DNA of 64,000 bases, taken from positions 1 through 64,000 of the IMG/VR virus record IMGVR_UViG_3300025466_001905, one strand, 5' to 3'. The position numbers were made by a program, and so were the translations under genes. The stretch comes from a virus. The notes under the pieces are model-generated. The model saw only the letters and a list, made by a program, of their open reading frames with translations. It was not told the DNA's origin and did no database searches. Shown one piece after another: positions 1-64,000 of this stretch (the first letter of the stretch is position 1; every line of letters begins with the position of its first letter).

Positions 1-2
1 TT

Positions 3-161
3 TTTGAAGTTAGTGTAGCAGTTGAGTCTGCCATAAAACACGGTTCGCCTGTAGCACGGTACTCAGCCCGACATAAAGAACAGTTACTGACCACTAATAA
101 ACATCTTGTAAAGATGCCTTCAAATCTTTTTACGCTCGGTTCATCTAGAGGCCCAGGATAG
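3..161 (+). CDS. 3' end of an unidentified protein (partial)
   Basis: The frame is open from the left edge of the window to a TAG at 159-161, giving 52 residues of an unrecognised C-terminus. The composition (mixed charged and hydrophobic residues, ending SSRGPG) is protein-like, and the other two plus-strand frames have stops within the first 20 bases. The frame runs 28 bases into the tRNA-Glu gene, which is odd. Either the upstream gene really ends inside the tRNA, or its true end has been lost and the tRNA supplies a chance stop. Function unknown. Confidence 0.45.
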   Translation, partial: FEVSVAVESAIKHGSPVARYSARHKEQLLTTNKHLVKMPSNLFTLGSSRGPG

Positions 162-209
162 TGCCCTTTCACGGCATTCACACCGGTTCGAATCCGGTAC
201 CGAGTACCA
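134..209 (+). tRNA. tRNA-Glu (anticodon TTC)
   Basis: The cloverleaf has acceptor GCTCGGT/ACCGAGT with a terminal G-T pair, a TTC anticodon in a seven-base loop, a GGTTCGAATCC T-arm, discriminator A and an encoded CCA at 207-209. It is the first of a run of phage tRNAs interleaved with protein genes. Confidence 0.93.
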
Positions 210-216
210 TTTTTGT

Positions 217-293
217 TGGGGATTCGCCAAGTTGGTTAAGGCACTGGATTTTGATTCCAGCATGCATAGGTTCGAATCCTATATCCCCTACCA
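217..293 (+). tRNA. tRNA-Gln (anticodon TTG)
   Basis: The anticodon stem CTGGA/TCCAG encloses a TTG anticodon. The T-arm is GGTTCGAATCC and CCA is encoded at 291-293. The acceptor is TGGGGAT/ATCCCCT with an unpaired first position. Bacterial tRNA-Gln also has a weak 1-72 pair, so this is not a sign of decay. It begins 7 bases after tRNA-Glu, so the two are probably cut from one transcript. Confidence 0.92.
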
Positions 294-312
294 ATGTAAT
301 TTAGGAAAACAT

Positions 313-933
313 ATGACAGCAGTTTTGATCAGTTATCCACCAGCTGCTGGTGGTAATCATTTGAGAAATCTAATCACAGTAGCCAGCAATTATGTCAGTG
401 ATACCAGCTTCAATGAAAATATCATGCAACAGTATTTTTCAAGCGGAAAAATCATGGTGCACGGTCAGGATATCGGTCAGGATGCTATCGCAAACAATAT
501 CAACTCATTCAAGTTGCACCGAAGTGCAATGGAACATGAACAGAATATAGTTTATTTTGGGCACTTTGCTGAGATTCTTTCTCAAAGAGATATTTTGCTT
601 ACATTACCAAATAAAAAATTTATTTTGATATCGCCTGACACACAAGATTGCATGAAAATATGGTTGGCGAGAGCAAAAAAATTAGGCATAGCACCTTTAC
701 TAGGATATTATGCAGGAGAGCAGATTTTTTTGTACGAACCGGTTATTTACTATGATGTACTCAAAACAAAAAAAACCAATGTGATGAATATATCAATTTA
801 TGAATGGTTTGCCGAAGACATTTCTCCAGTATTGGATAGATTAGAATTTTTTTTACAGGCTAATTTTGATAGAGAACTATGTCAAAGGTTGCATCAGATT
901 TGGTATAGTCGTAACAAACCTGATGTTTTATAG
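313..933 (+). CDS. Sulfotransferase-like P-loop protein (phage type)
   Basis: A 206-residue protein starting at ATG 313, with an AGGAAA ribosome site 5 bases upstream. The frame stays open into the tRNA-Gln upstream, but that part is not translated. It begins MTAVLISYPP and then has AAGGNHLRNLI, a glycine-rich turn at the end of strand 1 as in sulfotransferase-type P-loops, and ends in a helical segment. The genes at 42970 and 47332 have the same architecture (hydrophobic strand, G/S-rich loop, about 210-230 residues). The sulfotransferase-like fold is inferred from the loop only. No PAPS-binding motif is clear, so the substrate is unknown. Confidence 0.6.
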   Translation: MTAVLISYPPAAGGNHLRNLITVASNYVSDTSFNENIMQQYFSSGKIMVHGQDIGQDAIANNINSFKLHRSAMEHEQNIVYFGHFAEILSQRDILLTLPNKKFILISPDTQDCMKIWLARAKKLGIAPLLGYYAGEQIFLYEPVIYYDVLKTKKTNVMNISIYEWFAEDISPVLDRLEFFLQANFDRELCQRLHQIWYSRNKPDVL

Positions 934-953
934 CATGGCAAAAATTAATTTAT

Positions 954-1028
954 CGCAGGGTAGAGAAGCGGCAACTCACCGGGCTCATAACCCGGAGATC
1001 ACAGGTTCGAATCCTGTCCCTGCAACCA
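954..1028 (+). tRNA. Initiator tRNA-fMet (anticodon CAT)
   Basis: The cloverleaf has a CTCATAA anticodon loop on a stem ending GGG/CCC, and the acceptor CGCAGGG/CCCTGCA has a C1-A72 mismatch. Both features are the classical identity marks of bacterial initiator tRNA. CCA is encoded at 1026-1028. A phage-encoded initiator tRNA is less usual than an elongator. Confidence 0.92.
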
Positions 1029-1064
1029 AGTAATGTTGTCAACCAAACACCGAGTCAAGGCGTT

Positions 1065-1074
1065 GTATAATTAC
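1065..1074 (+). promoter_or_regulatory. GTATAATTAC -10-type promoter box
   Basis: The decamer GTATAATTAC contains a perfect -10 TATAAT (1066-1071) and lies 15 bases before the start of the next small gene. The same decamer recurs at 4839, 8488 and 18679. TTGTCA at 1036-1041 could be a -35, but the 24-base gap is too long for a standard sigma70 promoter, so recognition may rest on the -10 or a phage factor. Confidence 0.45.
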
Positions 1075-1089
1075 ACTCAGGAGATTGTA

Positions 1090-1221
1090 ATGTCACAATA
1101 TGATATCATTGCCCAGGTTAGAGAACTTGTTGAAAGAAACTGCAAATCTTGTGAAATTGCTACTCGGTTGCATCTTGATATTTCTGCAGTAAATCAGGTG
1201 ATCACAATGTTAAAGTTATAA
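1090..1221 (+). CDS. Small helix-turn-helix-like protein
   Basis: A 43-residue protein. Start ATG 1090 is chosen because AGGAG lies 7 bases upstream. A longer in-frame start at 1033 would put the promoter box inside the gene. The sequence is helical, with a segment (CEIATRLHLDISAVNQVI) that fits the two helices and turn of a helix-turn-helix: an A in the first helix and ISAVNQVI as the recognition helix. A small DNA-binding regulator is plausible but unproven. Confidence 0.6.
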   Translation: MSQYDIIAQVRELVERNCKSCEIATRLHLDISAVNQVITMLKL

Positions 1222-1228
1222 GTATTAA

Positions 1229-1429
1229 TTACTTGTTGTCATGTTGAGTATCATTATCCTGCTTGTTTTCATTGTCAGCAGGCTCACACAACATAGGATT
1301 TACTTTGAAATCACGGTTGGTGCTCCAGTGTTCGGTCTGAATATATGGCACGTTGCCAAATGCACTTAACAAAAGTTTATAGCTATAATAATCGTTGTCG
1401 TCCATACAATATTTAACCTTTTTGGTCAT
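1229..1429 (-). CDS. Hypothetical 66-residue acidic protein
   Basis: A minus-strand frame fills the gap between two plus-strand genes. An AGGAGT lies 14 bases before ATG 1429, which is rather far. The protein has an aromatic, charged N-terminal half (MTKKVKYCMDDNDYYSYKLL) and an Asp/Asn/Lys-rich tail. It matches no family I recognise. Its isolated orientation lowers confidence, but the composition is protein-like and nothing else explains the interval. Confidence 0.5.
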   Translation of the reverse strand: MTKKVKYCMDDNDYYSYKLLLSAFGNVPYIQTEHWSTNRDFKVNPMLCEPADNENKQDNDTQHDNK

Positions 1430-1481
1430 TATGGTAGCAGGGCACTCCTACTATCAATAATGTAATTGTAATATATGAGTA

Positions 1482-1489
1482 TATAAATA
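1482..1489 (+). promoter_or_regulatory. T4-type late promoter box TATAAATA
   Basis: A perfect match to the T4 late consensus TATAAATA, followed by CTGG, 18 bases before the glycosyltransferase ATG at 1508. The same twelve bases, TATAAATACTGG, occur at 9726. No -35 element is expected for this promoter class, which in T4 uses the phage sigma factor gp55 and the sliding clamp. Confidence 0.65.
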
Positions 1490-1507
1490 CTGGCCCAAGG
1501 ATCCAAT

Positions 1508-2578
1508 ATGGTAAAAGTTTTGTTTATACTCAAACGTCGTGAAGACTATGATGCAATAGTACACAGTCATGTGGGTCTGAGCACAGGGTTGTATAACAGT
1601 GCTAGCTTTATGAACGATATGTTGAATGATGCCGGCATAGACAGTGTGTTAGAAGTGGCCATAGACAACAATTGCATAGATAGATTGGTCACAAAACATC
1701 AACCTACTCATGTAATCATTGAAGCTCTTTGGGTAGTTCCCACAAAATTTACCATACTGCAACGGCTTCATCCCAAAGTAAAGTGGATCATCAGATTACA
1801 CAGCGAAATGCCTTTTTTGGCCGGCGAAAGCAATGCCATGGACTGGATCGGCGACTATTCAGAATTTCACAGTGTTTACCTGGGAGTTAATGCACCCAGG
1901 ATGCTGAGAGAGTGTCAAACTTATTTGAGTGCCATGCATCCTGGTAGAATCTGGAACAATGGTAGAATTATCTACATGCCCAATTACTACCCGCAAAAGT
2001 TTACAAAAAAGAAACTAGACAAAAGCAAAGACACAGTAGATATTGCGTGTTTTGGTGCAGTACGCCCTTTGAAAAATCACATGGTACAGGCCATTGCAGC
2101 CATTGAGTTCGCTCAAAATATTGGCAAAAAATTGCGATTTCATATCAATGCAGGCAGAATTGAAATGAACGGTGGGCCAGTGATCAACAATCTCAAAGGT
2201 CTATTTCAGCAGTTGTCCGGCAGAGATTTTGAATTGATCAATCATCAATGGCGGCCACGTGACCAATTTTTAGAATTGTGCAGTCAAATGGATATTGGTC
2301 TGCAAGTGAGCTTTAGTGAAACTTTTAATATTGTAGGTGCAGATCTAATCAGTCAGGGAGTTCCCATAGTGGGCAGTGTAGAGATACCCTGGGCAGCTAC
2401 CAAATGGTGTGCTGATCCCACAGACAGCACAGACATTGCACAGTGTCTGGCCAGTGCCTATCGTTGGTCAAGAACCAATGTTCGTTACAATCAAATATCA
2501 TTGAAAAAATATACCAATCACACCAAAGATATATGGACTAAATACTTTTATGAACAAACACACAGTAAAAGCTCATAA
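1508..2578 (+). CDS. Glycosyltransferase-like protein (GT-B type, phage family)
   Basis: A 356-residue protein beginning MVKVLFILKRREDYD. This opening, together with STGLYNSA, PTHVIIEALWVVP and a C-terminal SETFNIVGADLISQG, is familiar from phage proteins annotated as glycosyltransferase. The SETF...G.D...G.P segment at about residues 270-295 resembles the nucleotide-sugar-binding helix of GT-B enzymes. It should transfer a sugar from an activated donor to an unknown acceptor in the cytoplasm. It sits directly behind a late-promoter box and runs into the next gene by overlap, so it is probably co-expressed with 2550-4815. Confidence 0.72.
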   Translation: MVKVLFILKRREDYDAIVHSHVGLSTGLYNSASFMNDMLNDAGIDSVLEVAIDNNCIDRLVTKHQPTHVIIEALWVVPTKFTILQRLHPKVKWIIRLHSEMPFLAGESNAMDWIGDYSEFHSVYLGVNAPRMLRECQTYLSAMHPGRIWNNGRIIYMPNYYPQKFTKKKLDKSKDTVDIACFGAVRPLKNHMVQAIAAIEFAQNIGKKLRFHINAGRIEMNGGPVINNLKGLFQQLSGRDFELINHQWRPRDQFLELCSQMDIGLQVSFSETFNIVGADLISQGVPIVGSVEIPWAATKWCADPTDSTDIAQCLASAYRWSRTNVRYNQISLKKYTNHTKDIWTKYFYEQTHSKSS

Positions 2579-2759
2579 ATGGATAGACGGTATTTTGCAT
2601 ACTGTGGAACATTACTTTGATAACTTGACCGAAGCAATAAGTTTTTCCAGTGCAGCCGACGCGCACACTACAAAAGTCTACAATAATCATGGTAATCTTG
2701 TGCATGTGACTAATGTACAAAATATACGCGGTGATCATCTCATGGTCGGATACGCATAA
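2550..2759 (+). CDS. Conserved-type phage hypothetical protein
   Basis: A 69-residue protein starting at an ATG 29 bases inside the end of the glycosyltransferase gene. The pattern HKWIDGILHTVEHYFDNLTE followed by a DAHTTKVYN.HG.LVH segment is one I associate with small proteins of T4-like marine phages. It suggests a compact alpha/beta fold. The antisense frame over the same bases is an overlap shadow. Function unknown. Confidence 0.75.
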   Translation: MNKHTVKAHKWIDGILHTVEHYFDNLTEAISFSSAADAHTTKVYNNHGNLVHVTNVQNIRGDHLMVGYA

Positions 2760-2779
2760 GTCTAGCACAATTTTCCTAC

Positions 2780-3319
2780 ATGAACATCATGACCCTGAGC
2801 TGCCAGGCTCAAGACTGCAATGGTTTTCCAAAAGTCACAGTGCTCTTAGACAACAATATTTTATTTGAAGCAGACATCTCTGAGTCAAAATTTGACCTAT
2901 CAATTCCATTGGATCATAACACCTCAACCAGGTGCTTGCAACTTGTACGTCATGACAAAACTGATCGGAATATATTGTTAGACTCCAATGGACATATAAT
3001 CAAAGATCAAAGTGTGGAAATTCTTCAAATCAAAATAGATCAGGTGCTTGTACCGCAATTTTTTATCTCGTCTCACTGTCAGTTTGAATTTGGCGATCAG
3101 TGTCATCCAGGCAGTTGTTTTATTGGACCCAATGGAGTTTGGTCCTTGAGATTTCAAACTCCTATTGTACAGTATATTTTAGATCAAAAAATTTTGCATG
3201 AATCTCAATACAATCAAGACTATCAATTTCCCTGGAGTTATAAATTGGGCCCTGACAGTGTCAAAAATATCAGTTCCAAAATTGATTCATTGATTGAAAA
3301 AATATCCATATCATTATGA
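2780..3319 (+). CDS. Hypothetical beta-rich protein
   Basis: A 179-residue protein from ATG 2780 (a second ATG at 2789 is possible). Alternating hydrophobic residues and few helices suggest a beta-sandwich. Segments such as GPNGVWSLRFQTPIVQYIL look like a carbohydrate-binding or adaptor module rather than an enzyme. The stop overlaps the start of the radical SAM gene (ATGA at 3316), which points to translational coupling and a shared task. No family recognised. Confidence 0.65.
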   Translation: MNIMTLSCQAQDCNGFPKVTVLLDNNILFEADISESKFDLSIPLDHNTSTRCLQLVRHDKTDRNILLDSNGHIIKDQSVEILQIKIDQVLVPQFFISSHCQFEFGDQCHPGSCFIGPNGVWSLRFQTPIVQYILDQKILHESQYNQDYQFPWSYKLGPDSVKNISSKIDSLIEKISISL

Positions 3320-4815
3320 ATGACTTTGTATCTTGTGTGGCCATTGATATAATAAACTACGACAAGCCACCTGCTTCACTGGCATTTCTGGCAGGAGTGT
3401 GTGAGGCAACTCTTCTTGATTATCAATGTTTTAGTTTGAATTCTGAATTCTTAGACATCATGTCCATGGCTGAATACAATTTGGTGTATACCAAGCTCAA
3501 ACAATCTGCCATGGAGGATATTCCCAAACCAGCCATTGACAGCATTGATCGCATAATAAATCAAATTAAACAGTGCAATACAACAATTGTGGCGGTGTCT
3601 ATATTTTCTTACCTGCAGTATCCTCTCGCTGAAGTATTTTTAAAAAAATTAAAGGCGTTGTTGCCAAACGTCACTGTCATAGCCGGCGGCCCAGGTATTC
3701 AAGCCAATCATTCATCCAATGGTACCATTGGCAAAAATTTATTAGACCATGATTTGATAGATTATTACTGCCTTGGCGAAGGAGACGAAGCTTTGGTTTT
3801 GTTCTTTCAAGGCAACAGAAATATACTGGGCATAAATGGAAAACAAAACAAGTACGAAACTTGGGTTCCACAAATCGACAATTTGGATTCAAAATATGTG
3901 ATTCCTAGCTATAAAAAAATACCTTTGAAAAATTATCAAAACTTAGAAAATAAAAAATCCACAGTTTTTTCACTGAGTACCAGTAGGGGGTGTGTGAGAG
4001 ATTGTGCATTTTGTGACGTGGGCAAGTCATGGCCCAAATTTAGATTTAGAAAAGGGTCAGGTGTTGCTCAAGAAATATTACAACATCATACAGATGTGGG
4101 TGCAACAAATTTTACCATAGTAGACTCATTGATCAATGGAAGTTTAAAATCTTTTCGTGAATTCAATCAAGAAATGATCAAACTCAAAAAAGAGTATCCA
4201 AGTTTGAATGACTTCTCATACAATGGCATGTTCATTGTGCGCGATCGACACACGCACAATGAAGAATTTTTCCGTCTTATGAAGGAAGCTGGGTGCGAAA
4301 GTTTGGCCATTGGTGTAGAAACAGGCAGTGATCGTTTGAGATTTGAGATGAATAAAAAATTTACCAATCAAGATCTGGATTGGCATCTAGAAATGAGCCA
4401 GCGCTACGGGATCAGAAACAATTTTTTAATGTTTGTGGGTTATCCTACTGAAACTGCAGATGACTTTGCTCAAACTCTAAGCATGCTGGAAAGATATCAA
4501 AAATATCTAATAGATGATACCATAATAGGTATCAACCATGCTGGAGTTTTCAGTATTCTGCCAGACACACCTGTGTTTGACAACAAAGACAATATTGGCA
4601 TCACTGTCAATGAACAATTCCATACAGACAGTAACATTTCCAAATTACATTGGTTTAATCACAATAACCCAGATCTCACTGTCAAAGAACGAATATTGAG
4701 AGATTTGAAATTTAGGAAAAAAGCCATAGAACTACGTTATCCAGTACCATACGTTGAACGCTATTTGGAATATTTAAAACACATTGATAAAGATCTATTT
4801 GTGTTGTCAGATTGA
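3316..4815 (+). CDS. B12-binding-type radical SAM protein
   Basis: A 499-residue enzyme with the class B radical SAM layout. The N-terminal Rossmann-like region (about 1-170) carries AGGPGIQANH, typical of cobalamin-binding domains, and is followed by the radical SAM barrel with C226-x3-C230-x2-C233 in SRGCVRDCAFCDVG. A GVETGSD motif around residue 335 and the helical tail fit this class. Such enzymes cleave S-adenosylmethionine at a 4Fe-4S cluster to methylate or rearrange unreactive carbons. The substrate is unknown. The DxHxxG cobalamin ligand motif is not obvious, so true B12 binding is uncertain. Confidence 0.82.
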   Translation: MNDFVSCVAIDIINYDKPPASLAFLAGVCEATLLDYQCFSLNSEFLDIMSMAEYNLVYTKLKQSAMEDIPKPAIDSIDRIINQIKQCNTTIVAVSIFSYLQYPLAEVFLKKLKALLPNVTVIAGGPGIQANHSSNGTIGKNLLDHDLIDYYCLGEGDEALVLFFQGNRNILGINGKQNKYETWVPQIDNLDSKYVIPSYKKIPLKNYQNLENKKSTVFSLSTSRGCVRDCAFCDVGKSWPKFRFRKGSGVAQEILQHHTDVGATNFTIVDSLINGSLKSFREFNQEMIKLKKEYPSLNDFSYNGMFIVRDRHTHNEEFFRLMKEAGCESLAIGVETGSDRLRFEMNKKFTNQDLDWHLEMSQRYGIRNNFLMFVGYPTETADDFAQTLSMLERYQKYLIDDTIIGINHAGVFSILPDTPVFDNKDNIGITVNEQFHTDSNISKLHWFNHNNPDLTVKERILRDLKFRKKAIELRYPVPYVERYLEYLKHIDKDLFVLSD

Positions 4816-4816
4816 C

Positions 4817-4845
4817 TTGACCAACAATGCAAAATAATGTATAAT
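4817..4845 (+). promoter_or_regulatory. Sigma70-type promoter (TTGACC-N17-TATAAT)
   Basis: The -35 TTGACC (4817-4822) and -10 TATAAT (4840-4845) are separated by exactly 17 bases. The -10 is part of the recurring GTATAATTAC decamer. It lies 9 bases before tRNA-Gly and probably starts a transcript running through the tRNAs and small genes to about 5640. Confidence 0.8.
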
Positions 4846-4854
4846 TACATATTT

Positions 4855-4928
4855 GCGGGGTTCGTATAATGGTAATACCCTAGCCTTCCAAGCTAGAGCT
4901 GACAGTTCGATTCTGTTACCCCGCTCCA
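4855..4928 (+). tRNA. tRNA-Gly (anticodon TCC)
   Basis: Acceptor GCGGGGT/ACCCCGC is fully paired. The anticodon stem CTAGC/GCTAG carries TCC, and TCCA follows the acceptor (discriminator T, encoded CCA). It reads GGA and GGG codons. Confidence 0.95.
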
Positions 4929-4943
4929 TTCTAAAGGAAATTT

Positions 4944-5174
4944 ATGCATCGTACAAAATTAAGCCGTGGTACCGAAATTGACACTGACCTCTGTGTAAAA
5001 AATGCCGGAGAAAACAGATACATGCTGGTGATTATGGCCGCTGCAAGAGCAAGAGAAATTTCAAGACAACATCGTGCCAGTGAAAATCCTGCACATATCT
5101 ATCCTGTAGTCAAGGCCTTATTGGAATTTCAAACAGGTGAAATCAGCATTGATGCGGCAACAAAAATTATGTAA
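4944..5174 (+). CDS. RNA polymerase omega (RpoZ)-like protein
   Basis: A 76-residue protein with an AAAGGA ribosome site 5 bases before ATG 4944. The core NRYMLVIMAAARAREI, followed by VVKALLEFQTGEI, matches the omega pattern of bacterial RNA polymerase (N-R-[FY]-x-L-x3-A-A-x-R-A-R-x-[IL], then a valine-rich V-x-A-L-x-E-x3-G-x-[IV] helix). Length is near that of short bacterial omegas. Omega helps assemble the beta' subunit and mediates ppGpp responses. A phage copy could bind or replace the host subunit. It lies between tRNA-Gly and tRNA-Pro under the same promoter. Confidence 0.7.
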   Translation: MHRTKLSRGTEIDTDLCVKNAGENRYMLVIMAAARAREISRQHRASENPAHIYPVVKALLEFQTGEISIDAATKIM

Positions 5175-5179
5175 GTAAA

Positions 5180-5255
5180 CTCCGTGTGGCGTAATCTGGT
5201 AGCGTACTTGGTTTGGGACCAAGCGGTCAAGGTTCAAATCCTTGCATGGAGACCA
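5180..5255 (+). tRNA. tRNA-Pro (anticodon TGG)
   Basis: The acceptor CTCCGTG/CATGGAG begins with C, as usual for tRNA-Pro. The anticodon loop is TTTGGGA on CTTGG/CCAAG, and discriminator A plus CCA follow at 5252-5255. It starts 5 bases after the omega-like gene stops. Confidence 0.95.
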
Positions 5256-5259
5256 ATCA

Positions 5260-5333
5260 GGGGATGTAGTTAAATGGGATAACGGTAGCTTTGCAAGCTT
5301 CAATTGAGAGTTCGATTCTCTCCTTCTCCACCA
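5260..5333 (+). tRNA. tRNA-Ala (anticodon TGC)
   Basis: The anticodon loop is TTTGCAA and the T-arm GAGTTCGATTC is intact, with encoded CCA at 5331-5333. The acceptor GGGGATG/CTTCTCC has a G3-T pair at the usual Ala identity position (3-70) and a T6-T67 mismatch. The anticodon stem has one T-T mismatch, so it looks slightly degenerate but functional. Confidence 0.88.
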
Positions 5334-5345
5334 TAAAGGAATATC

Positions 5346-5549
5346 ATGGATATAGATCAAGCAAGTAATTTTTTAGCGTGTACTATTTTGTTGGGTGCAG
5401 GTGTCACAGTTGTTGTTGCATTTGTGTTGTTAATCAACAACTTATGCAGTCGTTATTGGAAGCCATTGGCTCTTCCGGAATATCTTAATCCAGCATTGTC
5501 TGGCAGATTTGCAGAACCTCACGAAGTTCCTACCGACAATAAAAAATAA
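5346..5549 (+). CDS. Small single-span membrane protein
   Basis: A 67-residue protein with an AAAGGA site before ATG 5346. Residues 8-31 form one clear membrane helix (LACTILLGAGVTVVVAFVLL), followed by a short basic stretch and a polar Pro-rich tail, so the tail probably faces the cytoplasm. No family recognised. A holin would usually have more than one span or a charged tail, so that role is only a possibility. Confidence 0.7.
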   Translation: MDIDQASNFLACTILLGAGVTVVVAFVLLINNLCSRYWKPLALPEYLNPALSGRFAEPHEVPTDNKK

Positions 5550-5553
5550 ACCA

Positions 5554-5643
5554 GGAGCGGTGGCCGAACGGTAAGGCAGCGGATTGCTAATCCGTACAAC
5601 GCTTAATCGCGTTGACTGGGTTCGACTCCCAGTCGCTCCGCCA
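5554..5643 (+). tRNA. tRNA-Ser (anticodon GCT)
   Basis: A 90-base class II tRNA. It has a long variable arm (CAACGC...GCGTTG), the acceptor GGAGCGG pairing near 5633-5639, discriminator G, encoded CCA at 5641-5643, and anticodon GCT in the loop TTGCTAA. It reads AGC and AGT. Confidence 0.95.
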
Positions 5644-5656
5644 AGTTGTCAATTTG

Positions 5657-5664
5657 ACTAAATA
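5657..5664 (+). promoter_or_regulatory. Late-promoter-like box ACTAAATA
   Basis: ACTAAATA differs from the T4 late consensus TATAAATA in its first two bases. The same variant lies upstream of the HNH gene (20948-20955, minus) and of a fibre gene (61274-61281, minus). It is 33 bases before the start of the YkuK-like gene. Confidence 0.4.
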
Positions 5665-5697
5665 CTATTGCATACTCTGCAATAACATCAGAAAGTC

Positions 5698-6177
5698 ATG
5701 ATGCAAAAAATTGACATTGAACGTGTAAAAAAATACATCAATGCCCAAAGTCCACAAACTCGAATCTACATCGGTGTTGACTCTGAAAGAATAAAAATCA
5801 ATAGAATCTGGTATGCAGACTATACCGCTGCTATAGTGGTTCATATTGACGGAAATCATGGTTGCAAATTGTTTGGCGAAGTGACTAGAGAACGAGATTT
5901 TGATCAACGTTCCAATCGTCCCAATACCCGTCTTATGACCGAAGTTTACAAGGTCAGTGAGTTATACCTTAAACTGGCTGAAGTTTTGGAAAATAGATTG
6001 GTCGAAGTACATTTGGATATTAATCCGCAAGATCAGTACGCCAGTTCAAACATAGTAAGAGAAGCCATTGGATATATTCGAGGTACGTGCAATGTGGTTC
6101 CATTGATCAAACCAAATGCATTTGCCGCAAGTTATGCCGCAGATAGGTTCAAAGGACTACGAATTGCAAATGGATAG
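5698..6177 (+). CDS. YkuK-type (DUF458) RNase H-like protein
   Basis: A 159-residue protein with the acidic pattern of the YkuK/DUF458 RNase H-like family: an early IYIGVDSER strand, a central RLMTEVYK helix, then VHLDINPQD, and a C-terminal PNAFAASYAADR. The conserved acidic residues (D in GVDSER, E in MTEVYK, D in HLDIN, D in AADR) fit a metal-dependent nuclease-like active site, although activity of the family is not well established. Start is ATG 5698 or the adjacent 5701. Its stop abuts the promoter of the lipoprotein gene. Confidence 0.78.
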   Translation: MMQKIDIERVKKYINAQSPQTRIYIGVDSERIKINRIWYADYTAAIVVHIDGNHGCKLFGEVTRERDFDQRSNRPNTRLMTEVYKVSELYLKLAEVLENRLVEVHLDINPQDQYASSNIVREAIGYIRGTCNVVPLIKPNAFAASYAADRFKGLRIANG

Positions 6178-6206
6178 TTGACACATAATTCTTTTTGTGC
6201 TACAAT
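6178..6206 (+). promoter_or_regulatory. Sigma70-type promoter with extended -10
   Basis: Perfect -35 TTGACA (6178-6183), 17-base spacer and -10 TACAAT (6201-6206) preceded by TGC, an extended -10. It drives the lipoprotein gene at 6240. Almost the same promoter occurs at 14316, suggesting host RNA polymerase control. Confidence 0.85.
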
Positions 6207-6239
6207 TGGTACATCTTAATTTTTTTTAGAGATTGTATC

Positions 6240-8450
6240 ATGTACAAAAAACTACTCAGTCTGGGTTTAGCAATTATTTTGGTAGCCTGTGGTGATGGCA
6301 ACAACACCGTAGAATCAACACCAATTTTTGCTAGAGAATCCGTTATTACTGCATCTGTTGGTAATACTGATAGTCTTTCAGCCGAAGCCTTGGCCTTTGC
6401 AAAATCTCCTAGTATTGCTCGATATGCCACACAAAGAGATGCCAATACTACTCCATTTATGAGTGATATATTGGGCAAAGCCCAGATCAATGGTGTCAGT
6501 ATTGATCAGTTGTTTGCTTGGGGAGAAGCAAACTTTCCCAAATTGTTAACCAGTCATGAACTAAATGGTTATTGGAACGGATATACTTACAGATACTATC
6601 CAGCCAGTAATACCTACGTTGGCATAGATACCAACAATGTAGTTTGGATTATGGGCCCTGACAGTACCAATGGTGTCTTGGTCAAATTAGCACCAGCAAG
6701 TGATTACGTTGGTCAAGTTAATGCCTGGATCGCTGCAGTGACCGCACCAAAAGTCAGCACAGGACTGGTAGGACTGTTGAATAGCATGAGTACAGGGTCT
6801 ACTTATGTTTCTCAGCCCACCGTTACTGTGTCCGTTGGCGGCGGAGGAGGGACAGCATCAACCCCAGTTGTACCGCCGGTAGTGGTTAGCCCTCCTGTTG
6901 CTACACCAGCGGCCGCTCCTGTGGCGACCCCTGTTATTCCAGCTCCAGTTATTGTACCAACACCAGTGGTCACTCCGGTTGTGACACCACCTGTTGTTAC
7001 ACCAGTGGTGGCGCCAGTTATTGTACCAGCACCAGTGGTTACTCCGGTTGTGACACCACCTGTGGCAAACGTGTTTAGTTGGACACCCACAGTAACAATA
7101 ACAACAAAATTTTTCGACCTACTAGGAGCATGGTGGAATGGCAATATGTTTTTTGCAGATCTAAACGGTGATGGCATAGAAGAAATTATTATTGCAGGCC
7201 GCATGAGTCAGCCTGCTACTGCAGCAACTTGGCAATTCACCAGAATGCATATACTGGGATGGAATACAGGATCATTGGCCATGGAAGACAGCCAATGGTT
7301 TACTAATAACAACGATAATCTTATTTTTGGTACTGAGCCCAGTATAAAATTTGCGGATTTTAACGGTGATGGACGCAGAGATATATGGATTGCACCCAGT
7401 GCTGACATGATGCTATTTGGACCAGGAACGGTGTATATCAATCAGGGCAATAATCAACTCAAACGATCTGACCTGAATATAGGACAAATCTGGGCACACG
7501 ATAGTGCAGTGGGAGATTTTAACAAAGACGGCAAAGATGATATTATTGTAGTGGGGCTCAATGGTAACCAAGCCATTGCACTGGGTCAGTCCGACGGAAC
7601 ATTTAAAATCACCACTGGCTCAACAGGACTGAGTGCAGCTGGTATGGCCGCTGGTGATTTTTTAGGCAATGGCACTACCACAGTAATACTCACTGATGCA
7701 TTTATGGAAGGCAATCAAACCAATGGCCTGTATCAGGTCATGCTCAGTGGTGGAGTTTCAGGAGGCAGCGGTAGTGTGGGATCAAGCAGTGCATCTGGAT
7801 CTGGTTCTTTTCAAGGCGGTGGTGCATTGATGATTCCGGCTAATCCTGTAGCTACACTGACACTGAACCGTATCAGTAAATTGCCACCCAATAGATTTTA
7901 TCTACCAAAATGGTCAGGATATTCAGTATTGACTCCTGGGCACATGCCCAGCACAGTGAGAGCAGTGCCCATTGATTTCAATCGCGATGGGCAGTTGGAT
8001 GTTGTGTTACTGACCATGGCTCAAAACGGCACTATTTATTCTGAAGTACAATTTTTGCAAAACAACGGTGGCGGTAATTTTACAGATGTTACCGACACAG
8101 TTTTACAAAATTACAACAGTTTGCACACCCAGTCCAGCTATAGTCCTAGATTGATTGATATCAACAGGGATGGTGTGTTAGATATTTGGTTGAGCAACTC
8201 AGATGGTGATGGCGCAGAAGACAGCAATGTAGTTTTAATGGGTAATGCATCTGGAAACTACACCGCTACCTATGCAAGTGCCTTTACTGCAGATAGAACA
8301 TTTGTTGGTGGTAATCCTGCTCCAGTGCAGGCAGTTCGCGGCCCAGATCAAAACTTATGGTTGTTGACTCTGAACTGGTCAATGTCATCATTGAATGTGC
8401 AAATCAATGCCAAGAAAATTGGACTGAATCTGTCTAGTTTGCCAAATTAA
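6240..8450 (+). CDS. FG-GAP/VCBS-repeat lipoprotein (host-like)
   Basis: A 736-residue protein with a lipoprotein signal (MYKKLLSLGLAIILVAC, lipobox Cys17). Layout: a YRYYP...YVGI module at about 80-165 that I associate with Burkholderiales surface proteins, a Val/Pro-rich linker (about 215-280), then a propeller-like domain with five DxNxDGxxD calcium loops (LNGDGIEE, FNGDGRRD, FNKDGKDD, FNRDGQLD, INRDGVLD). FG-GAP/VCBS propellers bind calcium and mediate surface adhesion. Start ATG 6240 is chosen because the signal peptide begins there. It looks like a captured bacterial gene. Export to the host outer membrane is inferred. Confidence 0.85.
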   Translation: MYKKLLSLGLAIILVACGDGNNTVESTPIFARESVITASVGNTDSLSAEALAFAKSPSIARYATQRDANTTPFMSDILGKAQINGVSIDQLFAWGEANFPKLLTSHELNGYWNGYTYRYYPASNTYVGIDTNNVVWIMGPDSTNGVLVKLAPASDYVGQVNAWIAAVTAPKVSTGLVGLLNSMSTGSTYVSQPTVTVSVGGGGGTASTPVVPPVVVSPPVATPAAAPVATPVIPAPVIVPTPVVTPVVTPPVVTPVVAPVIVPAPVVTPVVTPPVANVFSWTPTVTITTKFFDLLGAWWNGNMFFADLNGDGIEEIIIAGRMSQPATAATWQFTRMHILGWNTGSLAMEDSQWFTNNNDNLIFGTEPSIKFADFNGDGRRDIWIAPSADMMLFGPGTVYINQGNNQLKRSDLNIGQIWAHDSAVGDFNKDGKDDIIVVGLNGNQAIALGQSDGTFKITTGSTGLSAAGMAAGDFLGNGTTTVILTDAFMEGNQTNGLYQVMLSGGVSGGSGSVGSSSASGSGSFQGGGALMIPANPVATLTLNRISKLPPNRFYLPKWSGYSVLTPGHMPSTVRAVPIDFNRDGQLDVVLLTMAQNGTIYSEVQFLQNNGGGNFTDVTDTVLQNYNSLHTQSSYSPRLIDINRDGVLDIWLSNSDGDGAEDSNVVLMGNASGNYTATYASAFTADRTFVGGNPAPVQAVRGPDQNLWLLTLNWSMSSLNVQINAKKIGLNLSSLPN
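6945..7063 (+). repeat. Imperfect 50-bp direct repeat in the Pro/Val linker
   Basis: Copies at 6945-6994 and 7014-7063 differ at two positions as aligned by eye. Both encode the same Val/Pro/Ala stretch of the lipoprotein linker. This is a likely site of slippage and linker-length variation. Confidence 0.75.
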
Positions 8451-8465
8451 CTTAAAAAAGCATGG

Positions 8466-8494
8466 CTGACTCAAATCTTAGATTTGTGTATAAT
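8466..8494 (+). promoter_or_regulatory. Sigma70-type promoter (CTGACT-N17-TATAAT)
   Basis: A weak -35 CTGACT (8466-8471) is 17 bases from a perfect -10 TATAAT (8489-8494) inside the recurring GTATAATTAC decamer. It is 19 bases before the phosphoesterase ATG, leaving room for the AAGGAG site at 8501. Confidence 0.7.
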
Positions 8495-8512
8495 TACAAT
8501 AAGGAGTCAATT

Positions 8513-9118
8513 ATGCCATCAGTGTTTTTAGTGTCAGACACACACTTTGGTCATGCCGGAGTATGTAGGTTCACTCGCAATGACGGAGTGACCAAATTGC
8601 GTCCATGGGACAATGCAGATGAAATGGACGAAGCAATGGTCAAAGCGTGGAACGAACGGGTACGGCCCACTGACAAGGTTTATCACTTGGGCGATGTTGT
8701 TATCAATCGTCGAGCGTTAAGTATCATGTCGAGATTAAACGGCGACAAGGTTTTGATTCGTGGTAATCACGATATCTTTAAGGACGAGGACTATCGTGCT
8801 CACTTTAGAGAACTCAGAGCCTATCACGTTATGAACGGTATGATCCTTAGTCATATTCCTGTGCACGAAGCAAGTTTGGGAAGGTTTGGTGTTAACATCC
8901 ACGGACACTTACATGCAAATCGTGTAAAAAAAGCTCGCGGAGTCGATGCTAGAACTGGTGAAGTTTTATACAGCGATGAAAACGATGTTCGTTACCATTG
9001 TGTTTGTGTAGAACAAACTCCAAACTTTGCTCCTATCCTGTTTGAAGATGTTATGCGTAACATTGAAGCAGAAGGCGGCAGTGTGGGATTCAGGAACGGC
9101 AACGGCCCTACCATGTAG
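8513..9118 (+). CDS. Calcineurin-like metallophosphoesterase
   Basis: A 201-residue enzyme with all metallophosphoesterase signatures in order: SDTHFGH (D9, H11), GDVVINR, RGNHD, SHIPVH and HGHLH. These supply the ligands for a two-metal site that hydrolyses phosphomono- or diesters. Start ATG 8513 follows AAGGAG; upstream in-frame codons fall in the promoter. Similar phage proteins are annotated as YfcE/serine-threonine phosphatase-like enzymes. The substrate (nucleotide, RNA end or protein) cannot be read from the sequence. Confidence 0.88.
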   Translation: MPSVFLVSDTHFGHAGVCRFTRNDGVTKLRPWDNADEMDEAMVKAWNERVRPTDKVYHLGDVVINRRALSIMSRLNGDKVLIRGNHDIFKDEDYRAHFRELRAYHVMNGMILSHIPVHEASLGRFGVNIHGHLHANRVKKARGVDARTGEVLYSDENDVRYHCVCVEQTPNFAPILFEDVMRNIEAEGGSVGFRNGNGPTM

Positions 9119-9120
9119 TG

Positions 9121-9714
9121 CTATAGGTTCAATCGTATTCCAAAAATCAAACTGTAACGGTCTAGTGAACTAGAGTTTTTTCCAGTGTGCCAACTGGTGC
9201 TTAGATTGGCTGCAAAATAGCCAGAACCTGGGCCATTGGGTATGCGCAGAGGATTGTCGCCCTCAAATGATGTATAAAATGTAGTACTTTGGTCTGGATC
9301 ATCAGTGGGTGTAAAGTAAATCATACCTTGCACAACGTGTAATCTATCGTCGGTATGAATTCGTATGCTATAACCTGGCTTGTCAAGAGTATAGATTCCA
9401 TACATAAAGGTTTTTTCCATCATGCGTGATTGGCTAAGCCCCCAGTAGCCTGGAAATAACTTTTCTTGATACAGTTGATCAATGATTTGTGTTTTGAAAT
9501 CACTGTTGTCTACCCATTCTTGAATGCTCTTGAGTCGCGGATCTACAGGATTAATAAGGCGGTACCTGGTAGCAAAGCTGTTCTGCGCATAGCCAGCTTC
9601 ATCTGGTAACCATGTCTCCTGTTGCAGGGCCTGTAGAATTTGCTCATTGGTGCAGGATAATGCAACATTAAAAGTGTATATGTAATCTCTTTGTTTATCA
9701 AATGGTATTTTCAT
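9121..9714 (-). CDS. 2OG-Fe(II) oxygenase-like protein
   Basis: A 197-residue protein with the facial triad of 2-oxoglutarate/Fe(II) oxygenases: H120-x-D122 in IRIHTDDRLH and distal H176 in SWHTGK, with R186 as the likely 2OG carboxylate ligand. Such enzymes hydroxylate proteins, sugars or small molecules. It is divergently arranged with the halogenase operon, and both directions have a TATAAATA box in the palindrome at 9722-9733. The minus-strand box ends only 7 bases before ATG 9714 and no ribosome site is visible, so its mRNA would be nearly leaderless. Confidence 0.78.
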   Translation of the reverse strand: MKIPFDKQRDYIYTFNVALSCTNEQILQALQQETWLPDEAGYAQNSFATRYRLINPVDPRLKSIQEWVDNSDFKTQIIDQLYQEKLFPGYWGLSQSRMMEKTFMYGIYTLDKPGYSIRIHTDDRLHVVQGMIYFTPTDDPDQSTTFYTSFEGDNPLRIPNGPGSGYFAANLSTSWHTGKNSSSLDRYSLIFGIRLNL

Positions 9715-9721
9715 GTAAAAC

Positions 9722-9733
9722 TATTTATAAATA
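9722..9733. promoter_or_regulatory. Palindromic, possibly bidirectional late promoter
   Basis: TATTTATAAATA is a perfect palindrome that gives the T4 late box TATAAATA on both strands: 9726-9733 on plus, 9722-9729 on minus. It lies between divergent genes at 9714 and 9865. On the plus strand it continues CTGG, as at 1482. Confidence 0.6.
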
Positions 9734-9775
9734 CTGGGCAACGCCAGGTAGTTCTGACGTCGGACAAAATGACGC

Positions 9776-9804
9776 TTGACATAATGATGTCTTTACTGTA
9801 TTAT
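9776..9804 (+). promoter_or_regulatory. Sigma70-type promoter (TTGACA-N17-TATTAT)
   Basis: Perfect -35 TTGACA (9776-9781) and -10 TATTAT (9799-9804) at 17-base spacing. It precedes the halogenase ATG by 60 bases. Together with the TATAAATA box upstream, the operon could be read by both host-type and late polymerase. Confidence 0.8.
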
Positions 9805-9864
9805 TAATACAGAACGCCTACCGTGAGTAGAGTTCTTCTACAAGCAAAAAATAACAATACTATT

Positions 9865-11505
9865 ATGATTAAAAAAATTGCAATACTTGGCGGAGGATTT
9901 GCTGGCTGGTACACTGCAAGATCACTGCAACATTGTTTGCCTCAGGTTGAAATTGTGATCATTGACAGCTCACAGTATCCTACCATTGGAGTTGGCGAAG
10001 TTTTGGGCTTTGATGCACCTCTTAATTTTAACCGATTGCTTGGGCTAGATGACGATCAAGAAATCATGGCCGAAACTGGCGCAATTTATAAATTTGGTGT
10101 TCGAGGTATTAATTTTTACAAAGACAACTCACAGGTGGCCTGGGGCAAATTCCCTAATCTCAAAGTCAGTAGTCTTGTGAAATTTTACAATGGATTTGAT
10201 TATCCAGATTTTCAAGAGCCCTGGAATAAGTTGCCCGGAGACATTGGATTGTTTCCGGCTTGGTTGAGTATGTATAGCTCAAGCAAAACCTACGACGACA
10301 TGGTCATTGAAACCAGTGAACAAAATCATTTTTTAACCAATCCAGTAGCCCCATTTGATCGCAATAACAAACTGGTACTGAGAGAAAAGCAAGGATTCGC
10401 CTATCATATTGATGCAGAAAAAACCAGTGTGTTTTTGAAAAATCTTGTGTTAAGAAACAACGGCGACCAAAGAGTGACCTATATTACCAGTACCATGATT
10501 GATATTGCATGGAAAGATTCTGATCAAATTGATCACTTGATACTGGAAAATGGTAATAGGATTTCAGCTGATCTATTCATTGATGCATCTGGTTTACAAA
10601 AAGCCATTATGTCACGCAGCAACAATAAAAGTTGGAAATATCAAGGCGACGAATACTGCAATGCGGCCTGGGTTTTTCCGTCGGCATACACCAATCCAGA
10701 CCAAGAAATTATGGGTGCTAGCGAATTTCACGGCGAAGATTGGGGGTGGCGATTTTTGGTCAGACTGTATCATCGCATAGGCAATGGATACGTTTTCAAT
10801 GCCAACATGGTAGACCCTGCAGTGCCACTGGCCAGATTGCAAGCTGTAGTAGGACCTACTGCACTGGCCGAGCCACGACTAATAAAATGGAATCCAGGGC
10901 AGTACACCCAACCCTGGCAGGGAAATTTGCTGCCATTGGGCATGAGTGCAGTGTTTGTAGATCCGTTTGATGCGCCTACCTTTGAAGGGCATAGTCGTGC
11001 TCTAGAAGATCTTATTGATATAGTTAAAAAACAAGAACAAATAAGCGATCCTCAAAAGCAGTTCAATCACCTGAGAAGTTTGACCAGAGAAGAACGCGAT
11101 TTGAGATTGGATCTTACCTTTGGCATGAGTCAACGCAGTGGCCCTTTTTGGGATTCACGGCGCGAAATGGCTCGTAGACACAATTATCTTGACAAGATTA
11201 AAGCCATTGTGTTAGAACAACGCAAAGATTTAGAAGCCAGACTGAATTGGCATTGGCAACACCAATATGCAAGAACATGCATGGCCTCAAGTGTTGATAT
11301 GAGTACATGGGATTTTCCTCAACTGACATCACAAGATCGAGCTATGGCAGATGCATTTTTTGTTTACAATCGTGCTAGAAACCAATACATTGAAACGCAA
11401 CCTTGGCCCAATTACTCCCAGTGGTTGCGGCATAATCGTTTCAGTGGCTTGACTAATTCTCAAGTGTTACAAAAACTAAATCCATCATTATGTTTAAAAA
11501 ATTAA
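9865..11505 (+). CDS. Flavin-dependent (tryptophan-)halogenase-like enzyme
   Basis: A 546-residue protein with the layout of FAD-dependent halogenases. It has the FAD site GGGFAGW (9-15) and IGVGEVLGF (41-49). K76 in the IYKFGV segment lies where the family's catalytic lysine (Lys79 of PrnA) sits in an FKxGI-like context. It also has LFIDASGLQ and a C-terminal SAVFVDPFDAPTFEGHS in place of the usual SAGFVDPLE. A WxWxIP motif is not seen, so halogenation versus another FAD reaction is open. Viral relatives such as the cyanophage halogenase VirX1 are known. Start ATG 9865 fits the first beta strand. It overlaps the next gene by 16 bases. Confidence 0.8.
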   Translation: MIKKIAILGGGFAGWYTARSLQHCLPQVEIVIIDSSQYPTIGVGEVLGFDAPLNFNRLLGLDDDQEIMAETGAIYKFGVRGINFYKDNSQVAWGKFPNLKVSSLVKFYNGFDYPDFQEPWNKLPGDIGLFPAWLSMYSSSKTYDDMVIETSEQNHFLTNPVAPFDRNNKLVLREKQGFAYHIDAEKTSVFLKNLVLRNNGDQRVTYITSTMIDIAWKDSDQIDHLILENGNRISADLFIDASGLQKAIMSRSNNKSWKYQGDEYCNAAWVFPSAYTNPDQEIMGASEFHGEDWGWRFLVRLYHRIGNGYVFNANMVDPAVPLARLQAVVGPTALAEPRLIKWNPGQYTQPWQGNLLPLGMSAVFVDPFDAPTFEGHSRALEDLIDIVKKQEQISDPQKQFNHLRSLTREERDLRLDLTFGMSQRSGPFWDSRREMARRHNYLDKIKAIVLEQRKDLEARLNWHWQHQYARTCMASSVDMSTWDFPQLTSQDRAMADAFFVYNRARNQYIETQPWPNYSQWLRHNRFSGLTNSQVLQKLNPSLCLKN

Positions 11506-12401
11506 TTTTTACTTTACTGGTCACTGGTAATATATTTTGTCAGGCCAAAGAAAATGTCACAATCATTTACAGTTGGACTGCGGCCGACGGTCCAGCAAAT
11601 TACAGTCGAACTCTCATTGAAGAAGCCAACAAACTACAAAACAAGTATAATTTTATATTTGATACCAGACCCGGAGCTGGAGGGGCCTTGGCAGCAAATT
11701 ATGTTCGAACTACTCCCAACACGATATTGGCCACCGCATCTGCATTTTTTGTGCGACCAAATTTTTTCCCAAATGAAAGCTATGATGTCAAGGCTTTTAA
11801 AGAAATTTACCTGCAGTGTGTTGCACCAATGGCCATTACTTCGGTAAAGTACAAAAACTGGGCAGAAGTGCCCAAAGATAAAAGTCTCACCATTGGTGTC
11901 AGCGGGCTGGGCACCACCACTCATTTGTTTGCTACACAACTGCAAACTAGATATCCATTGTTAAATGTTATACCGTTTAAAAGCACCAGCGAATCACTGT
12001 TGTCAGTGGCCAGTGGTAATACTGATTTGCATGTGGCTTTTTTTGGCGAAATAGAAAATTGGGGCGCGGAAAATTCAAAATTTGGCAAGTTAAATGTGCT
12101 GGGTATTAGTGGTACCAGATCAATTCGAGGATTTGAAACATTGCAACAACAAGGTTTTGGCAATCGAGTAGCCAACATCAGTGTGCCATTTCATTTGATT
12201 GTTCCTGCTAATCTTCCAGAAAATAAATTCAATGACTGGCGTGGTATTTTACAACAAGCCGAACAGACTGCGGCAGTGAGAGAAACATACAACATTGATG
12301 CATGTGTGCCTGGTAATATAACTGACAAAGATTTAGATTCCTGGTACCAATTGCAAATATTGCAATGGAATCAGTTGAGTCACGGAGTAAAACTAGAATA
12401 A
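11490..12401 (+). CDS. Bug/TctC-family periplasmic solute-binding protein
   Basis: A 303-residue protein with a signal peptide (about 1-19, MFKKLIFTLLVTGNIFC) and the Bug/TctC signature RPGAGG at 60-65 followed by ALAANYV. The rest fits two alpha/beta lobes with IGVSGLGTTTH in the binding cleft. Bug proteins capture carboxylates or similar solutes in the periplasm and are hugely expanded in Burkholderiales. No TctA/TctB membrane partner is present. A stray binding protein inside a phage halogenase operon is unusual: it may feed a substrate to a host transporter, or bind the operon's product. Confidence 0.82.
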   Translation: MFKKLIFTLLVTGNIFCQAKENVTIIYSWTAADGPANYSRTLIEEANKLQNKYNFIFDTRPGAGGALAANYVRTTPNTILATASAFFVRPNFFPNESYDVKAFKEIYLQCVAPMAITSVKYKNWAEVPKDKSLTIGVSGLGTTTHLFATQLQTRYPLLNVIPFKSTSESLLSVASGNTDLHVAFFGEIENWGAENSKFGKLNVLGISGTRSIRGFETLQQQGFGNRVANISVPFHLIVPANLPENKFNDWRGILQQAEQTAAVRETYNIDACVPGNITDKDLDSWYQLQILQWNQLSHGVKLE

Positions 12402-12403
12402 GT

Positions 12404-13540
12404 ATGAGCTCATACCTATACCATAACAAAGGAATATATCAAAGCAATGGTAAATTCTTTCACAATAAGATCGATGCCATTCTAGAAGCCAATGCCAGTG
12501 GCACATGGGTAGAATGGGATTATCATCATGCTATTTTTTCTCAAAGCCAATGGGACATGAATCCTCCAGTGGATTTGGAAACATTGTACCTGGAACGAGC
12601 TCTGCAACTCAGAGAAGCTTATGATCATCTTGTGTTGTTTTACTCAGGTGGAGTAGACTCTTGGTATATCCTGAATACGTTTATCAAAAACAATATCCAT
12701 CTTGATGAAATTTACATGTATGGCCCGTTTGAAGCAGAAGAAAAAATGTATGATCAGTTGGGATTTGACCGCAGTCCTGGCTATTATACCAGAGAAATCA
12801 AACAAAGTTTGCCGTTGTTGAAAAAACTTGTGGCTGACAGAAATATCAAAATAAATGTGTTTGATTGGACACGTCACATCATTGAAGCTGCAGATGATCG
12901 TGATTGGTTTTACACCGCAGGAGTCCGATTTGATCCCACGTGCATGGTCAGATCAAAGTTTCATAAAATATTCCGAGAACACAGCGAACTCAGACACAAA
13001 GGAAAAAAAGTAGGATTTGTCTATGGAATTGACAAACCTAGGCTCATGCGAGATGATCAAAATATTTACTTTGCATTCTTAGATGTGATCTTTACCACCA
13101 GTGTGTTGCCTACCAATGATATCAATGGCGAGTTTTACGAAAATGATGAATTTTTTTACTGGACGCCAAATATGCCAGCACTGAGCATTAAAATGAGTCA
13201 TGTGGTTGTGGAGTTTTTGAAAAAAACCAATCAATTACATCTTATCAAACACATCAATAACATAGCAGCTTTTCACGACGAAGCCTATTACAAACAAGTA
13301 AATCAAGCTGTATTTCCAGATTGGAATCATAATACCTGGCAGGTTAAAAAGCCAACAGGAGCAATCTACAATGAACAAAGCAAATGGTTCTTAGATAGTA
13401 ATCTTGAAGCCAAACTCAAATGGGAATCCAGCATTTACGAACTAGAAAGACTATGCGGAAAAAAATGGTTCAATGACAATTCCATACGGAATGGTCTAAG
13501 AGGACACCTGAGTCCTTTTTACAAAATTTCCAACTATTGA
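12404..13540 (+). CDS. PP-loop (N-type) ATP pyrophosphatase, asparagine-synthetase-like
   Basis: A 378-residue protein with the PP-loop SGGVDS at residues 81-86, which binds the pyrophosphate of ATP in amidation, thiolation and ligation enzymes. A short preceding region lacks the glutamine-amidotransferase domain of asparagine synthetases, so ammonia or another amine would be supplied directly. Start ATG 12404 is two bases after the upstream stop. Earlier in-frame codons lie inside the Bug gene. Sitting between the halogenase/Bug pair and an oxygenase, it is likely to adenylate a carboxylate or carbonyl of the same substrate. Confidence 0.75.
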   Translation: MSSYLYHNKGIYQSNGKFFHNKIDAILEANASGTWVEWDYHHAIFSQSQWDMNPPVDLETLYLERALQLREAYDHLVLFYSGGVDSWYILNTFIKNNIHLDEIYMYGPFEAEEKMYDQLGFDRSPGYYTREIKQSLPLLKKLVADRNIKINVFDWTRHIIEAADDRDWFYTAGVRFDPTCMVRSKFHKIFREHSELRHKGKKVGFVYGIDKPRLMRDDQNIYFAFLDVIFTTSVLPTNDINGEFYENDEFFYWTPNMPALSIKMSHVVVEFLKKTNQLHLIKHINNIAAFHDEAYYKQVNQAVFPDWNHNTWQVKKPTGAIYNEQSKWFLDSNLEAKLKWESSIYELERLCGKKWFNDNSIRNGLRGHLSPFYKISNY

Positions 13541-13548
13541 AACACAAT

Positions 13549-14319
13549 ATGAAACAAGAACGCACAGGTACCTATCCATTGACAGTGTATGACCGTACAA
13601 TAGAGTCTGATCTACAACAACATGTCACAAATTTTTTACTAGACAGTGAATATTGTGTTAACTTTTATGATCACAGTCACAGTCTGTGGTATCCAAGAAC
13701 AGACAACTGGGTAACCCCAAGAACTCATCCCAGTCAACCAAGATTACCATTGGCCTGGGATGATCAAAGTTTAGAACATCGAGCCCCAGTGATTTACACA
13801 CTTTGGACTGCACTCAACAATGTGCTAGATAACCAATTTTGTATACAAGGTGTTCCTGAAGGCATGCCCAGATACATGACTGGAATTAGTCCGTTGAGTA
13901 GTCTGGACAGACCTGACGGAACTCCGGGATTGCCAAATTGTGCATGGCGTGTCTACGGCAGCGGCAACGAGCGCGAACTGAGAGCACATACCAAAAGCAT
14001 ACACAGAGATAGTCCCTTTTTGGATCGTGATGATTATTATAACTTGGTTTATTTTGCCAATTTAGAGTGGCACCCTCAATTCTACGGAGAAACTTTATTT
14101 CACGGCAATGATGCAGACTCAGGCGACTACACAGGTAGATTTGAAAAAGATCAATCTAGAAAATTTCCCATTGGTGAAGTTGAAAATACAGTAGCCATAA
14201 AACCTGGCAGATTTATGCTTTTTGATGCCAGATATATGCATCAACTAAAACCTGCGGCATATTATGCACCAAATATCATGGGCGTTGTATTTAGACTACA
14301 ACGTAAAACCCACAGTTGA
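13549..14319 (+). CDS. 2OG-Fe(II) oxygenase-like protein
   Basis: A 256-residue protein. H152-x-D154 in SIHRDSP and distal H231 in RYMHQL form the iron triad, and R249 in VVFRL is the probable 2OG anchor. FMLFDARYMHQ is typical of prolyl-hydroxylase-like folds. ATG 13549 is chosen over an in-frame TTG at 13537 that overlaps the preceding stop. It ends the halogenase operon: its stop overlaps the -35 of the MoxR promoter. Not an obvious duplicate of the oxygenases at 9121 or 55270. Confidence 0.78.
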   Translation: MKQERTGTYPLTVYDRTIESDLQQHVTNFLLDSEYCVNFYDHSHSLWYPRTDNWVTPRTHPSQPRLPLAWDDQSLEHRAPVIYTLWTALNNVLDNQFCIQGVPEGMPRYMTGISPLSSLDRPDGTPGLPNCAWRVYGSGNERELRAHTKSIHRDSPFLDRDDYYNLVYFANLEWHPQFYGETLFHGNDADSGDYTGRFEKDQSRKFPIGEVENTVAIKPGRFMLFDARYMHQLKPAAYYAPNIMGVVFRLQRKTHS

Positions 14320-14344
14320 CACAAAAATACAGTTTTGCTACAAT
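14316..14344 (+). promoter_or_regulatory. Sigma70-type promoter with extended -10
   Basis: TTGACA (14316-14321), 17 bases, TACAAT (14339-14344) preceded by TGC. The -35 overlaps the stop of the upstream gene. It drives the MoxR gene at 14392. Confidence 0.85.
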
Positions 14345-14391
14345 AGATATATAAACAAATTTTTTCACCCTTAACTTTAGGAACACAGCCC

Positions 14392-15480
14392 ATGTCAGAT
14401 AGTCGTACAATAACTTCAGTTCAAGCTCGTCGCAGTTTACTGAAAGCATTCAAACATCAACGTCCACTATTCCTATGGGGTCCTCCTGGAATTGGCAAAT
14501 CTGAATTGGTAGCAGACATCACCCAAGAACTTGGTGGCTACATGATTGACTTGCGACTGGGGCAAATGGAACCCACAGACATTCGTGGCATTCCGTTTTA
14601 CAACAAAGACTCTGGCAAAATGGACTGGGCCGAACCTGTGGATTTGCCCTCTGAAGAATTGGCCAGTCAATATCCAGTGGTAGTTCTTTTCTTGGATGAA
14701 ATGAACTCAGCGGCACCTTCGGTGCAATCTGCGGCCTATCAATTGATACTGAATCGTCGTGTGGGCAAATATGTGTTACCCGACAATGTGGTCATAGTTG
14801 CCGCAGGCAATCGTGAAAGCGACAAAGGTGTCACATATCGTATGCCAACACCATTGGCCAATCGTTTTATTCACCAAGAAATGAAAGTGGATTTTGCCAG
14901 TTGGCAAGAGTGGGCAGTGAACCACAAAATCCATAAGGATGTGGTAGGCTACATTGGCTTTGCTAAAAACGACTTGTATGACTTTGATTCAAAGTCGGCC
15001 AGCCGTGCCTTTGCTACTCCAAGATCATGGAGCTTTGTGAGTCAAATCCTGGACGACGAAAACAGTGACGATGACACCACAATGAATTTGATTGCAGGTA
15101 CCGTAGGCGAAGGACTTGCGGTGAAATTCATGGCGCACCGTAAAGTGGCCAGCCGTATGCCCAAGCCCGAAGAAATCTTATCAGGCAAGGTCACTACCTT
15201 GGATGTCAAAGAAGTGTCGGCCATGTATAGTTTAGTGATCAGTATGTGCTATGAGCTCAAAGATGCGATCACAGAGAAGAAAGTTGACGACAAGAAGTTT
15301 CATGAAATGGCCGACAATTTCTTTGCCTACATGATGAACAACTTTGAAACAGAACTGGTTGTAATGGGTGCAAGAATTGCACTGACCACATACAACTTGC
15401 CATTCCAGCCTACCAAGCTCAAGAACTTTGACAAGTTCCATACACGTTACGGCAAATATATTTTGCAGGCCAGTGCCTAA
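14392..15480 (+). CDS. MoxR-type AAA+ ATPase
   Basis: A 362-residue AAA+ protein with Walker A GPPGIGKS (30-37), Walker B VVLFLDEMN and a sensor segment VVIVAAGNRE. The early LGQMEPTDIRGIPF and the later TPLANRF are typical of MoxR/RavA-like chaperone ATPases. These work with von Willebrand factor A partners to insert metals or remodel complexes. The matching VWA/HExxH protein is at 19024, so the pair is split by 3.5 kb but has near-identical promoters. A good AGGAA site precedes ATG 14392, and a terminator follows directly. Confidence 0.9.
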   Translation: MSDSRTITSVQARRSLLKAFKHQRPLFLWGPPGIGKSELVADITQELGGYMIDLRLGQMEPTDIRGIPFYNKDSGKMDWAEPVDLPSEELASQYPVVVLFLDEMNSAAPSVQSAAYQLILNRRVGKYVLPDNVVIVAAGNRESDKGVTYRMPTPLANRFIHQEMKVDFASWQEWAVNHKIHKDVVGYIGFAKNDLYDFDSKSASRAFATPRSWSFVSQILDDENSDDDTTMNLIAGTVGEGLAVKFMAHRKVASRMPKPEEILSGKVTTLDVKEVSAMYSLVISMCYELKDAITEKKVDDKKFHEMADNFFAYMMNNFETELVVMGARIALTTYNLPFQPTKLKNFDKFHTRYGKYILQASA

Positions 15481-15491
15481 ACTGTTCTGGA

Positions 15492-15540
15492 GGGCGGTGT
15501 AAATAAAACACAGGGCTGTGTTCGCACTGCCCCCCTTTTT
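15492..15540 (+). terminator. Rho-independent terminator
   Basis: Stem GGGCGGTG (15492-15499) pairs with CACTGCCC (15525-15532) with one G-T wobble. An inner hairpin, ACACA/TGTGT, sits in the loop, and CCC plus five T follow. It terminates the MoxR transcript. Confidence 0.85.
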
Positions 15541-15551
15541 ATATATATTTT

Positions 15552-16379
15552 ATGAAACGATTTTTTGCTTTTGGATGTAGTTTTACTGCCTACGGCTGGC
15601 CGACTTGGGCAGATATTCTTGGAAAAGAGTTTGACTACTATGAAAATTGGGGTTGCCCTGGGGCTGGTAATTTCTATATATTCAATTCTGTAGTAGAATG
15701 TTTAATAAAAAATAATCTTGGGCCCACAGATACAGTGATTGTTATGTGGACTAATATTTATAGAAACGATACCTATCACAATAACCAATGGCAAGGCGGC
15801 GGCAATAGCTATCATTCTAGACTGCCTGACAAAGGCAAATACTACGATGATAAAGGATATTTGATTAGAGATTTATCTGTCATACAGGCTACAAAATGGG
15901 TATTGGAACGGCACAGAATTACTCCGTATTTTTTATCAATGGTACCTATAGAAAATCTAGATCAGAATTCACATACAAGCATCGAGGGACATGATATTGC
16001 ATCAGTACTTGATTTATATCAAGATACTTTAAAATCAATACGTCCCAGTATATTTGAACAAGTGTTTGATTATGATTGGAATAATAGAATTTTATTACCC
16101 GTGGATATTGCCGATAAAAATCCACGAGATCGTGGTGGGCACCTTAGACGCAGAATTGATCTACATGCTGGTCCTGCAGAACATTTAGAATATCTTGATG
16201 CAGTACTTCCAGAAATCACAATTAGTGATCAAACAAGGAAATTAGTTGCGTTGGCCAATGATCAAGTAACTGCACCTTGCAATGGACAATATCCATTTGA
16301 ATCAAATTACTTACCCTGGGAGCGCCAAGGATGGGAACCAACATGGGATCTTCGCAACACTAGACCAAACAGATTATGA
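15552..16379 (+). CDS. SGNH/GDSL-hydrolase-like protein
   Basis: A 275-residue protein starting MKRFFAFGCSFT, where GCS-x-T at 8-12 is the block I position of SGNH hydrolases (nucleophile Ser10), followed by a GxN-like PGAGNF segment and a DTVIVMWTN strand. The family removes acyl groups from sugars or lipids. A confident catalytic D-x-x-H at the C-terminus is not visible. No ribosome site lies before ATG 15552, which follows the terminator's T run. It overlaps the next gene by ATGA. Confidence 0.65.
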   Translation: MKRFFAFGCSFTAYGWPTWADILGKEFDYYENWGCPGAGNFYIFNSVVECLIKNNLGPTDTVIVMWTNIYRNDTYHNNQWQGGGNSYHSRLPDKGKYYDDKGYLIRDLSVIQATKWVLERHRITPYFLSMVPIENLDQNSHTSIEGHDIASVLDLYQDTLKSIRPSIFEQVFDYDWNNRILLPVDIADKNPRDRGGHLRRRIDLHAGPAEHLEYLDAVLPEITISDQTRKLVALANDQVTAPCNGQYPFESNYLPWERQGWEPTWDLRNTRPNRL

Positions 16380-16696
16380 AATACAAAATAGTTAAACTTG
16401 ATGCCAGATACAATCATCGTAATCGCTTTAGCTACATGATTTCATTTACCAAAGCACCAGGACATTCGGCCATCTTAGAATTTGATCGTTGTCGTAGATG
16501 GTTCAATGATACCTATGGCTGGAGCCAAGATGTAGAAATGCAATTCCCCATGGCCAAGGCTCAAAAGTCTCATCCAGAAATTACGGATGTTGAAATCAAT
16601 CAGCATTGGGCATATAACATAAAATACAACGACTACAGAATCTATGTTGTTGATAATCAGGTCCTGACCATGTTTCAATTGCGATGGGCTCAATAA
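16376..16696 (+). CDS. Small protein, FxLRW-tail family (member 1)
   Basis: A 106-residue protein whose ATG overlaps the preceding stop. It ends MFQLRWAQ. The next five genes and the one at 25801 end in the same way (F/W-x-L-[RK]-[WY]), suggesting a local paralogous family with a fixed C-terminal beta strand. Early part basic with an aromatic RRWFNDTYGW segment. Function unknown. Confidence 0.7.
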   Translation: MKYKIVKLDARYNHRNRFSYMISFTKAPGHSAILEFDRCRRWFNDTYGWSQDVEMQFPMAKAQKSHPEITDVEINQHWAYNIKYNDYRIYVVDNQVLTMFQLRWAQ

Positions 16697-16971
16697 CACC
16701 TAACTATGACTTTACGGACTTTGTAGAATGGATAAATGGAGGGTGTTATATGGCCAAAACAATAATTAAATGGCATAGATTGCCTGGCTACAAATTAAAA
16801 GCCACTTGGGAAGTTCTGCCAAGAGGTATAGCAGTTGGACTCAAAGAATCTGACATGGATCCCATACATGACTGGTCAAAATCCAACAAGTGTGGAGTCC
16901 GGGTAAGTTTTGACATGTGGCGGTTCAAAACACCTGAAGAAATGACTATGTTTTTGTTGAAGTGGTCATGA
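16684..16971 (+). CDS. Small protein, FxLRW-tail family (member 2)
   Basis: A 95-residue protein ending MFLLKWS. ATG 16684 overlaps the upstream gene by 13 bases. An alternative ATG at 16750 has a much better ribosome site (GGAGGG six bases upstream) and would give 73 residues starting MAKTIIKWHRL. The true start is undecided. Body is aromatic and basic, with no recognised domain. Confidence 0.65.
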   Translation: MGSITPNYDFTDFVEWINGGCYMAKTIIKWHRLPGYKLKATWEVLPRGIAVGLKESDMDPIHDWSKSNKCGVRVSFDMWRFKTPEEMTMFLLKWS

Positions 16972-17207
16972 TGGATAGTCTGTCAGCATGGTATGTGGCC
17001 AGTGTTCGGGCTCCTGTTATAAACTCTGATCCGATCAATGGACACCGATATCAAGGCTGGCGACCTTGCATGGAATGGTGTGTGGAAACATTTGGAGGCG
17101 GTATAGGAGCCACTGCATGGGGGCCGGGATGGCGTTTTGTGGGCGAAGGTGTGTTTGAATTCCGGCAGGAGCAAGATAGAACAATATTCCTGTTGAGGTG
17201 GTCATGA
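16968..17207 (+). CDS. Small protein, FxLRW-tail family (member 3)
   Basis: A 79-residue protein ending IFLLRWS, starting at an ATGATG that overlaps the previous stop (TCATGA). It is Trp- and Gly-rich, with GHRYQGWRPCMEWCVETFG in the middle. The reading frame immediately follows members 1 and 2, consistent with tandem duplication and divergence. Function unknown. Confidence 0.65.
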   Translation: MMDSLSAWYVASVRAPVINSDPINGHRYQGWRPCMEWCVETFGGGIGATAWGPGWRFVGEGVFEFRQEQDRTIFLLRWS

Positions 17208-17446
17208 GTGATTTTGTAATAGAGTATATCGACGAAGAAATTAAAACCACTGTGACCAAGAAAAAACTCTGGATCAACAACGAATGGGTTGACTGCAATT
17301 TATATCGTTTTCCAGCAGACCGCAAACTGTTAAAGTATCTTGAAGATAACCATGCAAAAGATTTTGGTAAATTGTGGCACAAGCATTTTGATAAAATTGC
17401 AGTAGAAGAAAAAATATACATGTGGTACTGCTTACAAAACAAATGA
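17204..17446 (+). CDS. Small protein, FxLRW-tail family (member 4, divergent)
   Basis: An 80-residue protein from ATG 17204 (overlapping the previous stop in TCATGA), ending MWYCLQNK. The aromatic ending keeps the spacing of the family but not the LRW. It is richer in Lys/Asp and more helical than its neighbours, so it may be unrelated. Function unknown. Confidence 0.6.
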   Translation: MSDFVIEYIDEEIKTTVTKKKLWINNEWVDCNLYRFPADRKLLKYLEDNHAKDFGKLWHKHFDKIAVEEKIYMWYCLQNK

Positions 17447-17715
17447 GCAACAATCAACACTACAACTCTTACGAAAAAAGATTAGATACTGTGCTGGGTC
17501 CTACTGCACAAGACTGGACAAGAATACGCCGGGCCAGAGCTGAGTTTGATGAAGAATACGAGTGTATTCCTGACATAGATGAGCGAGATTTTTCACTATG
17601 GCTGGCCCATAATTATGGAATACAGTTGAAGTTAGATGGTACTTTTGCAGTAGAAACTATTTTTGAAATCGTCGACGATCAAAAGTACACAGTTTTTTTA
17701 TTGAAATACAGCTGA
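17443..17715 (+). CDS. Small protein, FxLRW-tail family (member 5)
   Basis: A 90-residue acidic protein from ATG 17443, which overlaps the previous stop by four bases; an earlier in-frame start would overlap by 25. It ends VFLLKYS. The N-terminal half is charged and helical, followed by FSLWLAHNYGIQL and a beta-strand tail. Function unknown. Confidence 0.65.
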   Translation: MSNNQHYNSYEKRLDTVLGPTAQDWTRIRRARAEFDEEYECIPDIDERDFSLWLAHNYGIQLKLDGTFAVETIFEIVDDQKYTVFLLKYS

Positions 17716-17716
17716 T

Positions 17717-18019
17717 ATGAAGCACATCGAAATCAAAAAAAATTTAATTATTTTTAAACGGCCCGAGGCATGGTACAAAATTCGCGAACAAATGATTCAG
17801 GACTTTGGGAAGCTCAATATTATTATCAGTTGGCGATGCAAGAGAGAATTTGGATTTACTGTCAGAGAGCATCGCGGACTTGAACCACATGGTAAAGATT
17901 TTTTGGATCTTGTTGGTGATGATTGGAAGTATAGGTATCACTATCAAGATCAAATACACTTGGACTTTTATTCTGAAGCACAGATGACCTGGTTTCAACT
18001 CAAATACTTAAACAATTAA
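17717..18019 (+). CDS. Small protein, FxLRW-tail family (member 6)
   Basis: A 100-residue basic protein one base after member 5, ending WFQLKYLNN. Lys/Ile-rich N-terminus (MKHIEIKKNLIIFKRPEAWY), then a WRCKREFGF core. It closes the tandem array. Function unknown. Confidence 0.65.
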   Translation: MKHIEIKKNLIIFKRPEAWYKIREQMIQDFGKLNIIISWRCKREFGFTVREHRGLEPHGKDFLDLVGDDWKYRYHYQDQIHLDFYSEAQMTWFQLKYLNN

Positions 18020-18024
18020 AAAAT

Positions 18025-18684
18025 ATGAATATCTGTGTCATAGGTGGTGGTAGAAATTTTGGCAAAGATTTCTGTGATCGTGCACACCTGGACGGGCACA
18101 ATGTGAGAATACTTTCCCATAAAGACTACAAGAATAATAATGCCAGACATACAAGTGCAAATTTCAATGATTATGATCAGTTGCTTGATGCATTTAATTG
18201 CCTGACAGACGATCTTGATCAAATTGATATCTTTTTGTATAATTCAACCACAACAGATAAATTGGGTAAAGCTTATTACAAATCTACATGCCGAGTGAAT
18301 TATCACGCACACATTGATCAATTAAATGTGCATGTGATTGTGCCGCATTTGTTGTGTGTTGAAGCATTGAAAAAAATGAATTCCAACAGTAAAATTATTT
18401 TTATGACATCGGGCATGGGTAATTTTGATCAATACAAACACAGCGGAATGACTGATGTTGCAGCCTATGCAGGCGGCAAAGCATATCAGAATTTTCTTAT
18501 GGCAGCATTTGCTGACCACAATGATAAAAATGCCATTGTTGCATCCATGTCACCTCATTTTGACTATAACAATATGGAAAACTATAAACCAGTTTTTGAA
18601 GTCTGCTATAAAAAAATACTGGCATTGACTTATCATGATAATGGTAAAATAATAACTATGAATGATATTAAAAATATTGTATAA
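18025..18684 (+). CDS. Short-chain dehydrogenase/reductase-like protein
   Basis: A 219-residue Rossmann-fold protein: NICVIGGGRNFGKDF gives the N-terminal NAD(P) turn, IFLYNST corresponds to the NAG strand, and Y-x3-K occurs as YAGGK near residue 150 after the MTSG strand. The triad Ser/Tyr/Lys therefore looks intact. SDR enzymes reduce or oxidise sugar, polyketide or steroid carbonyls. Its stop lies inside a -10 box that precedes tRNA-Trp. The substrate is unknown. Confidence 0.75.
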   Translation: MNICVIGGGRNFGKDFCDRAHLDGHNVRILSHKDYKNNNARHTSANFNDYDQLLDAFNCLTDDLDQIDIFLYNSTTTDKLGKAYYKSTCRVNYHAHIDQLNVHVIVPHLLCVEALKKMNSNSKIIFMTSGMGNFDQYKHSGMTDVAAYAGGKAYQNFLMAAFADHNDKNAIVASMSPHFDYNNMENYKPVFEVCYKKILALTYHDNGKIITMNDIKNIV

Positions 18685-18688
18685 TTAC
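18679..18688 (+). promoter_or_regulatory. GTATAATTAC -10-type promoter box
   Basis: The fourth copy of the decamer, with perfect TATAAT at 18680-18685, lies 7 bases before tRNA-Trp and overlaps the stop codon of the SDR gene. No matching -35 is found 17 bases upstream. Confidence 0.5.
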
Positions 18689-18694
18689 TGTATT

Positions 18695-18768
18695 GTCTCG
18701 CTGGTGTAATGGCAGCACGTGGGTCTCCAAAACCCTTGGTCGGAGTTCGAATCTCTGGCGGGATGCCA
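18695..18768 (+). tRNA. tRNA-Trp (anticodon CCA)
   Basis: The anticodon loop is CTCCAAA, the acceptor GTCTCGC/GCGGGAT has two G-T pairs, discriminator is G (as in bacterial tRNA-Trp), and CCA is encoded at 18766-18768. The T-arm GAGTTCGAATCTC is complete. Confidence 0.93.
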
Positions 18769-18776
18769 AGAACAAT

Positions 18777-18854
18777 GCAACGGTGGCAGAGTGGTCCAAT
18801 GCAACGGATTGCAAATCCGTAAAGCCGTAGGTTCAAATCCTACCCGTTGCTCCA
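18777..18854 (+). tRNA. tRNA-Cys (anticodon GCA)
   Basis: The acceptor GCAACGG/CCGTTGC is fully paired, the anticodon stem ACGGA/TCCGT carries GCA, and discriminator T with CCA (18851-18854) matches the U73 identity base of tRNA-Cys. Confidence 0.95.
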
Positions 18855-18858
18855 TACA

Positions 18859-18935
18859 GGGCCGTTAGCTCATTTGGTTAGAGCAGAGGACTCATAATCC
18901 TTTGGTGGAGTGTTCGAATCACTCACGGCCCACCA
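18859..18935 (+). tRNA. tRNA with CAT anticodon, probably tRNA-Ile2 (k2C)
   Basis: The acceptor GGGCCGT/ACGGCCC is fully paired, with CTCATAA as anticodon loop and CCA at 18933-18935. It lacks initiator marks. AGAGCA...GACTCATAATC...TTGGT resembles bacterial tRNA-Ile(CAU), whose C34 is converted to lysidine by host TilS, more than elongator tRNA-Met. The alternative remains possible. Confidence 0.9.
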
Positions 18936-18969
18936 TTTTACTGTGTTGTTTTTATGCAACAGCAGTGAT

Positions 18970-18998
18970 TTGACACAAAATTCACGATTTGCTATAAT
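18970..18998 (+). promoter_or_regulatory. Sigma70-type promoter with extended -10
   Basis: TTGACA (18970-18975), 17 bases, TATAAT (18993-18998) preceded by TGC. This is a near-consensus promoter for the VWA gene and closely resembles the MoxR promoter at 14316. Confidence 0.88.
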
Positions 18999-19023
18999 AA
19001 CTACATATACATAAAGGACTGTT

Positions 19024-20298
19024 ATGAGCGCAACAACAACAGAAAACAAAGATGCCAGTAAATTTGCCAATCTGCTTGGCCCTACTATCAGCTCAGAAGA
19101 TCGTGACGCTAGAGAAAAACTGATCACTGCCAGGGTTGGATTGTTGCTCAAGGCCAGTTTCTTTGGCAATTTGGCCACTCGTCTCAAATTGGTCAATGCA
19201 GATGAATGGTGTGGCACTGCTGCCACAGACGGCAGAAACTTCTACTACAACAGCCGTTTTATCCGAATGCTCAAACCCAAAGAAGTTGAATTCTTGTTTG
19301 GTCATGAAGTGTTGCATTGTGTGTATGATCACTTTGGTCGTAGAGGCGACAGAAATCCTCAATTGTACAACATTGCCAGTGACTATTGTGTCAACGCAGA
19401 CTTGAAGAAACACCGTGTGGGAGAGTTCATAACATCTGTTCCTTGCTTGTATGACGAAAAATACGAAGGCATGAGTTCTGAAGAAATCTATGATATCTTG
19501 TATGAAAACGCAGAAAAGATTGATATCGGCAGTCTTGTTGACAAAATGATTGACGACCACATGGATGGCCAAGGCGACGGCTCTGGTGATGGTGATGACG
19601 AAAGCAAAGGTCGACCCCGACTCACTGAAGAAGAACGCCAACAGATCCGTGACGAGATCAAAGAAGCAGTGTTAGCGGCCGCGTCAGCCGAAGCCAATGG
19701 TGCTGGCAATATTCCTGCAGGTGTACGCAAGATCATTGAAAATCTCACTGCACCCAAAATGAACTGGCGCGAACTGTTGCGTATGCAATTGGAGAGCACT
19801 ATCAAATCTGACTATACCTGGATGCGGGCCAGTCGCAAAAGTTGGCACATGGATGCTGTCATGCCTGGCCGCAAGCCCGACGAGCTGATTGATATTGCTG
19901 TCATGATTGATATGTCAGGGTCAATTAGTTCGGAAATGTCACGAGACTTTTTGAGCGAAGTGGCAGGCATCATGGAACAGTTCAACAGCTACAAAATACA
20001 CGTGGCCACATTTGATACTGAAGTGTACAATCCACAACAATATGACAGTGAAAATCTTGACTCCATTACTGACTATGATCTCCAAGGCGGTGGCGGCACA
20101 GACTTTGAATGCATGTACAACTATTTGAAAGAAGCTGATATCCAGCCCAAGCGCCTGGTGGTGTTCACAGATATGTATCCATATGGATCATGGGGTGATC
20201 CAATATATTGTGATACAGTTTTTGTAGCACACGGAACTACCAGTATTGTAGCACCATATGGCACCACAACATATTATGAAGAAGAAACTAAATCATAA
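19024..20298 (+). CDS. VWA-like metallopeptidase (DUF2201 type), MoxR partner
   Basis: A 424-residue protein with an N-terminal predicted metallopeptidase domain containing HEVLH at 94-98 (HExxH zinc site), an acidic linker (about 175-200), and a C-terminal VWA domain whose metal-ion site reads D296-x-S298-x-S300, followed by a GGGGTDFE turn. This matches the DUF2201/VWA proteins that accompany MoxR ATPases. With the ATPase at 14392 it should form a chaperone or metal-insertion pair. AAAGGA precedes ATG 19024. The end overlaps the convergent HNH gene by 25 bases. Confidence 0.88.
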   Translation: MSATTTENKDASKFANLLGPTISSEDRDAREKLITARVGLLLKASFFGNLATRLKLVNADEWCGTAATDGRNFYYNSRFIRMLKPKEVEFLFGHEVLHCVYDHFGRRGDRNPQLYNIASDYCVNADLKKHRVGEFITSVPCLYDEKYEGMSSEEIYDILYENAEKIDIGSLVDKMIDDHMDGQGDGSGDGDDESKGRPRLTEEERQQIRDEIKEAVLAAASAEANGAGNIPAGVRKIIENLTAPKMNWRELLRMQLESTIKSDYTWMRASRKSWHMDAVMPGRKPDELIDIAVMIDMSGSISSEMSRDFLSEVAGIMEQFNSYKIHVATFDTEVYNPQQYDSENLDSITDYDLQGGGGTDFECMYNYLKEADIQPKRLVVFTDMYPYGSWGDPIYCDTVFVAHGTTSIVAPYGTTTYYEEETKS

Positions 20299-20885
20299 TC
20301 TTCATACAATTGGTCAAGTGTTTTATCTGATTTTTTGTGTTTTTTATAGTTATCTTGATCGCTGATGAGTCTTAAATTTGATATGTCAGATACTACATTT
20401 ATTGGCACATCATTTAAGAATCCATCAGTGACACTATAAATGTGATCCACATGCCAATGTTTGCTTCGTTTGTTATCAGGATCAATTAGTTGTTGATGTC
20501 TATAGTATTGTGTTTCTGCATATTGATGACATCTACGGCTGTATTGATTTCTTGTTAGCCCATCAACTGTAAACTTTTTATTCTTGTAAACTTCTGCCCA
20601 GTAGTCGGATCGTTGTTCAGACAAAACTTTTTTAACGGATTCTGCTTTGCTTACATTATCTACTCCGTATTTTTCAAATGCTTTTTCGCGGCGAATACAT
20701 TTGACAGATTCAAGCGAGCTAGCGTTTTCTACTCCATATCTTTCCATGGTGGTAGAACGCATTTTGGCTAAAATAGAAGAGCACCCTGCAGGTCGGTAAG
20801 CACAGACATATGTGCCTTTTTTGGTTTGATGAATTGCTTTTTGACCACATCCATAATGGCAAAAATTTTGAGAAATAAATATCAT
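20274..20885 (-). CDS. HNH endonuclease (homing-type)
   Basis: A 203-residue protein. The HWHVDHIYSV segment and the NLRLI...N..K pattern near the C-terminus match HNH nucleases of phage homing elements. Ahead of it are two copies of a (E/K)-x-YGV-(D/E)-N-(A/V)-S short motif typical of NUMOD-like DNA-binding repeats, and four Cys near the N-terminus that could bind zinc. Start ATG 20885 follows AGGAG by eight bases. It is inserted against the transcription direction of its neighbours, as a mobile gene would be. Confidence 0.8.
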   Translation of the reverse strand: MIFISQNFCHYGCGQKAIHQTKKGTYVCAYRPAGCSSILAKMRSTTMERYGVENASSLESVKCIRREKAFEKYGVDNVSKAESVKKVLSEQRSDYWAEVYKNKKFTVDGLTRNQYSRRCHQYAETQYYRHQQLIDPDNKRSKHWHVDHIYSVTDGFLNDVPINVVSDISNLRLISDQDNYKKHKKSDKTLDQLYEDYDLVSSS

Positions 20886-20947
20886 TGCTGGCACTCCTTT
20901 TCAGTGTTAGAGTAGTTGGATATTTCCAGTATCGCGAACTACACACT

Positions 20948-20955
20948 TATTTAGT
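20948..20955 (-). promoter_or_regulatory. Late-promoter-like box ACTAAATA (minus strand)
   Basis: The minus-strand sequence GCACTAAATA lies 63 bases before the HNH start and equals the GCACTAAATA upstream of the fibre gene at 61250. It is adjacent to, and divergent from, the TTGACA promoter at 20961. Confidence 0.4.
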
Positions 20956-20960
20956 GCCAG

Positions 20961-20989
20961 TTGACAAATAAATTTCAACATGTTATAAT
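20961..20989 (+). promoter_or_regulatory. Sigma70-type promoter with extended -10
   Basis: TTGACA (20961-20966), 17 bases, TATAAT (20984-20989) with an upstream TGT, so near consensus in every element. It starts the 21008-23766 array of small overlapping genes. Confidence 0.88.
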
Positions 20990-21007
20990 ACATTTATGGA
21001 GTTAAAA

Positions 21008-21136
21008 ATGAGAACTGTGGTAGATTGTTTAATAATTGTGGCCTTGTGGGAATTTCTGTATTTCAATCTAACTGCAATTCCCAAACAAGACTACATTCAC
21101 AATAATCCTTATGTATACAGTTGGGTAAGACAATGA
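21008..21136 (+). CDS. Tiny membrane-type protein (42 residues)
   Basis: ATG 21008 follows GGAG at 20998-21001. The 42-residue product begins MRTVVDCLIIVALWEFLYF, one hydrophobic helix (about 6-20), then a polar tail ending SWVRQ. Its TGA overlaps the next ATG (ATGA at 21133), as elsewhere in this array. Function unknown. Confidence 0.65.
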   Translation: MRTVVDCLIIVALWEFLYFNLTAIPKQDYIHNNPYVYSWVRQ

Positions 21137-21318
21137 ATGAAAATCTAAGAAAATTGATGCTGGAGGCTGGCTATGCGGCTTCAGAGTTGGCCGGGCGTGC
21201 TCAACCATTGGCCGAGTTGATCATACAAGAATGCGTTACTGCAATAGAATCCACTGATAGACACCGCAGTGATTACTTTACGGCAAAGATTCGGGAGCAT
21301 TTCGGAGTTGAAGAATGA
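21133..21318 (+). CDS. HFGVE-tail small protein (paralogue A)
   Basis: A 61-residue protein from ATG 21133. It begins MNENLRKLMLEAGY and ends IREHFGVEE, a pattern shared with 21544 and 21750 (MNERI... and HFGVE). The middle ELIIQECV segment is also common to all three. Small proteins with this frame are frequent in T4-like phages but have no assigned role. Earlier in-frame TTG at 21121 is less likely. Confidence 0.75.
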   Translation: MNENLRKLMLEAGYAASELAGRAQPLAELIIQECVTAIESTDRHRSDYFTAKIREHFGVEE

Positions 21319-21533
21319 AAAATCTATTTAAGCAAACACGAGTTGTGTATGATGCACACTTGAAAGAATATAACGTACAATATAAGAATTTTCTGGTTTG
21401 GAAATTCGTGGAATGTTATAAAGTGTCTGAGCATCTTCCTGATGAACGAGCAAAAGAACTTGCTATAACCCAAGCAAAGAATATGTTAGATACTGTTGAA
21501 GTGTATCGTAGTCCCAAACCTTATTATATGTAA
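21315..21533 (+). CDS. Phage hypothetical protein, 72 residues
   Basis: ATG overlaps the previous stop (ATGA). Lys/Tyr-rich, with KNFLVWKFVECYKV and a C-terminal helix KELAITQAKNMLDTVE. It is of a type seen in T4-like phages. Function unknown. Confidence 0.72.
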   Translation: MKNLFKQTRVVYDAHLKEYNVQYKNFLVWKFVECYKVSEHLPDERAKELAITQAKNMLDTVEVYRSPKPYYM

Positions 21534-21543
21534 GGAGTAAAAA

Positions 21544-21753
21544 ATGAACGAACGAATCAATAAACTGTTTGGACAGGCCATGGATCAATCTATACCAGAA
21601 ACTTGGACTACACTGACCCATTCTCAGTTATCAATACTAAAGGACAAGTTCGCCGAGTTGCTTGTTCGGGAATGTGCTGACTTTTTGAAAGACAAACTGG
21701 ACGACCATTTTGCGGCAGAACAGTTGGAAGAACATTTCGGAGTTGAAGAATGA
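21544..21753 (+). CDS. HFGVE-tail small protein (paralogue B)
   Basis: A 69-residue protein after an AAGGAG site. Starts MNERINKLFGQAM, contains FAELLVRECADFL and ends LEEHFGVEE. It is the middle member of the three-paralogue set, and its stop overlaps the next start (ATGA at 21750). Confidence 0.75.
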   Translation: MNERINKLFGQAMDQSIPETWTTLTHSQLSILKDKFAELLVRECADFLKDKLDDHFAAEQLEEHFGVEE

Positions 21754-21989
21754 ACGAACGAATCCGACAGTTAGCAACAGAAGTTGGCATTAGTGTTGAA
21801 TACTTAAACAATACCAAACAGTGGCCATTGATAGAGGCATTAGCCGAGTTGATTGTGAAGGAATGTGTTGATTGTGCTCGCGGAGCAGGTCTTGCCGACG
21901 ATGTTGCAGTACGAAATACACTTGGATTCAATGATGGTATTGCAGAAGCAGTAACTCATATAAAGAAACATTTTGGAGTTGAACTATGA
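21750..21989 (+). CDS. HFGVE-tail small protein (paralogue C)
   Basis: A 79-residue protein, MNERIRQLATEVGI...ALAELIVKECVD...IKKHFGVEL, with an insert of about 10 residues relative to B. The shared helical core around ELIVKEC suggests a short coiled coil or dimerisation unit. Function unknown. Confidence 0.75.
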   Translation: MNERIRQLATEVGISVEYLNNTKQWPLIEALAELIVKECVDCARGAGLADDVAVRNTLGFNDGIAEAVTHIKKHFGVEL

Positions 21990-22336
21990 TTATTTTAAAC
22001 ACATCAAATCGTCCCGCACCGCCGGTGAATACTGCATCCAATTTAAATATTGCGTATATCACAGACTTTGCACCTGGCTCTCCACCTGCCAACAATATCT
22101 TCCTGGCCTATCAAATAGCACAAGGGTCACATCCAGGTTCTGCTATTTTAATAAATACACCTTTCTATACTGCACCAGATACACCGCAGTATGCAGCCAT
22201 GCCGTCAATCACAAGTGTGCTCAAACCGCCGGTTGCACCAGTGTATGATGCCAACTATGCCATGCTGGTAGGAACCAATCCACTGGGTGCCATATTGGGG
22301 TACAATGCTCCTCTTCTCAATCCTATACATTCATGA
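21986..22336 (+). CDS. Pro/Ala-rich hypothetical protein
   Basis: A 116-residue protein from an ATGA-coupled start. It is low in charge and rich in Pro, Ala, Asn and Thr (RPAPPVNTASN, GSPPANN, KPPVAP), so it is probably extended rather than globular. No domain recognised. The alternative frame at 21973 on the same strand is a shadow. Confidence 0.6.
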   Translation: MIILNTSNRPAPPVNTASNLNIAYITDFAPGSPPANNIFLAYQIAQGSHPGSAILINTPFYTAPDTPQYAAMPSITSVLKPPVAPVYDANYAMLVGTNPLGAILGYNAPLLNPIHS

Positions 22337-22533
22337 ACATAGACGATTTAATTCATATCTTTCGCCCTCAGATCCAACAAGGCACTAAAAAATTACACTA
22401 CATGTTGATAGAAGACCTACATGTAAAAATACAACATCATCCTGTGGATAGATTGGAAGAGTTGATTCCAGTATTAAAAAATTTCCAATTCGAAGGCTAC
22501 AAGCCCGGGCATATAGCGAGGTTTGTGAAATGA
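22333..22533 (+). CDS. Hypothetical protein, 66 residues
   Basis: ATGA-coupled start. Helical protein (MNIDDLIHIFRPQIQQGTKK, then VDRLEELIPVLKNF) with a basic C-terminus. No family recognised. Confidence 0.65.
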   Translation: MNIDDLIHIFRPQIQQGTKKLHYMLIEDLHVKIQHHPVDRLEELIPVLKNFQFEGYKPGHIARFVK

Positions 22534-22703
22534 AAGAATATCTAATCGAATTTGATGTGTCTTTGTGGGACTATGTGTTATACTACCGGAGTGAGAAGTA
22601 TACATTAAAAACTCTTGATCGCAGGCGAGCACATGAATTGGCAGAATTAAAAATGTCATGTGTAGACAGACAGGAAACAAATCATAATGAAACAGTTTTT
22701 TGA
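22530..22703 (+). CDS. Hypothetical protein, 57 residues
   Basis: Begins at ATG 22530 inside the ATGA of the preceding stop and ends at TGA 22701. The product is MKEYLIEFDVSLWDYVLYYR, then a Lys/Arg-rich helix with RRRAHELAELK. The frame is continuous with the coupling pattern of its neighbours, which supports it despite its small size. Confidence 0.6.
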   Translation: MKEYLIEFDVSLWDYVLYYRSEKYTLKTLDRRRAHELAELKMSCVDRQETNHNETVF

Positions 22704-22860
22704 TTGGTGTAAACAATACTATGTAGAGATCACATGGTTTCTCATAGGCTGGTTGGTGCTGTCTGCCATGATCAATATTGGCAATGAAAATTATCTTGTG
22801 GCATTCACCAACATAGTGCTGGCAGGTGCCAACTACTTACTTTATAGGAACAAATTATGA
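22687..22860 (+). CDS. Small two-span membrane protein
   Basis: A 57-residue protein from ATG 22687, overlapping the previous gene by 17 bases and ending in the ATGA of the next. Two hydrophobic helices are visible, about 13-31 (ITWFLIGWLVLSAMI) and 36-52 (LVAFTNIVLAGANYLL), with a Lys-containing end. A holin or accessory membrane factor is possible but not shown. Confidence 0.62.
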   Translation: MKQFFDWCKQYYVEITWFLIGWLVLSAMINIGNENYLVAFTNIVLAGANYLLYRNKL

Positions 22861-23384
22861 TCACACTCAAACAATGGATGGAACTGGTTGACTACAGAAT
22901 CACCGAAGGCACTGACTATCTTCTAGCAGGTCAAAGTCTTTTTTCACTGAATTCCTGGAACAGCCGTTACAGCGATGGTGGCTACAGCATGGAGATTGTG
23001 TTTGATCAAAAGACACAAGATGTGTACTTGGTAGAAGTGTGTGATTATCAACGCAATCGTGCCTACAGATTGATCAATCCTGACCACGCAGATCTTGAAT
23101 ATGACAAAACTGCCTGGGACGATGTAGCATGGACGGATCTTGATGTTGAAGCAGACTGGTTGGAAAAAGCCACTGCTATCATTGCTGGTCTAGATTATGA
23201 TACTCGTGTGCAAATGACCATTGACCTACCACATGATCAACTGCACAAACTCATGCTACAGGCACATCAAGCAGATATCACGCTGAATCAACATATTGTA
23301 AAAATTCTGCATGGGGTCATGGAAGATCGCCGTCTAGAAGAAATCGCTGAATCAATCGTACCCAGGGCAAACTTCCGTGATTAA
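22857..23384 (+). CDS. Phage protein with ribbon-helix-helix-like tail
   Basis: A 175-residue acidic protein. The N-terminal 110 residues look globular (YSMEIVFDQKTQDVYLVEV). The segment at about 120-150 (QMTIDLPHDQLHKLM, then ITLNQHIVKIL) fits a strand followed by two helices, as in Arc/HicB ribbon-helix-helix proteins. The DNA-binding role is inferred from that pattern only. ATGA-coupled to the gene before it. Confidence 0.65.
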   Translation: MITLKQWMELVDYRITEGTDYLLAGQSLFSLNSWNSRYSDGGYSMEIVFDQKTQDVYLVEVCDYQRNRAYRLINPDHADLEYDKTAWDDVAWTDLDVEADWLEKATAIIAGLDYDTRVQMTIDLPHDQLHKLMLQAHQADITLNQHIVKILHGVMEDRRLEEIAESIVPRANFRD

Positions 23385-23766
23385 AGGTATTTTTAGCAAA
23401 AACAGCAAGTGGGTAGATGTCTCAGGATCTCACTATACAAGTTCTGTTTATATAGATAACCACAAGGTTCAACAGGGCATTGCAGGGCAAGTCAGACACA
23501 ACGGTAATGAATTTGAAATCAACGATGGCAACGGTTGGAAAGTTCTCTACGACAACATGGTAGAAGTGGGGCTATCACCGTTGGCACAAGAAGCTCTGGC
23601 CTGGGCAGAAAAAAAGATGGCCGTGGAACGCCAAGCAGAAGAATTGGCACGACACAATGTCACAGTCAAAGACGCTTTAGATCTTTATCAACAACAGATT
23701 ACAGATGCTGAACATCAACTAAAAATGGTTGTGGCATTGGTACAAGATTACGCCCAATCAGTTTAA
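23377..23766 (+). CDS. Phage hypothetical protein with C-terminal coiled coil
   Basis: A 129-residue protein using GTG 23377, overlapping the previous gene by eight bases. N-terminal half beta-rich (VDVSGSHYTSSVYID), C-terminal half a long charged helix (EALAWAEKKMAVERQAEELA). It is the last gene of the 21-23.8 kb array, followed at once by a terminator. Function unknown. Confidence 0.65.
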   Translation: MIKGIFSKNSKWVDVSGSHYTSSVYIDNHKVQQGIAGQVRHNGNEFEINDGNGWKVLYDNMVEVGLSPLAQEALAWAEKKMAVERQAEELARHNVTVKDALDLYQQQITDAEHQLKMVVALVQDYAQSV

Positions 23767-23769
23767 CCA

Positions 23770-23793
23770 AAAAGCCCGTTTACAGGGCTTTTT
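23770..23793 (+). terminator. Rho-independent terminator
   Basis: Stem AAAAGCCC (23770-23777), loop GTTTACA, stem GGGCTTTT and a T run to 23793. It closes the array that begins at the 20961 promoter. The next 47 bases hold only an AAGTAAATATC, weakly like a late-promoter box. Confidence 0.88.
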
Positions 23794-23840
23794 CAATGAC
23801 AAAAATATTTTCTAAAACGATTTAACAAGTAAATATCTAC

Positions 23841-24059
23841 ATGGAAGACACAACACAACCCGTAACAATCACAATTCAGGATCTCGATGTACTTAAAAAC
23901 ATTGTGGATCTTGCATCAGCTCGCGGCGCGTTTCGCGGAGCAGAACTAGCCGAAGTTGGTGCAGTTTATAATAAGCTGACTCAATTTCTTGAAGCAGTAG
24001 TAGCACAGGCCAAAGCACAAGCTGATGCAACAGAGCAACCAACCAATCCAGGAGAATAA
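23841..24059 (+). CDS. Phage hypothetical protein, 72 residues
   Basis: A 72-residue protein beginning MEDTTQPVTITIQDLDVLKN, then an Ala-rich amphipathic helix (LASARGAFRGAELAEVGAVY) and a flexible Glu/Pro tail. The pattern is common in small proteins encoded near structural or scaffold genes of T4-like phages. No reaction can be assigned. Confidence 0.72.
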   Translation: MEDTTQPVTITIQDLDVLKNIVDLASARGAFRGAELAEVGAVYNKLTQFLEAVVAQAKAQADATEQPTNPGE

Positions 24060-24060
24060 C

Positions 24061-24819
24061 ATGGCATTTATAAAACACGTGGGTAAAATAGGAGATCGCA
24101 AAGTTTGCGTGCTGTTTAGACAGGTACCCGGCGAGGATCACATGTGCTTGATCATTCATCCTGAAACACTGCCTGCACACTGGCAAGATGCGGTACAAAA
24201 AGTCATCGAAAGTGATATTGGTCAGCAGGCCGAAGAACTAGCAGATGCCTTGCATCGTAGTCTGTTGCCAGATGGTCGTCCTATCTTGGAAACATTCCAC
24301 AACGAGCGCATGATCAAAAAAGTGCGTACCGCAGATGTGATCATGACTCCCAATACCAATTCCAGCATTAGACTGGATGAACTCAACAAAATGTTGAATG
24401 AAATGAAACAGGGTACAGATGCCATCAAACGCATGGCGCAGAATGATGCCAGCCGCGGACTTGTTGAGCCCGGAGTCAAACGTGCCGCTGAAGCTGAATA
24501 CAAGCGAGGTCGTGCCGAAAAAGCAGATCCCAACTATGTTGCGCCACCCATGCTCAAAGCAGGCCAAGATGGGGCACTCACAGATCGCGACATTGCAGCC
24601 AACATGTTGGCACAGGCCAAGGCCATGGAACTCAACGCCAAACAAATGGTTGCCGAAGCAGCTCGCATGAAGAAAGATGCTGAGCGCATGGATCCCACTG
24701 TGAATGCAAAAAATGCCAAAACAGCCAAAATAGAAACTGCACCAGTGGTAGCAGAAACTGCACCAGCACCCAAAGCTCGACGTTCTAAGGCCAAAGTTGC
24801 AGATGCCACAGTTCAGTGA
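24061..24819 (+). CDS. Phage coiled-coil protein, conserved type
   Basis: A 252-residue protein with AGGAG seven bases before ATG 24061; an upstream in-frame ATG at 24025 is inside the previous gene. The N-terminal 90 residues (FIKHVGKIGDRKV, VPGEDHMCLIIHPE, LLPDGRPILE) match a protein type I know from T4-like phage genomes. The rest is helical and Lys/Ala-rich, with a disordered basic tail (KARRSKAKVAD). A DNA- or scaffold-binding role is only a guess. The long antisense frames across it are shadows. Confidence 0.75.
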   Translation: MAFIKHVGKIGDRKVCVLFRQVPGEDHMCLIIHPETLPAHWQDAVQKVIESDIGQQAEELADALHRSLLPDGRPILETFHNERMIKKVRTADVIMTPNTNSSIRLDELNKMLNEMKQGTDAIKRMAQNDASRGLVEPGVKRAAEAEYKRGRAEKADPNYVAPPMLKAGQDGALTDRDIAANMLAQAKAMELNAKQMVAEAARMKKDAERMDPTVNAKNAKTAKIETAPVVAETAPAPKARRSKAKVADATVQ

Positions 24820-25114
24820 TGAATTTTTAGACCAATGGGAACAGATCATTGCAGGCGTAAGCAAAACTGAAGTTCCCCTGGAATGCATCAAGAAAGTTAT
24901 TCTTAGGTTCCCTGGTCGACAACAACAAACTATCAATCTACATACTTTGAGAAAACAAGGTCTTGATTACGAAGATATTGAAGCTTTGTTAACCAGAACT
25001 TTTACTGAGCTCGACGATAAAATACGAGATGTAGATTTTGTCGTAGATATCACTGCAGTAGCAGAGATGGTTCAACCCGAAACAGATAAATTATTAGGAA
25101 AACTTAAAAATTGA
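24803..25114 (+). CDS. Hypothetical acidic helical protein
   Basis: A 103-residue protein from ATG 24803, overlapping the previous gene by 17 bases. It is helical and Asp/Glu-rich, with LTRTFTELDDKIRDVDFVVDI. Its TGA lies inside the start of thyX. Function unknown. Confidence 0.68.
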   Translation: MPQFSDEFLDQWEQIIAGVSKTEVPLECIKKVILRFPGRQQQTINLHTLRKQGLDYEDIEALLTRTFTELDDKIRDVDFVVDITAVAEMVQPETDKLLGKLKN

Positions 25115-25776
25115 ATGTACAACTTATATCATATTCGCAGCCCACTGGAGAATTTGCTGAATTGGGCATCCAAGATGCCCAGCATCTTGTGGCATTTTGT
25201 GCCCGGGTCTCAAATCCCTCCAATCAACTAACTACCGAAACCAGTGAAAAACTCATCAAGCACCTCATCCGCAACTCGCACTGGAGCCCATTGGAAATGG
25301 TTTCAGCATGCTTGGAAATTACGACAACACGAGATATTGCACGGCAAATCCTACGCCACAGATCGTTCAGTTTCCAGGAGTTTAGCCAACGCTACGCTGA
25401 TCCAACAGAGGATCTTGGCTTTGTTACCAGATCTGCCAGATTGCAAGACACAAAAAATAGACAAAACAGTATAGAGGTTGATGATCCCGAACTAGAATCT
25501 TGGTGGCAAGACCAACAAAAAATGTTGATTGAACAAGTACAAACCATTTATGATGCGGCCTTGGATAGAGGCATTGCTAAAGAACAGGCTCGGGCTGTGT
25601 TGCCTGAAGGGTTGATTGAAAGTAGACTGTACATGAATGGCACTTTGCGATCATGGATTCATTTTATAGAGTTACGCAGTGCCAATGGAACTCAGCTAGA
25701 GCATCAAGCAGTGGCACTGGCCTGTGCTCGGGTGATAGCAAAAATATTTCCCATGGCCACTGACTTGGTTGCTTGA
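25111..25776 (+). CDS. thyX: Flavin-dependent thymidylate synthase ThyX
   Basis: A 221-residue enzyme with the ThyX signature RHRxxSxxExSxRY at 82-95 (RHRSFSFQEFSQRY). It makes dTMP from dUMP with methylenetetrahydrofolate and FAD/NADPH, replacing or supplementing host ThyA for phage DNA synthesis. The N-terminal half has the expected HLIRNSHWSP segment. Translation most likely starts at TTG 25111, coupled to the stop before it. The nearby ATG at 25115 is out of frame. Length is typical of the family. Confidence 0.95.
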   Translation: MNVQLISYSQPTGEFAELGIQDAQHLVAFCARVSNPSNQLTTETSEKLIKHLIRNSHWSPLEMVSACLEITTTRDIARQILRHRSFSFQEFSQRYADPTEDLGFVTRSARLQDTKNRQNSIEVDDPELESWWQDQQKMLIEQVQTIYDAALDRGIAKEQARAVLPEGLIESRLYMNGTLRSWIHFIELRSANGTQLEHQAVALACARVIAKIFPMATDLVA

Positions 25777-25800
25777 TTTTGTCAACTGTACTAATAGCAT

Positions 25801-26145
25801 ATGGCAACAACTTTTCAACATCACAAGGATAACTGGTCTGAGTTATTCCAGGCACCGTATACAAAAATTATCAACGGTAAAGCTGTAAAATTTTCTGATG
25901 TTGTAGTGCATTCTTTTCCAATGGGAGACGTAGAAGACCCAGACTTATATGCTGGGCAACCTTTGTTTGAATGGCAAGAGTCTGAATCGGGTAAATGGGT
26001 CATGGCACATGCTGCAGATAAACCTTATTGGGTCCGACGAGCAGACTCATATAACTATGGATTTAGATTTTACATATTTGCAAGATTAAGCAAAGCTGAT
26101 CAAGTATATTGGCAATTAAAATGGGGAAATAAAAATGACAGTTGA
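25801..26145 (+). CDS. Small protein, FxLRW-tail family (distant member)
   Basis: A 114-residue protein ending VYWQLKWGNKNDS, so it shares the aromatic C-terminal strand of the 16376-18019 array but is separated from it by 8 kb. It has RRADSYNYGFRFYIFARLS near the end and a Trp-rich core. Function unknown. Confidence 0.65.
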   Translation: MATTFQHHKDNWSELFQAPYTKIINGKAVKFSDVVVHSFPMGDVEDPDLYAGQPLFEWQESESGKWVMAHAADKPYWVRRADSYNYGFRFYIFARLSKADQVYWQLKWGNKNDS

Positions 26146-26485
26146 ACAGATATATTATGCAACACTTTTCAGTGCAGTATCAATTAGTGCGCTATATACT
26201 TTTATTTCCTGGAGTCATATCCAAAAATGTTATGCCATGTTGTTTAAAAAAGACTATTGGACTGACTATAACACAATTGAATTTGTATCGTGGACGGCCA
26301 AAGCAATTATTATTATTCCAGGGTTAATATTTGGAATCAATATTTGGCAATTTTATTATGTAACTTTAATCACATCGGCAACACTGATCTGGGCCAGTCG
26401 TAAAAAGTCCTTACCTACCTTGGTAGCATTTAATACCATGTGGTTTTGGTTGAGTGCCATGGTACTGGCACAACATTTAATTTAA
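26135..26485 (+). CDS. Four-span membrane protein
   Basis: A 116-residue protein overlapping the previous gene by 11 bases. Four hydrophobic helices are visible: about 8-26, 50-68, 70-86 and 95-113, the second with AIIIIPGLIFGI. Short loops with Lys/Arg on alternating sides support an inner-membrane location. It precedes the sugar operon, but no transport motif is recognised. Confidence 0.72.
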   Translation: MTVEQIYYATLFSAVSISALYTFISWSHIQKCYAMLFKKDYWTDYNTIEFVSWTAKAIIIIPGLIFGINIWQFYYVTLITSATLIWASRKKSLPTLVAFNTMWFWLSAMVLAQHLI

Positions 26486-26493
26486 GGAAACAG

Positions 26494-27459
26494 ATGAATA
26501 TTTTAGTAACAGGCGGTTGTGGTTTGATTGGACACAACGTAGTACATCTATTAGAGCAACTAGGACACGAAGTCTCTGTCATAGACAATCGAACCACATA
26601 TGGATTGGTACCCGAGACTGAGATAAATTATCTCATGCATGAACGGTTAAAAAAGATCAAATCTCGATTGATCTACAGAGAAAATATCGAAACTGCGGTA
26701 ACTACAGATTATATTATAGACAAACACAAGCCTGATATTGTGGTACATATGGCCAGCTTTCCTAGACAAAAAGTTGTAAATGTAAATCCTGCCTGGGGCA
26801 GCAGAGTCATGATGGAAGGCCTCATCAATGTGCTTGAAAGTTCTCGCAAACACGGTGTTAAAAAAGTCGTGTACATTTCTAGTTCAATGGTGTATGGTGA
26901 CTTTTCTGATGATGTCTCAGAAGACGCAGTATGTAATCCAATTGGGCAGTACGGAATCATGAAACTTGCAGGAGAGCAACTTGTTAAAGATTACACTCGT
27001 CGTGGTTGTTTTGACCATGTTATTATACGCCCTAGTGCCGTGTATGGACCCCTTGATGTGGAAGACAGAGTGGTTGCCAAATTTATGCTCAGAGCTATGC
27101 GCGGAGAAACTCTTTGTGTAAACGGAGCCACAGAGACTTTGGATTTTACCTATGTTGACGATGCGGCAGCTGGTATTGTTGCTGCGGCCTTGAGTGCAAA
27201 TACCACAAACAAAACGTACAACATAACCAAAAGTCATAGTGTGAGCCTGGGTCAAGCTGCAAAAATGATAATAGATATTGTGGGATCGGGTAATATTGAA
27301 ATCAGAGACAAAGATCCCGACTTCCCCAGTCGTGGAGCATTGAATATTGATGCGGCTCGTAGAGATTTTGGATTTGATCCTTTAGTAGATGTTCGTGAAG
27401 GATTTGAAAATTACTACTCATGGTTAAAAAATTCTGTGTACTGGAACATACAACAATGA
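26494..27459 (+). CDS. NAD-dependent nucleotide-sugar epimerase/dehydratase
   Basis: A 321-residue extended short-chain dehydrogenase: GGCGLIG near residue 7 binds NAD, SSSMVYGD carries the catalytic Ser, YGIMK the Tyr-Lys pair, and VIIRPSAVYG is the substrate strand. These enzymes epimerise or dehydrate UDP-, dTDP- or GDP-sugars. Start ATG 26494 is chosen because the Rossmann strand begins there. First of four overlapping genes for sugar processing. Confidence 0.88.
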   Translation: MNILVTGGCGLIGHNVVHLLEQLGHEVSVIDNRTTYGLVPETEINYLMHERLKKIKSRLIYRENIETAVTTDYIIDKHKPDIVVHMASFPRQKVVNVNPAWGSRVMMEGLINVLESSRKHGVKKVVYISSSMVYGDFSDDVSEDAVCNPIGQYGIMKLAGEQLVKDYTRRGCFDHVIIRPSAVYGPLDVEDRVVAKFMLRAMRGETLCVNGATETLDFTYVDDAAAGIVAAALSANTTNKTYNITKSHSVSLGQAAKMIIDIVGSGNIEIRDKDPDFPSRGALNIDAARRDFGFDPLVDVREGFENYYSWLKNSVYWNIQQ

Positions 27460-28073
27460 AAATAGTAGTGATTAGTGCTCATCCAGATGATTTAGAAATT
27501 GGATGTGTTGGCACTTTGAAAAAATTTCAAGATCAAGGAGCTACCATCATCTCTGTTGTTACAGTGCGTCCGTCTGCAGAAGTTAATTCTCAAAGATCCC
27601 GGTCCGTTGTCGAAGATGAATTACATGCCAGTTACACTATGACTGGCTTTGATCTTAGAATTTTTGATACTGACTTGCACGACAACGGACGTCCCAATTT
27701 ACAAGTAGATAATGTCACAATGACCAAACTTTCATACTTGATTGACAGCTGTGATTTAGCAATTATTCCCAACAGTGAAGATTATCATCAAGATCACAGA
27801 GCTACAAATCATTTGGCATGGCCATTGTTACAGAAAAAAGCCAAAGAAGTGTGGACTATGAATTCATGGCCCTATTGCTATCAATACAGATCTAACCCCA
27901 ACATTTATCATGGCATCGACTGGCATGCAAAACAACAAGTATTGTCATGCTATAAAAGTTATATCAGTCAAGATAATCTTGATCAAATTCAAGCAATCAA
28001 TTGTGTGAACGGCAACAAGGCTGGAGTACCCCATGCTGAGTCATTCAATCTATTGTACAAGTATGTTAGATAA
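27456..28073 (+). CDS. PIG-L/LmbE-type deacetylase
   Basis: A 205-residue protein with AHPDDLEIG at 8-16 and DYHQDH in mid-protein. Together these give the zinc-binding set of PIG-L/LmbE N-acetylglucosaminyl deacetylases (AHPDD...H-x-x-D-H). It removes N-acetyl groups from amino sugars or related glycosides. ATG 27456 overlaps the epimerase stop. An N-terminal extension in the same frame would overlap it by 40 bases. Next to a DegT aminotransferase, it may unmask an amine. Confidence 0.85.
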   Translation: MKIVVISAHPDDLEIGCVGTLKKFQDQGATIISVVTVRPSAEVNSQRSRSVVEDELHASYTMTGFDLRIFDTDLHDNGRPNLQVDNVTMTKLSYLIDSCDLAIIPNSEDYHQDHRATNHLAWPLLQKKAKEVWTMNSWPYCYQYRSNPNIYHGIDWHAKQQVLSCYKSYISQDNLDQIQAINCVNGNKAGVPHAESFNLLYKYVR

Positions 28074-29109
28074 CATCAGTTTATTTCAAAACAATAGAAA
28101 CTGGGATCAAATTCGTAACGAAGTCATTGACCTGGTTGATACCTATCATGCACTGGGTATTGCTCAAAATGGCAGCCCAATGTTGGAACTTGAATCTGTA
28201 CTGGCCGGTAGATTTAATCGAAAACACTGTGTGACCACTGCATCATGCACAGATGCACTGGTTATTGCTTTGAATGCTTTGAACTTGCCAAAAAATTCCT
28301 GTGTTGCAGTTAGCAATTACACTTTTACCGCCACTGCGCATGCCATTGCACGAGCAGGTTATCAAGTTATCCCAGTGGATGTTGACAACAACTACTGTAT
28401 CAATTGTGAGTTGATTCCAGATGTATCAGCAGTGGTAGTGGTAGATTTGTTTGGTAATATGAGTCAGTGGAGCACTCTTGAAAAATTCAAAGTTCCAATT
28501 ATCAACGATGCAGCCCAAAGTATAGAAAGTCACAATGGGGTCAAATGGTCTGCGGAATATGGTCTGATCAGTTGTTTGAGTTTTAGTCCATCAAAAACCA
28601 TAAGTTCATGGGGTAGCGGTGGTGCATTGGTCACAGACAATGATGACATAGCCAATATTGCACGGAAACTAAGATTGCACGGCAAAATCAAAAATTCAGA
28701 TATTGCAGTTGATGCTGGGCTCAACAGCATGATGTCCAGTTTTGAAATCGCGTCAGTTCTAGTGGGTTTGCGATATTCCAGTAACTGGCAACAACGTAGG
28801 AAATCCATAGCTGATTACCTTATAAGCAATAGTACCCATGTTTCTGGCATGGACACCCAGCTTGAACAGCACACCTATCACAAATTGGTATTTCAGTCTT
28901 GGGATCGTAATAGCATAATTAAAAAAGCAAGAGACAATCAAATTGAGCTGGCAATACATTACAATATCACAGTCAACGACGAAACACTGTATCAAACTGC
29001 TGGCAGTTATCCTGCAAGCAATGATTTGAAGCAAATAAGTTTTACTGTGCCTAATCAACACACATTGACTGATGTAGAAGTAGAAAGAATAGCAAAGGTT
29101 TTAAAATGA
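28063..29109 (+). CDS. DegT/DnrJ/EryC1/StrS-family sugar aminotransferase
   Basis: A 348-residue PLP enzyme. The Schiff-base lysine is K178 in LSFSPSKTISSWGSGG, and PIINDAAQS supplies the aspartate that holds the cofactor nitrogen. The family moves an amino group from glutamate to a keto-sugar nucleotide. Start ATG 28063 overlaps the deacetylase by 11 bases. Unlike the related gene at 50017, it keeps the lysine, so it should aminate rather than dehydrate. Confidence 0.88.
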   Translation: MLDNISLFQNNRNWDQIRNEVIDLVDTYHALGIAQNGSPMLELESVLAGRFNRKHCVTTASCTDALVIALNALNLPKNSCVAVSNYTFTATAHAIARAGYQVIPVDVDNNYCINCELIPDVSAVVVVDLFGNMSQWSTLEKFKVPIINDAAQSIESHNGVKWSAEYGLISCLSFSPSKTISSWGSGGALVTDNDDIANIARKLRLHGKIKNSDIAVDAGLNSMMSSFEIASVLVGLRYSSNWQQRRKSIADYLISNSTHVSGMDTQLEQHTYHKLVFQSWDRNSIIKKARDNQIELAIHYNITVNDETLYQTAGSYPASNDLKQISFTVPNQHTLTDVEVERIAKVLK

Positions 29110-30068
29110 ATATTTTGATACTTGGTGGGCACGGATTTATTGGTCATCATACAACCAAACTTTTGACCAATCTAGGGCATAGTGTCAGTGTGGTGGACTT
29201 GCATCATCGCTACGGGGACTTTGAACTTTGGGAGTATAATCCTGTGCTTGCGCAACGAATCGAGTACATGGGTGATCACAAATTTTATCCTGGCAATGTG
29301 TCCAATAGAGAATTCATGGAATCTGTGTTTGATTCTGAATCTTTTGACGTGGTAATTGATTTGGCCACATATCCCAATGCCAAAATGGTCAAACGTAACA
29401 TAGTTGATGCTACGGAAAATATGATTACAGCCACTGCCATTGCACTGGAACTATGTGTCAAGTACAATGTCAGGCGGTTTGTATTGGCCAGTAGTTCTAT
29501 GGTTTATGGAGAATTTGGAGCTGACCCGCCGGATGAAAAGTCACAATGTAATCCTTTGACGTTGTATGGCAGTTATAAATTACAATGCGAACAAATGTGT
29601 AAGATATGGCACAAAGAACACGGCATTGAATACAGTATATTGAGACCAAGTGCACTGTATGGCATCAGAGACATGGTAGTACGTGTGATTAGCAAGATGA
29701 CTGTGAATGCTATTAAACTTGGAATCATGGAGGTCAATGGTCCCAACAACAAACTAGATTTTTCCTGGGTAGATGATGTGGCCAGTGCTTTTGCTACTGC
29801 AGCCACTGATCCAGCCTGTGCCAATCAGATTTTTAATTGTACCCGGGGAAATGGAAGAAAAATTATTGAAGCTGCTGAACTGATACAGGCCAGAATACCC
29901 AGTAAAATTTTACTAAAACCGCATGATGAATTTTATCCCAATAGAGATACTTTGAACAGCAGTCGTCTAAGAGAAATCACATCCTGGAATCCTACCATGA
30001 ATATTGACACTGGCATCAATTTGTATTTAGATTGGTTTTTAAAACAAGACTATATTACCAAATTTTAG
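29106..30068 (+). CDS. NAD-dependent epimerase/dehydratase
   Basis: A 320-residue extended SDR: GGHGFIGH (NAD turn), SSSMVYGE (Ser), YGSYK (Tyr-Lys) and RPSALYG. It resembles its neighbour at 26494 in all motifs but differs in the mid-region, so the two probably act on different intermediates of one pathway. It is the last gene of the operon, overlapping by four bases, and ends 14 bases inside the convergent repeat-protein gene. Confidence 0.87.
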   Translation: MNILILGGHGFIGHHTTKLLTNLGHSVSVVDLHHRYGDFELWEYNPVLAQRIEYMGDHKFYPGNVSNREFMESVFDSESFDVVIDLATYPNAKMVKRNIVDATENMITATAIALELCVKYNVRRFVLASSSMVYGEFGADPPDEKSQCNPLTLYGSYKLQCEQMCKIWHKEHGIEYSILRPSALYGIRDMVVRVISKMTVNAIKLGIMEVNGPNNKLDFSWVDDVASAFATAATDPACANQIFNCTRGNGRKIIEAAELIQARIPSKILLKPHDEFYPNRDTLNSSRLREITSWNPTMNIDTGINLYLDWFLKQDYITKF

Positions 30069-32271
30069 TATTGTACTTGTTGTAATAGTAATTCTCAAGC
30101 CATTCCCAATCAAAGCTGAGTTTTAATGCAGAGTAGTCACCGTTGACCTGTTCATAGTATTCTACTGCATCGCCTGCGCCTTGCAGACAATATTCGGCAT
30201 TTTGCCCTTGTGCTCGACTACACCAAACTTTTAGTCTGTACTGTATTTCAGTGCCTGCACCTTGATCAACTTCTTGTTTGAGCTTTAGCACTTCTCTAAA
30301 TGCACTTCGCCATGTGATCCAGGGATCTGTGTTAAATCTTGAAATACTGGCACAGATAGGCACAACTTCGTGAGCTGCACTCAAAGTAAAATCCAGGCCT
30401 GGTACAGTGTCTAACACCAACTGTTTGTTGTACAAATTTATATTCATGGCACCATATTCTAAACCATTCAAAGGGTTACGACTGTGGAAAATATAGTGCT
30501 TGGGTTGTTGCAAGCGATCTGGTGCAAAATCAAATTTAAATTCTGGCAAAACTTCAGTCTTGGCAAACACAGCAAAAAACCAAGGAGTTGAGCTCAATGC
30601 CGCAGCAGTTTTATACGCAAGTTCTCTGCCAGTTACTCCGTCACTGCGCAGAGCATGTGGGCATATAGACAACAAATTTTTCCAATTTTCTTCAGCCATT
30701 GGTTCACCATTGCTGATAAACACAATGTCAGATGGTGTTGCCTTGCAAATACGCTGACTTCGATCTATATATGGATAATCATAGACCTGTGTTTTGACAT
30801 AGGGTATTGCAGCTCTGGGCACTATCACAGTTTCTGCTCCTGAATCCAATGGCACAACAGTTTTGGTTTGTTCTCTCCATAATGGCACAGTGGGCACAAA
30901 ATTGTCATAATCATTGACTGTGAACAAGGCCAGTGGACCTGTCCAGGATCTTGTTTTGATTTGTTCCACATGTGTATCACTGTTGTGTGAAATTATTGGC
31001 ATGGGTCTTCTAGGCACAGAAATGCCTACAAAATTCAAGTCATACCATTCTAACAATTTACAATTTTCAGATCTAGACAAAAATGTTGGTGAGTGCATGA
31101 AAAATGTGTCACCAAACTTTTCTCCGTCAGATGCAAACACATGCAACATACCTGCTTGCCATTGTTCTGGATGCCAGGTAAAGTCAAAATTGCTGTAGTC
31201 ACACACGCTGGAACATATCCAAACAAATTCGTGGCCATCTCTATTGGCACCGCGGGCAATGCGTTTCAATGTGTCCAAGTAGTTGTCAAAATATCTTACA
31301 ATAGAAACGTTCTGATTGACTTGGTCAATTGTAATCTGTGCATTGTTGTCTAGATGATCTATCACATAGGTCCATGCTGCTACTCTAGAAGTTTTGATAC
31401 GTACCTGATCAATGTATTTGATTTCGGTGGCACCAGGCATGGAGTACACTGGTCCTCCTGTTTTTTGATGTTGTGTGGCAAATTGGTAGATATAGGGTGG
31501 CGATCCTGGATCTGGTACCCAACTGAAATCTACTTCGCCCACATCCACTGTGTCAGGCACTGACCATTGACTGTAATCAGGCAATAGTTCGGCTCTGGGC
31601 CAGGTCATGAACTTTCTTTCCATTGCACCAGGCACACAATACTCGACCGTGGGCATAATTTCAGCACGATGCCATTGGTTACCAAACACATAGATATAAG
31701 GCGGATCTCCTGGATCCGGTACCCAACTGAAATCCCAATGGCACTCAGTCAATACCTGCCATTGACAATGATACTTTTGTGGCAATTTAGCCAATGGTGA
31801 CTGCATAAATTTGTACTCATTGGCACCAGGCACATGGTACTCGACCGTGGGCATCTTGGTAGCTGGGTACCATTGATTGCCAAACACATAGATATATGGT
31901 GGATCCCAAGGGTGTGGATGCCAGGTGTAATCAAACTCTATATTGGGCACCAGTTCCACATAGTGCGGATCATTGATCAGTCTGCGAGTGGGTATGATGT
32001 GTTGATGAAATCGATATTGTACTTCTGTAACATGCGTGGGCACAAGATATGTGCCTGAATACTGATGATGTTGACTGGACCAAGTATGCGTAAAGTCTTT
32101 TTCCCAAGACACAGGTTCCCAAAGAAAATCAAAGTCAGTATAGTCCGCTAAGTAGTTGATCCACCAAAAATATCTGGTACGACTTAGTGTTCTTGCATGA
32201 TCAATATCGGATGCCAGTTGCTCGTGAGGAAATACGTTGGGTTTTGTTCCAGAATAAAATACGTCAAACAT
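30055..32271 (-). CDS. Large repeat-containing phage protein
   Basis: A 738-residue protein with three repeats of about 65-70 residues near residues 110-305, each containing [FY]-[ST]-W-[HV]-P-x2-[WG]-[DS]-PPYIY followed by VPGA or MPGA. A fourth FTWHPEQW copy occurs near 380. The C-terminal third holds SDIVFISNGEPMAEENW and TPWFFAVFAK, resembling the start of the GT-like protein at 55797 (YLSYDEPQREEFW and RFILIDGDN). So repeats may bind glycan and the tail may act as a glycosyltransferase domain. Its ATG lies one base from the divergent gene at 32273. Confidence 0.68.
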   Translation of the reverse strand: MFDVFYSGTKPNVFPHEQLASDIDHARTLSRTRYFWWINYLADYTDFDFLWEPVSWEKDFTHTWSSQHHQYSGTYLVPTHVTEVQYRFHQHIIPTRRLINDPHYVELVPNIEFDYTWHPHPWDPPYIYVFGNQWYPATKMPTVEYHVPGANEYKFMQSPLAKLPQKYHCQWQVLTECHWDFSWVPDPGDPPYIYVFGNQWHRAEIMPTVEYCVPGAMERKFMTWPRAELLPDYSQWSVPDTVDVGEVDFSWVPDPGSPPYIYQFATQHQKTGGPVYSMPGATEIKYIDQVRIKTSRVAAWTYVIDHLDNNAQITIDQVNQNVSIVRYFDNYLDTLKRIARGANRDGHEFVWICSSVCDYSNFDFTWHPEQWQAGMLHVFASDGEKFGDTFFMHSPTFLSRSENCKLLEWYDLNFVGISVPRRPMPIISHNSDTHVEQIKTRSWTGPLALFTVNDYDNFVPTVPLWREQTKTVVPLDSGAETVIVPRAAIPYVKTQVYDYPYIDRSQRICKATPSDIVFISNGEPMAEENWKNLLSICPHALRSDGVTGRELAYKTAAALSSTPWFFAVFAKTEVLPEFKFDFAPDRLQQPKHYIFHSRNPLNGLEYGAMNINLYNKQLVLDTVPGLDFTLSAAHEVVPICASISRFNTDPWITWRSAFREVLKLKQEVDQGAGTEIQYRLKVWCSRAQGQNAEYCLQGAGDAVEYYEQVNGDYSALKLSFDWEWLENYYYNKYNTKIW
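31430..31930 (-). repeat. Three tandem repeats (about 197 bp) in the 30055-32271 gene
   Basis: Units begin near 31428, 31625 and 31822 on the plus strand (CACCAGGCA followed by TCGACCGTGGGCA in the latter two). The two rightmost are the closest to each other: TACTCGACCGTGGGCAT and CCAAACACATAGATATA are shared. Recent in-frame duplication is likely. Confidence 0.75.
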
Positions 32272-32272
32272 A

Positions 32273-33364
32273 ATGATTAGAATAGATGAAATTTACAACA
32301 ATACATTTTGGCCTTGGCTGAGAAAAAACAAAGTTGGAGCCAGATTATTTTTTTGTGATCCGCCCGGCAAGGCCGATGTAGACAGTCTATTTAATCTTGG
32401 TTCTGACAACATGGTAGAAACTGACTATGTTTTTTTGCATGATCAAGAACCTGTGCATTTGGATTTGCATAAACCCTTGTTTGATGCAGTGATAAGTCGT
32501 AACCAGGACATACACTGTAAACCGCAAGGACACATAATTGTCAGTGAACAAGGCGAATATGTTGACCAATTATTGGCCATGTACGGTTGGCAGAGTCATT
32601 ATTATTTTTACCATGGGTGGGCATGTAAAGATTGGTTTCGTGGGTATGACAAAACTTTTCTGATTGATCGGGCTCGAAATCGACAACCCACAAAAACTTT
32701 TATTAGTCCCAATCGTATTATTGCAGGCAAACGCGATCATCGAGTGTTGTTTCTTTACCATGTGTTTAAAAATCAACTTGAACATAATTGGATATCTGCT
32801 CCACGCACATGTGTTTATGAAAATGTAGATATATCTGTCATAGCTAGCAAGTATAATAGCATATACACAGACATAGAGCAAGTGTTATTGTCGGCACAAT
32901 TGCCCAGGCTGTTCCCTGGAGAACATGTTCAACATATGACCAGTTGTTGGTTGACCAATTTTGACGAAGCAGCAGACAGTCTTGTGTATGTGCCAACCGA
33001 AACAGTATATTTTGGACGTAGGCTACACATAACAGAAAAAACTTTCAAAGCCATAGCCTTAGAAATGCCATTTGTGCTGGTTGCTCCTGCTCATAGTTTG
33101 CGTTACATGAGAAGTTATGGATTTCAAACGTTCAAAGGCATATTCGACGAAAGCTACGACGACGAAACCGACGATATCATTCGCATTGAAAAAGTTACAA
33201 AATTATTGACTGATCTAGATAATATGACAGTCAAAGAACGACAAGAGATACATCGTGCTTGTTTGCCTGTAGTGGAACACAATTTTGAACACTTTTATGG
33301 TTCAGGGTTTGACCAGATACTATGGGCAGAGCTGAAGGATATGTTGCATGAGCTTGCCATTTAA
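32273..33364 (+). CDS. Phage glycosyltransferase-like protein, TEKTF family
   Basis: A 363-residue protein. Near residue 250-290 it has ITEKTFKAIALEMPF, then an SYGFQTF.GIFDESYDD block. This T-E-K-x-[FW]-[KR]-x-I ... P ... G-[FY]-x-TF ... D-x-S-[YF]-D core is shared by five proteins in this window (32273, 33348, 46262, 47995, 52555) and resembles the donor-binding end of exostosin-like glycosyltransferases. The N-terminal half is unrelated-looking in each, which suggests acceptor variation. Start is one base from the divergent gene's start. Confidence 0.68.
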   Translation: MIRIDEIYNNTFWPWLRKNKVGARLFFCDPPGKADVDSLFNLGSDNMVETDYVFLHDQEPVHLDLHKPLFDAVISRNQDIHCKPQGHIIVSEQGEYVDQLLAMYGWQSHYYFYHGWACKDWFRGYDKTFLIDRARNRQPTKTFISPNRIIAGKRDHRVLFLYHVFKNQLEHNWISAPRTCVYENVDISVIASKYNSIYTDIEQVLLSAQLPRLFPGEHVQHMTSCWLTNFDEAADSLVYVPTETVYFGRRLHITEKTFKAIALEMPFVLVAPAHSLRYMRSYGFQTFKGIFDESYDDETDDIIRIEKVTKLLTDLDNMTVKERQEIHRACLPVVEHNFEHFYGSGFDQILWAELKDMLHELAI

Positions 33365-34508
33365 TTTTGTCACTGACAACATTGTAAAAAACAAAATATA
33401 TCCAGCCTTGGCCCAGTGGCAGGCACAACCATACACAAAAGAATGGCGAGATTTTGTACGCCATTGGCCAAACACAGTGCCCATAGAACTACTGGAACAC
33501 TGTAGAGCTCACAATTACCCACACAACATATCCACTACCGGGCTGGGATTTTATGCCATTGGCCTGGGATTTTTTAATTTTGATGTTGATTATTTTGACC
33601 TAATACCGCACTGGGTTTTAGAAAACAACAACAAAATACTATTTTACTATCACGAAGGTGACAATCCTTATAGAATAAAACAACGTCTGGACGAACTTTG
33701 TTATATTCATCAGTTGCCAGTGGATTGCTATCGTTTTGTCAGTGGCAATACCGCAGCCGATAATATTCCAGGATTTGTTTACTTTGCAGATCATGAGTTG
33801 TTGTACTGGAATCGAAATCGCACAGTGCCTGCTTGTGCTCTGAATTTTGCTCCAAGATCAAAAGAATTCACAGTATTGTCTCGTACACACAAATGGTGGC
33901 GAGCCACTGTGATGACTGATATGATTCGTAATCAAATATTGACCAACAGTTTTTGGAGTTATAATACAGATATCTCTTTAGATGAGTTGCCCAACGACAA
34001 CCCCATTGAAATTGATACGCTTGATATCAGCACAGATATAACTGATTTTTTAGCAGGAGCACCTTACACATGTGATACTCAAACTCAAGAACAGCACAAT
34101 GATCACAGTCAAACTGAACTTGCACACTACTGTGATTCTTATTGTAGTGTTGTTTTAGAAACTCATTACGATGCTGATCAAAGCGGGGGTGCTTTTTTGA
34201 CCGAAAAAACATTCAAACCTATCAAGCACGGTCAACCATTTGTGATTGTGGGCGCACCAGGAAGTTTAGAAACTTTGAGAAAATTAGGCTACAAAACTTT
34301 TGATCAAGTGATAGACTCAAGCTATGATAACATACAGAACAACACTCACCGTTGGCAAAAGACACTCCAGGTTATCAAACAATTGCAACAACAAGATATG
34401 CATAAAATTTTATTGGCCTGCCAGGCAGATCTTAAACACAACCAAGAATTATTTTTGTCATCAAAATACACAAGATTAAATAGCTTACTTGAAAGATTAC
34501 ATGATTAA
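33348..34508 (+). CDS. Phage glycosyltransferase-like protein, TEKTF family
   Basis: A 386-residue protein overlapping the previous gene by 17 bases. The family block reads LTEKTFKPIKHGQPFVIVG and LGYKTFDQVIDSSYD near residues 280-330, preceded by VVLETHYD. FTVLSRTHKWWRATV in the middle looks like the fold's hinge region. Likely transfers a sugar, with an unknown acceptor, as part of the 32-36 kb unit. Confidence 0.68.
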   Translation: MSLPFNFVTDNIVKNKIYPALAQWQAQPYTKEWRDFVRHWPNTVPIELLEHCRAHNYPHNISTTGLGFYAIGLGFFNFDVDYFDLIPHWVLENNNKILFYYHEGDNPYRIKQRLDELCYIHQLPVDCYRFVSGNTAADNIPGFVYFADHELLYWNRNRTVPACALNFAPRSKEFTVLSRTHKWWRATVMTDMIRNQILTNSFWSYNTDISLDELPNDNPIEIDTLDISTDITDFLAGAPYTCDTQTQEQHNDHSQTELAHYCDSYCSVVLETHYDADQSGGAFLTEKTFKPIKHGQPFVIVGAPGSLETLRKLGYKTFDQVIDSSYDNIQNNTHRWQKTLQVIKQLQQQDMHKILLACQADLKHNQELFLSSKYTRLNSLLERLHD

Positions 34509-35520
34509 CAGTTATACCAGTTGGCAGCCTTTGCAAGAAGTCATAGTAGGTCGGGCTTACTCACCTGACTATTTTGATTTTATCGAAAATGCTCAAGTTC
34601 GAAATCAACTACAACAAATATTGTCAGAGACCGAAGAAGATTTAGATAATCTTCAACGTACCATTGAGACCTATGGCGCTCGAGTACGCAGGCCCAGGCT
34701 GATGGACAAGGACCACTTTCAAAGTCAACAGATACTCGGGCAAGGAGCACCTTTGCCCCCGTTGACTCCAAGAGACTGGCAAATTACCTTGGGACAAAAA
34801 CTGCTTAGAGTGTTGCCAATGAATGAATTGGATGAAATATGTCAGGAATACTCGGACCAGGTAATCAACCCTCACGGCGAGAACTGGGATCCTGACTGTG
34901 TATTAAATGGTGCCAGTGCTAGTTGCATTGTGCGTGTGGGGCGTGATGTGTTTTTTGACAACAGTGATTTTCTTAGACCAGATCAAACACAATGGATTGT
35001 TAAAAATTGTCTGGGTCCAGAATATAGAATCCATGAAGCCATAACCGACGGACACGGTGATGCAGTGTTTGCTATCTTGAAACCTGGAGTTATATTATCT
35101 AGCAAGCATGATATGCATCTGTATCTGGCAGACGATTTTCCAGGATGGGAAGTATTGAAGATATGGGATTCCAGCATATGGGCTGCCATGGAAATTGGCA
35201 AATTCAAATACGAGACCAGTCCTGGTGCTTGGTATGTGCAAGGTCAGACCCCCACACCAGAATTCACACAGTTTGTAGATACTTACTTGAACAAATGGAC
35301 AGGATTTGTAGCCGAAACAGTGTTTGACGTCAACTGTCTTGTGTTAGATGAAGAAAATGTTATTTTTAGTGCCTACAATAAAAATGTTTTTGATTTCTGT
35401 AAAAAACATAGAATTAATCCTATTATTTCAGAACTACGACACAGTTATTTTTGGGATGGCGGAATCAGCTGTTGCACACAAGATTTGTGTAGACTTGGAT
35501 CGCTAGAAACTTATTTGTGA
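34501..35520 (+). CDS. Amidinotransferase (glycine amidinotransferase-like)
   Basis: A 339-residue protein of the amidinotransferase superfamily. WQPLQEVIVGRAY opens it, the catalytic HxD is in DGHGDAVFAILKPG, and the nucleophile is C324 in GGISCCTQDL near the C-terminus. Arginine:glycine or inosamine amidinotransferases move a guanidino group from arginine to an amine. This would add a guanidine to an amino sugar or peptide. ATG 34501 is favoured over an in-frame TTG at 34489 because it overlaps the previous stop by only eight bases. Confidence 0.85.
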   Translation: MINSYTSWQPLQEVIVGRAYSPDYFDFIENAQVRNQLQQILSETEEDLDNLQRTIETYGARVRRPRLMDKDHFQSQQILGQGAPLPPLTPRDWQITLGQKLLRVLPMNELDEICQEYSDQVINPHGENWDPDCVLNGASASCIVRVGRDVFFDNSDFLRPDQTQWIVKNCLGPEYRIHEAITDGHGDAVFAILKPGVILSSKHDMHLYLADDFPGWEVLKIWDSSIWAAMEIGKFKYETSPGAWYVQGQTPTPEFTQFVDTYLNKWTGFVAETVFDVNCLVLDEENVIFSAYNKNVFDFCKKHRINPIISELRHSYFWDGGISCCTQDLCRLGSLETYL

Positions 35521-36506
35521 TGTATGCCATATCTGATATCAAAAAATTACATTTGGAAATTTCCAGTCTGTGCAATGCATCCTGTCCTTCATGTCCTAGA
35601 AATTTCCACGGATACCCATACAATCACGGCTATACTGAACGCAATCTAACGTTGGCTGACGTCAAACAAATTTTTTGTGTGGAATTTGTTCAACAACTGT
35701 CAGAGATACTGATCAATGGCAACTACGGCGATCTTGTAATGAATCCTGAAAGTTTGGATATCATTGAGTATTTCAGACAACACAACAGTCATGCACATAT
35801 TCCTATTTCAACCAATGGATCTGCCAGGAACAAACAATTTTGGCAACACTTGGCCAAACTAGACACCAAAGTTTATTTTTGCCTGGACGGTCTTGAAGAC
35901 ACACATAGTTTATACAGAGTCAATACCAATTTTGCCACAGTGATAAAAAATGCCAAGACTTACATTGATGCAGGCGGACATGCAGTATGGAAAATGATTC
36001 CGTTTGATCACAATAGGCACCAAATACAACAGGCTCAACAACTCAGCAGAGATTTAGGATTCAAAGATTTTATTGTAACAGATTATGGTCGCAACAACAC
36101 TCCAGTTTTTGATAAAAATGGCGATTTAACTCATGTGATTGGAGAACCAAATCAAACCAATTTTGCTGTGATGTTTTCGGCCTACAAAAGAAAGTTTGAC
36201 AACTGTTCTAACCTGTTTGATTCTACTCCAATCAAAGATCCTATAACCTGCGAAGCTCAAACAGACAAATCCATCTATGTATCCAGCACAGGAGAAGTAT
36301 TTCCCTGTTGTTACATCGGCGATACCATTGACATTGCCAAGAATTGGCAAATGAAAAAGCTTAAAAAAGAAAACAATGCATTGCACCACAGTTTGGAACA
36401 GTGTATCCAATGGTTCGCTGTTATTGAATCTTCTTGGTCTCAGCCCACATGGGCTCAAGGGCGCATGGTGGTTTGCAACAATGCTTGCGGCAGTAAAAAT
36501 TTATAG
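35520..36506 (+). CDS. Radical SAM/SPASM-type protein
   Basis: A 328-residue enzyme with C18-x3-C22-x2-C25 in SSLCNASCPSCPR and a cysteine-rich C-terminus (CEAQ...FPCCY...CIQW...VVCNNACG) as in SPASM domains that hold extra iron-sulfur clusters. SPASM enzymes modify peptides (sactipeptides, PqqE-like) or sugars. The start ATG overlaps the amidinotransferase stop (TGATG). The pair may act in sequence on one substrate. It ends six bases inside the convergent gene at 36501. Confidence 0.85.
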   Translation: MYAISDIKKLHLEISSLCNASCPSCPRNFHGYPYNHGYTERNLTLADVKQIFCVEFVQQLSEILINGNYGDLVMNPESLDIIEYFRQHNSHAHIPISTNGSARNKQFWQHLAKLDTKVYFCLDGLEDTHSLYRVNTNFATVIKNAKTYIDAGGHAVWKMIPFDHNRHQIQQAQQLSRDLGFKDFIVTDYGRNNTPVFDKNGDLTHVIGEPNQTNFAVMFSAYKRKFDNCSNLFDSTPIKDPITCEAQTDKSIYVSSTGEVFPCCYIGDTIDIAKNWQMKKLKKENNALHHSLEQCIQWFAVIESSWSQPTWAQGRMVVCNNACGSKNL

Positions 36507-37145
36507 ATCTATTTGAATACACTGTTGTTTGTTAGAGTGTGACAACAAGCTGTTGTGAACAGTGTGGGCTAGCCGCAGATTAAATTCTGGCGAAAGATGA
36601 TTGTGATACTGATGCATTAACTTTTTAATATCTTCTCTATCGCCCCATGTGTTGGGTTGCCCGCCTGCAGATGTAACTGCAATATGCAACAATGGTGTAT
36701 CAAATTTAATGCCTTCCAGTATGGAAAAATACTGCTGCGTATTTGGAAAACACTGCAAATGCACAACTTTTTTTCCTTGCATCAATTGGTTCAGCTCATA
36801 AAACCATTGTTGCATACACCAAGTTGTTACGTCGTCGGTTTGTATATAAGTATGCCATATTTTTTTGGCCAGATCCCCATCGCTGGAGGGAATACTAAAA
36901 ATAGGATTGCTGCTTAGTAATCTGTTTGGATCAGTATGGCAAAAAACAAAATATTCAGTTTCTTCAAACTTGTGAGATTTCATATAATCCAGTAGATGTT
37001 TACGTACTGGCCACCATCCTTGTCCAGCAAATCCATACCCTTCCAATTGTAAACTACAAAGCTCTGCTAGTTTTGCGGGCCAGTGTTTTTCAATGTTTTC
37101 TCTGTGAAAACAATAACTATCGCCTGCTATGTAAATGTAACTCAC
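36501..37145 (-). CDS. SGNH-hydrolase-like protein
   Basis: A 214-residue protein starting at GTG 37145 within the GTGA stop of the carbamoyltransferase. SYIYIAGDSYCFH has the GDS block with the putative nucleophile Ser10, followed by FVFCHTDPNR. A block V D-x-x-H is not clear, so it may be inactive or a distant esterase/acyltransferase. It terminates the 22-kb minus-strand polycistron. Confidence 0.68.
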   Translation of the reverse strand: MSYIYIAGDSYCFHRENIEKHWPAKLAELCSLQLEGYGFAGQGWWPVRKHLLDYMKSHKFEETEYFVFCHTDPNRLLSSNPIFSIPSSDGDLAKKIWHTYIQTDDVTTWCMQQWFYELNQLMQGKKVVHLQCFPNTQQYFSILEGIKFDTPLLHIAVTSAGGQPNTWGDREDIKKLMHQYHNHLSPEFNLRLAHTVHNSLLSHSNKQQCIQIDL

Positions 37146-38641
37146 GAACACACCTTAACATTGTACAACTGTTCAAATTGATCTGCATCTCTACGGTCAT
37201 TGATCATGGGCTCACCTCGTATGTTAAGACTAGTATTCAACAACATAGGACACCCAGTGATCACAAACCATTTTTCCAATAGTTCTCTTATGCCGGATCT
37301 GTCAGGCGGCACAGTCTGAATCCTACTAGTTCCATCCACATGAACAATAGCAGGAAATAAATCAGGGCGCCGACAACGGCCTACAATTTGCATATACCTA
37401 CTGTCACTCCAGCCGCTGGGCATATCAAAGTACTGATCAACAAGTTCTTCCAATATAACAGGAGCAAACGGTCTAAATTTTTGTCTACGTTTGATTTCAT
37501 TCACAAGGTCCTTTATTTTGTCTCCTCTTGGGTCTGCCAGCAAACTTCTATTTCCTAGTGCTCGCGGCCCAAACTCTGCTCGACCACTAGCCACCCCAAC
37601 AATATGATCACTAAGAAGCCGATCAAGTATATCATTAGTTGGATAGCAGCCATCGATATTATGCCCAAGAGAAGCACTGTGCCAATTAATAGGTCCGCCA
37701 TATACCAGTGCTGCGGCGCCAAGGCTAGACCCAGCATCACCAGGATTAGGCATAATCCAAATGTTTTCAAAATATTTCCCCAAGTTTCTATTAGCCAGGC
37801 AGTTGAGTGCAACACCGCCCATGTAAACCAAGTTAGAGCTCCAACAAAAATCTCTAGCTCTCTTCATTACATTATATATCAAGTTTTCAGCTAGGTCTTG
37901 ACTCATTGCAGCAATATCTTCGTTCTCTGCATGTGACATAAAATCAGCGTCAACGCCAATGTGCAAGTTTTGTTTGAATGTTACAGCATGTTCGTCTTCC
38001 ACCAGACGTCTTTTCAGCAAGTCTCCAAGGCCTTGCCCACCGTAGGCACTCATGCCCATCATGATGTATTCTTCTTCGCCGGCTTTGAGTCCCACACGAT
38101 CAGTCATTGCTGAGTAAAACAGTCCTATGCTGTGCGGATAGCGTTGCCCCCAAAGTTTGGTATACTGTGCTCGACCGTTGACATATTCTGCGCCCCAAAT
38201 TGTTATGGTATCTAGTTCACCAATGGCATCTATAACAACAACTGTGGCCTTTGTGTAGGGGCTGGTTTGGAATCCGGCGGCAGCGTGCGATAAATGATGG
38301 GACATGAATCTCCGAGGGCATCGTAGTAGTCGTTCCTGATGAACAGATACAGATAAATGTTTACGCAAATACTGATCAAGAGTGAAATTTTTAAAATCAA
38401 AGGCTTCATGATATTGTCCTGACTGTAGTTGTTGTAATTTTTTGATCCAAGGACGCTCGTAGTAGGCCACAAGATCTGGATTGCCATAACTTAATGCGTC
38501 TGATACTAGTGCATCATTTATATGGGCATCATTCTTGATCTTGCTGTAACGTTCTGCATGTCCAGCAAATAAAATGTCACCGTTGTCAATCAATGACACT
38601 GCAGCATCATGAAATCCAGCACTTATACCTAGTATCTTCAT
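37142..38641 (-). CDS. Carbamoyltransferase (NodU/CmcH/TobZ family)
   Basis: A 499-residue protein. MKILGISAGFHDAAVSLI and HHLSHA (115-120) mark the Kae1-like domain that makes the carbamoyl-adenylate, GGVALNC is the second metal/nucleotide site, and GRAEFGPRALGNRSLLADPR opens the C-terminal YrdC-like transfer domain. It should transfer a carbamoyl group from carbamoyl phosphate to a hydroxyl of a sugar or natural product. The family is normally found in antibiotic and Nod-factor clusters. Start ATG overlaps the stop of the basic peptide gene. Confidence 0.92.
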   Translation of the reverse strand: MKILGISAGFHDAAVSLIDNGDILFAGHAERYSKIKNDAHINDALVSDALSYGNPDLVAYYERPWIKKLQQLQSGQYHEAFDFKNFTLDQYLRKHLSVSVHQERLLRCPRRFMSHHLSHAAAGFQTSPYTKATVVVIDAIGELDTITIWGAEYVNGRAQYTKLWGQRYPHSIGLFYSAMTDRVGLKAGEEEYIMMGMSAYGGQGLGDLLKRRLVEDEHAVTFKQNLHIGVDADFMSHAENEDIAAMSQDLAENLIYNVMKRARDFCWSSNLVYMGGVALNCLANRNLGKYFENIWIMPNPGDAGSSLGAAALVYGGPINWHSASLGHNIDGCYPTNDILDRLLSDHIVGVASGRAEFGPRALGNRSLLADPRGDKIKDLVNEIKRRQKFRPFAPVILEELVDQYFDMPSGWSDSRYMQIVGRCRRPDLFPAIVHVDGTSRIQTVPPDRSGIRELLEKWFVITGCPMLLNTSLNIRGEPMINDRRDADQFEQLYNVKVCS

Positions 38642-38739
38642 TTATAGATAAAAGGATCTCGTTTGCGCAGTTCTTTTAATTTTTTTCTATAACGTATTTC
38701 CAACTGTATACGTGCTATTAGTTTCTTAATCCAATTCAT
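38638..38739 (-). CDS. Tiny basic peptide (33 residues)
   Basis: ATG 38737-38739 to TGA, overlapping both neighbours. The product, MNWIKKLIARIQLEIRYRKK then LKELRKRDPFIYK, is an amphipathic basic helix. It matches a short peptide I recall beside carbamoyltransferase-type genes in phages. It might act as a nucleic-acid or membrane binder. Its codon-coupled position argues it is translated. Confidence 0.65.
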   Translation of the reverse strand: MNWIKKLIARIQLEIRYRKKLKELRKRDPFIYK

Positions 38740-39448
38740 TGTTTTTTTCCTTTTGCCTAGCAGCCAGTTCAGGGTCATAGTAAGGAACCATACAAAATGT
38801 AATAGTACCTTTGTCCACCGTGGTCCCCCGTCGAAATGCCATGACTGTTTCTATATTATAGTAATTATACCTAGCGTCAATGGGTTGATCCCATTTGAGA
38901 CCAGATCCCACTGCAGTACCATTGTTTATCTGATAGTTAGGTTCCACAGAACCAGCAAATTCATGCCAGTCAGAATTCCAATCCAAAAGATAAGGCAGTA
39001 TTATTGCACGCCATCCTGGCGCCATGCGAGCACGCCATGGCCAAAATAACAAACGAAATTGATATTCGTAAGGACTTGAATCTAGCAGTCCATGCGAATC
39101 TGGTTGCATGGTCCACGGTCCCTGAGATCGATTGGCCCACTTTGTACCGTGTAACATTTCAGGGTGCAAGAATCCACGATTAAAGTAGGTATCGTAGCCA
39201 TCCAGATTTTCTGGTAACGGCATAGTATAGCCTATGTTGAGCAGGCCACGAAAGCCCAAGCAGTGTCGTATGGTATGCTGCAATCCAAAACCTTCTGGCA
39301 AATAATCTTTGATATTGCCTTTGAGATTTTTATACCAGCCAGGCAAGAAATTTTTCACTGGTTGTGGCGCAGCACAATCAAGATACTGTATGTCAGGGTC
39401 TGACGAGTATTCCCATGCAAGATAATCAGTGACTTGAACTGTAGTCAT
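38726..39448 (-). CDS. Hypothetical protein (DUF6065-like pattern)
   Basis: A 240-residue aromatic protein: LPGWYKNL, then TIRHCLGFRGLLNIGYTMPLP and a Trp-rich C-terminal half. The Cys-and-Gly pattern around RHCLGF and the GY...PL motif reminds me of DUF6065 proteins found beside oxygenases and sugar genes. That resemblance is from memory and uncertain. It overlaps the peptide gene by 14 bases. Function unknown. Confidence 0.62.
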   Translation of the reverse strand: MTTVQVTDYLAWEYSSDPDIQYLDCAAPQPVKNFLPGWYKNLKGNIKDYLPEGFGLQHTIRHCLGFRGLLNIGYTMPLPENLDGYDTYFNRGFLHPEMLHGTKWANRSQGPWTMQPDSHGLLDSSPYEYQFRLLFWPWRARMAPGWRAIILPYLLDWNSDWHEFAGSVEPNYQINNGTAVGSGLKWDQPIDARYNYYNIETVMAFRRGTTVDKGTITFCMVPYYDPELAARQKEKNNELD

Positions 39449-40499
39449 ATCCAGGAGTTAGTAAATTGATCTGTTGTTGATAGTAATCAGCATCTGTCCA
39501 GGCATAATCATATGTTGCACAGACATTGCCAGCTTCTATTTTGTATATGTCCAGATACCCACTGAGTATGGGCCACACTTGGCGAAAATCAGTGGTGCCA
39601 AAACTGGATTGTAGTTGCACTTGACCCACTGGGTGATAACCATAGTTGTATTCTGGATTTTGTGCATCAAATCTATTACGATGCAACCAGTCTCTGAATC
39701 CTGACAGCCGTTTGGTGTGCCAAGGGTGAGGACCATGATATACCACATCCTGAGCCCACTCAATATCAAATTCACCTGTGTAGTATTTCAAATGTGTAAT
39801 TGTATCACATACTGCTTGATCAATATCCAGCCCTTTTTCATCCTGATAGACTTCAAACAGAGTTTTTCCAATCTGTGCCCAGTGTAAGTAAACTTCTCCA
39901 AATTTTCTATCATATCTGGTTTCGTCAAATGTTGTCTTGTATTCCTGAGGAAACTCTAATCTTGGTGCATTCAAAAATGTAGTGATTTGACTGGGACGTA
40001 CCCAGTCCGGATCGTCGGCTTGTTTTCGCTGACTCAACATGAGACTTTCGGCTTCATGGCATAGATTATTCAACTGCCTTATAGCAAATTTGGTGTTGTA
40101 ATCTGCACGTTTATACCATTCACTCAATCCCCATACTGTGCCTTGAAGATGTTCAAAATGATTATGCAAATGATTCATTAAATCTTGATTGGGCTCAAGT
40201 CCGTGGCGCAATGCGTTTGGACTGAATATTTCATTTATGACATATTCGTTGACAAAAAACTCATTGATGGTTTTTTTGGCCCAGTTTAACTCTTTGCAAA
40301 TATAGTTGAGATTTCTTAGGCTATTTGGAAAACCCAAAAAACAAAAGTTTTTTTCCAAGTATAGATTTCGTTTTAACAAATCTTGCAAGGCATGGTACCA
40401 ATTGTGTGCCATGGGTGCATCATTGACAGCTATTTCATAGTCAATGGTGTCTTGTTTGTTCAACGGATTGCGTAAAATTACCTTAACTGATTGAATCAT
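39426..40499 (-). CDS. Phage hypothetical protein, 357 residues
   Basis: A 357-residue protein, mostly helical in the first two thirds (LYLEKNFCFLGFPNS, NFCFL) and rich in His, Trp and Tyr towards the end. It has no known catalytic motif. It is embedded between a DUF6065-like gene and the first twitch-type radical SAM gene with overlaps on both sides, so a partner role in that system is possible. Confidence 0.65.
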   Translation of the reverse strand: MIQSVKVILRNPLNKQDTIDYEIAVNDAPMAHNWYHALQDLLKRNLYLEKNFCFLGFPNSLRNLNYICKELNWAKKTINEFFVNEYVINEIFSPNALRHGLEPNQDLMNHLHNHFEHLQGTVWGLSEWYKRADYNTKFAIRQLNNLCHEAESLMLSQRKQADDPDWVRPSQITTFLNAPRLEFPQEYKTTFDETRYDRKFGEVYLHWAQIGKTLFEVYQDEKGLDIDQAVCDTITHLKYYTGEFDIEWAQDVVYHGPHPWHTKRLSGFRDWLHRNRFDAQNPEYNYGYHPVGQVQLQSSFGTTDFRQVWPILSGYLDIYKIEAGNVCATYDYAWTDADYYQQQINLLTPGYDYSSSH

Positions 40500-41772
40500 A
40501 CCACTCCAATATCTCGGGTCTTGATCTTAATATGTCTCTTAGAGTATACCGATCTTGCCTTATTCTTTCTAATTCTATCACTCTAAATTTGCCTTTGAGC
40601 AGTGCAGATTGATATTGGTCTGGCCACTGCTCTTCAAACGTGGGTCGTGTTTTTAATTGCTCAAGTACATCTTTGATTGATCCACTGGTGACCAGTGCCA
40701 GTTGGTCCAACCAAGGATCCAACAATGTTCTTGGCAGTGCCAATGGACTCATAATAATGTCAGGACTAAAACTGAATATTACTTTGGCCAGTATATCCAC
40801 ATCTAACTCTAAGGCCAATGCCTGCATGTTTTCTACTTCAAACATGCCAGGTAATGTGAGTGTAAAGTCCAAGCGCATGTTGCGTCTGTTGCGGCTGAAC
40901 TTTAGACCAGTTCGAAAATTCTGCAAAAACTGTTGGTAATCAAGCCCGGTGCGTATGTACTCACCAATGGCACCAGTGCCGTCAATACTGGCACAGATTT
41001 GCCAGTCTCTCACATGAGACAAAATATCTCTGAACAGGTGTGTTTGTCGATATTCAATCCGGCTTAGATTGGTGTTGTACCGAGCATAAACTTTGGCGCC
41101 ATCTCCAAGATCAACTATGCGTTTCATGTAGCGCCAATGTTGCTCAAACATTAGTGGCTCACCACCAACCCAATATATTTCTTCCACACGGTGCTGCTCC
41201 ACTGCTTCACTGAATTCTTGTTCAATTTGACTGTCTTGAAACTGACTAATGCTAGACCGTACTTCGGGTTTCATCCAGTTATTTTTTGGATTATCCCAAT
41301 GAATCATGTTGTGTTGGCGTTGTTCGCTTTCCCATGCACTGCTCAGCATATCACCACAGGTACGACATTTGAAATTACACAGATTACTGAATCTATAGTC
41401 CCAGCTCACAGGCTGCATGGTAGTGTAGCCAGTTTTGTCAGTGGTATTGATCAACTCTGGATATTTGTGTGCAAAAAGTTGATTGAAATAACTACGATAT
41501 ACGTCTGTATTCAACAATTTATTATTACACACCTGACATTCAGACAGAGTTTCGCCGGCCATCATTCGCCTGCGTACCGAACGCATGTGATCACTGTTCC
41601 AGTGTTGCTCCAGGGTGCTGGGTTTGTAAATTCCAGTTCCGGAACTGGTATCTATGTACTGTTCAAAACTTTGAGCCGGTTCTCTACTGGCACAACACAT
41701 ACGTCTTTCAGTCTGGGGACTGAGGTATGTGTGTGTCCAGGGTGCCATGCATAATGTTTCAGGTTTTAACAT
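40483..41772 (-). CDS. Twitch/SPASM-like radical SAM protein 1
   Basis: A 429-residue enzyme with C132-x3-C136-x2-C139 in SNLCNFKCRTCG. Before it are C8 (LCMAPW), C26-C27 (RRMCCAS) and C79-x2-C82 (ECQVC). Three Cys blocks ahead of the SAM cluster suggest an N-terminal auxiliary cluster domain. IYWVGGEPLM follows, the GGEP motif of SAM binding. Of the five paralogues, it belongs to the CC-type group with 41759 and 43656. Substrate unknown. Confidence 0.85.
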   Translation of the reverse strand: MLKPETLCMAPWTHTYLSPQTERRMCCASREPAQSFEQYIDTSSGTGIYKPSTLEQHWNSDHMRSVRRRMMAGETLSECQVCNNKLLNTDVYRSYFNQLFAHKYPELINTTDKTGYTTMQPVSWDYRFSNLCNFKCRTCGDMLSSAWESEQRQHNMIHWDNPKNNWMKPEVRSSISQFQDSQIEQEFSEAVEQHRVEEIYWVGGEPLMFEQHWRYMKRIVDLGDGAKVYARYNTNLSRIEYRQTHLFRDILSHVRDWQICASIDGTGAIGEYIRTGLDYQQFLQNFRTGLKFSRNRRNMRLDFTLTLPGMFEVENMQALALELDVDILAKVIFSFSPDIIMSPLALPRTLLDPWLDQLALVTSGSIKDVLEQLKTRPTFEEQWPDQYQSALLKGKFRVIELERIRQDRYTLRDILRSRPEILEWYDSIS

Positions 41773-42973
41773 AGGCTATTAATTGTGCCAACTCGGGCTG
41801 AGTTTGGCTTAAATTTTGATTGCGTTTACGGTCAAGATCGGCAATTTTCATTCGCAGTATATTGCCATCAAGACTGACTCCGCGAGTCATAAAATCAATG
41901 ATTTTATAGAATTCTTGTTTGTGCCAGTCATTGACTTGAGCCTGCATGAGTTGCTGTTTGACAGCCATCTTGGCGGCGTCAGGCATGGTACCCACACTGA
42001 AATAGTAAGCTTCGTGCATCATATTCCAATACACAAAATCAAATTGTTGTTGATCGATCCAATTTGCCAATTCTTCAAGATACAACACATTGAATACGTT
42101 TACTGTAGAACAAACTTGCAGTCGGATATTTGCGTAGTGTTCTCTTAGAGTACGAAACCAACCAATGTTTCTACACACTTCTGACCATACAGCATTGGTG
42201 CGTTGGTATTCAAATCTTTCGCCTACATCGTCAATGCTGAATGCAATTTCTACTAATTTAAAATGCTTCCAGATTGTGTCAGCATCTTCAGGATAGTGTG
42301 TGCCATTGGTATTATAATGAATTTCAATGTTGTGGGCTATACCACGATCTACCAGTCCTTGCAACATATCGAAATGCTCTTGAATCATAAATGGCTCACC
42401 ACCTGTGAATTCAATATAGCGTATCTGATTCATGACCTGATCAATTTCTGTCCAAAATTTTAGATTTTCTTTGGGCCATGCACCCTGTTTCAACATTTGA
42501 TAGTGGTGACTAGATTTTTTATCTTCTCCTGGACCAAGATTGGCCAATTCTTCCACTGCATACTGACTACTTGACCATGATCCACAAATACGACATTTGA
42601 GATTACAGATATTACCCAATTTTAAATCTAAAAACATCAAAGGACTAGCATCAGTGGTCCATTGCTGATCGGGCAACATATGCTTGAGTCTATCCAGTGT
42701 GTGCATGCGTTTACTGGTTCTTCCGGCTCGTTCTTCGCGCCAGCATTTTCTACAGGAACTGGGTTGTTTCTGATCTAAAAAGTCTTGTCGCAATTTTTGC
42801 ATGTAGTTGCAGTTTTGAATATCTACAAAACTTGCGGTATTCAAATCAAATTTGACTCCTTGATTGTCAACAATTTCATCTTCGGCCAAACAACACGGGC
42901 GCACTGTGCCAATAGGACTGGTCTCTAAACTGATCCAAGGCAATACGCAAAATTTATCATGTGGTATGTTCAT
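41759..42973 (-). CDS. Twitch/SPASM-like radical SAM protein 2
   Basis: A 404-residue enzyme: C123-x3-C127-x2-C130 in GNICNLKCRICG, with C9 (FCVLPW), C27-C28 (RPCCLA) and C74-x2-C77 ahead. IEFTGGEPFM is the GGEP motif, and YNTNGTHYP the strand-4 segment. It overlaps protein 1 by 14 bases. The N-terminal Cys-x3-W...CC order is the same as in proteins 1 and 3, so they are duplicates of one ancestor. Confidence 0.87.
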   Translation of the reverse strand: MNIPHDKFCVLPWISLETSPIGTVRPCCLAEDEIVDNQGVKFDLNTASFVDIQNCNYMQKLRQDFLDQKQPSSCRKCWREERAGRTSKRMHTLDRLKHMLPDQQWTTDASPLMFLDLKLGNICNLKCRICGSWSSSQYAVEELANLGPGEDKKSSHHYQMLKQGAWPKENLKFWTEIDQVMNQIRYIEFTGGEPFMIQEHFDMLQGLVDRGIAHNIEIHYNTNGTHYPEDADTIWKHFKLVEIAFSIDDVGERFEYQRTNAVWSEVCRNIGWFRTLREHYANIRLQVCSTVNVFNVLYLEELANWIDQQQFDFVYWNMMHEAYYFSVGTMPDAAKMAVKQQLMQAQVNDWHKQEFYKIIDFMTRGVSLDGNILRMKIADLDRKRNQNLSQTQPELAQLIAYVKT

Positions 42974-43659
42974 ATGTGTGTTATAAATCTCTTACTGGTT
43001 TCTTCATAAAAAAACTCTTGTACTATGATCCATTTAGCGAATTCGTCAAACTTCTCGTTGATAACCATTGGAATAGTTATGTTGTTTAGCAAGCACATAG
43101 CATGACACCACGCTAACCAAGGAATATTATTGGAAATATCTATTTTGTTCAATGACCAACAAGTTTTTTTGTAATTATCTACAGATTTCAGTACAAAATC
43201 TATGTTGGCAGTGTAAGATATATTGTATTGATTTAACAACTCAAACACTTGATTGGCAAAATTCACCGGATTTGTAAATATCAAATCAGCATCTATAACA
43301 ATATTGTCAAGATAATCTTTTGCCAATGTACCTGAGCAATCTTGATGCCACCTGGCTTTGTTAGTTAGAGCATAAAATAATTCTGAATTACTCAAACTTT
43401 TTATGTCTAATTCTTTTTTGTACCATTTGTAATACACAGTTAGATAGGTTATAAATTGCGATCTAATTCCTGAAAATGATCCGATTGCATTTTCAAGATT
43501 ATTTTTATGTTTGAGATTAATAGATTTACTGCCTGGATATTTGTGAAAATTATTATTTGTAGGAATTATATCGTAATTTTGAGTTTCCAATGAATAAATT
43601 AAATTGGATAGCCAATGGCCGCCCTGACCACCTGGATATATTATGGTTATTTTATTCAT
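42970..43659 (-). CDS. Sulfotransferase-like P-loop protein
   Basis: A 229-residue protein starting MNKITIIYPGGQGGHWLSNLIYSLE, where PGGQGGHWLSN is the phosphosulfate-type loop. Otherwise it is AT-rich, Asn/Tyr-rich and without known catalytic motifs. It lies between two twitch-type radical SAM genes with four-base overlaps on each side. Compare 313 and 47332. The sulfotransferase reaction is not proven. Confidence 0.65.
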   Translation of the reverse strand: MNKITIIYPGGQGGHWLSNLIYSLETQNYDIIPTNNNFHKYPGSKSINLKHKNNLENAIGSFSGIRSQFITYLTVYYKWYKKELDIKSLSNSELFYALTNKARWHQDCSGTLAKDYLDNIVIDADLIFTNPVNFANQVFELLNQYNISYTANIDFVLKSVDNYKKTCWSLNKIDISNNIPWLAWCHAMCLLNNITIPMVINEKFDEFAKWIIVQEFFYEETSKRFITHI

Positions 43660-44918
43660 TGTAATGCTTGTAATTCTGGAATAATATTTAACATTTGTTC
43701 ATTTCTAATATTATCCAACTCGTGTGTTTTACGCCAGAAAATGTTTATTAACTGTGTGTTGTCTGTGGCAAACATAAATTTAACTGCACTCTCAAACCCT
43801 TGTGTAGCACGACCTAACTGATCTTTGTCTTTTAACCAATTTAAATGTGCAGTGTATTTTTCTTTTAATTTTTGTTTGTACTCTATTGGCGCAATATCAA
43901 TTCTATAATAAGCAGGGTCTTGAAGTATATTTACATTTAAATCTTGTGCTTTAATAAATCCTTGTTCAGTCCAATATCTATGAAAGTCAGGCAAGTGCCA
44001 GGCATTCATCACACTCAGGGTAGGGCTGATATAAAAATCCACATTGGGACACATGGCCAACATTTGTCTACGATTGTTTTCAACGTCTTGCCATACGGTG
44101 CCTTTGCGTATGTATTCTGCTCGTGCACCCATGGCATCTAAACTGGCGCCAACTGCAACACTATTAAATTGCCTCCAATATTCAAACACACTTTGACCTT
44201 TCAAATCCACATGCGTGAAATTTGTATTGTAAATTAATCTAACATCAAAACGTTTGCGACGAACAAGTTCATCCAGTATGTGATAGTGTTCTTCCATCAG
44301 CAATGGCTCGCCACCAGCAAAGTAAATTTGTTCAACATAGTCTATGTGCGGAATTAGTTGTTCCCACATGTCTGTTTCTGTACGACCTGCATAGTTAAGC
44401 ACAGTGTTGCGTTGTTTCCAATCACCTCCGGCCAATTTGGCTTGATCTTGATACCATTGGCTGCTGAAAATATGTCCGCAACTACGGCATTTTAAATTAC
44501 ACAGATTACTAAATCGAATATCCCAGTAGGTCATTTCAAACTTTTCATCAGTGATACGGCCAACATGATGACCATGGTGTTTGTTGGCACTTCTGCGACC
44601 GCTGAAAAATCCAGATTCTTCTTGTTCATAACAACGAGTACAGGTTGCATTGGGAGTTTCTGTCAACATATCCTGACGAAGTTGAGCCATTGGTTTATCG
44701 TGCCATATTTGTTCCAGCGTGTTTTGACGACAATTACCAATCTGACCAACACCCATTTCAGCATGACAACATGGATAAGCTTCGCCAGTGGGATAAGCGT
44801 GTAAATGTATCCAGGGATAGATACAAAAAGTTTTTGACTCTGACAATAAAAACTTTTGTCTCTCACTGAGTTCAACGGGTTTTACCAGATCGCTGGAATT
44901 GTAATTATATTGTGTCAT
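43656..44918 (-). CDS. Twitch/SPASM-like radical SAM protein 3
   Basis: A 420-residue enzyme: C140-x3-C144-x2-C147 in SNLCNLKCRSCG, N-terminal C32 (FCIYPWI), C50-C51 (YPCCHA) and C93-x2-C96 (CTRCYEQEE). IYFAGGEPLL is the GGEP motif. ISPTLSVMN in the later barrel is similar to CSTVNVFN in protein 2. The tail is helical and basic. Confidence 0.87.
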   Translation of the reverse strand: MTQYNYNSSDLVKPVELSERQKFLLSESKTFCIYPWIHLHAYPTGEAYPCCHAEMGVGQIGNCRQNTLEQIWHDKPMAQLRQDMLTETPNATCTRCYEQEESGFFSGRRSANKHHGHHVGRITDEKFEMTYWDIRFSNLCNLKCRSCGHIFSSQWYQDQAKLAGGDWKQRNTVLNYAGRTETDMWEQLIPHIDYVEQIYFAGGEPLLMEEHYHILDELVRRKRFDVRLIYNTNFTHVDLKGQSVFEYWRQFNSVAVGASLDAMGARAEYIRKGTVWQDVENNRRQMLAMCPNVDFYISPTLSVMNAWHLPDFHRYWTEQGFIKAQDLNVNILQDPAYYRIDIAPIEYKQKLKEKYTAHLNWLKDKDQLGRATQGFESAVKFMFATDNTQLINIFWRKTHELDNIRNEQMLNIIPELQALQ

Positions 44919-46269
44919 ACCACTCTGCTAGTGCTGGAAAAGTTGCGCAAAAGTTTTTGCCTCGTCGTTGATCATATTGTGTATAAAAGTTTTTAAAATC
45001 TCGTTGCAGAATAATCTGTGCCATTGCTTGATCATGCGCTTCTGTTACTTCGTCAATATAACTGATTAATCTACTTAATTGATTCCATTCAAATTCTTGC
45101 ATGCCATTTGACATGTCACGATATCTCATTGCAAAGTCAGTTAACCTATTGCTGTATTTCCTACGAAGATACTTTGGCAACACAGTTAACGATTGAAAGC
45201 TAGGAAAGCGTAATATATTCAACGAAAAATTAACTGCATCTGCACCGTACTCTAATTTCCAGTTCATCACACATTCCAAGAAACTATCCAGGCTGTCCAA
45301 ACACAGCGCATTGATTGTGCACATGATATGGATGCCACGGAACTGACCTGAATCCAACAGTCGTTCTACATTGTTGGCCCAGTCATCCCATACCAGTCCG
45401 TCACGGATATATTCTGCTTGTAGATTCATTGATTCGTTACTGGTGTACAGGTCTACTTCTACACCATCAATGGAAGCCAGTAATCGATCAATATCAACAT
45501 CTGTGCCCAAGTTTGAATTGATGGCAAGACGAGTTTTACTTCGACCTTGGTTGGTTTTAAACCAGTCAATCAGCCGCCATGTTTCGGCACTCATCAAAGG
45601 CTCACCGCCGGTTATTCTCAGCTCTTGCAATGTTCTGTGTAGGTCGGATTCCCACCATTCAAAGAAGGCGGTAACGTAGGGATTAATATCGCCATTTCTA
45701 TACAGTTGACTATTCCTGTGATCATGACTAAAGTGGCCACGGCCGTCTGATACGAGCCCCAAATAGGGTCCGTTATTCCTAATGTCTCGAACCCAAGTGC
45801 TACTAAAAGCAGGATTACAATAGCTACATGCAAACTGACATGTACGATCAAAAGCAATTTCCAATGTTTTAAGATCAAAGTCTCGATCAGCTGGCGTAAG
45901 AAATGCATGATTCAAATCCTCTATGGGGTAAATTTTACTTTTGTATACGCGATCACTGATGGGCACCGGAACATCACTTTTGGCATATTTTGGATCCTTG
46001 TACATGTCCTCAATCTTCCAACAGTATTCACAACCTGCAGGACGCTCGCCGCGTTGCATTTGTTCACGCTCTATTTTTTTCTGTTGCGTGTTGTGTATGG
46101 CTTTGGGATTGGTCTGTATCTCATTGACATCAATTGCATGTGGCAGGGGGTGATGACAGCTGGTGGTTTGCCCTGATCCCAACCATATGGTGGCGTTGTA
46201 CCATTTGGCACCACAGAAGCTTGCACTCTTGGTGTCCAATATCTGGTGTTTAAAATCTAGATCATTCAT
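44905..46269 (-). CDS. Twitch/SPASM-like radical SAM protein 4 (SCHH type)
   Basis: A 454-residue enzyme: C144-x3-C148-x2-C151 in RTCQFACSYCNP, with C19 (FCGAKW), C38 followed by HH (TSCHHPLP) and C80-x2-C83 (CEYCWKIED) ahead. FSSTW after the last Cys and RITGGEPLM (GGEP) are shared with protein 5. Protein 4 therefore belongs with 51186 in a second sub-family in which the CC pair is replaced by C followed by H or Y-H. Confidence 0.87.
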   Translation of the reverse strand: MNDLDFKHQILDTKSASFCGAKWYNATIWLGSGQTTSCHHPLPHAIDVNEIQTNPKAIHNTQQKKIEREQMQRGERPAGCEYCWKIEDMYKDPKYAKSDVPVPISDRVYKSKIYPIEDLNHAFLTPADRDFDLKTLEIAFDRTCQFACSYCNPAFSSTWVRDIRNNGPYLGLVSDGRGHFSHDHRNSQLYRNGDINPYVTAFFEWWESDLHRTLQELRITGGEPLMSAETWRLIDWFKTNQGRSKTRLAINSNLGTDVDIDRLLASIDGVEVDLYTSNESMNLQAEYIRDGLVWDDWANNVERLLDSGQFRGIHIMCTINALCLDSLDSFLECVMNWKLEYGADAVNFSLNILRFPSFQSLTVLPKYLRRKYSNRLTDFAMRYRDMSNGMQEFEWNQLSRLISYIDEVTEAHDQAMAQIILQRDFKNFYTQYDQRRGKNFCATFPALAEWYDTI

Positions 46270-47335
46270 TAAATTTGTGTTGTTTTAGAAATTCAAAGAA
46301 GCGATCTGGAAATTCTTTTCTCACTGATAATCGCATTTCTTCAAGATGTTGTTGATTGTACTTACATACATTATAGCATGCATCTAAAAAACTTGCAAGA
46401 TCTTGTTGGCATAAATCTTTTACTACCATTGTAATTCTTTCTAACCTGTCTTGATTGTTATCGATCTGATCAAATGACTCATCAATGACATGTTCAAAAG
46501 TTTGAAATCCTGCATTTTTGATGTCTCTATAATAACCCCGACTCGATGCTGCTATCCAGGGATGTCCTACTGCAATAGGTTTCCAAATTTTTTCTGTTCT
46601 AAAACTGTAAGGGTACACAAACACCGTTTCGGTTACTAGACTAAAGTATGTGTGATTATAGGGCATGGCTTTGATGTATATGTCGCCCCAGCCATCTTTG
46701 GCAAAAAGTTGTGGTTTAACACATTTTTGATCTAGAATACTAATTTTGGTATTAAATCTATCAACTTCGTATTGATCTGACAACAAGTTTATGGGCCCAT
46801 TGCCAGTGTCTAGATTGGACCAAATGGCAGTGTCCAGCAAGGATTTGAGTTTGTCCAGGAGATATCCTCTGTGATATCTTACTCGACCATTCAAGAACAA
46901 AAATTTATAAGGACGGTCTCGAGAGTATTGATCTTGGTATTGTTGTATGGCTTCACGATTTTCAAGATAATCAAGAACTTTGGGTAAAAAATTTTCATAA
47001 TACAATGCTGCATACTCTTCAGGCACATGTCCTCCAGTCAACATCAATATTTTTTTTTGCATTATTAAATCAGTTATCTGCAACTGTTTACAGTGATTAA
47101 CCTGTGTTTCAGACCCCTCAGATGGATTACTGAAGATGACTTTTATTGTGTTATTGTTGACCAAGTTAATTATTTTGGAAGTATTCAGAGTAAATTGATT
47201 TCTTGAAATAACATATACTGCACCTGGCACAAGTTTTTGTTCAGCAACATGTTCTTCAAAATTCCAAAATTCTGCACTGGCCCAGGGCTTTAACAAATCA
47301 TAAACTTCGCAAAATGTATCTAGCACCAGCTTCAT
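46262..47335 (-). CDS. Phage glycosyltransferase-like protein, TEKTF family
   Basis: A 357-residue protein. The family core reads RTEKIWKPIAVGHPW and GFQTFEHVIDESFD, preceded by LVTETVFVYPY. KFLFLNGRVRYHRGYLLDKL in the middle is a likely nucleotide-sugar pocket. It overlaps the radical SAM gene downstream by eight bases and the sulfotransferase-like gene upstream by four. Confidence 0.68.
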   Translation of the reverse strand: MKLVLDTFCEVYDLLKPWASAEFWNFEEHVAEQKLVPGAVYVISRNQFTLNTSKIINLVNNNTIKVIFSNPSEGSETQVNHCKQLQITDLIMQKKILMLTGGHVPEEYAALYYENFLPKVLDYLENREAIQQYQDQYSRDRPYKFLFLNGRVRYHRGYLLDKLKSLLDTAIWSNLDTGNGPINLLSDQYEVDRFNTKISILDQKCVKPQLFAKDGWGDIYIKAMPYNHTYFSLVTETVFVYPYSFRTEKIWKPIAVGHPWIAASSRGYYRDIKNAGFQTFEHVIDESFDQIDNNQDRLERITMVVKDLCQQDLASFLDACYNVCKYNQQHLEEMRLSVRKEFPDRFFEFLKQHKFNE

Positions 47336-47991
47336 GATTGATTTCCTAGCAAGTAATAATATTCAAGATTGATTTGTTGGTATTGCTTGATAAATTCTGA
47401 AATTTCCTGAGATTCAGCAACACCAAGCATATCAGCAACTGCACTGTTCAAATTCCCACTGTATATAGTTTTAAAATTTAAAATGTAATCAACTTGAGTT
47501 TTGTCTACATTATCTATCCACCGTTTGGTATCAGGCACACGAAAAGCAATGCATTCATCTCTAATCAGTTTAGATTGTATAAGATTATCAACATGATAAG
47601 ATGGCCAGTCTGGACCAGCAACTTTGTTGTATTCTTCCTGTGTCCATTGCAAGGTATAAGCTTTCAGTGTTCTAAAAGTTGATATTTGTACAATGTCTGT
47701 GTGATCATAGTCAATCAATACCACTTTGATATTTGGCATCACTGCACGAACACGAGCAAAATCAGCACAATGAGAAAATACCACTGGGTGTTTTGATGCA
47801 GATCCATTCCAGTGATCACCAAATAATTCTATACAGCTGTTACTTCGCCAGATTCCCTGGCCCAAATCATGACAATGCCCAGTGGCAGCAATCTCAGTGG
47901 GACAATCGTGCCCCAAGTATTTGGCTATCACAGTGGACAAAAACATACCACAACTACCTGGTACACAACAAATATAATATTGATTGTTCAT
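47332..47991 (-). CDS. Sulfotransferase-like P-loop protein
   Basis: A 219-residue protein beginning MNNQYYICCVPGSCGMFLSTVIAK, with PGSCGMFLS as the phosphosulfate-type loop, followed by IKVVLIDYDHTDIVQIS, consistent with a second strand near the cofactor. C-terminal helices as in phage sulfotransferase-like proteins. Substrate unknown. Confidence 0.65.
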   Translation of the reverse strand: MNNQYYICCVPGSCGMFLSTVIAKYLGHDCPTEIAATGHCHDLGQGIWRSNSCIELFGDHWNGSASKHPVVFSHCADFARVRAVMPNIKVVLIDYDHTDIVQISTFRTLKAYTLQWTQEEYNKVAGPDWPSYHVDNLIQSKLIRDECIAFRVPDTKRWIDNVDKTQVDYILNFKTIYSGNLNSAVADMLGVAESQEISEFIKQYQQINLEYYYLLGNQS

Positions 47992-47994
47992 AGA

Positions 47995-49053
47995 CTATTC
48001 AAACACATGATTGATTTTGTATTCTTGTTCTTTGGCAAATTCAAAAAAACGTTGTCTGTTATAAATTAGATCTGGCAACATGTCATGATACATTGATAAT
48101 ATGTCTTCTTTTTTCAGTGATACTAGATGTTTTATCACATTGACTATGGCATAGTGAACTTCAAATTCTTTTATGTCTTCAAGTTCTATACCTGGAAAAT
48201 AATGATTAAATGTTTTGAAACCATTTTTTCTGAGCCAAGCATACACTGTGGTCTGACCGTTGATCACAAAAGGCCTTAGACCAATGATTGGTTTTAATGT
48301 TTTTTCAGTTACAAATACTGTGTCCCAGGGATAAAATTCTGTTTCGCTGACAATGTTTAAAAAATGACTACGCCAAATATTCATGTTGCCCAGACTGCAT
48401 AAGTCATAAGGCACTCCGCCGAAACTTTTGTGCTGGGGAAATTTGCCACCGTGAGTATAGTCAGTTGCATCTTCTATGGTCAAGTGGAGATTTGTTTTTT
48501 GACCCAGAGATACATCATAGCTGGCATCATGCTTGCCCAGACTGATTACTCCGTGTTGTTGTAAATTGTGTTCGTGTAAAATTTCTACCATGCGAATACG
48601 ATGAGGCTTGGGTTTTCTGTTGTAATTTAAATACAACAAGCCAACGTCTTGCAAACCCACATCTGCTTCTGTATAGGGAGGAAAATCTTCGAGACACACA
48701 ATAGATGCTGTATTGAATGTGTGCTTGCCGTCGAATGCAGTGCCTATGTAAAATTTTTCTTTGATTTGCAGTTTGTTTTCTAAATCTTGCAACTGTTGCG
48801 GTAACAAGGTCACAGGATCCACTATGCCAATCCAAAATATTCTATCAAAAGTTTTTTGACGATTTATCAAACGATTGATGCTTGACCAGGCTTGGTTACC
48901 AAATTGCGGACCAAACCACGTCAAATTTATCAGTAGATTGTGACCAGATTTGAATTTTTCTTGAATTTGTTTTTTGACAACCCGGTATATACGATGTTCT
49001 TGAGCGCCAAACTGTTCGTCGATAGGAAATTTGACTCCAATTTCAGTGATCAT
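47995..49053 (-). CDS. Phage glycosyltransferase-like protein, TEKTF family (divergent)
   Basis: A 352-residue protein whose family core reads VTEKTLKPIIGLRPF and NGFKTFNHYFPGIEL, so the final D-x-S-Y-D is replaced by another sequence. It also has IVSETEFYPWDTVF just before. It overlaps the gmd gene by 11 bases, a plausible sign that the two act on the same sugar, for example transfer of a GDP-mannose-derived deoxysugar. Confidence 0.67.
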   Translation of the reverse strand: MITEIGVKFPIDEQFGAQEHRIYRVVKKQIQEKFKSGHNLLINLTWFGPQFGNQAWSSINRLINRQKTFDRIFWIGIVDPVTLLPQQLQDLENKLQIKEKFYIGTAFDGKHTFNTASIVCLEDFPPYTEADVGLQDVGLLYLNYNRKPKPHRIRMVEILHEHNLQQHGVISLGKHDASYDVSLGQKTNLHLTIEDATDYTHGGKFPQHKSFGGVPYDLCSLGNMNIWRSHFLNIVSETEFYPWDTVFVTEKTLKPIIGLRPFVINGQTTVYAWLRKNGFKTFNHYFPGIELEDIKEFEVHYAIVNVIKHLVSLKKEDILSMYHDMLPDLIYNRQRFFEFAKEQEYKINHVFE

Positions 49054-50020
49054 GCTTTAACCGTTTGATATCTTCTATGACCATGTTTGATATCAATGTA
49101 TCAAATTCCATCGTGGATTTCCAGCCCAATTTTGTCAATGCCTTGGTACTGTCTCCGCACAACGTGTACAGTTCTGCTGGGCGCGAAAACATAGGATCTG
49201 ATTCTACAAATTGACTCCAATCATTTATGCCTATGCACCCAAATGCCACGTCTAATAGATCCCTGAGCGAATGCATGACACCAGTGGCAATCACATAGTC
49301 GTCGGGTTCTTTTTGTTGCAACATACGCCAGGCAGCATCCACATAGTCGCCGGCAAATCCCCAATCTCTGGCTATGTCTAAATTGCCCAGTCTGATTTTA
49401 TCTGCCAAACCCAGCTGTATTTGTGCAATTCCATGTGTGACTTTTCTTGTGACAAATTCTTTTCCTCTAATAGGACTTTCGTGATTGAAAGCAATGCCAT
49501 TGGAGGCATGAATGCTGTAACTTTCTCTGAAATTTACTGTGATCCAATAAGAATACAATTTTGAAATCCCGTAAGGACTCCTGGGACAAAACGGTGTTTG
49601 TTCGTTGTTGATGGGTTGTGATGAGTTACCAAACATTTCGCTAGAACTGGCTTGATAAAATTTTGAAATAGGGCTGTGATTTTTAATTGCATTAAGCAGG
49701 TTCAACACACCAATTGAATTGATTTCAGTGGTAGACTTGTTTAGGTCCCAGCTTATACCAACAAAACTTTGAGCTCCAAAGTTATAGATTTCAGTTGGAC
49801 GTATCAGTTTGACATAGTGATTGATTGAAGCTTCGTCGGTCAAATCACCAGTGAGCATTTCAATGTCATTGGCAATGCCAAAAAATTTCAAATTTTCAAA
49901 ACTTGGATTACTGTGACGACGTACCAACCCGTAAACTTTGTAACCGTGATCGAGCAAGAAGTTGCACATGTATGCGCCATCTTGACCAGTTATGCCAGTG
50001 ACCAATGCAGTTTTTATCAT
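49043..50020 (-). CDS. gmd: GDP-mannose 4,6-dehydratase
   Basis: A 325-residue extended SDR with the Gmd set: TGITGQDGAY (8-17), QASSSEMFG, PRSPYGISKLYSYWIT, NHESPIRG and a TRKVTHGIA loop. It dehydrates GDP-mannose to GDP-4-keto-6-deoxymannose using bound NADP. The catalytic S-S-E plus Y-x3-K are present, and the length is close to the family's usual length. It directly follows the ColD-like gene, so the next step of the same pathway is encoded beside it. Confidence 0.94.
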   Translation of the reverse strand: MIKTALVTGITGQDGAYMCNFLLDHGYKVYGLVRRHSNPSFENLKFFGIANDIEMLTGDLTDEASINHYVKLIRPTEIYNFGAQSFVGISWDLNKSTTEINSIGVLNLLNAIKNHSPISKFYQASSSEMFGNSSQPINNEQTPFCPRSPYGISKLYSYWITVNFRESYSIHASNGIAFNHESPIRGKEFVTRKVTHGIAQIQLGLADKIRLGNLDIARDWGFAGDYVDAAWRMLQQKEPDDYVIATGVMHSLRDLLDVAFGCIGINDWSQFVESDPMFSRPAELYTLCGDSTKALTKLGWKSTMEFDTLISNMVIEDIKRLKHDH

Positions 50021-51189
50021 AGTGTGTTTAATAAATTTTCAAGTTGATCCAAATGTCTGTTGTTGACAAATTGACTGTTACCAATGTAAAATCCATTTTG
50101 ATTAATTAAATCAACATTGTAGTTATGTTTGATCACAGTAAATTGATAATTTTTTAAAAATGGTTGGCGTAATAAATTTCCACCCACAATTGGTCTGTGT
50201 TCAATGCCATATGCAGTAAACTTTTGTTTTAGTTGCTGCATGATGTCAGGAGTCCTGCACACAAACGGCAAGCTGTAATTGCTGTTGAGAGGATCCAAAT
50301 ATATTTGATAAAATTTGTCAGGATGTGAATTCACAATGTTCACAAATCTAGTGAAGTTTCTACGACGTTGTTGTATGATTGAATCCAGTCTTGGCAACTG
50401 TGCCAGCCCCAGTATGGCATTGAGTTCTGAGCTTCTAAGATTGTATCCGTCGGTAACAAACAAAAATCTTGGATCAAGATCGGGATATTGACTGGCGTAA
50501 ATTTCTGGATTCAATGCTTCTCTGGACATGCCATGACTGCGTTTCATTTTCATGATGTTGTATAATTCCAGATCACTGGTCACAATCATGCCGCCTTCGA
50601 TGGTGGTCATGTGATGCCCAAAATAAAAACTAAAAGTAGCACCCAGGCTGTCACTGCCTCTTTTACGACCATTGGGAGTCATGCATCCATGACTTTCGCA
50701 CACATCATCAAGAATGATAGCATCTGGAAACATGGTGCGATACAGTTCATTGTTTGCAGAAAATCCCAATAGATGAGTAACAAAAATCAACTTGATATTT
50801 GGATGTTGTTGTTTGATCTGTTGCATATGCTCAATATCAAAGCTGAAATTTTCTAAATTCACATCACAAAATATAGGAGTGAATCCCAGCTGAATTATTG
50901 GACTTATGTTAGTCGACCATGTGCAGGCCGGTACTAGAACCTTGTCGTTGGCCTGCAACTGATATTTTTCTTTGACCGCAGACAGCAATAACAAATTGGC
51001 TGACGAGCCAGAATTGGTCATTAGACCATACTTGCTGCCAAGCCATGTAGCCCATTGTTGTTCAAATTTTTTAACATAAACACCATTGGTATACTTGTTA
51101 TTGGTCAATAAAAAATAACACAGTCTTAACTTGTCTAACCATGTAATAGAGTCTTTTATCAATGGCCAATGTAAAGGTTTTATTTTCAT
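50017..51189 (-). CDS. ColD-like GDP-4-keto-6-deoxymannose 3-dehydratase (PLP, His type)
   Basis: A 390-residue DegT-fold protein. The position of the usual PLP lysine is a histidine: FSFYFGHHMTTIEGG has H192-H193, as in ColD and other 3-dehydratases, which use His instead of Lys to remove C3 oxygen. D161 in ILDDVCESHG holds the cofactor. With Gmd it would give GDP-4-keto-3,6-dideoxymannose, the precursor of colitose. ATG 51189 is chosen for its GGAGT site and its overlap with the stop before it. Confidence 0.83.
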   Translation of the reverse strand: MKIKPLHWPLIKDSITWLDKLRLCYFLLTNNKYTNGVYVKKFEQQWATWLGSKYGLMTNSGSSANLLLLSAVKEKYQLQANDKVLVPACTWSTNISPIIQLGFTPIFCDVNLENFSFDIEHMQQIKQQHPNIKLIFVTHLLGFSANNELYRTMFPDAIILDDVCESHGCMTPNGRKRGSDSLGATFSFYFGHHMTTIEGGMIVTSDLELYNIMKMKRSHGMSREALNPEIYASQYPDLDPRFLFVTDGYNLRSSELNAILGLAQLPRLDSIIQQRRRNFTRFVNIVNSHPDKFYQIYLDPLNSNYSLPFVCRTPDIMQQLKQKFTAYGIEHRPIVGGNLLRQPFLKNYQFTVIKHNYNVDLINQNGFYIGNSQFVNNRHLDQLENLLNTL

Positions 51190-52571
51190 TGTTGACTCCA
51201 GTATTTGCATTCGTTCCACCATGCCTCCATTTCTGGAAAAGTTTTCAAAAAATCTGTGCCTCTACGTCGATCATGCTCAGAGAAGAAACGATAAAAATCG
51301 GCTTTGTTTTTGTTAACATAATCAGTGCTTATTTTTTGACCGTCTCTCATCCAGGCAATGTCTCTGTCTAGTCTTTGAAGTTCGAAATCTTTGAATCCAT
51401 GAAAGGGATCATCCAGTGTTTCACTTTGACCGGTCATGCAACCCCAGAGATTTTCCAGTTGGTCTGCATAGCTTTCCGGCAACAATTGAAGACTCTGCCA
51501 GCTGGGTTGTCTAAGAACAGGAGTATCAAACCATACTCGTTGATAGGTTTTACTGTAAATTTTCCGCAGTCCTAGTATGCCAGCCATGAGTTTGGGGAAT
51601 CCAGTTACCGAAAGATTATTCATGGTAATTATAAACGTAATTGAATTTCTGCCTGGTATTTCTGTCAAGAACTGATTTACTCGGTCCCAGAGCAAATTAA
51701 AATTCAATCCATGTCTGATGTACTCAGCCTGCTCCATCCAAGAATCTAAACTGACAAATTGCATGAAGTGTTCAATCTTTTCGCCTTCGCATAATTTTTT
51801 CACATAGTCTTTGTACTTGGTCCATAAATTCTCATCCACTGAAAAATTACTGGTAACATTTAAATGCAGATCAGATTTGGGATGCTCCAGTACATAATCA
51901 AACACGCGGTAGGTGTTTTTATCCATCAATGGTTCGCCGCCGGTCATACGAAAATGTCGCAGTTCTGGATACAGGGTAGGCCACCAACGCCAAAATGCTT
52001 CTACATAAGGGTTGTGTTGATTTACAGGTATAGGACGATTGCGCCCTGTAAAATGCTCAGGATCATTGTGCACAGTACTAGTAGGGTATCCACCATGTCT
52101 ATCGACTTCAGACTGCCAGGTCGAACTAAATTGTGGACTACAATAGCTACATGCCAAATTACAAGCATGATTAAAATTGACTTCAACATAACTGGGAACA
52201 ATATCTTGGTCTCCTGTTGAGTATTTAATCTTGTCAAAATCAACTGCGGCCCAGGGTTCTCCAGATCTGTAGTGTCGATCGCTTAGTTTTCCATTGTCTT
52301 CCATGTGCCAACAGTAGCTGCATTCGGTGGGCCGCTCACCATTGAGCATGAGTTGGCGTTGTACTTTTTTGTACTGGGTATTGTGTAGTGCCGACGGATT
52401 GATTTTGATTGTGTCTGGATCTATCATATGCAACGGCGGATGATAACAACTGTTGTTCAATCCAGTGGTCAAATGCAGACTGACCTGTTTCCACTTGGCC
52501 AGACACAAGGATGGTCCCAGCTGATTTTTCATTTGTTCAGCTGCATTCAAAAATTTACTTTTGTCCGACAA
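51186..52571 (-). CDS. Twitch/SPASM-like radical SAM protein 5 (CYH type)
   Basis: A 461-residue enzyme: C137-x3-C141-x2-C144 in HACNLACSYCSP, with C23 (LCLAKW), C42 (NSCYHPPL) and C84-x2-C87 (ECSYCWHMED) ahead, and RMTGGEPLM as the GGEP motif. HNTQYKKVQRQLMLNGERP is nearly the same as HNTQQKKIEREQMQRGERP of protein 4, showing recent duplication. It lies just upstream of the ColD-like and gmd genes. Confidence 0.88.
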   Translation of the reverse strand: MSDKSKFLNAAEQMKNQLGPSLCLAKWKQVSLHLTTGLNNSCYHPPLHMIDPDTIKINPSALHNTQYKKVQRQLMLNGERPTECSYCWHMEDNGKLSDRHYRSGEPWAAVDFDKIKYSTGDQDIVPSYVEVNFNHACNLACSYCSPQFSSTWQSEVDRHGGYPTSTVHNDPEHFTGRNRPIPVNQHNPYVEAFWRWWPTLYPELRHFRMTGGEPLMDKNTYRVFDYVLEHPKSDLHLNVTSNFSVDENLWTKYKDYVKKLCEGEKIEHFMQFVSLDSWMEQAEYIRHGLNFNLLWDRVNQFLTEIPGRNSITFIITMNNLSVTGFPKLMAGILGLRKIYSKTYQRVWFDTPVLRQPSWQSLQLLPESYADQLENLWGCMTGQSETLDDPFHGFKDFELQRLDRDIAWMRDGQKISTDYVNKNKADFYRFFSEHDRRRGTDFLKTFPEMEAWWNECKYWSQQ

Positions 52572-53541
52572 GTTTTAACTCCCATGGTTGCAGTTGCAAC
52601 AAGTGATTTTTATTGTGTTCTAAGATTGGTAACATGTCTACGTACATTTTTTGCAACTGTGTTTGGTCTAGTAAAAAGAGCTTGTCTAGCACACCTCGGA
52701 TAGCAACAATTCTGTCTGCAGTTGACATATCGTCGTAGCTTTCGTCCCAGTAATCAGAAAATGTTTTAAAACCACAACGTTGTAGATTTGATATGAATCC
52801 TTGCGGACCAAAAATTACCATTGGTGTCAATTGCATGATTGGTCTAAATGTTTTTTCTGTGGGGAAAAATGTCAATCCGTTGTAGTAAGTTTCGCATACC
52901 AGTTCTAAAAATATTTTGGGATAAGCACCAGACAGTTCTGACACCAATGAAACTATTTCGCCAAGATTTATTTTTTTATCATACTGCATGTCTACTGAGG
53001 AAATTTTTCTTGGACAAGAGTGTAAAAAACTTACTGCACTGTTAATTTCTTCTGGATAATCAAACATAATTTCGTTTAATTGCAACGAACTCTTTTGTTG
53101 AAATGAGCTATTATCATAGTGACAGGTCAACAGGGTTTGATCATGATAAAATTTATCCAACCATGCCAACATTAGCAATCTATTCCAGGTAGTTTTGCCT
53201 ACAAAACAACCCACTGTGGCCAAACTGAGATTTTTTGCCTGGTGACTTGTCTGTATTTTTTTGCTGAAATTGATCCAAATATTGGGAACAATCTTGATAT
53301 TGTATATATCGTGGTATTCTTCAATATTAGCAGTTTGTATTTCAAACCTGTCTTTGTCAATGTCATAAGTGTCACATATTTTATCTAACACATCATATAA
53401 ATTACAAGATCGCAAACATGGGCCTTCGTTGTTCAGACTAATTATGACCTTATCATCAGTTTGTGTAGCAGCATGAATTATTTCAATAATTTTTGTTTCA
53501 AAATTCCAAATATGACTATCTTTGTTTTCTAATGTTATCAT
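52555..53541 (-). CDS. Phage glycosyltransferase-like protein, TEKTF family
   Basis: A 328-residue protein with family core PTEKTFRPIMQLTPM and GFKTFSDYWDESYDD near residues 235-280. N-terminal half is divergent. Overlaps the radical SAM gene downstream by 17 bases. As with the other four, the donor side is conserved and the acceptor side is not. Confidence 0.68.
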   Translation of the reverse strand: MITLENKDSHIWNFETKIIEIIHAATQTDDKVIISLNNEGPCLRSCNLYDVLDKICDTYDIDKDRFEIQTANIEEYHDIYNIKIVPNIWINFSKKIQTSHQAKNLSLATVGCFVGKTTWNRLLMLAWLDKFYHDQTLLTCHYDNSSFQQKSSLQLNEIMFDYPEEINSAVSFLHSCPRKISSVDMQYDKKINLGEIVSLVSELSGAYPKIFLELVCETYYNGLTFFPTEKTFRPIMQLTPMVIFGPQGFISNLQRCGFKTFSDYWDESYDDMSTADRIVAIRGVLDKLFLLDQTQLQKMYVDMLPILEHNKNHLLQLQPWELKLVGQK

Positions 53542-53545
53542 GTTT

Positions 53546-54634
53546 TTACTTAATTAATTGATTCAAATAACTCCTAGACACTTTTCCTGTGAAGTTCAAT
53601 GGGATTTTGTCTACTTTGACCAGTTTGTGAGCCTTACAGTGCGAGCCCAGTGACAGTAGAAATTTTTGTATCTGTTCTGGCGCACAGTCTCCCACATACA
53701 TACAATTCACAGAGTCCTGCCCAAATACAGCACAATCGCTGATCTCCGGAAACTTTTTAAGCAACTGTGCTTCAATGGTAGCAGGATTAAGCATTACGCC
53801 TTTGGATCTTATTTGATCGTCGCTTCTTCCCAGTAATTTGTAGTAGTGTTTTTCATCTTGTTCGGCTAAATCACCAGTGTCAAACCAGTCTGAAAATGCA
53901 CATGCTGGTCCTTTCAGATGCAAATGATTGGCCAAGTCTATTTTGACATCTACACCAAATGGCAGTCCAATGGTATTGAATCTTTGTTCACCGTAACGCG
54001 GATTTGTAAAGCAATGACCCATTGCTTCGGTCATACCAAACGATTCAAGAATGGGTGCGTTGAATTGGTCTTTGAGTTGATTGTATTCATTTTCATCTTT
54101 GAATTTTCCGCCAGCTGATATAATAAAGTCTAAACTGTTAAAATTAAATTTGACCAAGGTTCTTAAAAATGCTGGGCCAGTGGCCATGTACGTGGGACGG
54201 CATTGCGGACTCAGGTGCCAGTTTTTCACAGTGAAATGATGTAGTTCACAGCTGGCTTTTTTGGCTGCCCAGTAAAATGTTTGCCCGTAAGCATGCCATA
54301 GTGGCATCACCGATGCAAAAACATCATTGGCAGTTATATTGTATGCTGACACCACATTGGATGTCAGGATATCCAACTGGTCTTGACTGAAACTGTAAAA
54401 TTTACTGTCTCCAGTGGTGCCCGAAGTGTACATGAATAGTTTTTCGTTGGGGTAGTCACGGCCGTTGCGATAGCGTTCTTCGGTGTCAGTGATCAGCAAA
54501 CTCCAATCTGAATTTTCCAGTATGTAATTATTTCTGTCAGCATTGGCCGATGGATTTAGTATTACCAAGCTGTATTCTGATAGCTGGTCTATATAATCTT
54601 GCGGATTTTGTACGCAAATTGCGGCTCTTTTCAT
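53546..54634 (-). CDS. Short AMP-binding acyl/aryl ligase
   Basis: A 362-residue member of the ANL superfamily with YTSGTTG (69-75), SFGMTEA, FDTGDL, GRSDDQIRSKGVMLNP and LNFTGKVSR, the last carrying the usual catalytic lysine. Typical members have over 500 residues, and here the N-terminal domain is mostly absent, so it may be a stand-alone adenylation core. It activates a carboxylate as an acyl-AMP, which the neighbouring acyltransferase could use. Confidence 0.85.
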   Translation of the reverse strand: MKRAAICVQNPQDYIDQLSEYSLVILNPSANADRNNYILENSDWSLLITDTEERYRNGRDYPNEKLFMYTSGTTGDSKFYSFSQDQLDILTSNVVSAYNITANDVFASVMPLWHAYGQTFYWAAKKASCELHHFTVKNWHLSPQCRPTYMATGPAFLRTLVKFNFNSLDFIISAGGKFKDENEYNQLKDQFNAPILESFGMTEAMGHCFTNPRYGEQRFNTIGLPFGVDVKIDLANHLHLKGPACAFSDWFDTGDLAEQDEKHYYKLLGRSDDQIRSKGVMLNPATIEAQLLKKFPEISDCAVFGQDSVNCMYVGDCAPEQIQKFLLSLGSHCKAHKLVKVDKIPLNFTGKVSRSYLNQLIK

Positions 54635-54635
54635 T

Positions 54636-55277
54636 TTAATCTATTTTCCTGTCTAAACTTGTAGAATTATCCAATTGTCTATTGCCATGGTAGGTTCCGG
54701 CCAGTTGTATATTTTTGGTCACTGTTGATCCTATAAGGTAGTTACAATAGTCAACAGTTTCAATATTGTGGGTAGATTTTCCTAAAAAATTGGATCTTGC
54801 AGCCACATATGAACCTTGCCCCAAAGTGGCAAACAAACAGTATACATAGGGACCAATATGGCAAAAATCTTTAATTTGCACCTTGTGGCTCAATGCCGAA
54901 TATGCAGTAATTACCACAAAATTTCCAATTACTACATCATCTAAAACAATGTTGAATTCATTGATAAAACATCCTCGACCAATGGTCACATTGAACCCAA
55001 TTTGGTTTGATGATCCAATCACGCTAAAGTAATCTGGGCCAAACTGATCTAAAAAATCAACTATTTTCTTTTTTAAACCTATGCTGGCTGTGCCTGTGAA
55101 AAATTGCCGGTTATCAAACCAATCTTGATTGTTATTTTCTATATCTTCCAGTCGGTGTAGTTCGCATGGTCGGTACTGTTGAAAATAATTAAACAAAGTC
55201 ACATTTATATAACTGGATCCCACAAAACATAAAATTTTGTCAGTGTCATACAATATATTAAATTTTAAATTAGTCAT
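54636..55277 (-). CDS. NeuD-like left-handed-helix acyltransferase
   Basis: A 213-residue protein. An N-terminal alpha/beta part (about 1-85) is followed by isoleucine/valine-rich hexapeptide repeats (INEFNIVLDDVVIGNFVVI, SALSHKVQIKDFCHIGPYV) that form the left-handed beta helix of NeuD/PglD-type sugar acyltransferases. It probably moves an acyl group onto an amino or hydroxyl group of a sugar. One base separates it from the AMP-ligase gene, a natural pairing. Confidence 0.8.
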   Translation of the reverse strand: MTNLKFNILYDTDKILCFVGSSYINVTLFNYFQQYRPCELHRLEDIENNNQDWFDNRQFFTGTASIGLKKKIVDFLDQFGPDYFSVIGSSNQIGFNVTIGRGCFINEFNIVLDDVVIGNFVVITAYSALSHKVQIKDFCHIGPYVYCLFATLGQGSYVAARSNFLGKSTHNIETVDYCNYLIGSTVTKNIQLAGTYHGNRQLDNSTSLDRKID

Positions 55278-55794
55278 TTATAAATCCAGAAACTTGCAAG
55301 GTGTATTTGTTTTCCATACCAGCATTGGCACTCAGATGTAATATTTCACTGTCCCAGATCAATGCATCACCAACAGACCAGTGTGTGTGTACAACATCGT
55401 TGTACTGTATAAAATGTCCCAGTTTCCATGATTCTAAATGTATATTTGCTCGTACTTTGAGATCCGTTCTACCAGGATAACGTTTGTTGATTTGGAAAAA
55501 AGTGTCACGATGCAGTGGTACTATACAACCAGGTGGTTGTAAAATGCTACTCACGGTAATGACCTCCATGCCCAGTTGACGACCAATATTATCATAATCC
55601 AAATTGGTATTGTCCCACCACAACTGATGTATAAGTGTATTTTCATACCCGTAAGTACTGGGCATTCCACCATACTTGTTGTGTATATCAGTTAACTCAT
55701 ATACCTGATGTTGGATACAACTGCCTTGGTGTTGAGTATAGTCAGCCGAAAGTATTTGCGTGAAGTCATAATCCAGATAAGATTTTTTAAGCAT
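55270..55794 (-). CDS. Aspartyl/asparaginyl-hydroxylase-like 2OG oxygenase
   Basis: A 174-residue protein: H95-x-D97 in PLHRDTFFQ and distal H153 in EILHLSANAG, with RANIHLE and VGDALIWDSE as in the AspH/asparaginyl beta-hydroxylase fold. It should use Fe(II) and 2-oxoglutarate to hydroxylate a peptide or sugar. ATG 55794 has an AAGGA site eight bases upstream. The earlier in-frame ATG at 55803 overlaps the neighbour and is possible. Confidence 0.8.
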   Translation of the reverse strand: MLKKSYLDYDFTQILSADYTQHQGSCIQHQVYELTDIHNKYGGMPSTYGYENTLIHQLWWDNTNLDYDNIGRQLGMEVITVSSILQPPGCIVPLHRDTFFQINKRYPGRTDLKVRANIHLESWKLGHFIQYNDVVHTHWSVGDALIWDSEILHLSANAGMENKYTLQVSGFIND

Positions 55795-55796
55795 TT

Positions 55797-56726
55797 TTAC
55801 CATCCTTCTTGAGAGCGTATGACATCAATTTCTCTAGTCATAATTCCACGATTGTGCCAGTTTGATCTGTAATGATGTTTAAAAAATGCACTTTCTTTTT
55901 CCAACAACATGTTTATAGGCAAGTCTAATTGTGTAACCAAATCTTCAGACACACGACCAGCCAATAGTTCCGGATCGCTATTTTCAACTGTGCTCCACAG
56001 TGCTGCTAACTCGTCAAAATTTTGCACTGTTCTATAGTCCCATTGCGGAGTTATCATGGTCATGTATGTGCCCATACGGGCCCCGGCTATGGCCCAGATT
56101 CCGTGTTCAACGTCTCGTCCCACATTGTGCCATACAGTGAGATGATCAAGATTTCTGCTGTGTACTCGATCACGAAATTCTGAGATGGCAGGTCGGTTAC
56201 CGCGGTCAAGACACATCTTGACCCCTTCTCTGAATCCAGCTCGCCAGGCATGAAAAGCCGATCCATTGGGATAGGTAATGCTGTAGCAATCGTGCATGGC
56301 CCAGTACATGGGATCAAAACAAAATTCTACTTCAGTCTCTGTGCGTCCATCAGTGGCTTCGTGAGTCTGCATGTTCCATGCAAATTCTCTTGTCCAAGAA
56401 CTTAGGCCGCCGTTTCCGTACATGAGACCATTGATATGATTGCGAGCACGCCATCTAAACACCGCAGACTCCCATTGGCTGTCCGGAAACTCCAAGGTCA
56501 AATTAAAAAACTTTTCATCTGGCATATTGTCGCCGTCGATTAAAATAAATCTTTCAGTTTCGCTAACATCAGCAGCAGCTTTGTGTGCAGCATCACTTCC
56601 TTTGACACCATCCACACGTTTGGCCCATGGAATCAAATTGCGAATTTTTATCCAAAATTCTTCACGTTGAGGTTCATCGTAGGAAAGATAAATGCAGTCT
56701 AAATCTGCTATGTCAATTTGTTTCAT
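55797..56726 (-). CDS. GT-A-type glycosyltransferase-like protein
   Basis: A 309-residue protein. The N-terminal CIYLSYDEPQREEFW and RFILIDGDNMPD (DxD-like metal/nucleotide motif) match the C-terminal part of the 738-residue repeat protein at 30055. Later Trp-rich segments (FRWRARNHINGL) look like an acceptor site. The enzyme probably transfers a sugar from a nucleotide donor. Confidence 0.68.
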   Translation of the reverse strand: MKQIDIADLDCIYLSYDEPQREEFWIKIRNLIPWAKRVDGVKGSDAAHKAAADVSETERFILIDGDNMPDEKFFNLTLEFPDSQWESAVFRWRARNHINGLMYGNGGLSSWTREFAWNMQTHEATDGRTETEVEFCFDPMYWAMHDCYSITYPNGSAFHAWRAGFREGVKMCLDRGNRPAISEFRDRVHSRNLDHLTVWHNVGRDVEHGIWAIAGARMGTYMTMITPQWDYRTVQNFDELAALWSTVENSDPELLAGRVSEDLVTQLDLPINMLLEKESAFFKHHYRSNWHNRGIMTREIDVIRSQEGW

Positions 56727-57063
56727 CTAAGGCTTTCAATTTCCAATATTTTTTGTTTTCATGATTCACAATCACTGTAATATCTCTAGGATCACAGGCC
56801 TGACCTGCAGTGCTAGGAATCAGTTTTGTTGTTGTGATTGTATGTTGAAAAAATTTTAGTTGTCCATTAACCACCTTAACCTGAGGATTTGCGGCAGTAA
56901 AGGTGGCATGATCAATCTCTATGTAATTACCTGAAATTGCTTCCATGCTGTAAAATAAAAAATTACCGAGATCGTCGTAATACAATCTATAAAATGGTGC
57001 AACTGCTGGCTCTACTGGTTTGTCCCAGACAGCCCAAAAATTATCTGTGGTCTCTTTACTCAT
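56713..57063 (-). CDS. Phage hypothetical protein, 116 residues
   Basis: From ATG 57063 (ATGA-type overlap with the gene upstream): MSKETTDNFWAVWD, then FYRLYYDDLGNFLFYSMEAI and GNYIEIDHATF. The YYDDLGN.LFYSME pattern is one I associate with small proteins of marine T4-like phages. An in-frame start at 57111 would overlap the neighbour by 56 bases. Function unknown. Confidence 0.7.
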   Translation of the reverse strand: MSKETTDNFWAVWDKPVEPAVAPFYRLYYDDLGNFLFYSMEAISGNYIEIDHATFTAANPQVKVVNGQLKFFQHTITTTKLIPSTAGQACDPRDITVIVNHENKKYWKLKALDETN

Positions 57064-57799
57064 ACAATTTCCAATCTTTGACATGATAGTGTACCAGTCC
57101 CCATTGTGCAACAGTGTTGATTCTCATGCCAGGTTCGGTGTTTTCCCATATCAGTTCTTTGGTCCAGTTGTCGGTGGCAATGGGGTTAATGTGACGTTTC
57201 ATGTGAACAATAGTAGGACCAAGTCCTGCAGGCAAAGTCACACGCTCTGTGCCCATTATTACTGCGGCCATGGCATAGACAACATCTGTAGTTGCCAATT
57301 CATCTGGTCGCTTCAGTAATTTTCTATAGTGCGTCCAATTTAAAAAAATATTTTGAACCAACCGAAAAAATTCTCTAGCAGTCTCACTCACACGCCAGTA
57401 GGTAATAGCATTGTAAACATCTGGCAAGTGATTGTGATCAAATAGTTTTCTATAATGTCTAGAAGTTGCGGGTTGATTGTAAAAATTTCTAGCACCTTGG
57501 CTGATCACAACATCTCGATGTTCAAACAAGGTCCACCAATGGTCCATTGGGCTGGTTGCTACCATGTCAGCTTCTAATTTGATTGTTTGTCTATATGGAC
57601 TAGCGCGAAACACTTGCCCATCGTTGGCGTAGCCGCCTAGATCACCGTATGGCAACTGATCTTTGGTGAGTATGGTGATATGAGCATCAGGGTGCCAAAT
57701 TTTTATACTGGTAGCTAACTGTTGAGCGCAGGATTCATAATCCACAGTATCGTTATTGATGGCAGGAATTAGATATCCGCGTTCATGAGTGATTGGCAA
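57056..57799 (-). CDS. GT-A-type glycosyltransferase-like protein
   Basis: A 247-residue protein with KLEADMVATSPMDHWW, a D-x-D-like block of family-8-type enzymes, after the GYANDGQVFRASPYRQTI strand. Its neighbour at 57783 has LLLDADYVVASD at the equivalent place, so the two are paralogues. A His/Trp-rich C-terminal (VHYHVKDWKLYE) may close the donor site. Confidence 0.72.
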   Translation of the reverse strand: MPITHERGYLIPAINNDTVDYESCAQQLATSIKIWHPDAHITILTKDQLPYGDLGGYANDGQVFRASPYRQTIKLEADMVATSPMDHWWTLFEHRDVVISQGARNFYNQPATSRHYRKLFDHNHLPDVYNAITYWRVSETAREFFRLVQNIFLNWTHYRKLLKRPDELATTDVVYAMAAVIMGTERVTLPAGLGPTIVHMKRHINPIATDNWTKELIWENTEPGMRINTVAQWGLVHYHVKDWKLYE

Positions 57800-58583
57800 T
57801 TATCTCTCCAAGATGATGTTTGCCCATGGCATGGAAATCTTGGGCAAGGGTAATCCAGCGTGATTTTTGATCTGCAGTGACAAAATTTACCCTATACTTG
57901 TCAGGTTCCAATTGTACCAGTTGATGATCTGGCATTACTGTGGCCAATTGCCAAGGAATAGAAGGCATGCTCAAAGTATGCCCGTCTACTATGTTCATAG
58001 CAATGCTCAATGCAAAATCATTTCTATAGGTAGATTTCAATATGCCGTAGATATTTCTATAATGTTGCCAATGGTCACGAATCATTTGCATGGCATCAAA
58101 TATGAATTTCACAGTGCTGGATCTGCGGAATATGATCACAGTGGCCCAGCTCATGGGCATGAGATGCCGACCAAAGAAATTATTGTCATCAAACGGTTGC
58201 TGACCGGTGACATCATATGCCCAGCGGTGACATAAAAAATCTTGATCAACTGATAATAGTAGTAACAATTGATCGCTGGCTACCACATAGTCTGCATCCA
58301 GCAACAAAGTTTTATCCCAGGGACTTAGGTCATAGGCATTTGATCTATTGCCGTTGTGCCAGGTCACAGTAGTATCAAGATCAGCAAATTTACGAGTATT
58401 GAATCCCACTGTTTCCGCAAATATAACTTTTTCAAATTTATACTCAGGCGGAATTGGTTGATCAGTGACCACACACACAGGCAAGTTTAAGTGTCTGCGA
58501 ATATTTTGCGCCGACCAATTGGCCATGGCCAAATAATCTATTTGTTCGTTGTTGTAGGCAAAAATCAATACACCAGTGGTCAT
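57783..58583 (-). CDS. GT-A-type glycosyltransferase-like protein
   Basis: A 266-residue protein. LIFAYNNEQIDYLAMA and VCVVTDQP open a nucleotide-sugar fold; LLLDADYVV supplies the DxD metal motif. It has SWATVIIFRRS and an NDFALSIAMNI helix, as expected for the family. It overlaps its paralogue by 17 bases and the gene before it by ATGA. Confidence 0.75.
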   Translation of the reverse strand: MTTGVLIFAYNNEQIDYLAMANWSAQNIRRHLNLPVCVVTDQPIPPEYKFEKVIFAETVGFNTRKFADLDTTVTWHNGNRSNAYDLSPWDKTLLLDADYVVASDQLLLLLSVDQDFLCHRWAYDVTGQQPFDDNNFFGRHLMPMSWATVIIFRRSSTVKFIFDAMQMIRDHWQHYRNIYGILKSTYRNDFALSIAMNIVDGHTLSMPSIPWQLATVMPDHQLVQLEPDKYRVNFVTADQKSRWITLAQDFHAMGKHHLGEIIANHS

Positions 58584-58888
58584 CGGTTTTTACTTACCTC
58601 ATCGTATTCTACTAACCAAGCATTCATTTGTTCTTGCCAGCGTTGTTGTGCAAGCTCAATCAATTCTTGTGGTATTATTTTAATAGGATTTTCGTATAAA
58701 TCCAACAACACCATTGGTGTCACTGGATCACAGATGTGTAATTGAATCAACAACGGTGGGCCTGCTTGCCATAGCCCTCCTGCATGTGCAAAAATCATTT
58801 TGGCTTGATACTTTTCTTTGAGTACTCGTTTGACCGCAGCATGATCAAATCGACTGCGGCTGTATGCAACTAATTCATCTGTATTCAT
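58580..58888 (-). CDS. Phage hypothetical protein, first gene of the polycistron
   Basis: A 102-residue protein: MNTDELVAYSRSRFDHAAVKRVLKEKYQ, then FAHAGGLWQAGP. This MNTDEL..YSRSRFDH opening is one I know from T4-like phages, so the ATG at 58888 is believed. The -10 box ends only six bases before it, with no ribosome site, suggesting translation of a leaderless transcript. Function unknown. Confidence 0.75.
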   Translation of the reverse strand: MNTDELVAYSRSRFDHAAVKRVLKEKYQAKMIFAHAGGLWQAGPPLLIQLHICDPVTPMVLLDLYENPIKIIPQELIELAQQRWQEQMNAWLVEYDEVSKNR

Positions 58889-58894
58889 ACGTTA

Positions 58895-58923
58895 ATTATA
58901 TACAAAAGCTTGCCAAAGGTAAA
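58895..58923 (-). promoter_or_regulatory. Promoter for the minus-strand polycistron (TTTACC-N17-TATAAT)
   Basis: On the minus strand, -35 TTTACC (58923-58918), a 17-base spacer and a perfect -10 TATAAT (58900-58895). The -35 overlaps the foot of the terminator hairpin at 58921-58940. Transcription from it would start at or beside ATG 58888. Confidence 0.7.
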
Positions 58924-58940
58924 GGGCCAAAAGGCCCTTT
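58921..58940 (-). terminator. Terminator hairpin after the fibre genes
   Basis: Perfect inverted repeat AAAGGGCC-AAAA-GGCCCTTT, followed on the minus strand by ACCTTTGG. The T run is short, so termination may be partial. It separates the structural operon from the sugar/radical SAM operon. Confidence 0.7.
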
Positions 58941-58963
58941 AGGTGATACTGATTTGTTTAATA

Positions 58964-59956
58964 TTATCCAGCAGTTGCTGCAATAGTAGGTGTGCCCCAC
59001 TGCGAAGTAATATAAGTTGTTTCAGGCGAATAATATGTGACCAAAGTGGCCGGCGCACTGCCAAATGACCCACCTGACGGAGCGCTGCCGCCAGAAATTT
59101 GTGCAGTAGATCCTGGATTGGTATCACCTGTACTGTGCCAGTATGTGGTATAAGTTATGGTCGACCCACTGATGCTGGCATATACTTGAACATAATTACC
59201 AGAATAAGCTGAACCTGCATCATACTGCAAATACAGTTGTGTGTTTGACCCAGTATAATTAAATACTCCTGTTGACGTGGCCAAGCCAGAAGGAGTACCA
59301 GATCCGGAAAACTTTGTTGTCCCTGTATAACCTGTGCTAGCAATAGTTTTACTGGTGCCAGCTCCGGTAAAGCGCAGGTATCCTACTACCCCATTGCCGC
59401 TGCCGTTGCCTATGAACGCATTCCATTCTGTGTCGGCCACTGTACCTGTGCTGGTTTTTCCAAATGCCATTTGAATAAACCCACCGCAGTTGAAAAAAGT
59501 GTAAAGTGCGGTGCTACTTGCAAATGTAACTGTGTGAGTAAAAGTTGCGGTCCATGCACTGCCACCAGATCCATATCCACTATTTAAAGATGTAGTACCA
59601 GTCCAACCTGTGTACTGTGATCCTACTGCATAGGCGTTGTTGCGATTATTGTACAAATTGGTTAAATCTGTGTTGATGTTAGATAATACTGAAATAGTCT
59701 GACCTGTAGTGGGATTACTTCTTGAAGTAATTGATGTGCCTTGATGATTGGCGGCAGCAGTCATGGTATTGTTCAATGTTGCCCATTGTGTAGCAGTAAC
59801 TGTGTCAGTGGCAGACACTGTGTTTAAATTGCCTTGTCCATACCCTGCACCTGCTGATGCAGTACCCCAGGTAGCATTAATATTTGCGCCTGAATTGGTA
59901 TTCACAAACCCATTATAGTCTGTTGCTTGAATTAATCCGCCGGATGAATACGTCAT
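58964..59956 (-). CDS. Virion/fibre-type structural protein
   Basis: A 330-residue Gly/Ser/Thr/Asn-rich protein beginning MTYSSGGLIQATDYNGFV. This opening recurs in virion proteins of T4-like marine phages. The rest is beta-rich with many aromatic residues (TYWHSTGDTN, LYLQYDAG) and no catalytic motif, as in fibre or head-decoration proteins. It ends just before the terminator hairpin. Confidence 0.78.
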   Translation of the reverse strand: MTYSSGGLIQATDYNGFVNTNSGANINATWGTASAGAGYGQGNLNTVSATDTVTATQWATLNNTMTAAANHQGTSITSRSNPTTGQTISVLSNINTDLTNLYNNRNNAYAVGSQYTGWTGTTSLNSGYGSGGSAWTATFTHTVTFASSTALYTFFNCGGFIQMAFGKTSTGTVADTEWNAFIGNGSGNGVVGYLRFTGAGTSKTIASTGYTGTTKFSGSGTPSGLATSTGVFNYTGSNTQLYLQYDAGSAYSGNYVQVYASISGSTITYTTYWHSTGDTNPGSTAQISGGSAPSGGSFGSAPATLVTYYSPETTYITSQWGTPTIAATAG

Positions 59957-59969
59957 TTTCTTTTTCCAA

Positions 59970-61250
59970 TCATGTTATTGTAACAATGGCTTCTATTAAA
60001 CCTTCGTCTGTATTTAATTTATCTTGCAATGATCTGCCAATTACGTTGAAAGAACTGGCTTCTCCAGGGCGAGCTGCCCGTGCTTTACCATTTCCTGCAC
60101 TGACTAAACGATCGCCCTTGTGAATAATACCAACACAGTTTACAGGAACTCGTCCTGTCATAGCCACTGGCGGATGTGTTGCATCAGTGCCAGCGCGACT
60201 ATTCATTAGATACGCAGCTTTTGTACTGATAACACCAAAAACTGTTTCGCTGAGATCTTGTTTCGACATGGTTATTTCGGCTGATCCGCCAAGTTCTACC
60301 ACAGTACCTGGTTCATATTCATAATCAGCTGCAAAACGCTCGGCCATGTCAGCATAGTTGGCATCAATTTGGTTTCCGCTGATAGTGCCAGTGCTACCAT
60401 TGATTGTCATCACTGTGCTTATTGTGCCACCTTTGTTCACAGTAAAGTTTATGTTTCCATTGTTAGTTTGATTAGAAATATTAACTGCAGTTCCTACTAC
60501 ACCAACTCGGAAATCACTGTTTACTCCTACTGCAAGTCCTGTATTGTTAAGCACACTCAAAGTTCCAGATGTAGAAGTGGTTGTATCACTACGCATGAAT
60601 TGTGTGGCTGATATGTTACCAACTGTTTGAGAATTGGTAGCAGTTCCTTGAAACAAAGGAACATTTGCTCCTACAATAGTTGCCAGTGTTATACCAGGAC
60701 GTATAGTTGCGAATCCACTGATAGAATTTTGAGGAGTAAAAGTTGCATCCTGACTAATGATGCCTACTATATCGTTGCCGCAATATAGTTCAATGCAGTA
60801 ATGACTTACACTGCTGTTGTCTACAATAGTGGCAGGAATAGCTCCAGTGATGCCTTGGCCTGCATTGAACTGAGGACCAATCAATAACCACGTGCTACCT
60901 GTCCACACATTGAGTTGTTGATTTGTGGTATCAAACCACAAATCACCAGTGGAATTACTAGTAGGGGCAGTGGCACTGGCTGTTGCTGCCGAAATGGTTT
61001 TGAACACAGTACCATTGTATATTTTGAGCACATTGTTGGTTTTATCCCACCAAAGTTGACCGGTCAATGGAGCTCCTGGCGGAGTGGTATTTGATCCTGA
61101 CTCTAATAAACGTATGATATCGTCATTGATAAATTGACCATAGCCAGCATAATTTTTCCCCACCAAAGTCATTGAACTTGAAGTGTTTATTGTGCCATCT
61201 GCTACAGTAGCAAAAACAGCGCCATCGGTTAACGTAATTGTATACGACAT
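59970..61250 (-). CDS. Tail/head fibre-type structural protein
   Basis: A 426-residue protein. The first 130 residues have two LWWD/LWFDTTNQQLNVW-type segments common in phage fibres (TGQLWWDKTNNVLKIYNG, TGDLWFDTTNQQLNVWTG). The middle is a Ser/Thr-rich beta stalk, and the last 130 residues (DANYADMAERFAADYEY, EPGTVVELGG, PVAMTGRVPVN, GDRLVSAGNGKA) form a compact tip domain seen in phage fibres. It should attach to the host surface or the virion. Confidence 0.83.
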   Translation of the reverse strand: MSYTITLTDGAVFATVADGTINTSSSMTLVGKNYAGYGQFINDDIIRLLESGSNTTPPGAPLTGQLWWDKTNNVLKIYNGTVFKTISAATASATAPTSNSTGDLWFDTTNQQLNVWTGSTWLLIGPQFNAGQGITGAIPATIVDNSSVSHYCIELYCGNDIVGIISQDATFTPQNSISGFATIRPGITLATIVGANVPLFQGTATNSQTVGNISATQFMRSDTTTSTSGTLSVLNNTGLAVGVNSDFRVGVVGTAVNISNQTNNGNINFTVNKGGTISTVMTINGSTGTISGNQIDANYADMAERFAADYEYEPGTVVELGGSAEITMSKQDLSETVFGVISTKAAYLMNSRAGTDATHPPVAMTGRVPVNCVGIIHKGDRLVSAGNGKARAARPGEASSFNVIGRSLQDKLNTDEGLIEAIVTIT

Positions 61251-61273
61251 CTTTCATCTACTCCGTCATTGTG

Positions 61274-61281
61274 TATTTAGT
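61274..61281 (-). promoter_or_regulatory. Late-promoter-like box ACTAAATA (minus strand)
   Basis: Minus-strand GCACTAAATA, 23 bases before ATG 61250 and followed by a GGAGT ribosome site. It lies in the only real gap between the fibre genes, where a late promoter is expected. Confidence 0.5.
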
Positions 61282-61301
61282 GCATAGTAATATATACATA
61301 T

Positions 61302-61910
61302 TTATGCTGCGCTGAGGTTGGTTAATGTCTGAATACGCAAAGTGTAATCAATTTGTATTTGACGATTTAAACTTTTTTGCACTGGATGAAATATCACATG
61401 CGTTATCAACAGCAGATTGGTAGAACTTCCAAACCAACATTTTAATCCAAGTTCATCAAACACATATTCACCATTGAAATTGGTGCTGTTGTCAAAAGCT
61501 TGTTGTCCAGCTGGTTCTCCGTAGTCTAACAAACATGTTACCACAATATCAGTGTAAACATTACCAGAAGTATGCAACACAGTGATGTAATTATTGGCAG
61601 GGTTGGTATCAGCAGCAGAATTGTTGTCAACAACTTTGTAATATGTCTCGTTGTACAAATTGGCATTTTGCCCAGTGGTGTTTGGTGGCAAATAGGTAAT
61701 AACTCCAGTAGGATCTACTGCGCTACCGCCGTTGCCAAAGGCCATTTGGTATATGTATCCTAAATTTTTGTCACTCAACATGTTGGCCATACAGATGCTG
61801 ATATTTTCATAGTGTATGGCATTTTTTTTGTCTAGTAAAATTTCTCCTGTTTTAGGATCATGTATTTTGACAAATCCTTCTATTTTGGCCAGGCCGGGTT
61901 GAATGATCAT
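61302..61910 (-). CDS. Structural protein with EGFV domain
   Basis: A 202-residue protein. It opens with KIEGFVKIHDPKTGEILLDKKNAIHY, which resembles the C-terminal half of the small protein encoded upstream (VEGFVRIFDPNTKEKFVEKRA). It continues with a beta-rich body (GNGGSAVDPTGVITYLPP) common in virion proteins. The two genes overlap by ATGA. Confidence 0.75.
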   Translation of the reverse strand: MIIQPGLAKIEGFVKIHDPKTGEILLDKKNAIHYENISICMANMLSDKNLGYIYQMAFGNGGSAVDPTGVITYLPPNTTGQNANLYNETYYKVVDNNSAADTNPANNYITVLHTSGNVYTDIVVTCLLDYGEPAGQQAFDNSTNFNGEYVFDELGLKCWFGSSTNLLLITHVIFHPVQKSLNRQIQIDYTLRIQTLTNLSAA

Positions 61911-62056
61911 GCTCTTTTCTCCACAAATTTTTCTTTTGTGTTAGGATCAAAAATCCTTACAAATCCTTCAACCAATATACTTCCTGTTTCATTTGGCCGC
62001 TTGGATGCGGGTTTTGGTTCTACAATCGGTTGTGTTGGTAGTTTGTTATCAATCAT
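61907..62056 (-). CDS. Short structural-type protein, partial duplicate of next gene's N-terminus
   Basis: ATG 62056 to TGA, 49 residues. Pro/Lys-rich N-terminus, then VEGFVRIFDPNTKEKFVEKRA, aligning with the first 25 residues of the 61302 protein. A longer in-frame start would overlap the gene before it. It is probably a truncated duplicate or a short adaptor. Confidence 0.65.
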   Translation of the reverse strand: MIDNKLPTQPIVEPKPASKRPNETGSILVEGFVRIFDPNTKEKFVEKRA

Positions 62057-62072
62057 GCTATATTTACCTTGC

Positions 62073-64000
62073 TTATAGACCACGTAGGAATCTTGCTGAT
62101 GGAGTATCGGTTTCTTGCAGCGGTTTTCCATTGCTGGCAGTTCCAACACCGGGTGCGTACCAAGTTACACCTCTACGAACCAAAATAGTCACTTCTGAAC
62201 CAATGTCTGGGGCAAGTGTAAATTCAACCGTGACAGGATTATCTGCAGTTATCACATAGCCGGTGGTTTGCAATTCACCACCGACATATACTTCAACAGT
62301 TTGATTTCTAATAGAATCAGGCTCTTGAGAAATATCAAGATTAGCAGCCACAAACGTGGTTGTGGTACCGTCGGCAATGATACTATCTGACACAATGTAA
62401 TTTTGATATTCTTTTGGTAACAAATTTCCAGGTCCCATGTTGTATACTGCACTGCCCACTGCATGTGATGCAGCTGCTGTACCAGCAGTGCCTCTTAACA
62501 AACTGCTGACTGTGTTGTCTGTGGTATTTCTCACACGGTACATGATTCTTTCACCATCTATGGTCAGTGCTCCCCAAATATTATCTGCTAGGTTAGGCTC
62601 AACCAGTGCGTTGGCATCAGTGACATAAATTATGTCAGCAGTGGCAGTAAGTGGTTGTGCCACCAAAGTAGTGGCATTGGGTGTGATTCTATAAGTGGCT
62701 TGTACGCCACGCATGTCTTGAAATATACGAAATGCCATGGCTTCTGGTACAACATATTGTGTGAAACTGGTAATCACTACCACATCAGTTGATCCAATGA
62801 TAGGACCAGTGATAGTTATACTTGACTTGTTGACTGTGTAACCTTGTCCATTGAATACCCATTGGCCATTCAAAGTCACCAAGATTCGTTCTGGATTGGT
62901 TATAACATTTCCGGTATCAAACGTATTGCCTTGAGAGGTAGGCCCTTGCCACAACTGTGTAAGCAATCTTTGTTCAGTGGTATCATTCCAGGTTATAATT
63001 TCAATGATATCTCCTGCTTGCAAACTGATACCTGCACTGGGTTGAAATACCAACTGCGAACCTATCACATAATACTGTGCATTTGTTCTCACCGATACCA
63101 ATATCACTGCTCCTGCATTGGCAGGATTTGACAGCGTAATCGTACGTGGGTTGACTCCGTCCCATGCATTCACAACATAATCAGTGTTTTGAATCAGTAA
63201 TCTGTTGTTTTGGTACACAGCAACATCAAGATTATTTACTAGTGCAGGACTATATCCTCCGTTTTGAGGCAAATCATATGTGGTCTGAGAACCATCACTG
63301 ACATAATCGACTCCGGCAGCTGGGCGTGCCCTGGCACCATTGATAGAAATCACAATGTTTACTGGATTGGTACCTTGTAAACTGTTGGTCAAACTGTAGG
63401 TCAAAATTGACGGATCTGCTACCACAATGGTTTGGAAAACTGGCAAACTCCAACTGTGTGTTGGGCCGCTTGGGGCATAGCCAAGACAGGTCAAGTTTAT
63501 TCTGTCACTGTCTCCGTATGTGGTGGTAAAAGTTATTTTTGTTTCACGATCGGAATAAGAAGCATAATTGTAATCAGTTCCGGCCAATAACGGTCCTTGC
63601 TCACCGTTGTAGATTACAAATCCACTGATAGCACTGAAAGGAAAAGATACTATTATGGAATTACCGATAGTTGACCCCAAGTAGGTGTTATTCAACAGCT
63701 GATTGCCACCGCCGGTGGCCACAACTGCAACTTGAATAATATCGCCATCGCTAACGCCCTGTGTTAAACTAAAAGTGTAATTGACCCAATCATAGGAATC
63801 AGGTTCTACACCGAGCCCAGTTGTGATGTTCCAGGTAAGCACAACCATGGGATAGGGCAATAACTGACCAAAGTATGCTGTTGGATTGGCAATATTATAG
63901 GTATATCTCAGAGAGTATATAGGGAATCCAAATCCTTGTCCCAACCAATCTGCCCCTGGAGTTGTGTATACTCTAAAATCTAAAGTATCAAATTCTGCGC
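62073..64000 (-). CDS. Large virion structural protein (5'-truncated)
   Basis: The minus-strand frame is open to the right edge (AEFDTLDFRVYTTPGADW lies before the first internal start), so at least 642 residues are shown and the N-terminus is missing. Repeated modules of about 90 residues each hold a D-I-I-E/Q-[IV] strand and IYNGEQGPLLAGTDY, VYQNNRLLIQNTDYV or VTLNGQWVFNGQGY turns. The C-terminal part has LTIDGERIMYRVRNTTDN and an RRGVTWYAPG segment. These are typical of large T4-like baseplate or fibre proteins with no enzymatic motif. Confidence 0.82.
   Translation of the reverse strand, partial: AEFDTLDFRVYTTPGADWLGQGFGFPIYSLRYTYNIANPTAYFGQLLPYPMVVLTWNITTGLGVEPDSYDWVNYTFSLTQGVSDGDIIQVAVVATGGGNQLLNNTYLGSTIGNSIIVSFPFSAISGFVIYNGEQGPLLAGTDYNYASYSDRETKITFTTTYGDSDRINLTCLGYAPSGPTHSWSLPVFQTIVVADPSILTYSLTNSLQGTNPVNIVISINGARARPAAGVDYVSDGSQTTYDLPQNGGYSPALVNNLDVAVYQNNRLLIQNTDYVVNAWDGVNPRTITLSNPANAGAVILVSVRTNAQYYVIGSQLVFQPSAGISLQAGDIIEIITWNDTTEQRLLTQLWQGPTSQGNTFDTGNVITNPERILVTLNGQWVFNGQGYTVNKSSITITGPIIGSTDVVVITSFTQYVVPEAMAFRIFQDMRGVQATYRITPNATTLVAQPLTATADIIYVTDANALVEPNLADNIWGALTIDGERIMYRVRNTTDNTVSSLLRGTAGTAAASHAVGSAVYNMGPGNLLPKEYQNYIVSDSIIADGTTTTFVAANLDISQEPDSIRNQTVEVYVGGELQTTGYVITADNPVTVEFTLAPDIGSEVTILVRRGVTWYAPGVGTASNGKPLQETDTPSARFLRGL

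Follow-up and report, generated by a model that had tools for sequence, protein, structure and literature searches.

Several phage-borne or bacterial systems are related to parts of the locus described here. The flavoenzyme VirX1 and the tryptophan-halogenase-like genes of cyanophages (PHROG 2928) are carried by tailed phages and possess the PF04820 fold, an FAD motif and a catalytic lysine. PF04820 genes are frequent in cyanophages, and in one pelagiphage a 2OG oxygenase gene overlaps a PF04820 gene, so that this gene pair alone is not new. Cyanophages also encode the periplasmic solute-binding protein PstS, which is thought to feed a host permease. In bacteria, the Bug/TctC proteins, such as Bug27 and Bug69 of Bordetella, are receptors of tripartite tricarboxylate transporters, with a signal peptide and ligand-loop motifs. 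The PP-loop ATP pyrophosphatases (LarE, GMP synthetase, asparagine and carbapenam synthetases) share an SGGxDS motif and a Rossmann-like core. Finally, candidate leader RNAs of phages and bacteria (manA and wcaG motifs, riboswitches) are conserved 5'-leader helices located before functionally related genes.

The DNA analysed, hereafter the window, is a stretch of 64,000 nt with ten tRNA genes, corresponding to positions 1-64,000 of a 78,157-base virus record that is likely a fragment. It contains a group of four genes related to the systems above and preceded by a conserved RNA. We consider that this group is rather probably an accessory, late-expressed operon for uptake and modification, carried by large phages and beginning with a structured leader RNA. 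The combination differs from each described system. HAL is about 21-28% identical to VirX1 and the PHROG 2928 proteins, its halogenase motifs are replaced and its neighbours are different. The binding proteins are of the TctC/Bug, DctP or TauA type and not phosphate-specific as PstS, and their genes go together with a PP-loop gene and a structured RNA leader. Contrary to the receptors of the Bug27/Bug69 type, they come from phage records in which no TctA was found, diverge fast and are replaced between phages. Unlike the manA and wcaG motifs and riboswitches, the RNA has no Rfam match, it has a late phage promoter at its +1 and it is associated with transport genes.

Operon layout and the presumed leader RNA

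The four genes are the following.

HAL, 9865-11505, plus strand: FAD protein of family PF04820, from a phage subclade with the signature GWRF and DP[FYW]DAPTF
BUG, 11490-12401, plus strand: TctC/Bug-type solute-binding protein with an apparent N-terminal signal peptide, type I subfamily
PPL, 12404-13540, plus strand: PP-loop (SGGVDS) protein; mechanical open reading frame start at 12365
OG, 13549-14319, plus strand: 2OG-Fe(II)-oxygenase-like protein with conserved HxD...H...R; mechanical open reading frame start at 13537

The open frames lie head to tail, overlapping slightly or separated by a few bases. HAL and BUG overlap by 16 nt, and homologue comparison places the likely start of PPL at 12404, two bases past the BUG stop, and that of OG at 13549. 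The next 11/12 sigma-70-like site is seen only downstream of OG (14316-14344), and HAL, BUG, PPL and OG therefore look like a single unit. The first-pass annotation had proposed a phage operon of four overlapping or nearly touching genes; the frames, their identities and their order are real, and the order recurs in another viral locus (L002, see below).

Comparison of the DNA upstream of recurring loci revealed a conserved element of ~108 nt, present as a single copy in the window and in the 78-kb record. Its features are listed below together with the preceding promoter box.

Late promoter box of the T4 type, TATAAATA, 9726-9733, plus strand: a TAAATA box also precedes most RNA copies
Conserved structured RNA, 9738-9845, plus strand: covariance model R1, 98.4 bits, E 4.5e-22; presumed 5' end of the operon transcript
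Helix P1, 9741-9760, plus strand: 9741-9748 with 9753-9760, one C.A mismatch; 6/7 pairs changed on both sides
Long-range helix, 9761-9823, plus strand: CGG 9761-9763 with CCG 9821-9823, closing the P3/P4 junction; 99.4% paired
Helix P3, 9778-9791, plus strand: GACAT 9778-9782 with ATGTC 9787-9791; 4/5 pairs covary
Helix P4, 9797-9811, plus strand: 9797-9801 with 9807-9811; 5/5 pairs covary
Helix P5, 9827-9841, plus strand: GTAGA 9827-9831 with TCTAC 9837-9841, then AGC; 4/4 counted pairs covary, 82% paired

The covariance model was built on 14 copies. A DNA-pattern scan of IMG/VR yielded 110 contigs in which most matches scored 48-117 bits, giving 84 distinct copies; matches of at most 31.8 bits ahead of structural genes (L074, L094, L112, L146, L154, L157) are likely false and were set aside. 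On a 79-row structural alignment, 95.0% of the cells are paired in the final structure and 21 of the 24 pairs include double-sided changes (385 such cells). The covariation score is 0.611, compared with 0.201 after shuffling and 0.112 at most after sliding; the alignment was fitted to a related structure and its counts lean towards that structure. A first MAFFT alignment of eight copies, involving no structure fitting, already displayed double changes at 11 of 23 pairs. Two elements of the final structure, the P1 extension and the CGG/CCG helix, were not part of the covariance model; the latter shows CAG/CUG and CGA/UCG exchanges among relatives. An early candidate helix P2 (CGTCG with CGACG) was rejected, having no double-sided changes and failing in 18/65 cells at one pair; one of its strands pairs into P1 instead, with an A-U/G-C exchange. 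Single-sequence folding is not unusually stable (z -1.5 to +0.8), so that the case for the RNA rests on covariation. Searches of Rfam gave no match, whether with the window at the gathering threshold, with the elements of the window and L013 (up to E 5) or with nine further loci (up to E 0.5). Against cultured phages and plasmids, blastn with the RNA returned no match of note.

A late box had been announced by the first-pass annotation and exists, as TATAAATA at the position given above. As TATTTATAAATA is palindromic, a minus-strand TATAAATA also faces the gene at 9121-9714. TAAATA is found within 22 nt upstream of 81 of the 84 RNA copies and exactly 5-6 nt before the first base in 70/84, for a chance rate of about 0.0007 in this two-position slot. 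Boxes of T4-type late promoters stand 5-6 nt before the start, and a late transcript should therefore begin with the RNA. The same annotation had also attributed to the operon a TTGACA promoter of its own. The TTGACA-17-TATTAT string is indeed present (11/12 match; TTGACA 9776-9781, TATTAT 9799-9804), yet it is better explained as part of the conserved RNA structure: the supposed -35 box is mostly inside P3 and the supposed -10 box overlaps P4, both helices covary, and 55 of the 84 copies lack such a pair. A sigma-70 promoter as main signal was thus rejected. In the 29 copies that keep a TTGACA/TATTAT-type pair, the hexamers may play a double role as promoter and RNA helix.

Genes led by the RNA

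The gene following the RNA most often encodes a solute-binding protein, and otherwise a permease, a porin or a PP-loop protein among others. According to Pfam, the 72 distinct first genes include 24 TctC, 15 DctP, 2 NMT1, 2 TctA, 4 porin, 2 TauD, 4 hexapeptide transferase, 3 fatty-acid desaturase and 2 DUF2061 genes as well as HAL. Some of the products are cytosolic (HAL, PP-loop, TauD, hexapeptide transferases). In 34 contigs (about 5.15 Mb) holding 31 TctC genes and 31 RNA copies of at least 48 bits, 15 of the 31 TctC genes are located at most 3 kb downstream of an RNA on the same strand, where about 0.3 would be expected; some of these contigs were chosen for BUG, and the contigs retrieved with the RNA pattern alone give 9/20, all these counts resting on sorting by hand. 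For 37/84 RNA copies, a relative of PPL is found no more than 6 kb downstream. The loci hold differing lengths of DNA, and the TctC and PPL counts are both lower bounds. At the level of sequence comparison, these data establish the RNA structure and its position ahead of transport genes.

Genes for different substrate types follow one RNA, which makes a sensor of a single transported substrate less likely. A response to a common signal, or a role in stability or translation, would be likelier. The RNA usually occurs once per contig, even in contigs of 320-354 kb, and is thus not a general late leader. This low copy number, the variety of the first genes and the exact start at the late box would also fit an RNA that does not regulate these genes and acts instead as a stabilising leader or as an independent small RNA, sitting at a hot spot of accessory-gene exchange among phages. 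We hold this to be rather unlikely, although it is the strongest of the alternatives: no terminator is evident downstream of P5, the start codon usually follows the RNA at 20-75 nt (about 20 nt for HAL) and there is a strong bias towards binding and transport functions among the first genes. The preferred reading, a regulatory leader in front of an uptake operon, has observations against it as well. No conserved expression platform was found among the RNA copies, and an anti-Shine-Dalgarno switch was rejected as general mechanism, the stretch AGCTCYT...AGGAG being present in a subset of copies only. The first genes vary widely and some are cytosolic, which is unexpected for a single-substrate sensor. 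Lastly, a signal peptide is found in none of the 17 DctP-like proteins encoded after the RNA, which may accordingly have no role in uptake.

Enzymes and binding protein of the operon

HAL is, by its sequence, certainly a member of family PF04820 (181 bits, cut-off 21). VirX1 (6qgm) is its second-best match in the PDB (E 5e-29), where other tryptophan halogenases are also retrieved. The FAD-binding GxGxxG motif is present as GGGFAG and is invariant, and K76 corresponds to the catalytic lysine (K79 in PrnA), invariant across 11 sequences. The closest relatives form a phage subclade with 42-57% identity (L002, L020/21, L022, L023), others being near 20%. A single-protein search of IMG/VR with HAL gave nothing of note, and bacterial genomes scanned with two peptide patterns each for the HAL subclade and the PPL family yielded no true relative of either.

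Halogenases are characterized by the motif WxWxIP and by either Fx.Px.Sx.G or FX[DE]PX[EFL], although some true halogenases lack WxWxIP (PMC8407142). In HAL, WxWxIP is replaced by WGWRFL, and the subclade has WGWRF.. or HGWRF.. at this position. The EPLEST-G loop has become DPFDAPT, conserved as DP[FYW]DAPTF across the subclade. The HAL stretch FVDPFDAPT deviates from Fx.Px.Sx.G by Ser to Ala and Gly to Thr changes, the key Glu is replaced by Asp, and FX[DE]PX[EFL] also fails. Both tunnel motifs fail in the whole five-member subclade, L022 lacking in addition the leading F. Moreover, a Pro is present in the loop that in PrnA binds chloride through its backbone. Halogenation by HAL is doubtful and is not supported, because the halogenase-specific motifs are replaced across its subclade. 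A pathway in which the FAD enzyme would halogenate an aromatic compound, the ligase and the oxygenase then processing the product further, is therefore improbable. The fold, the kinship with VirX1, GxGxxG, K76 and the DP motif, in which Asp takes the place of the key Glu, would speak for it, and enzymes mutated from Glu to Asp at this position keep a low halogenase activity (PMC8407142). The designation of HAL as a flavin halogenase in the first-pass annotation thus stands as far as the family is concerned and is not supported for the halogenation itself.

For the other two enzymes, the assignments to a PP-loop protein and a 2OG-oxygenase-like protein hold, and they draw on motifs and weak matches of predicted models. 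PPL (378 aa) carries SGGVDS, and SGGxDS is found in 64/68 relatives. It has no Pfam domain and no N-terminal glutaminase domain as in asparagine synthetase B. Its predicted structure (pLDDT 77) matches PP-loop enzymes via the core only, best LarE (E 5e-4), and the closest full-length structural matches are unnamed phage proteins. Compared to the known PP-loop ATP pyrophosphatases, PPL has a C-terminal half of its own and TM-scores of 0.24-0.35. OG has no real Pfam match. Its putative iron triad (H156-x-D158, H235) and 2OG-binding R253 are invariant in ten relatives, and a low-confidence model (pLDDT 60) has prolyl-4-hydroxylase as best match (E 7e-5). A theme of sulfonate metabolism was also considered, on account of TauA/TauC in L023, a TauE-like gene in L002 and a PAPS-reductase hint for PPL; most loci lack it and it was rejected.

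BUG scores 39 bits against PF03401 TctC in Pfam, where the cut-off is 27, and is related to periplasmic proteins of the TctC type in the PDB (E 1e-10). Its N-terminus MFKKLIFTLLVTGNIFCQA is hydrophobic and, read by eye, resembles a signal peptide, and the TctC motifs are kept, which agrees with the earlier assignment to a periplasmic binding protein. The TctA permease (PF01970) was found in none of 16 contigs, namely this phage and 15 related ones, which are fragmentary so that absence is no proof; BUG would accordingly need a host permease. Together with the DctP-like proteins devoid of signal peptides, the missing TctA would be compatible with binding proteins acting as decoys, sponges or exclusion factors rather than as uptake receptors. 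This is quite improbable, since the BUG types keep both signal peptide and TctC motifs, two other RNA-led loci open with TctA genes and other RNA copies precede porins. Uptake thus remains the preferred role. The relatives of BUG fall into two subfamilies only about 20-27% identical, and the adjoining PPL genes are 67-84% identical, which points to a binding protein that is swapped between phages while the PP-loop gene stays.

Recurrence and significance

Viral contigs were searched with PPL, HAL and OG, which yielded 12, 16 and 13 loci, respectively. The first-pass annotation had made its proposal depend in part on the four genes occurring together elsewhere. L002 contains HAL (57%), BUG, PPL (81%) and OG (73%) in the order of the window, with the RNA between HAL and BUG, and the genes co-occur in several lineages. 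The order is BUG-PPL in L003-L006, L013, L015 and L017, BUG-PPL-OG in L042/43, PPL-OG-BUG in L040 and L041, and PPL-OG followed by a DctP-like gene and then BUG in L044. It is SBP-PPL-HAL in L022 and SBP-permease-PPL-HAL in L023, HAL directly adjoining the PP-loop gene in both. OG adjoins the PP-loop gene in L002, L008/9, L040, L041, L044 and L047, and Bug does in most loci. A chance mosaic of unrelated accessory genes is very improbable given these recurring adjacencies, even if phage genomes are mosaic and many relatives lack HAL and OG. As judged from the recurring order, the arrangement is more than chance, and the four genes belong to a recurring phage gene set that probably catches and processes a small molecule.

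From these comparisons we infer late timing, regulation in cis, docking to a host permease, a substrate and an enzyme chemistry, as follows. A T4-type late promoter would start the transcript, whose first ~108 nt would fold into P1, a three-way junction (CGG/CCG, P3, P4) and P5. The RNA would most likely control in cis the timing or strength of operon translation, or its stability. BUG would be exported, capture a small carboxylate-type molecule and deliver it via a host permease. The PP-loop protein would use ATP to activate the substrate, which OG (2OG) and HAL (FAD) would oxidise.

TctC receptors are most abundant in Betaproteobacteria. Three RNA-bearing contigs harbor tmRNA genes that are permuted or of betaproteobacterial type. 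The RNA-bearing phage group therefore likely infects Betaproteobacteria, which does not pin down the host of this particular phage. More tentatively, the leader may belong to a new regulatory RNA class, either a riboswitch or a switch under protein control. With it, large betaproteobacterial phages would turn on interchangeable operons for nutrient uptake late in infection, the PP-loop enzyme providing the processing step that these have in common.

Uptake genes on phages are a known kind, and so are leader RNAs of phages. What appears to be new is their joint occurrence at these loci, as well as the families of the PP-loop protein and of the RNA; no description of the RNA or of the four-gene combination was found in the open-access literature, in line with the earlier claim that the gene combination is undescribed. 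For the PF04820 family, the locus illustrates that an enzyme should not be named halogenase on family membership alone. Phage genes altering host uptake are known mainly for phosphate. The present loci add binding proteins for other compounds, which are exchangeable among many large phages, share one conserved RNA upstream and are linked to an unnamed family of PP-loop enzymes. If the RNA is a switch, the control of host nutrition by phages would gain a regulatory layer.

Genes that follow the structured RNA

DctP-type binding proteins are encoded immediately 3' of the structured RNA at several loci on other viral contigs (L044, 4687-5631; L047, 9119-10060; L111, L145, L098 and others). None of 17 DctP-type binding proteins carried a signal peptide; their putative binding role would be cytosolic. 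One membrane-protein family is also repeatedly the first gene after the RNA (L077, L091, L100, L129, L131). It probably corresponds to the three fatty-acid-desaturase members that Pfam identified among all the first genes behind the RNA.

Phage genes near the RNA and the module

Betaproteobacterial or permuted tmRNA genes are present on three phage contigs, and in L141 and L142 they lie upstream of the structured RNA:
L141 1984-2337, plus strand, tmRNA gene
L142 3337-3764, minus strand, tmRNA gene
L166 383-652, minus strand, tmRNA gene

Reading by eye repeatedly revealed two neighbouring genes close to the module in several phages:
L017 4527-5581 (also L036, L038, L039), a peroxiredoxin-like (AhpC-like) gene next to an AhpD-like one

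Other features of the window

The palindromic late box TATTTATAAATA separates the operon from a divergently oriented gene (9121-9714, minus strand), in which a 2OG-oxygenase-like pattern was read by eye (IHTDD ... WHTG ... RYSLIF) and which PHROGs weakly labels a minor coat protein. The element TTGACACAAAA...TTTGCTACAATA, repeated at 14316-14357, 18970-19011 and 6178-6219, resembles a sigma-70-type promoter family. At 26440-30068 (plus strand), two epimerase genes and the genes for a PIG-L deacetylase and a DegT aminotransferase are consecutive. The window also contains:
36501-55803, minus strand, long gene run

This run encodes several radical SAM/SPASM proteins, a carbamoyltransferase, a GDP-mannose dehydratase, a DegT aminotransferase, an AMP-binding enzyme and a hexapeptide transferase, and has the appearance of a sugar or natural-product cluster.
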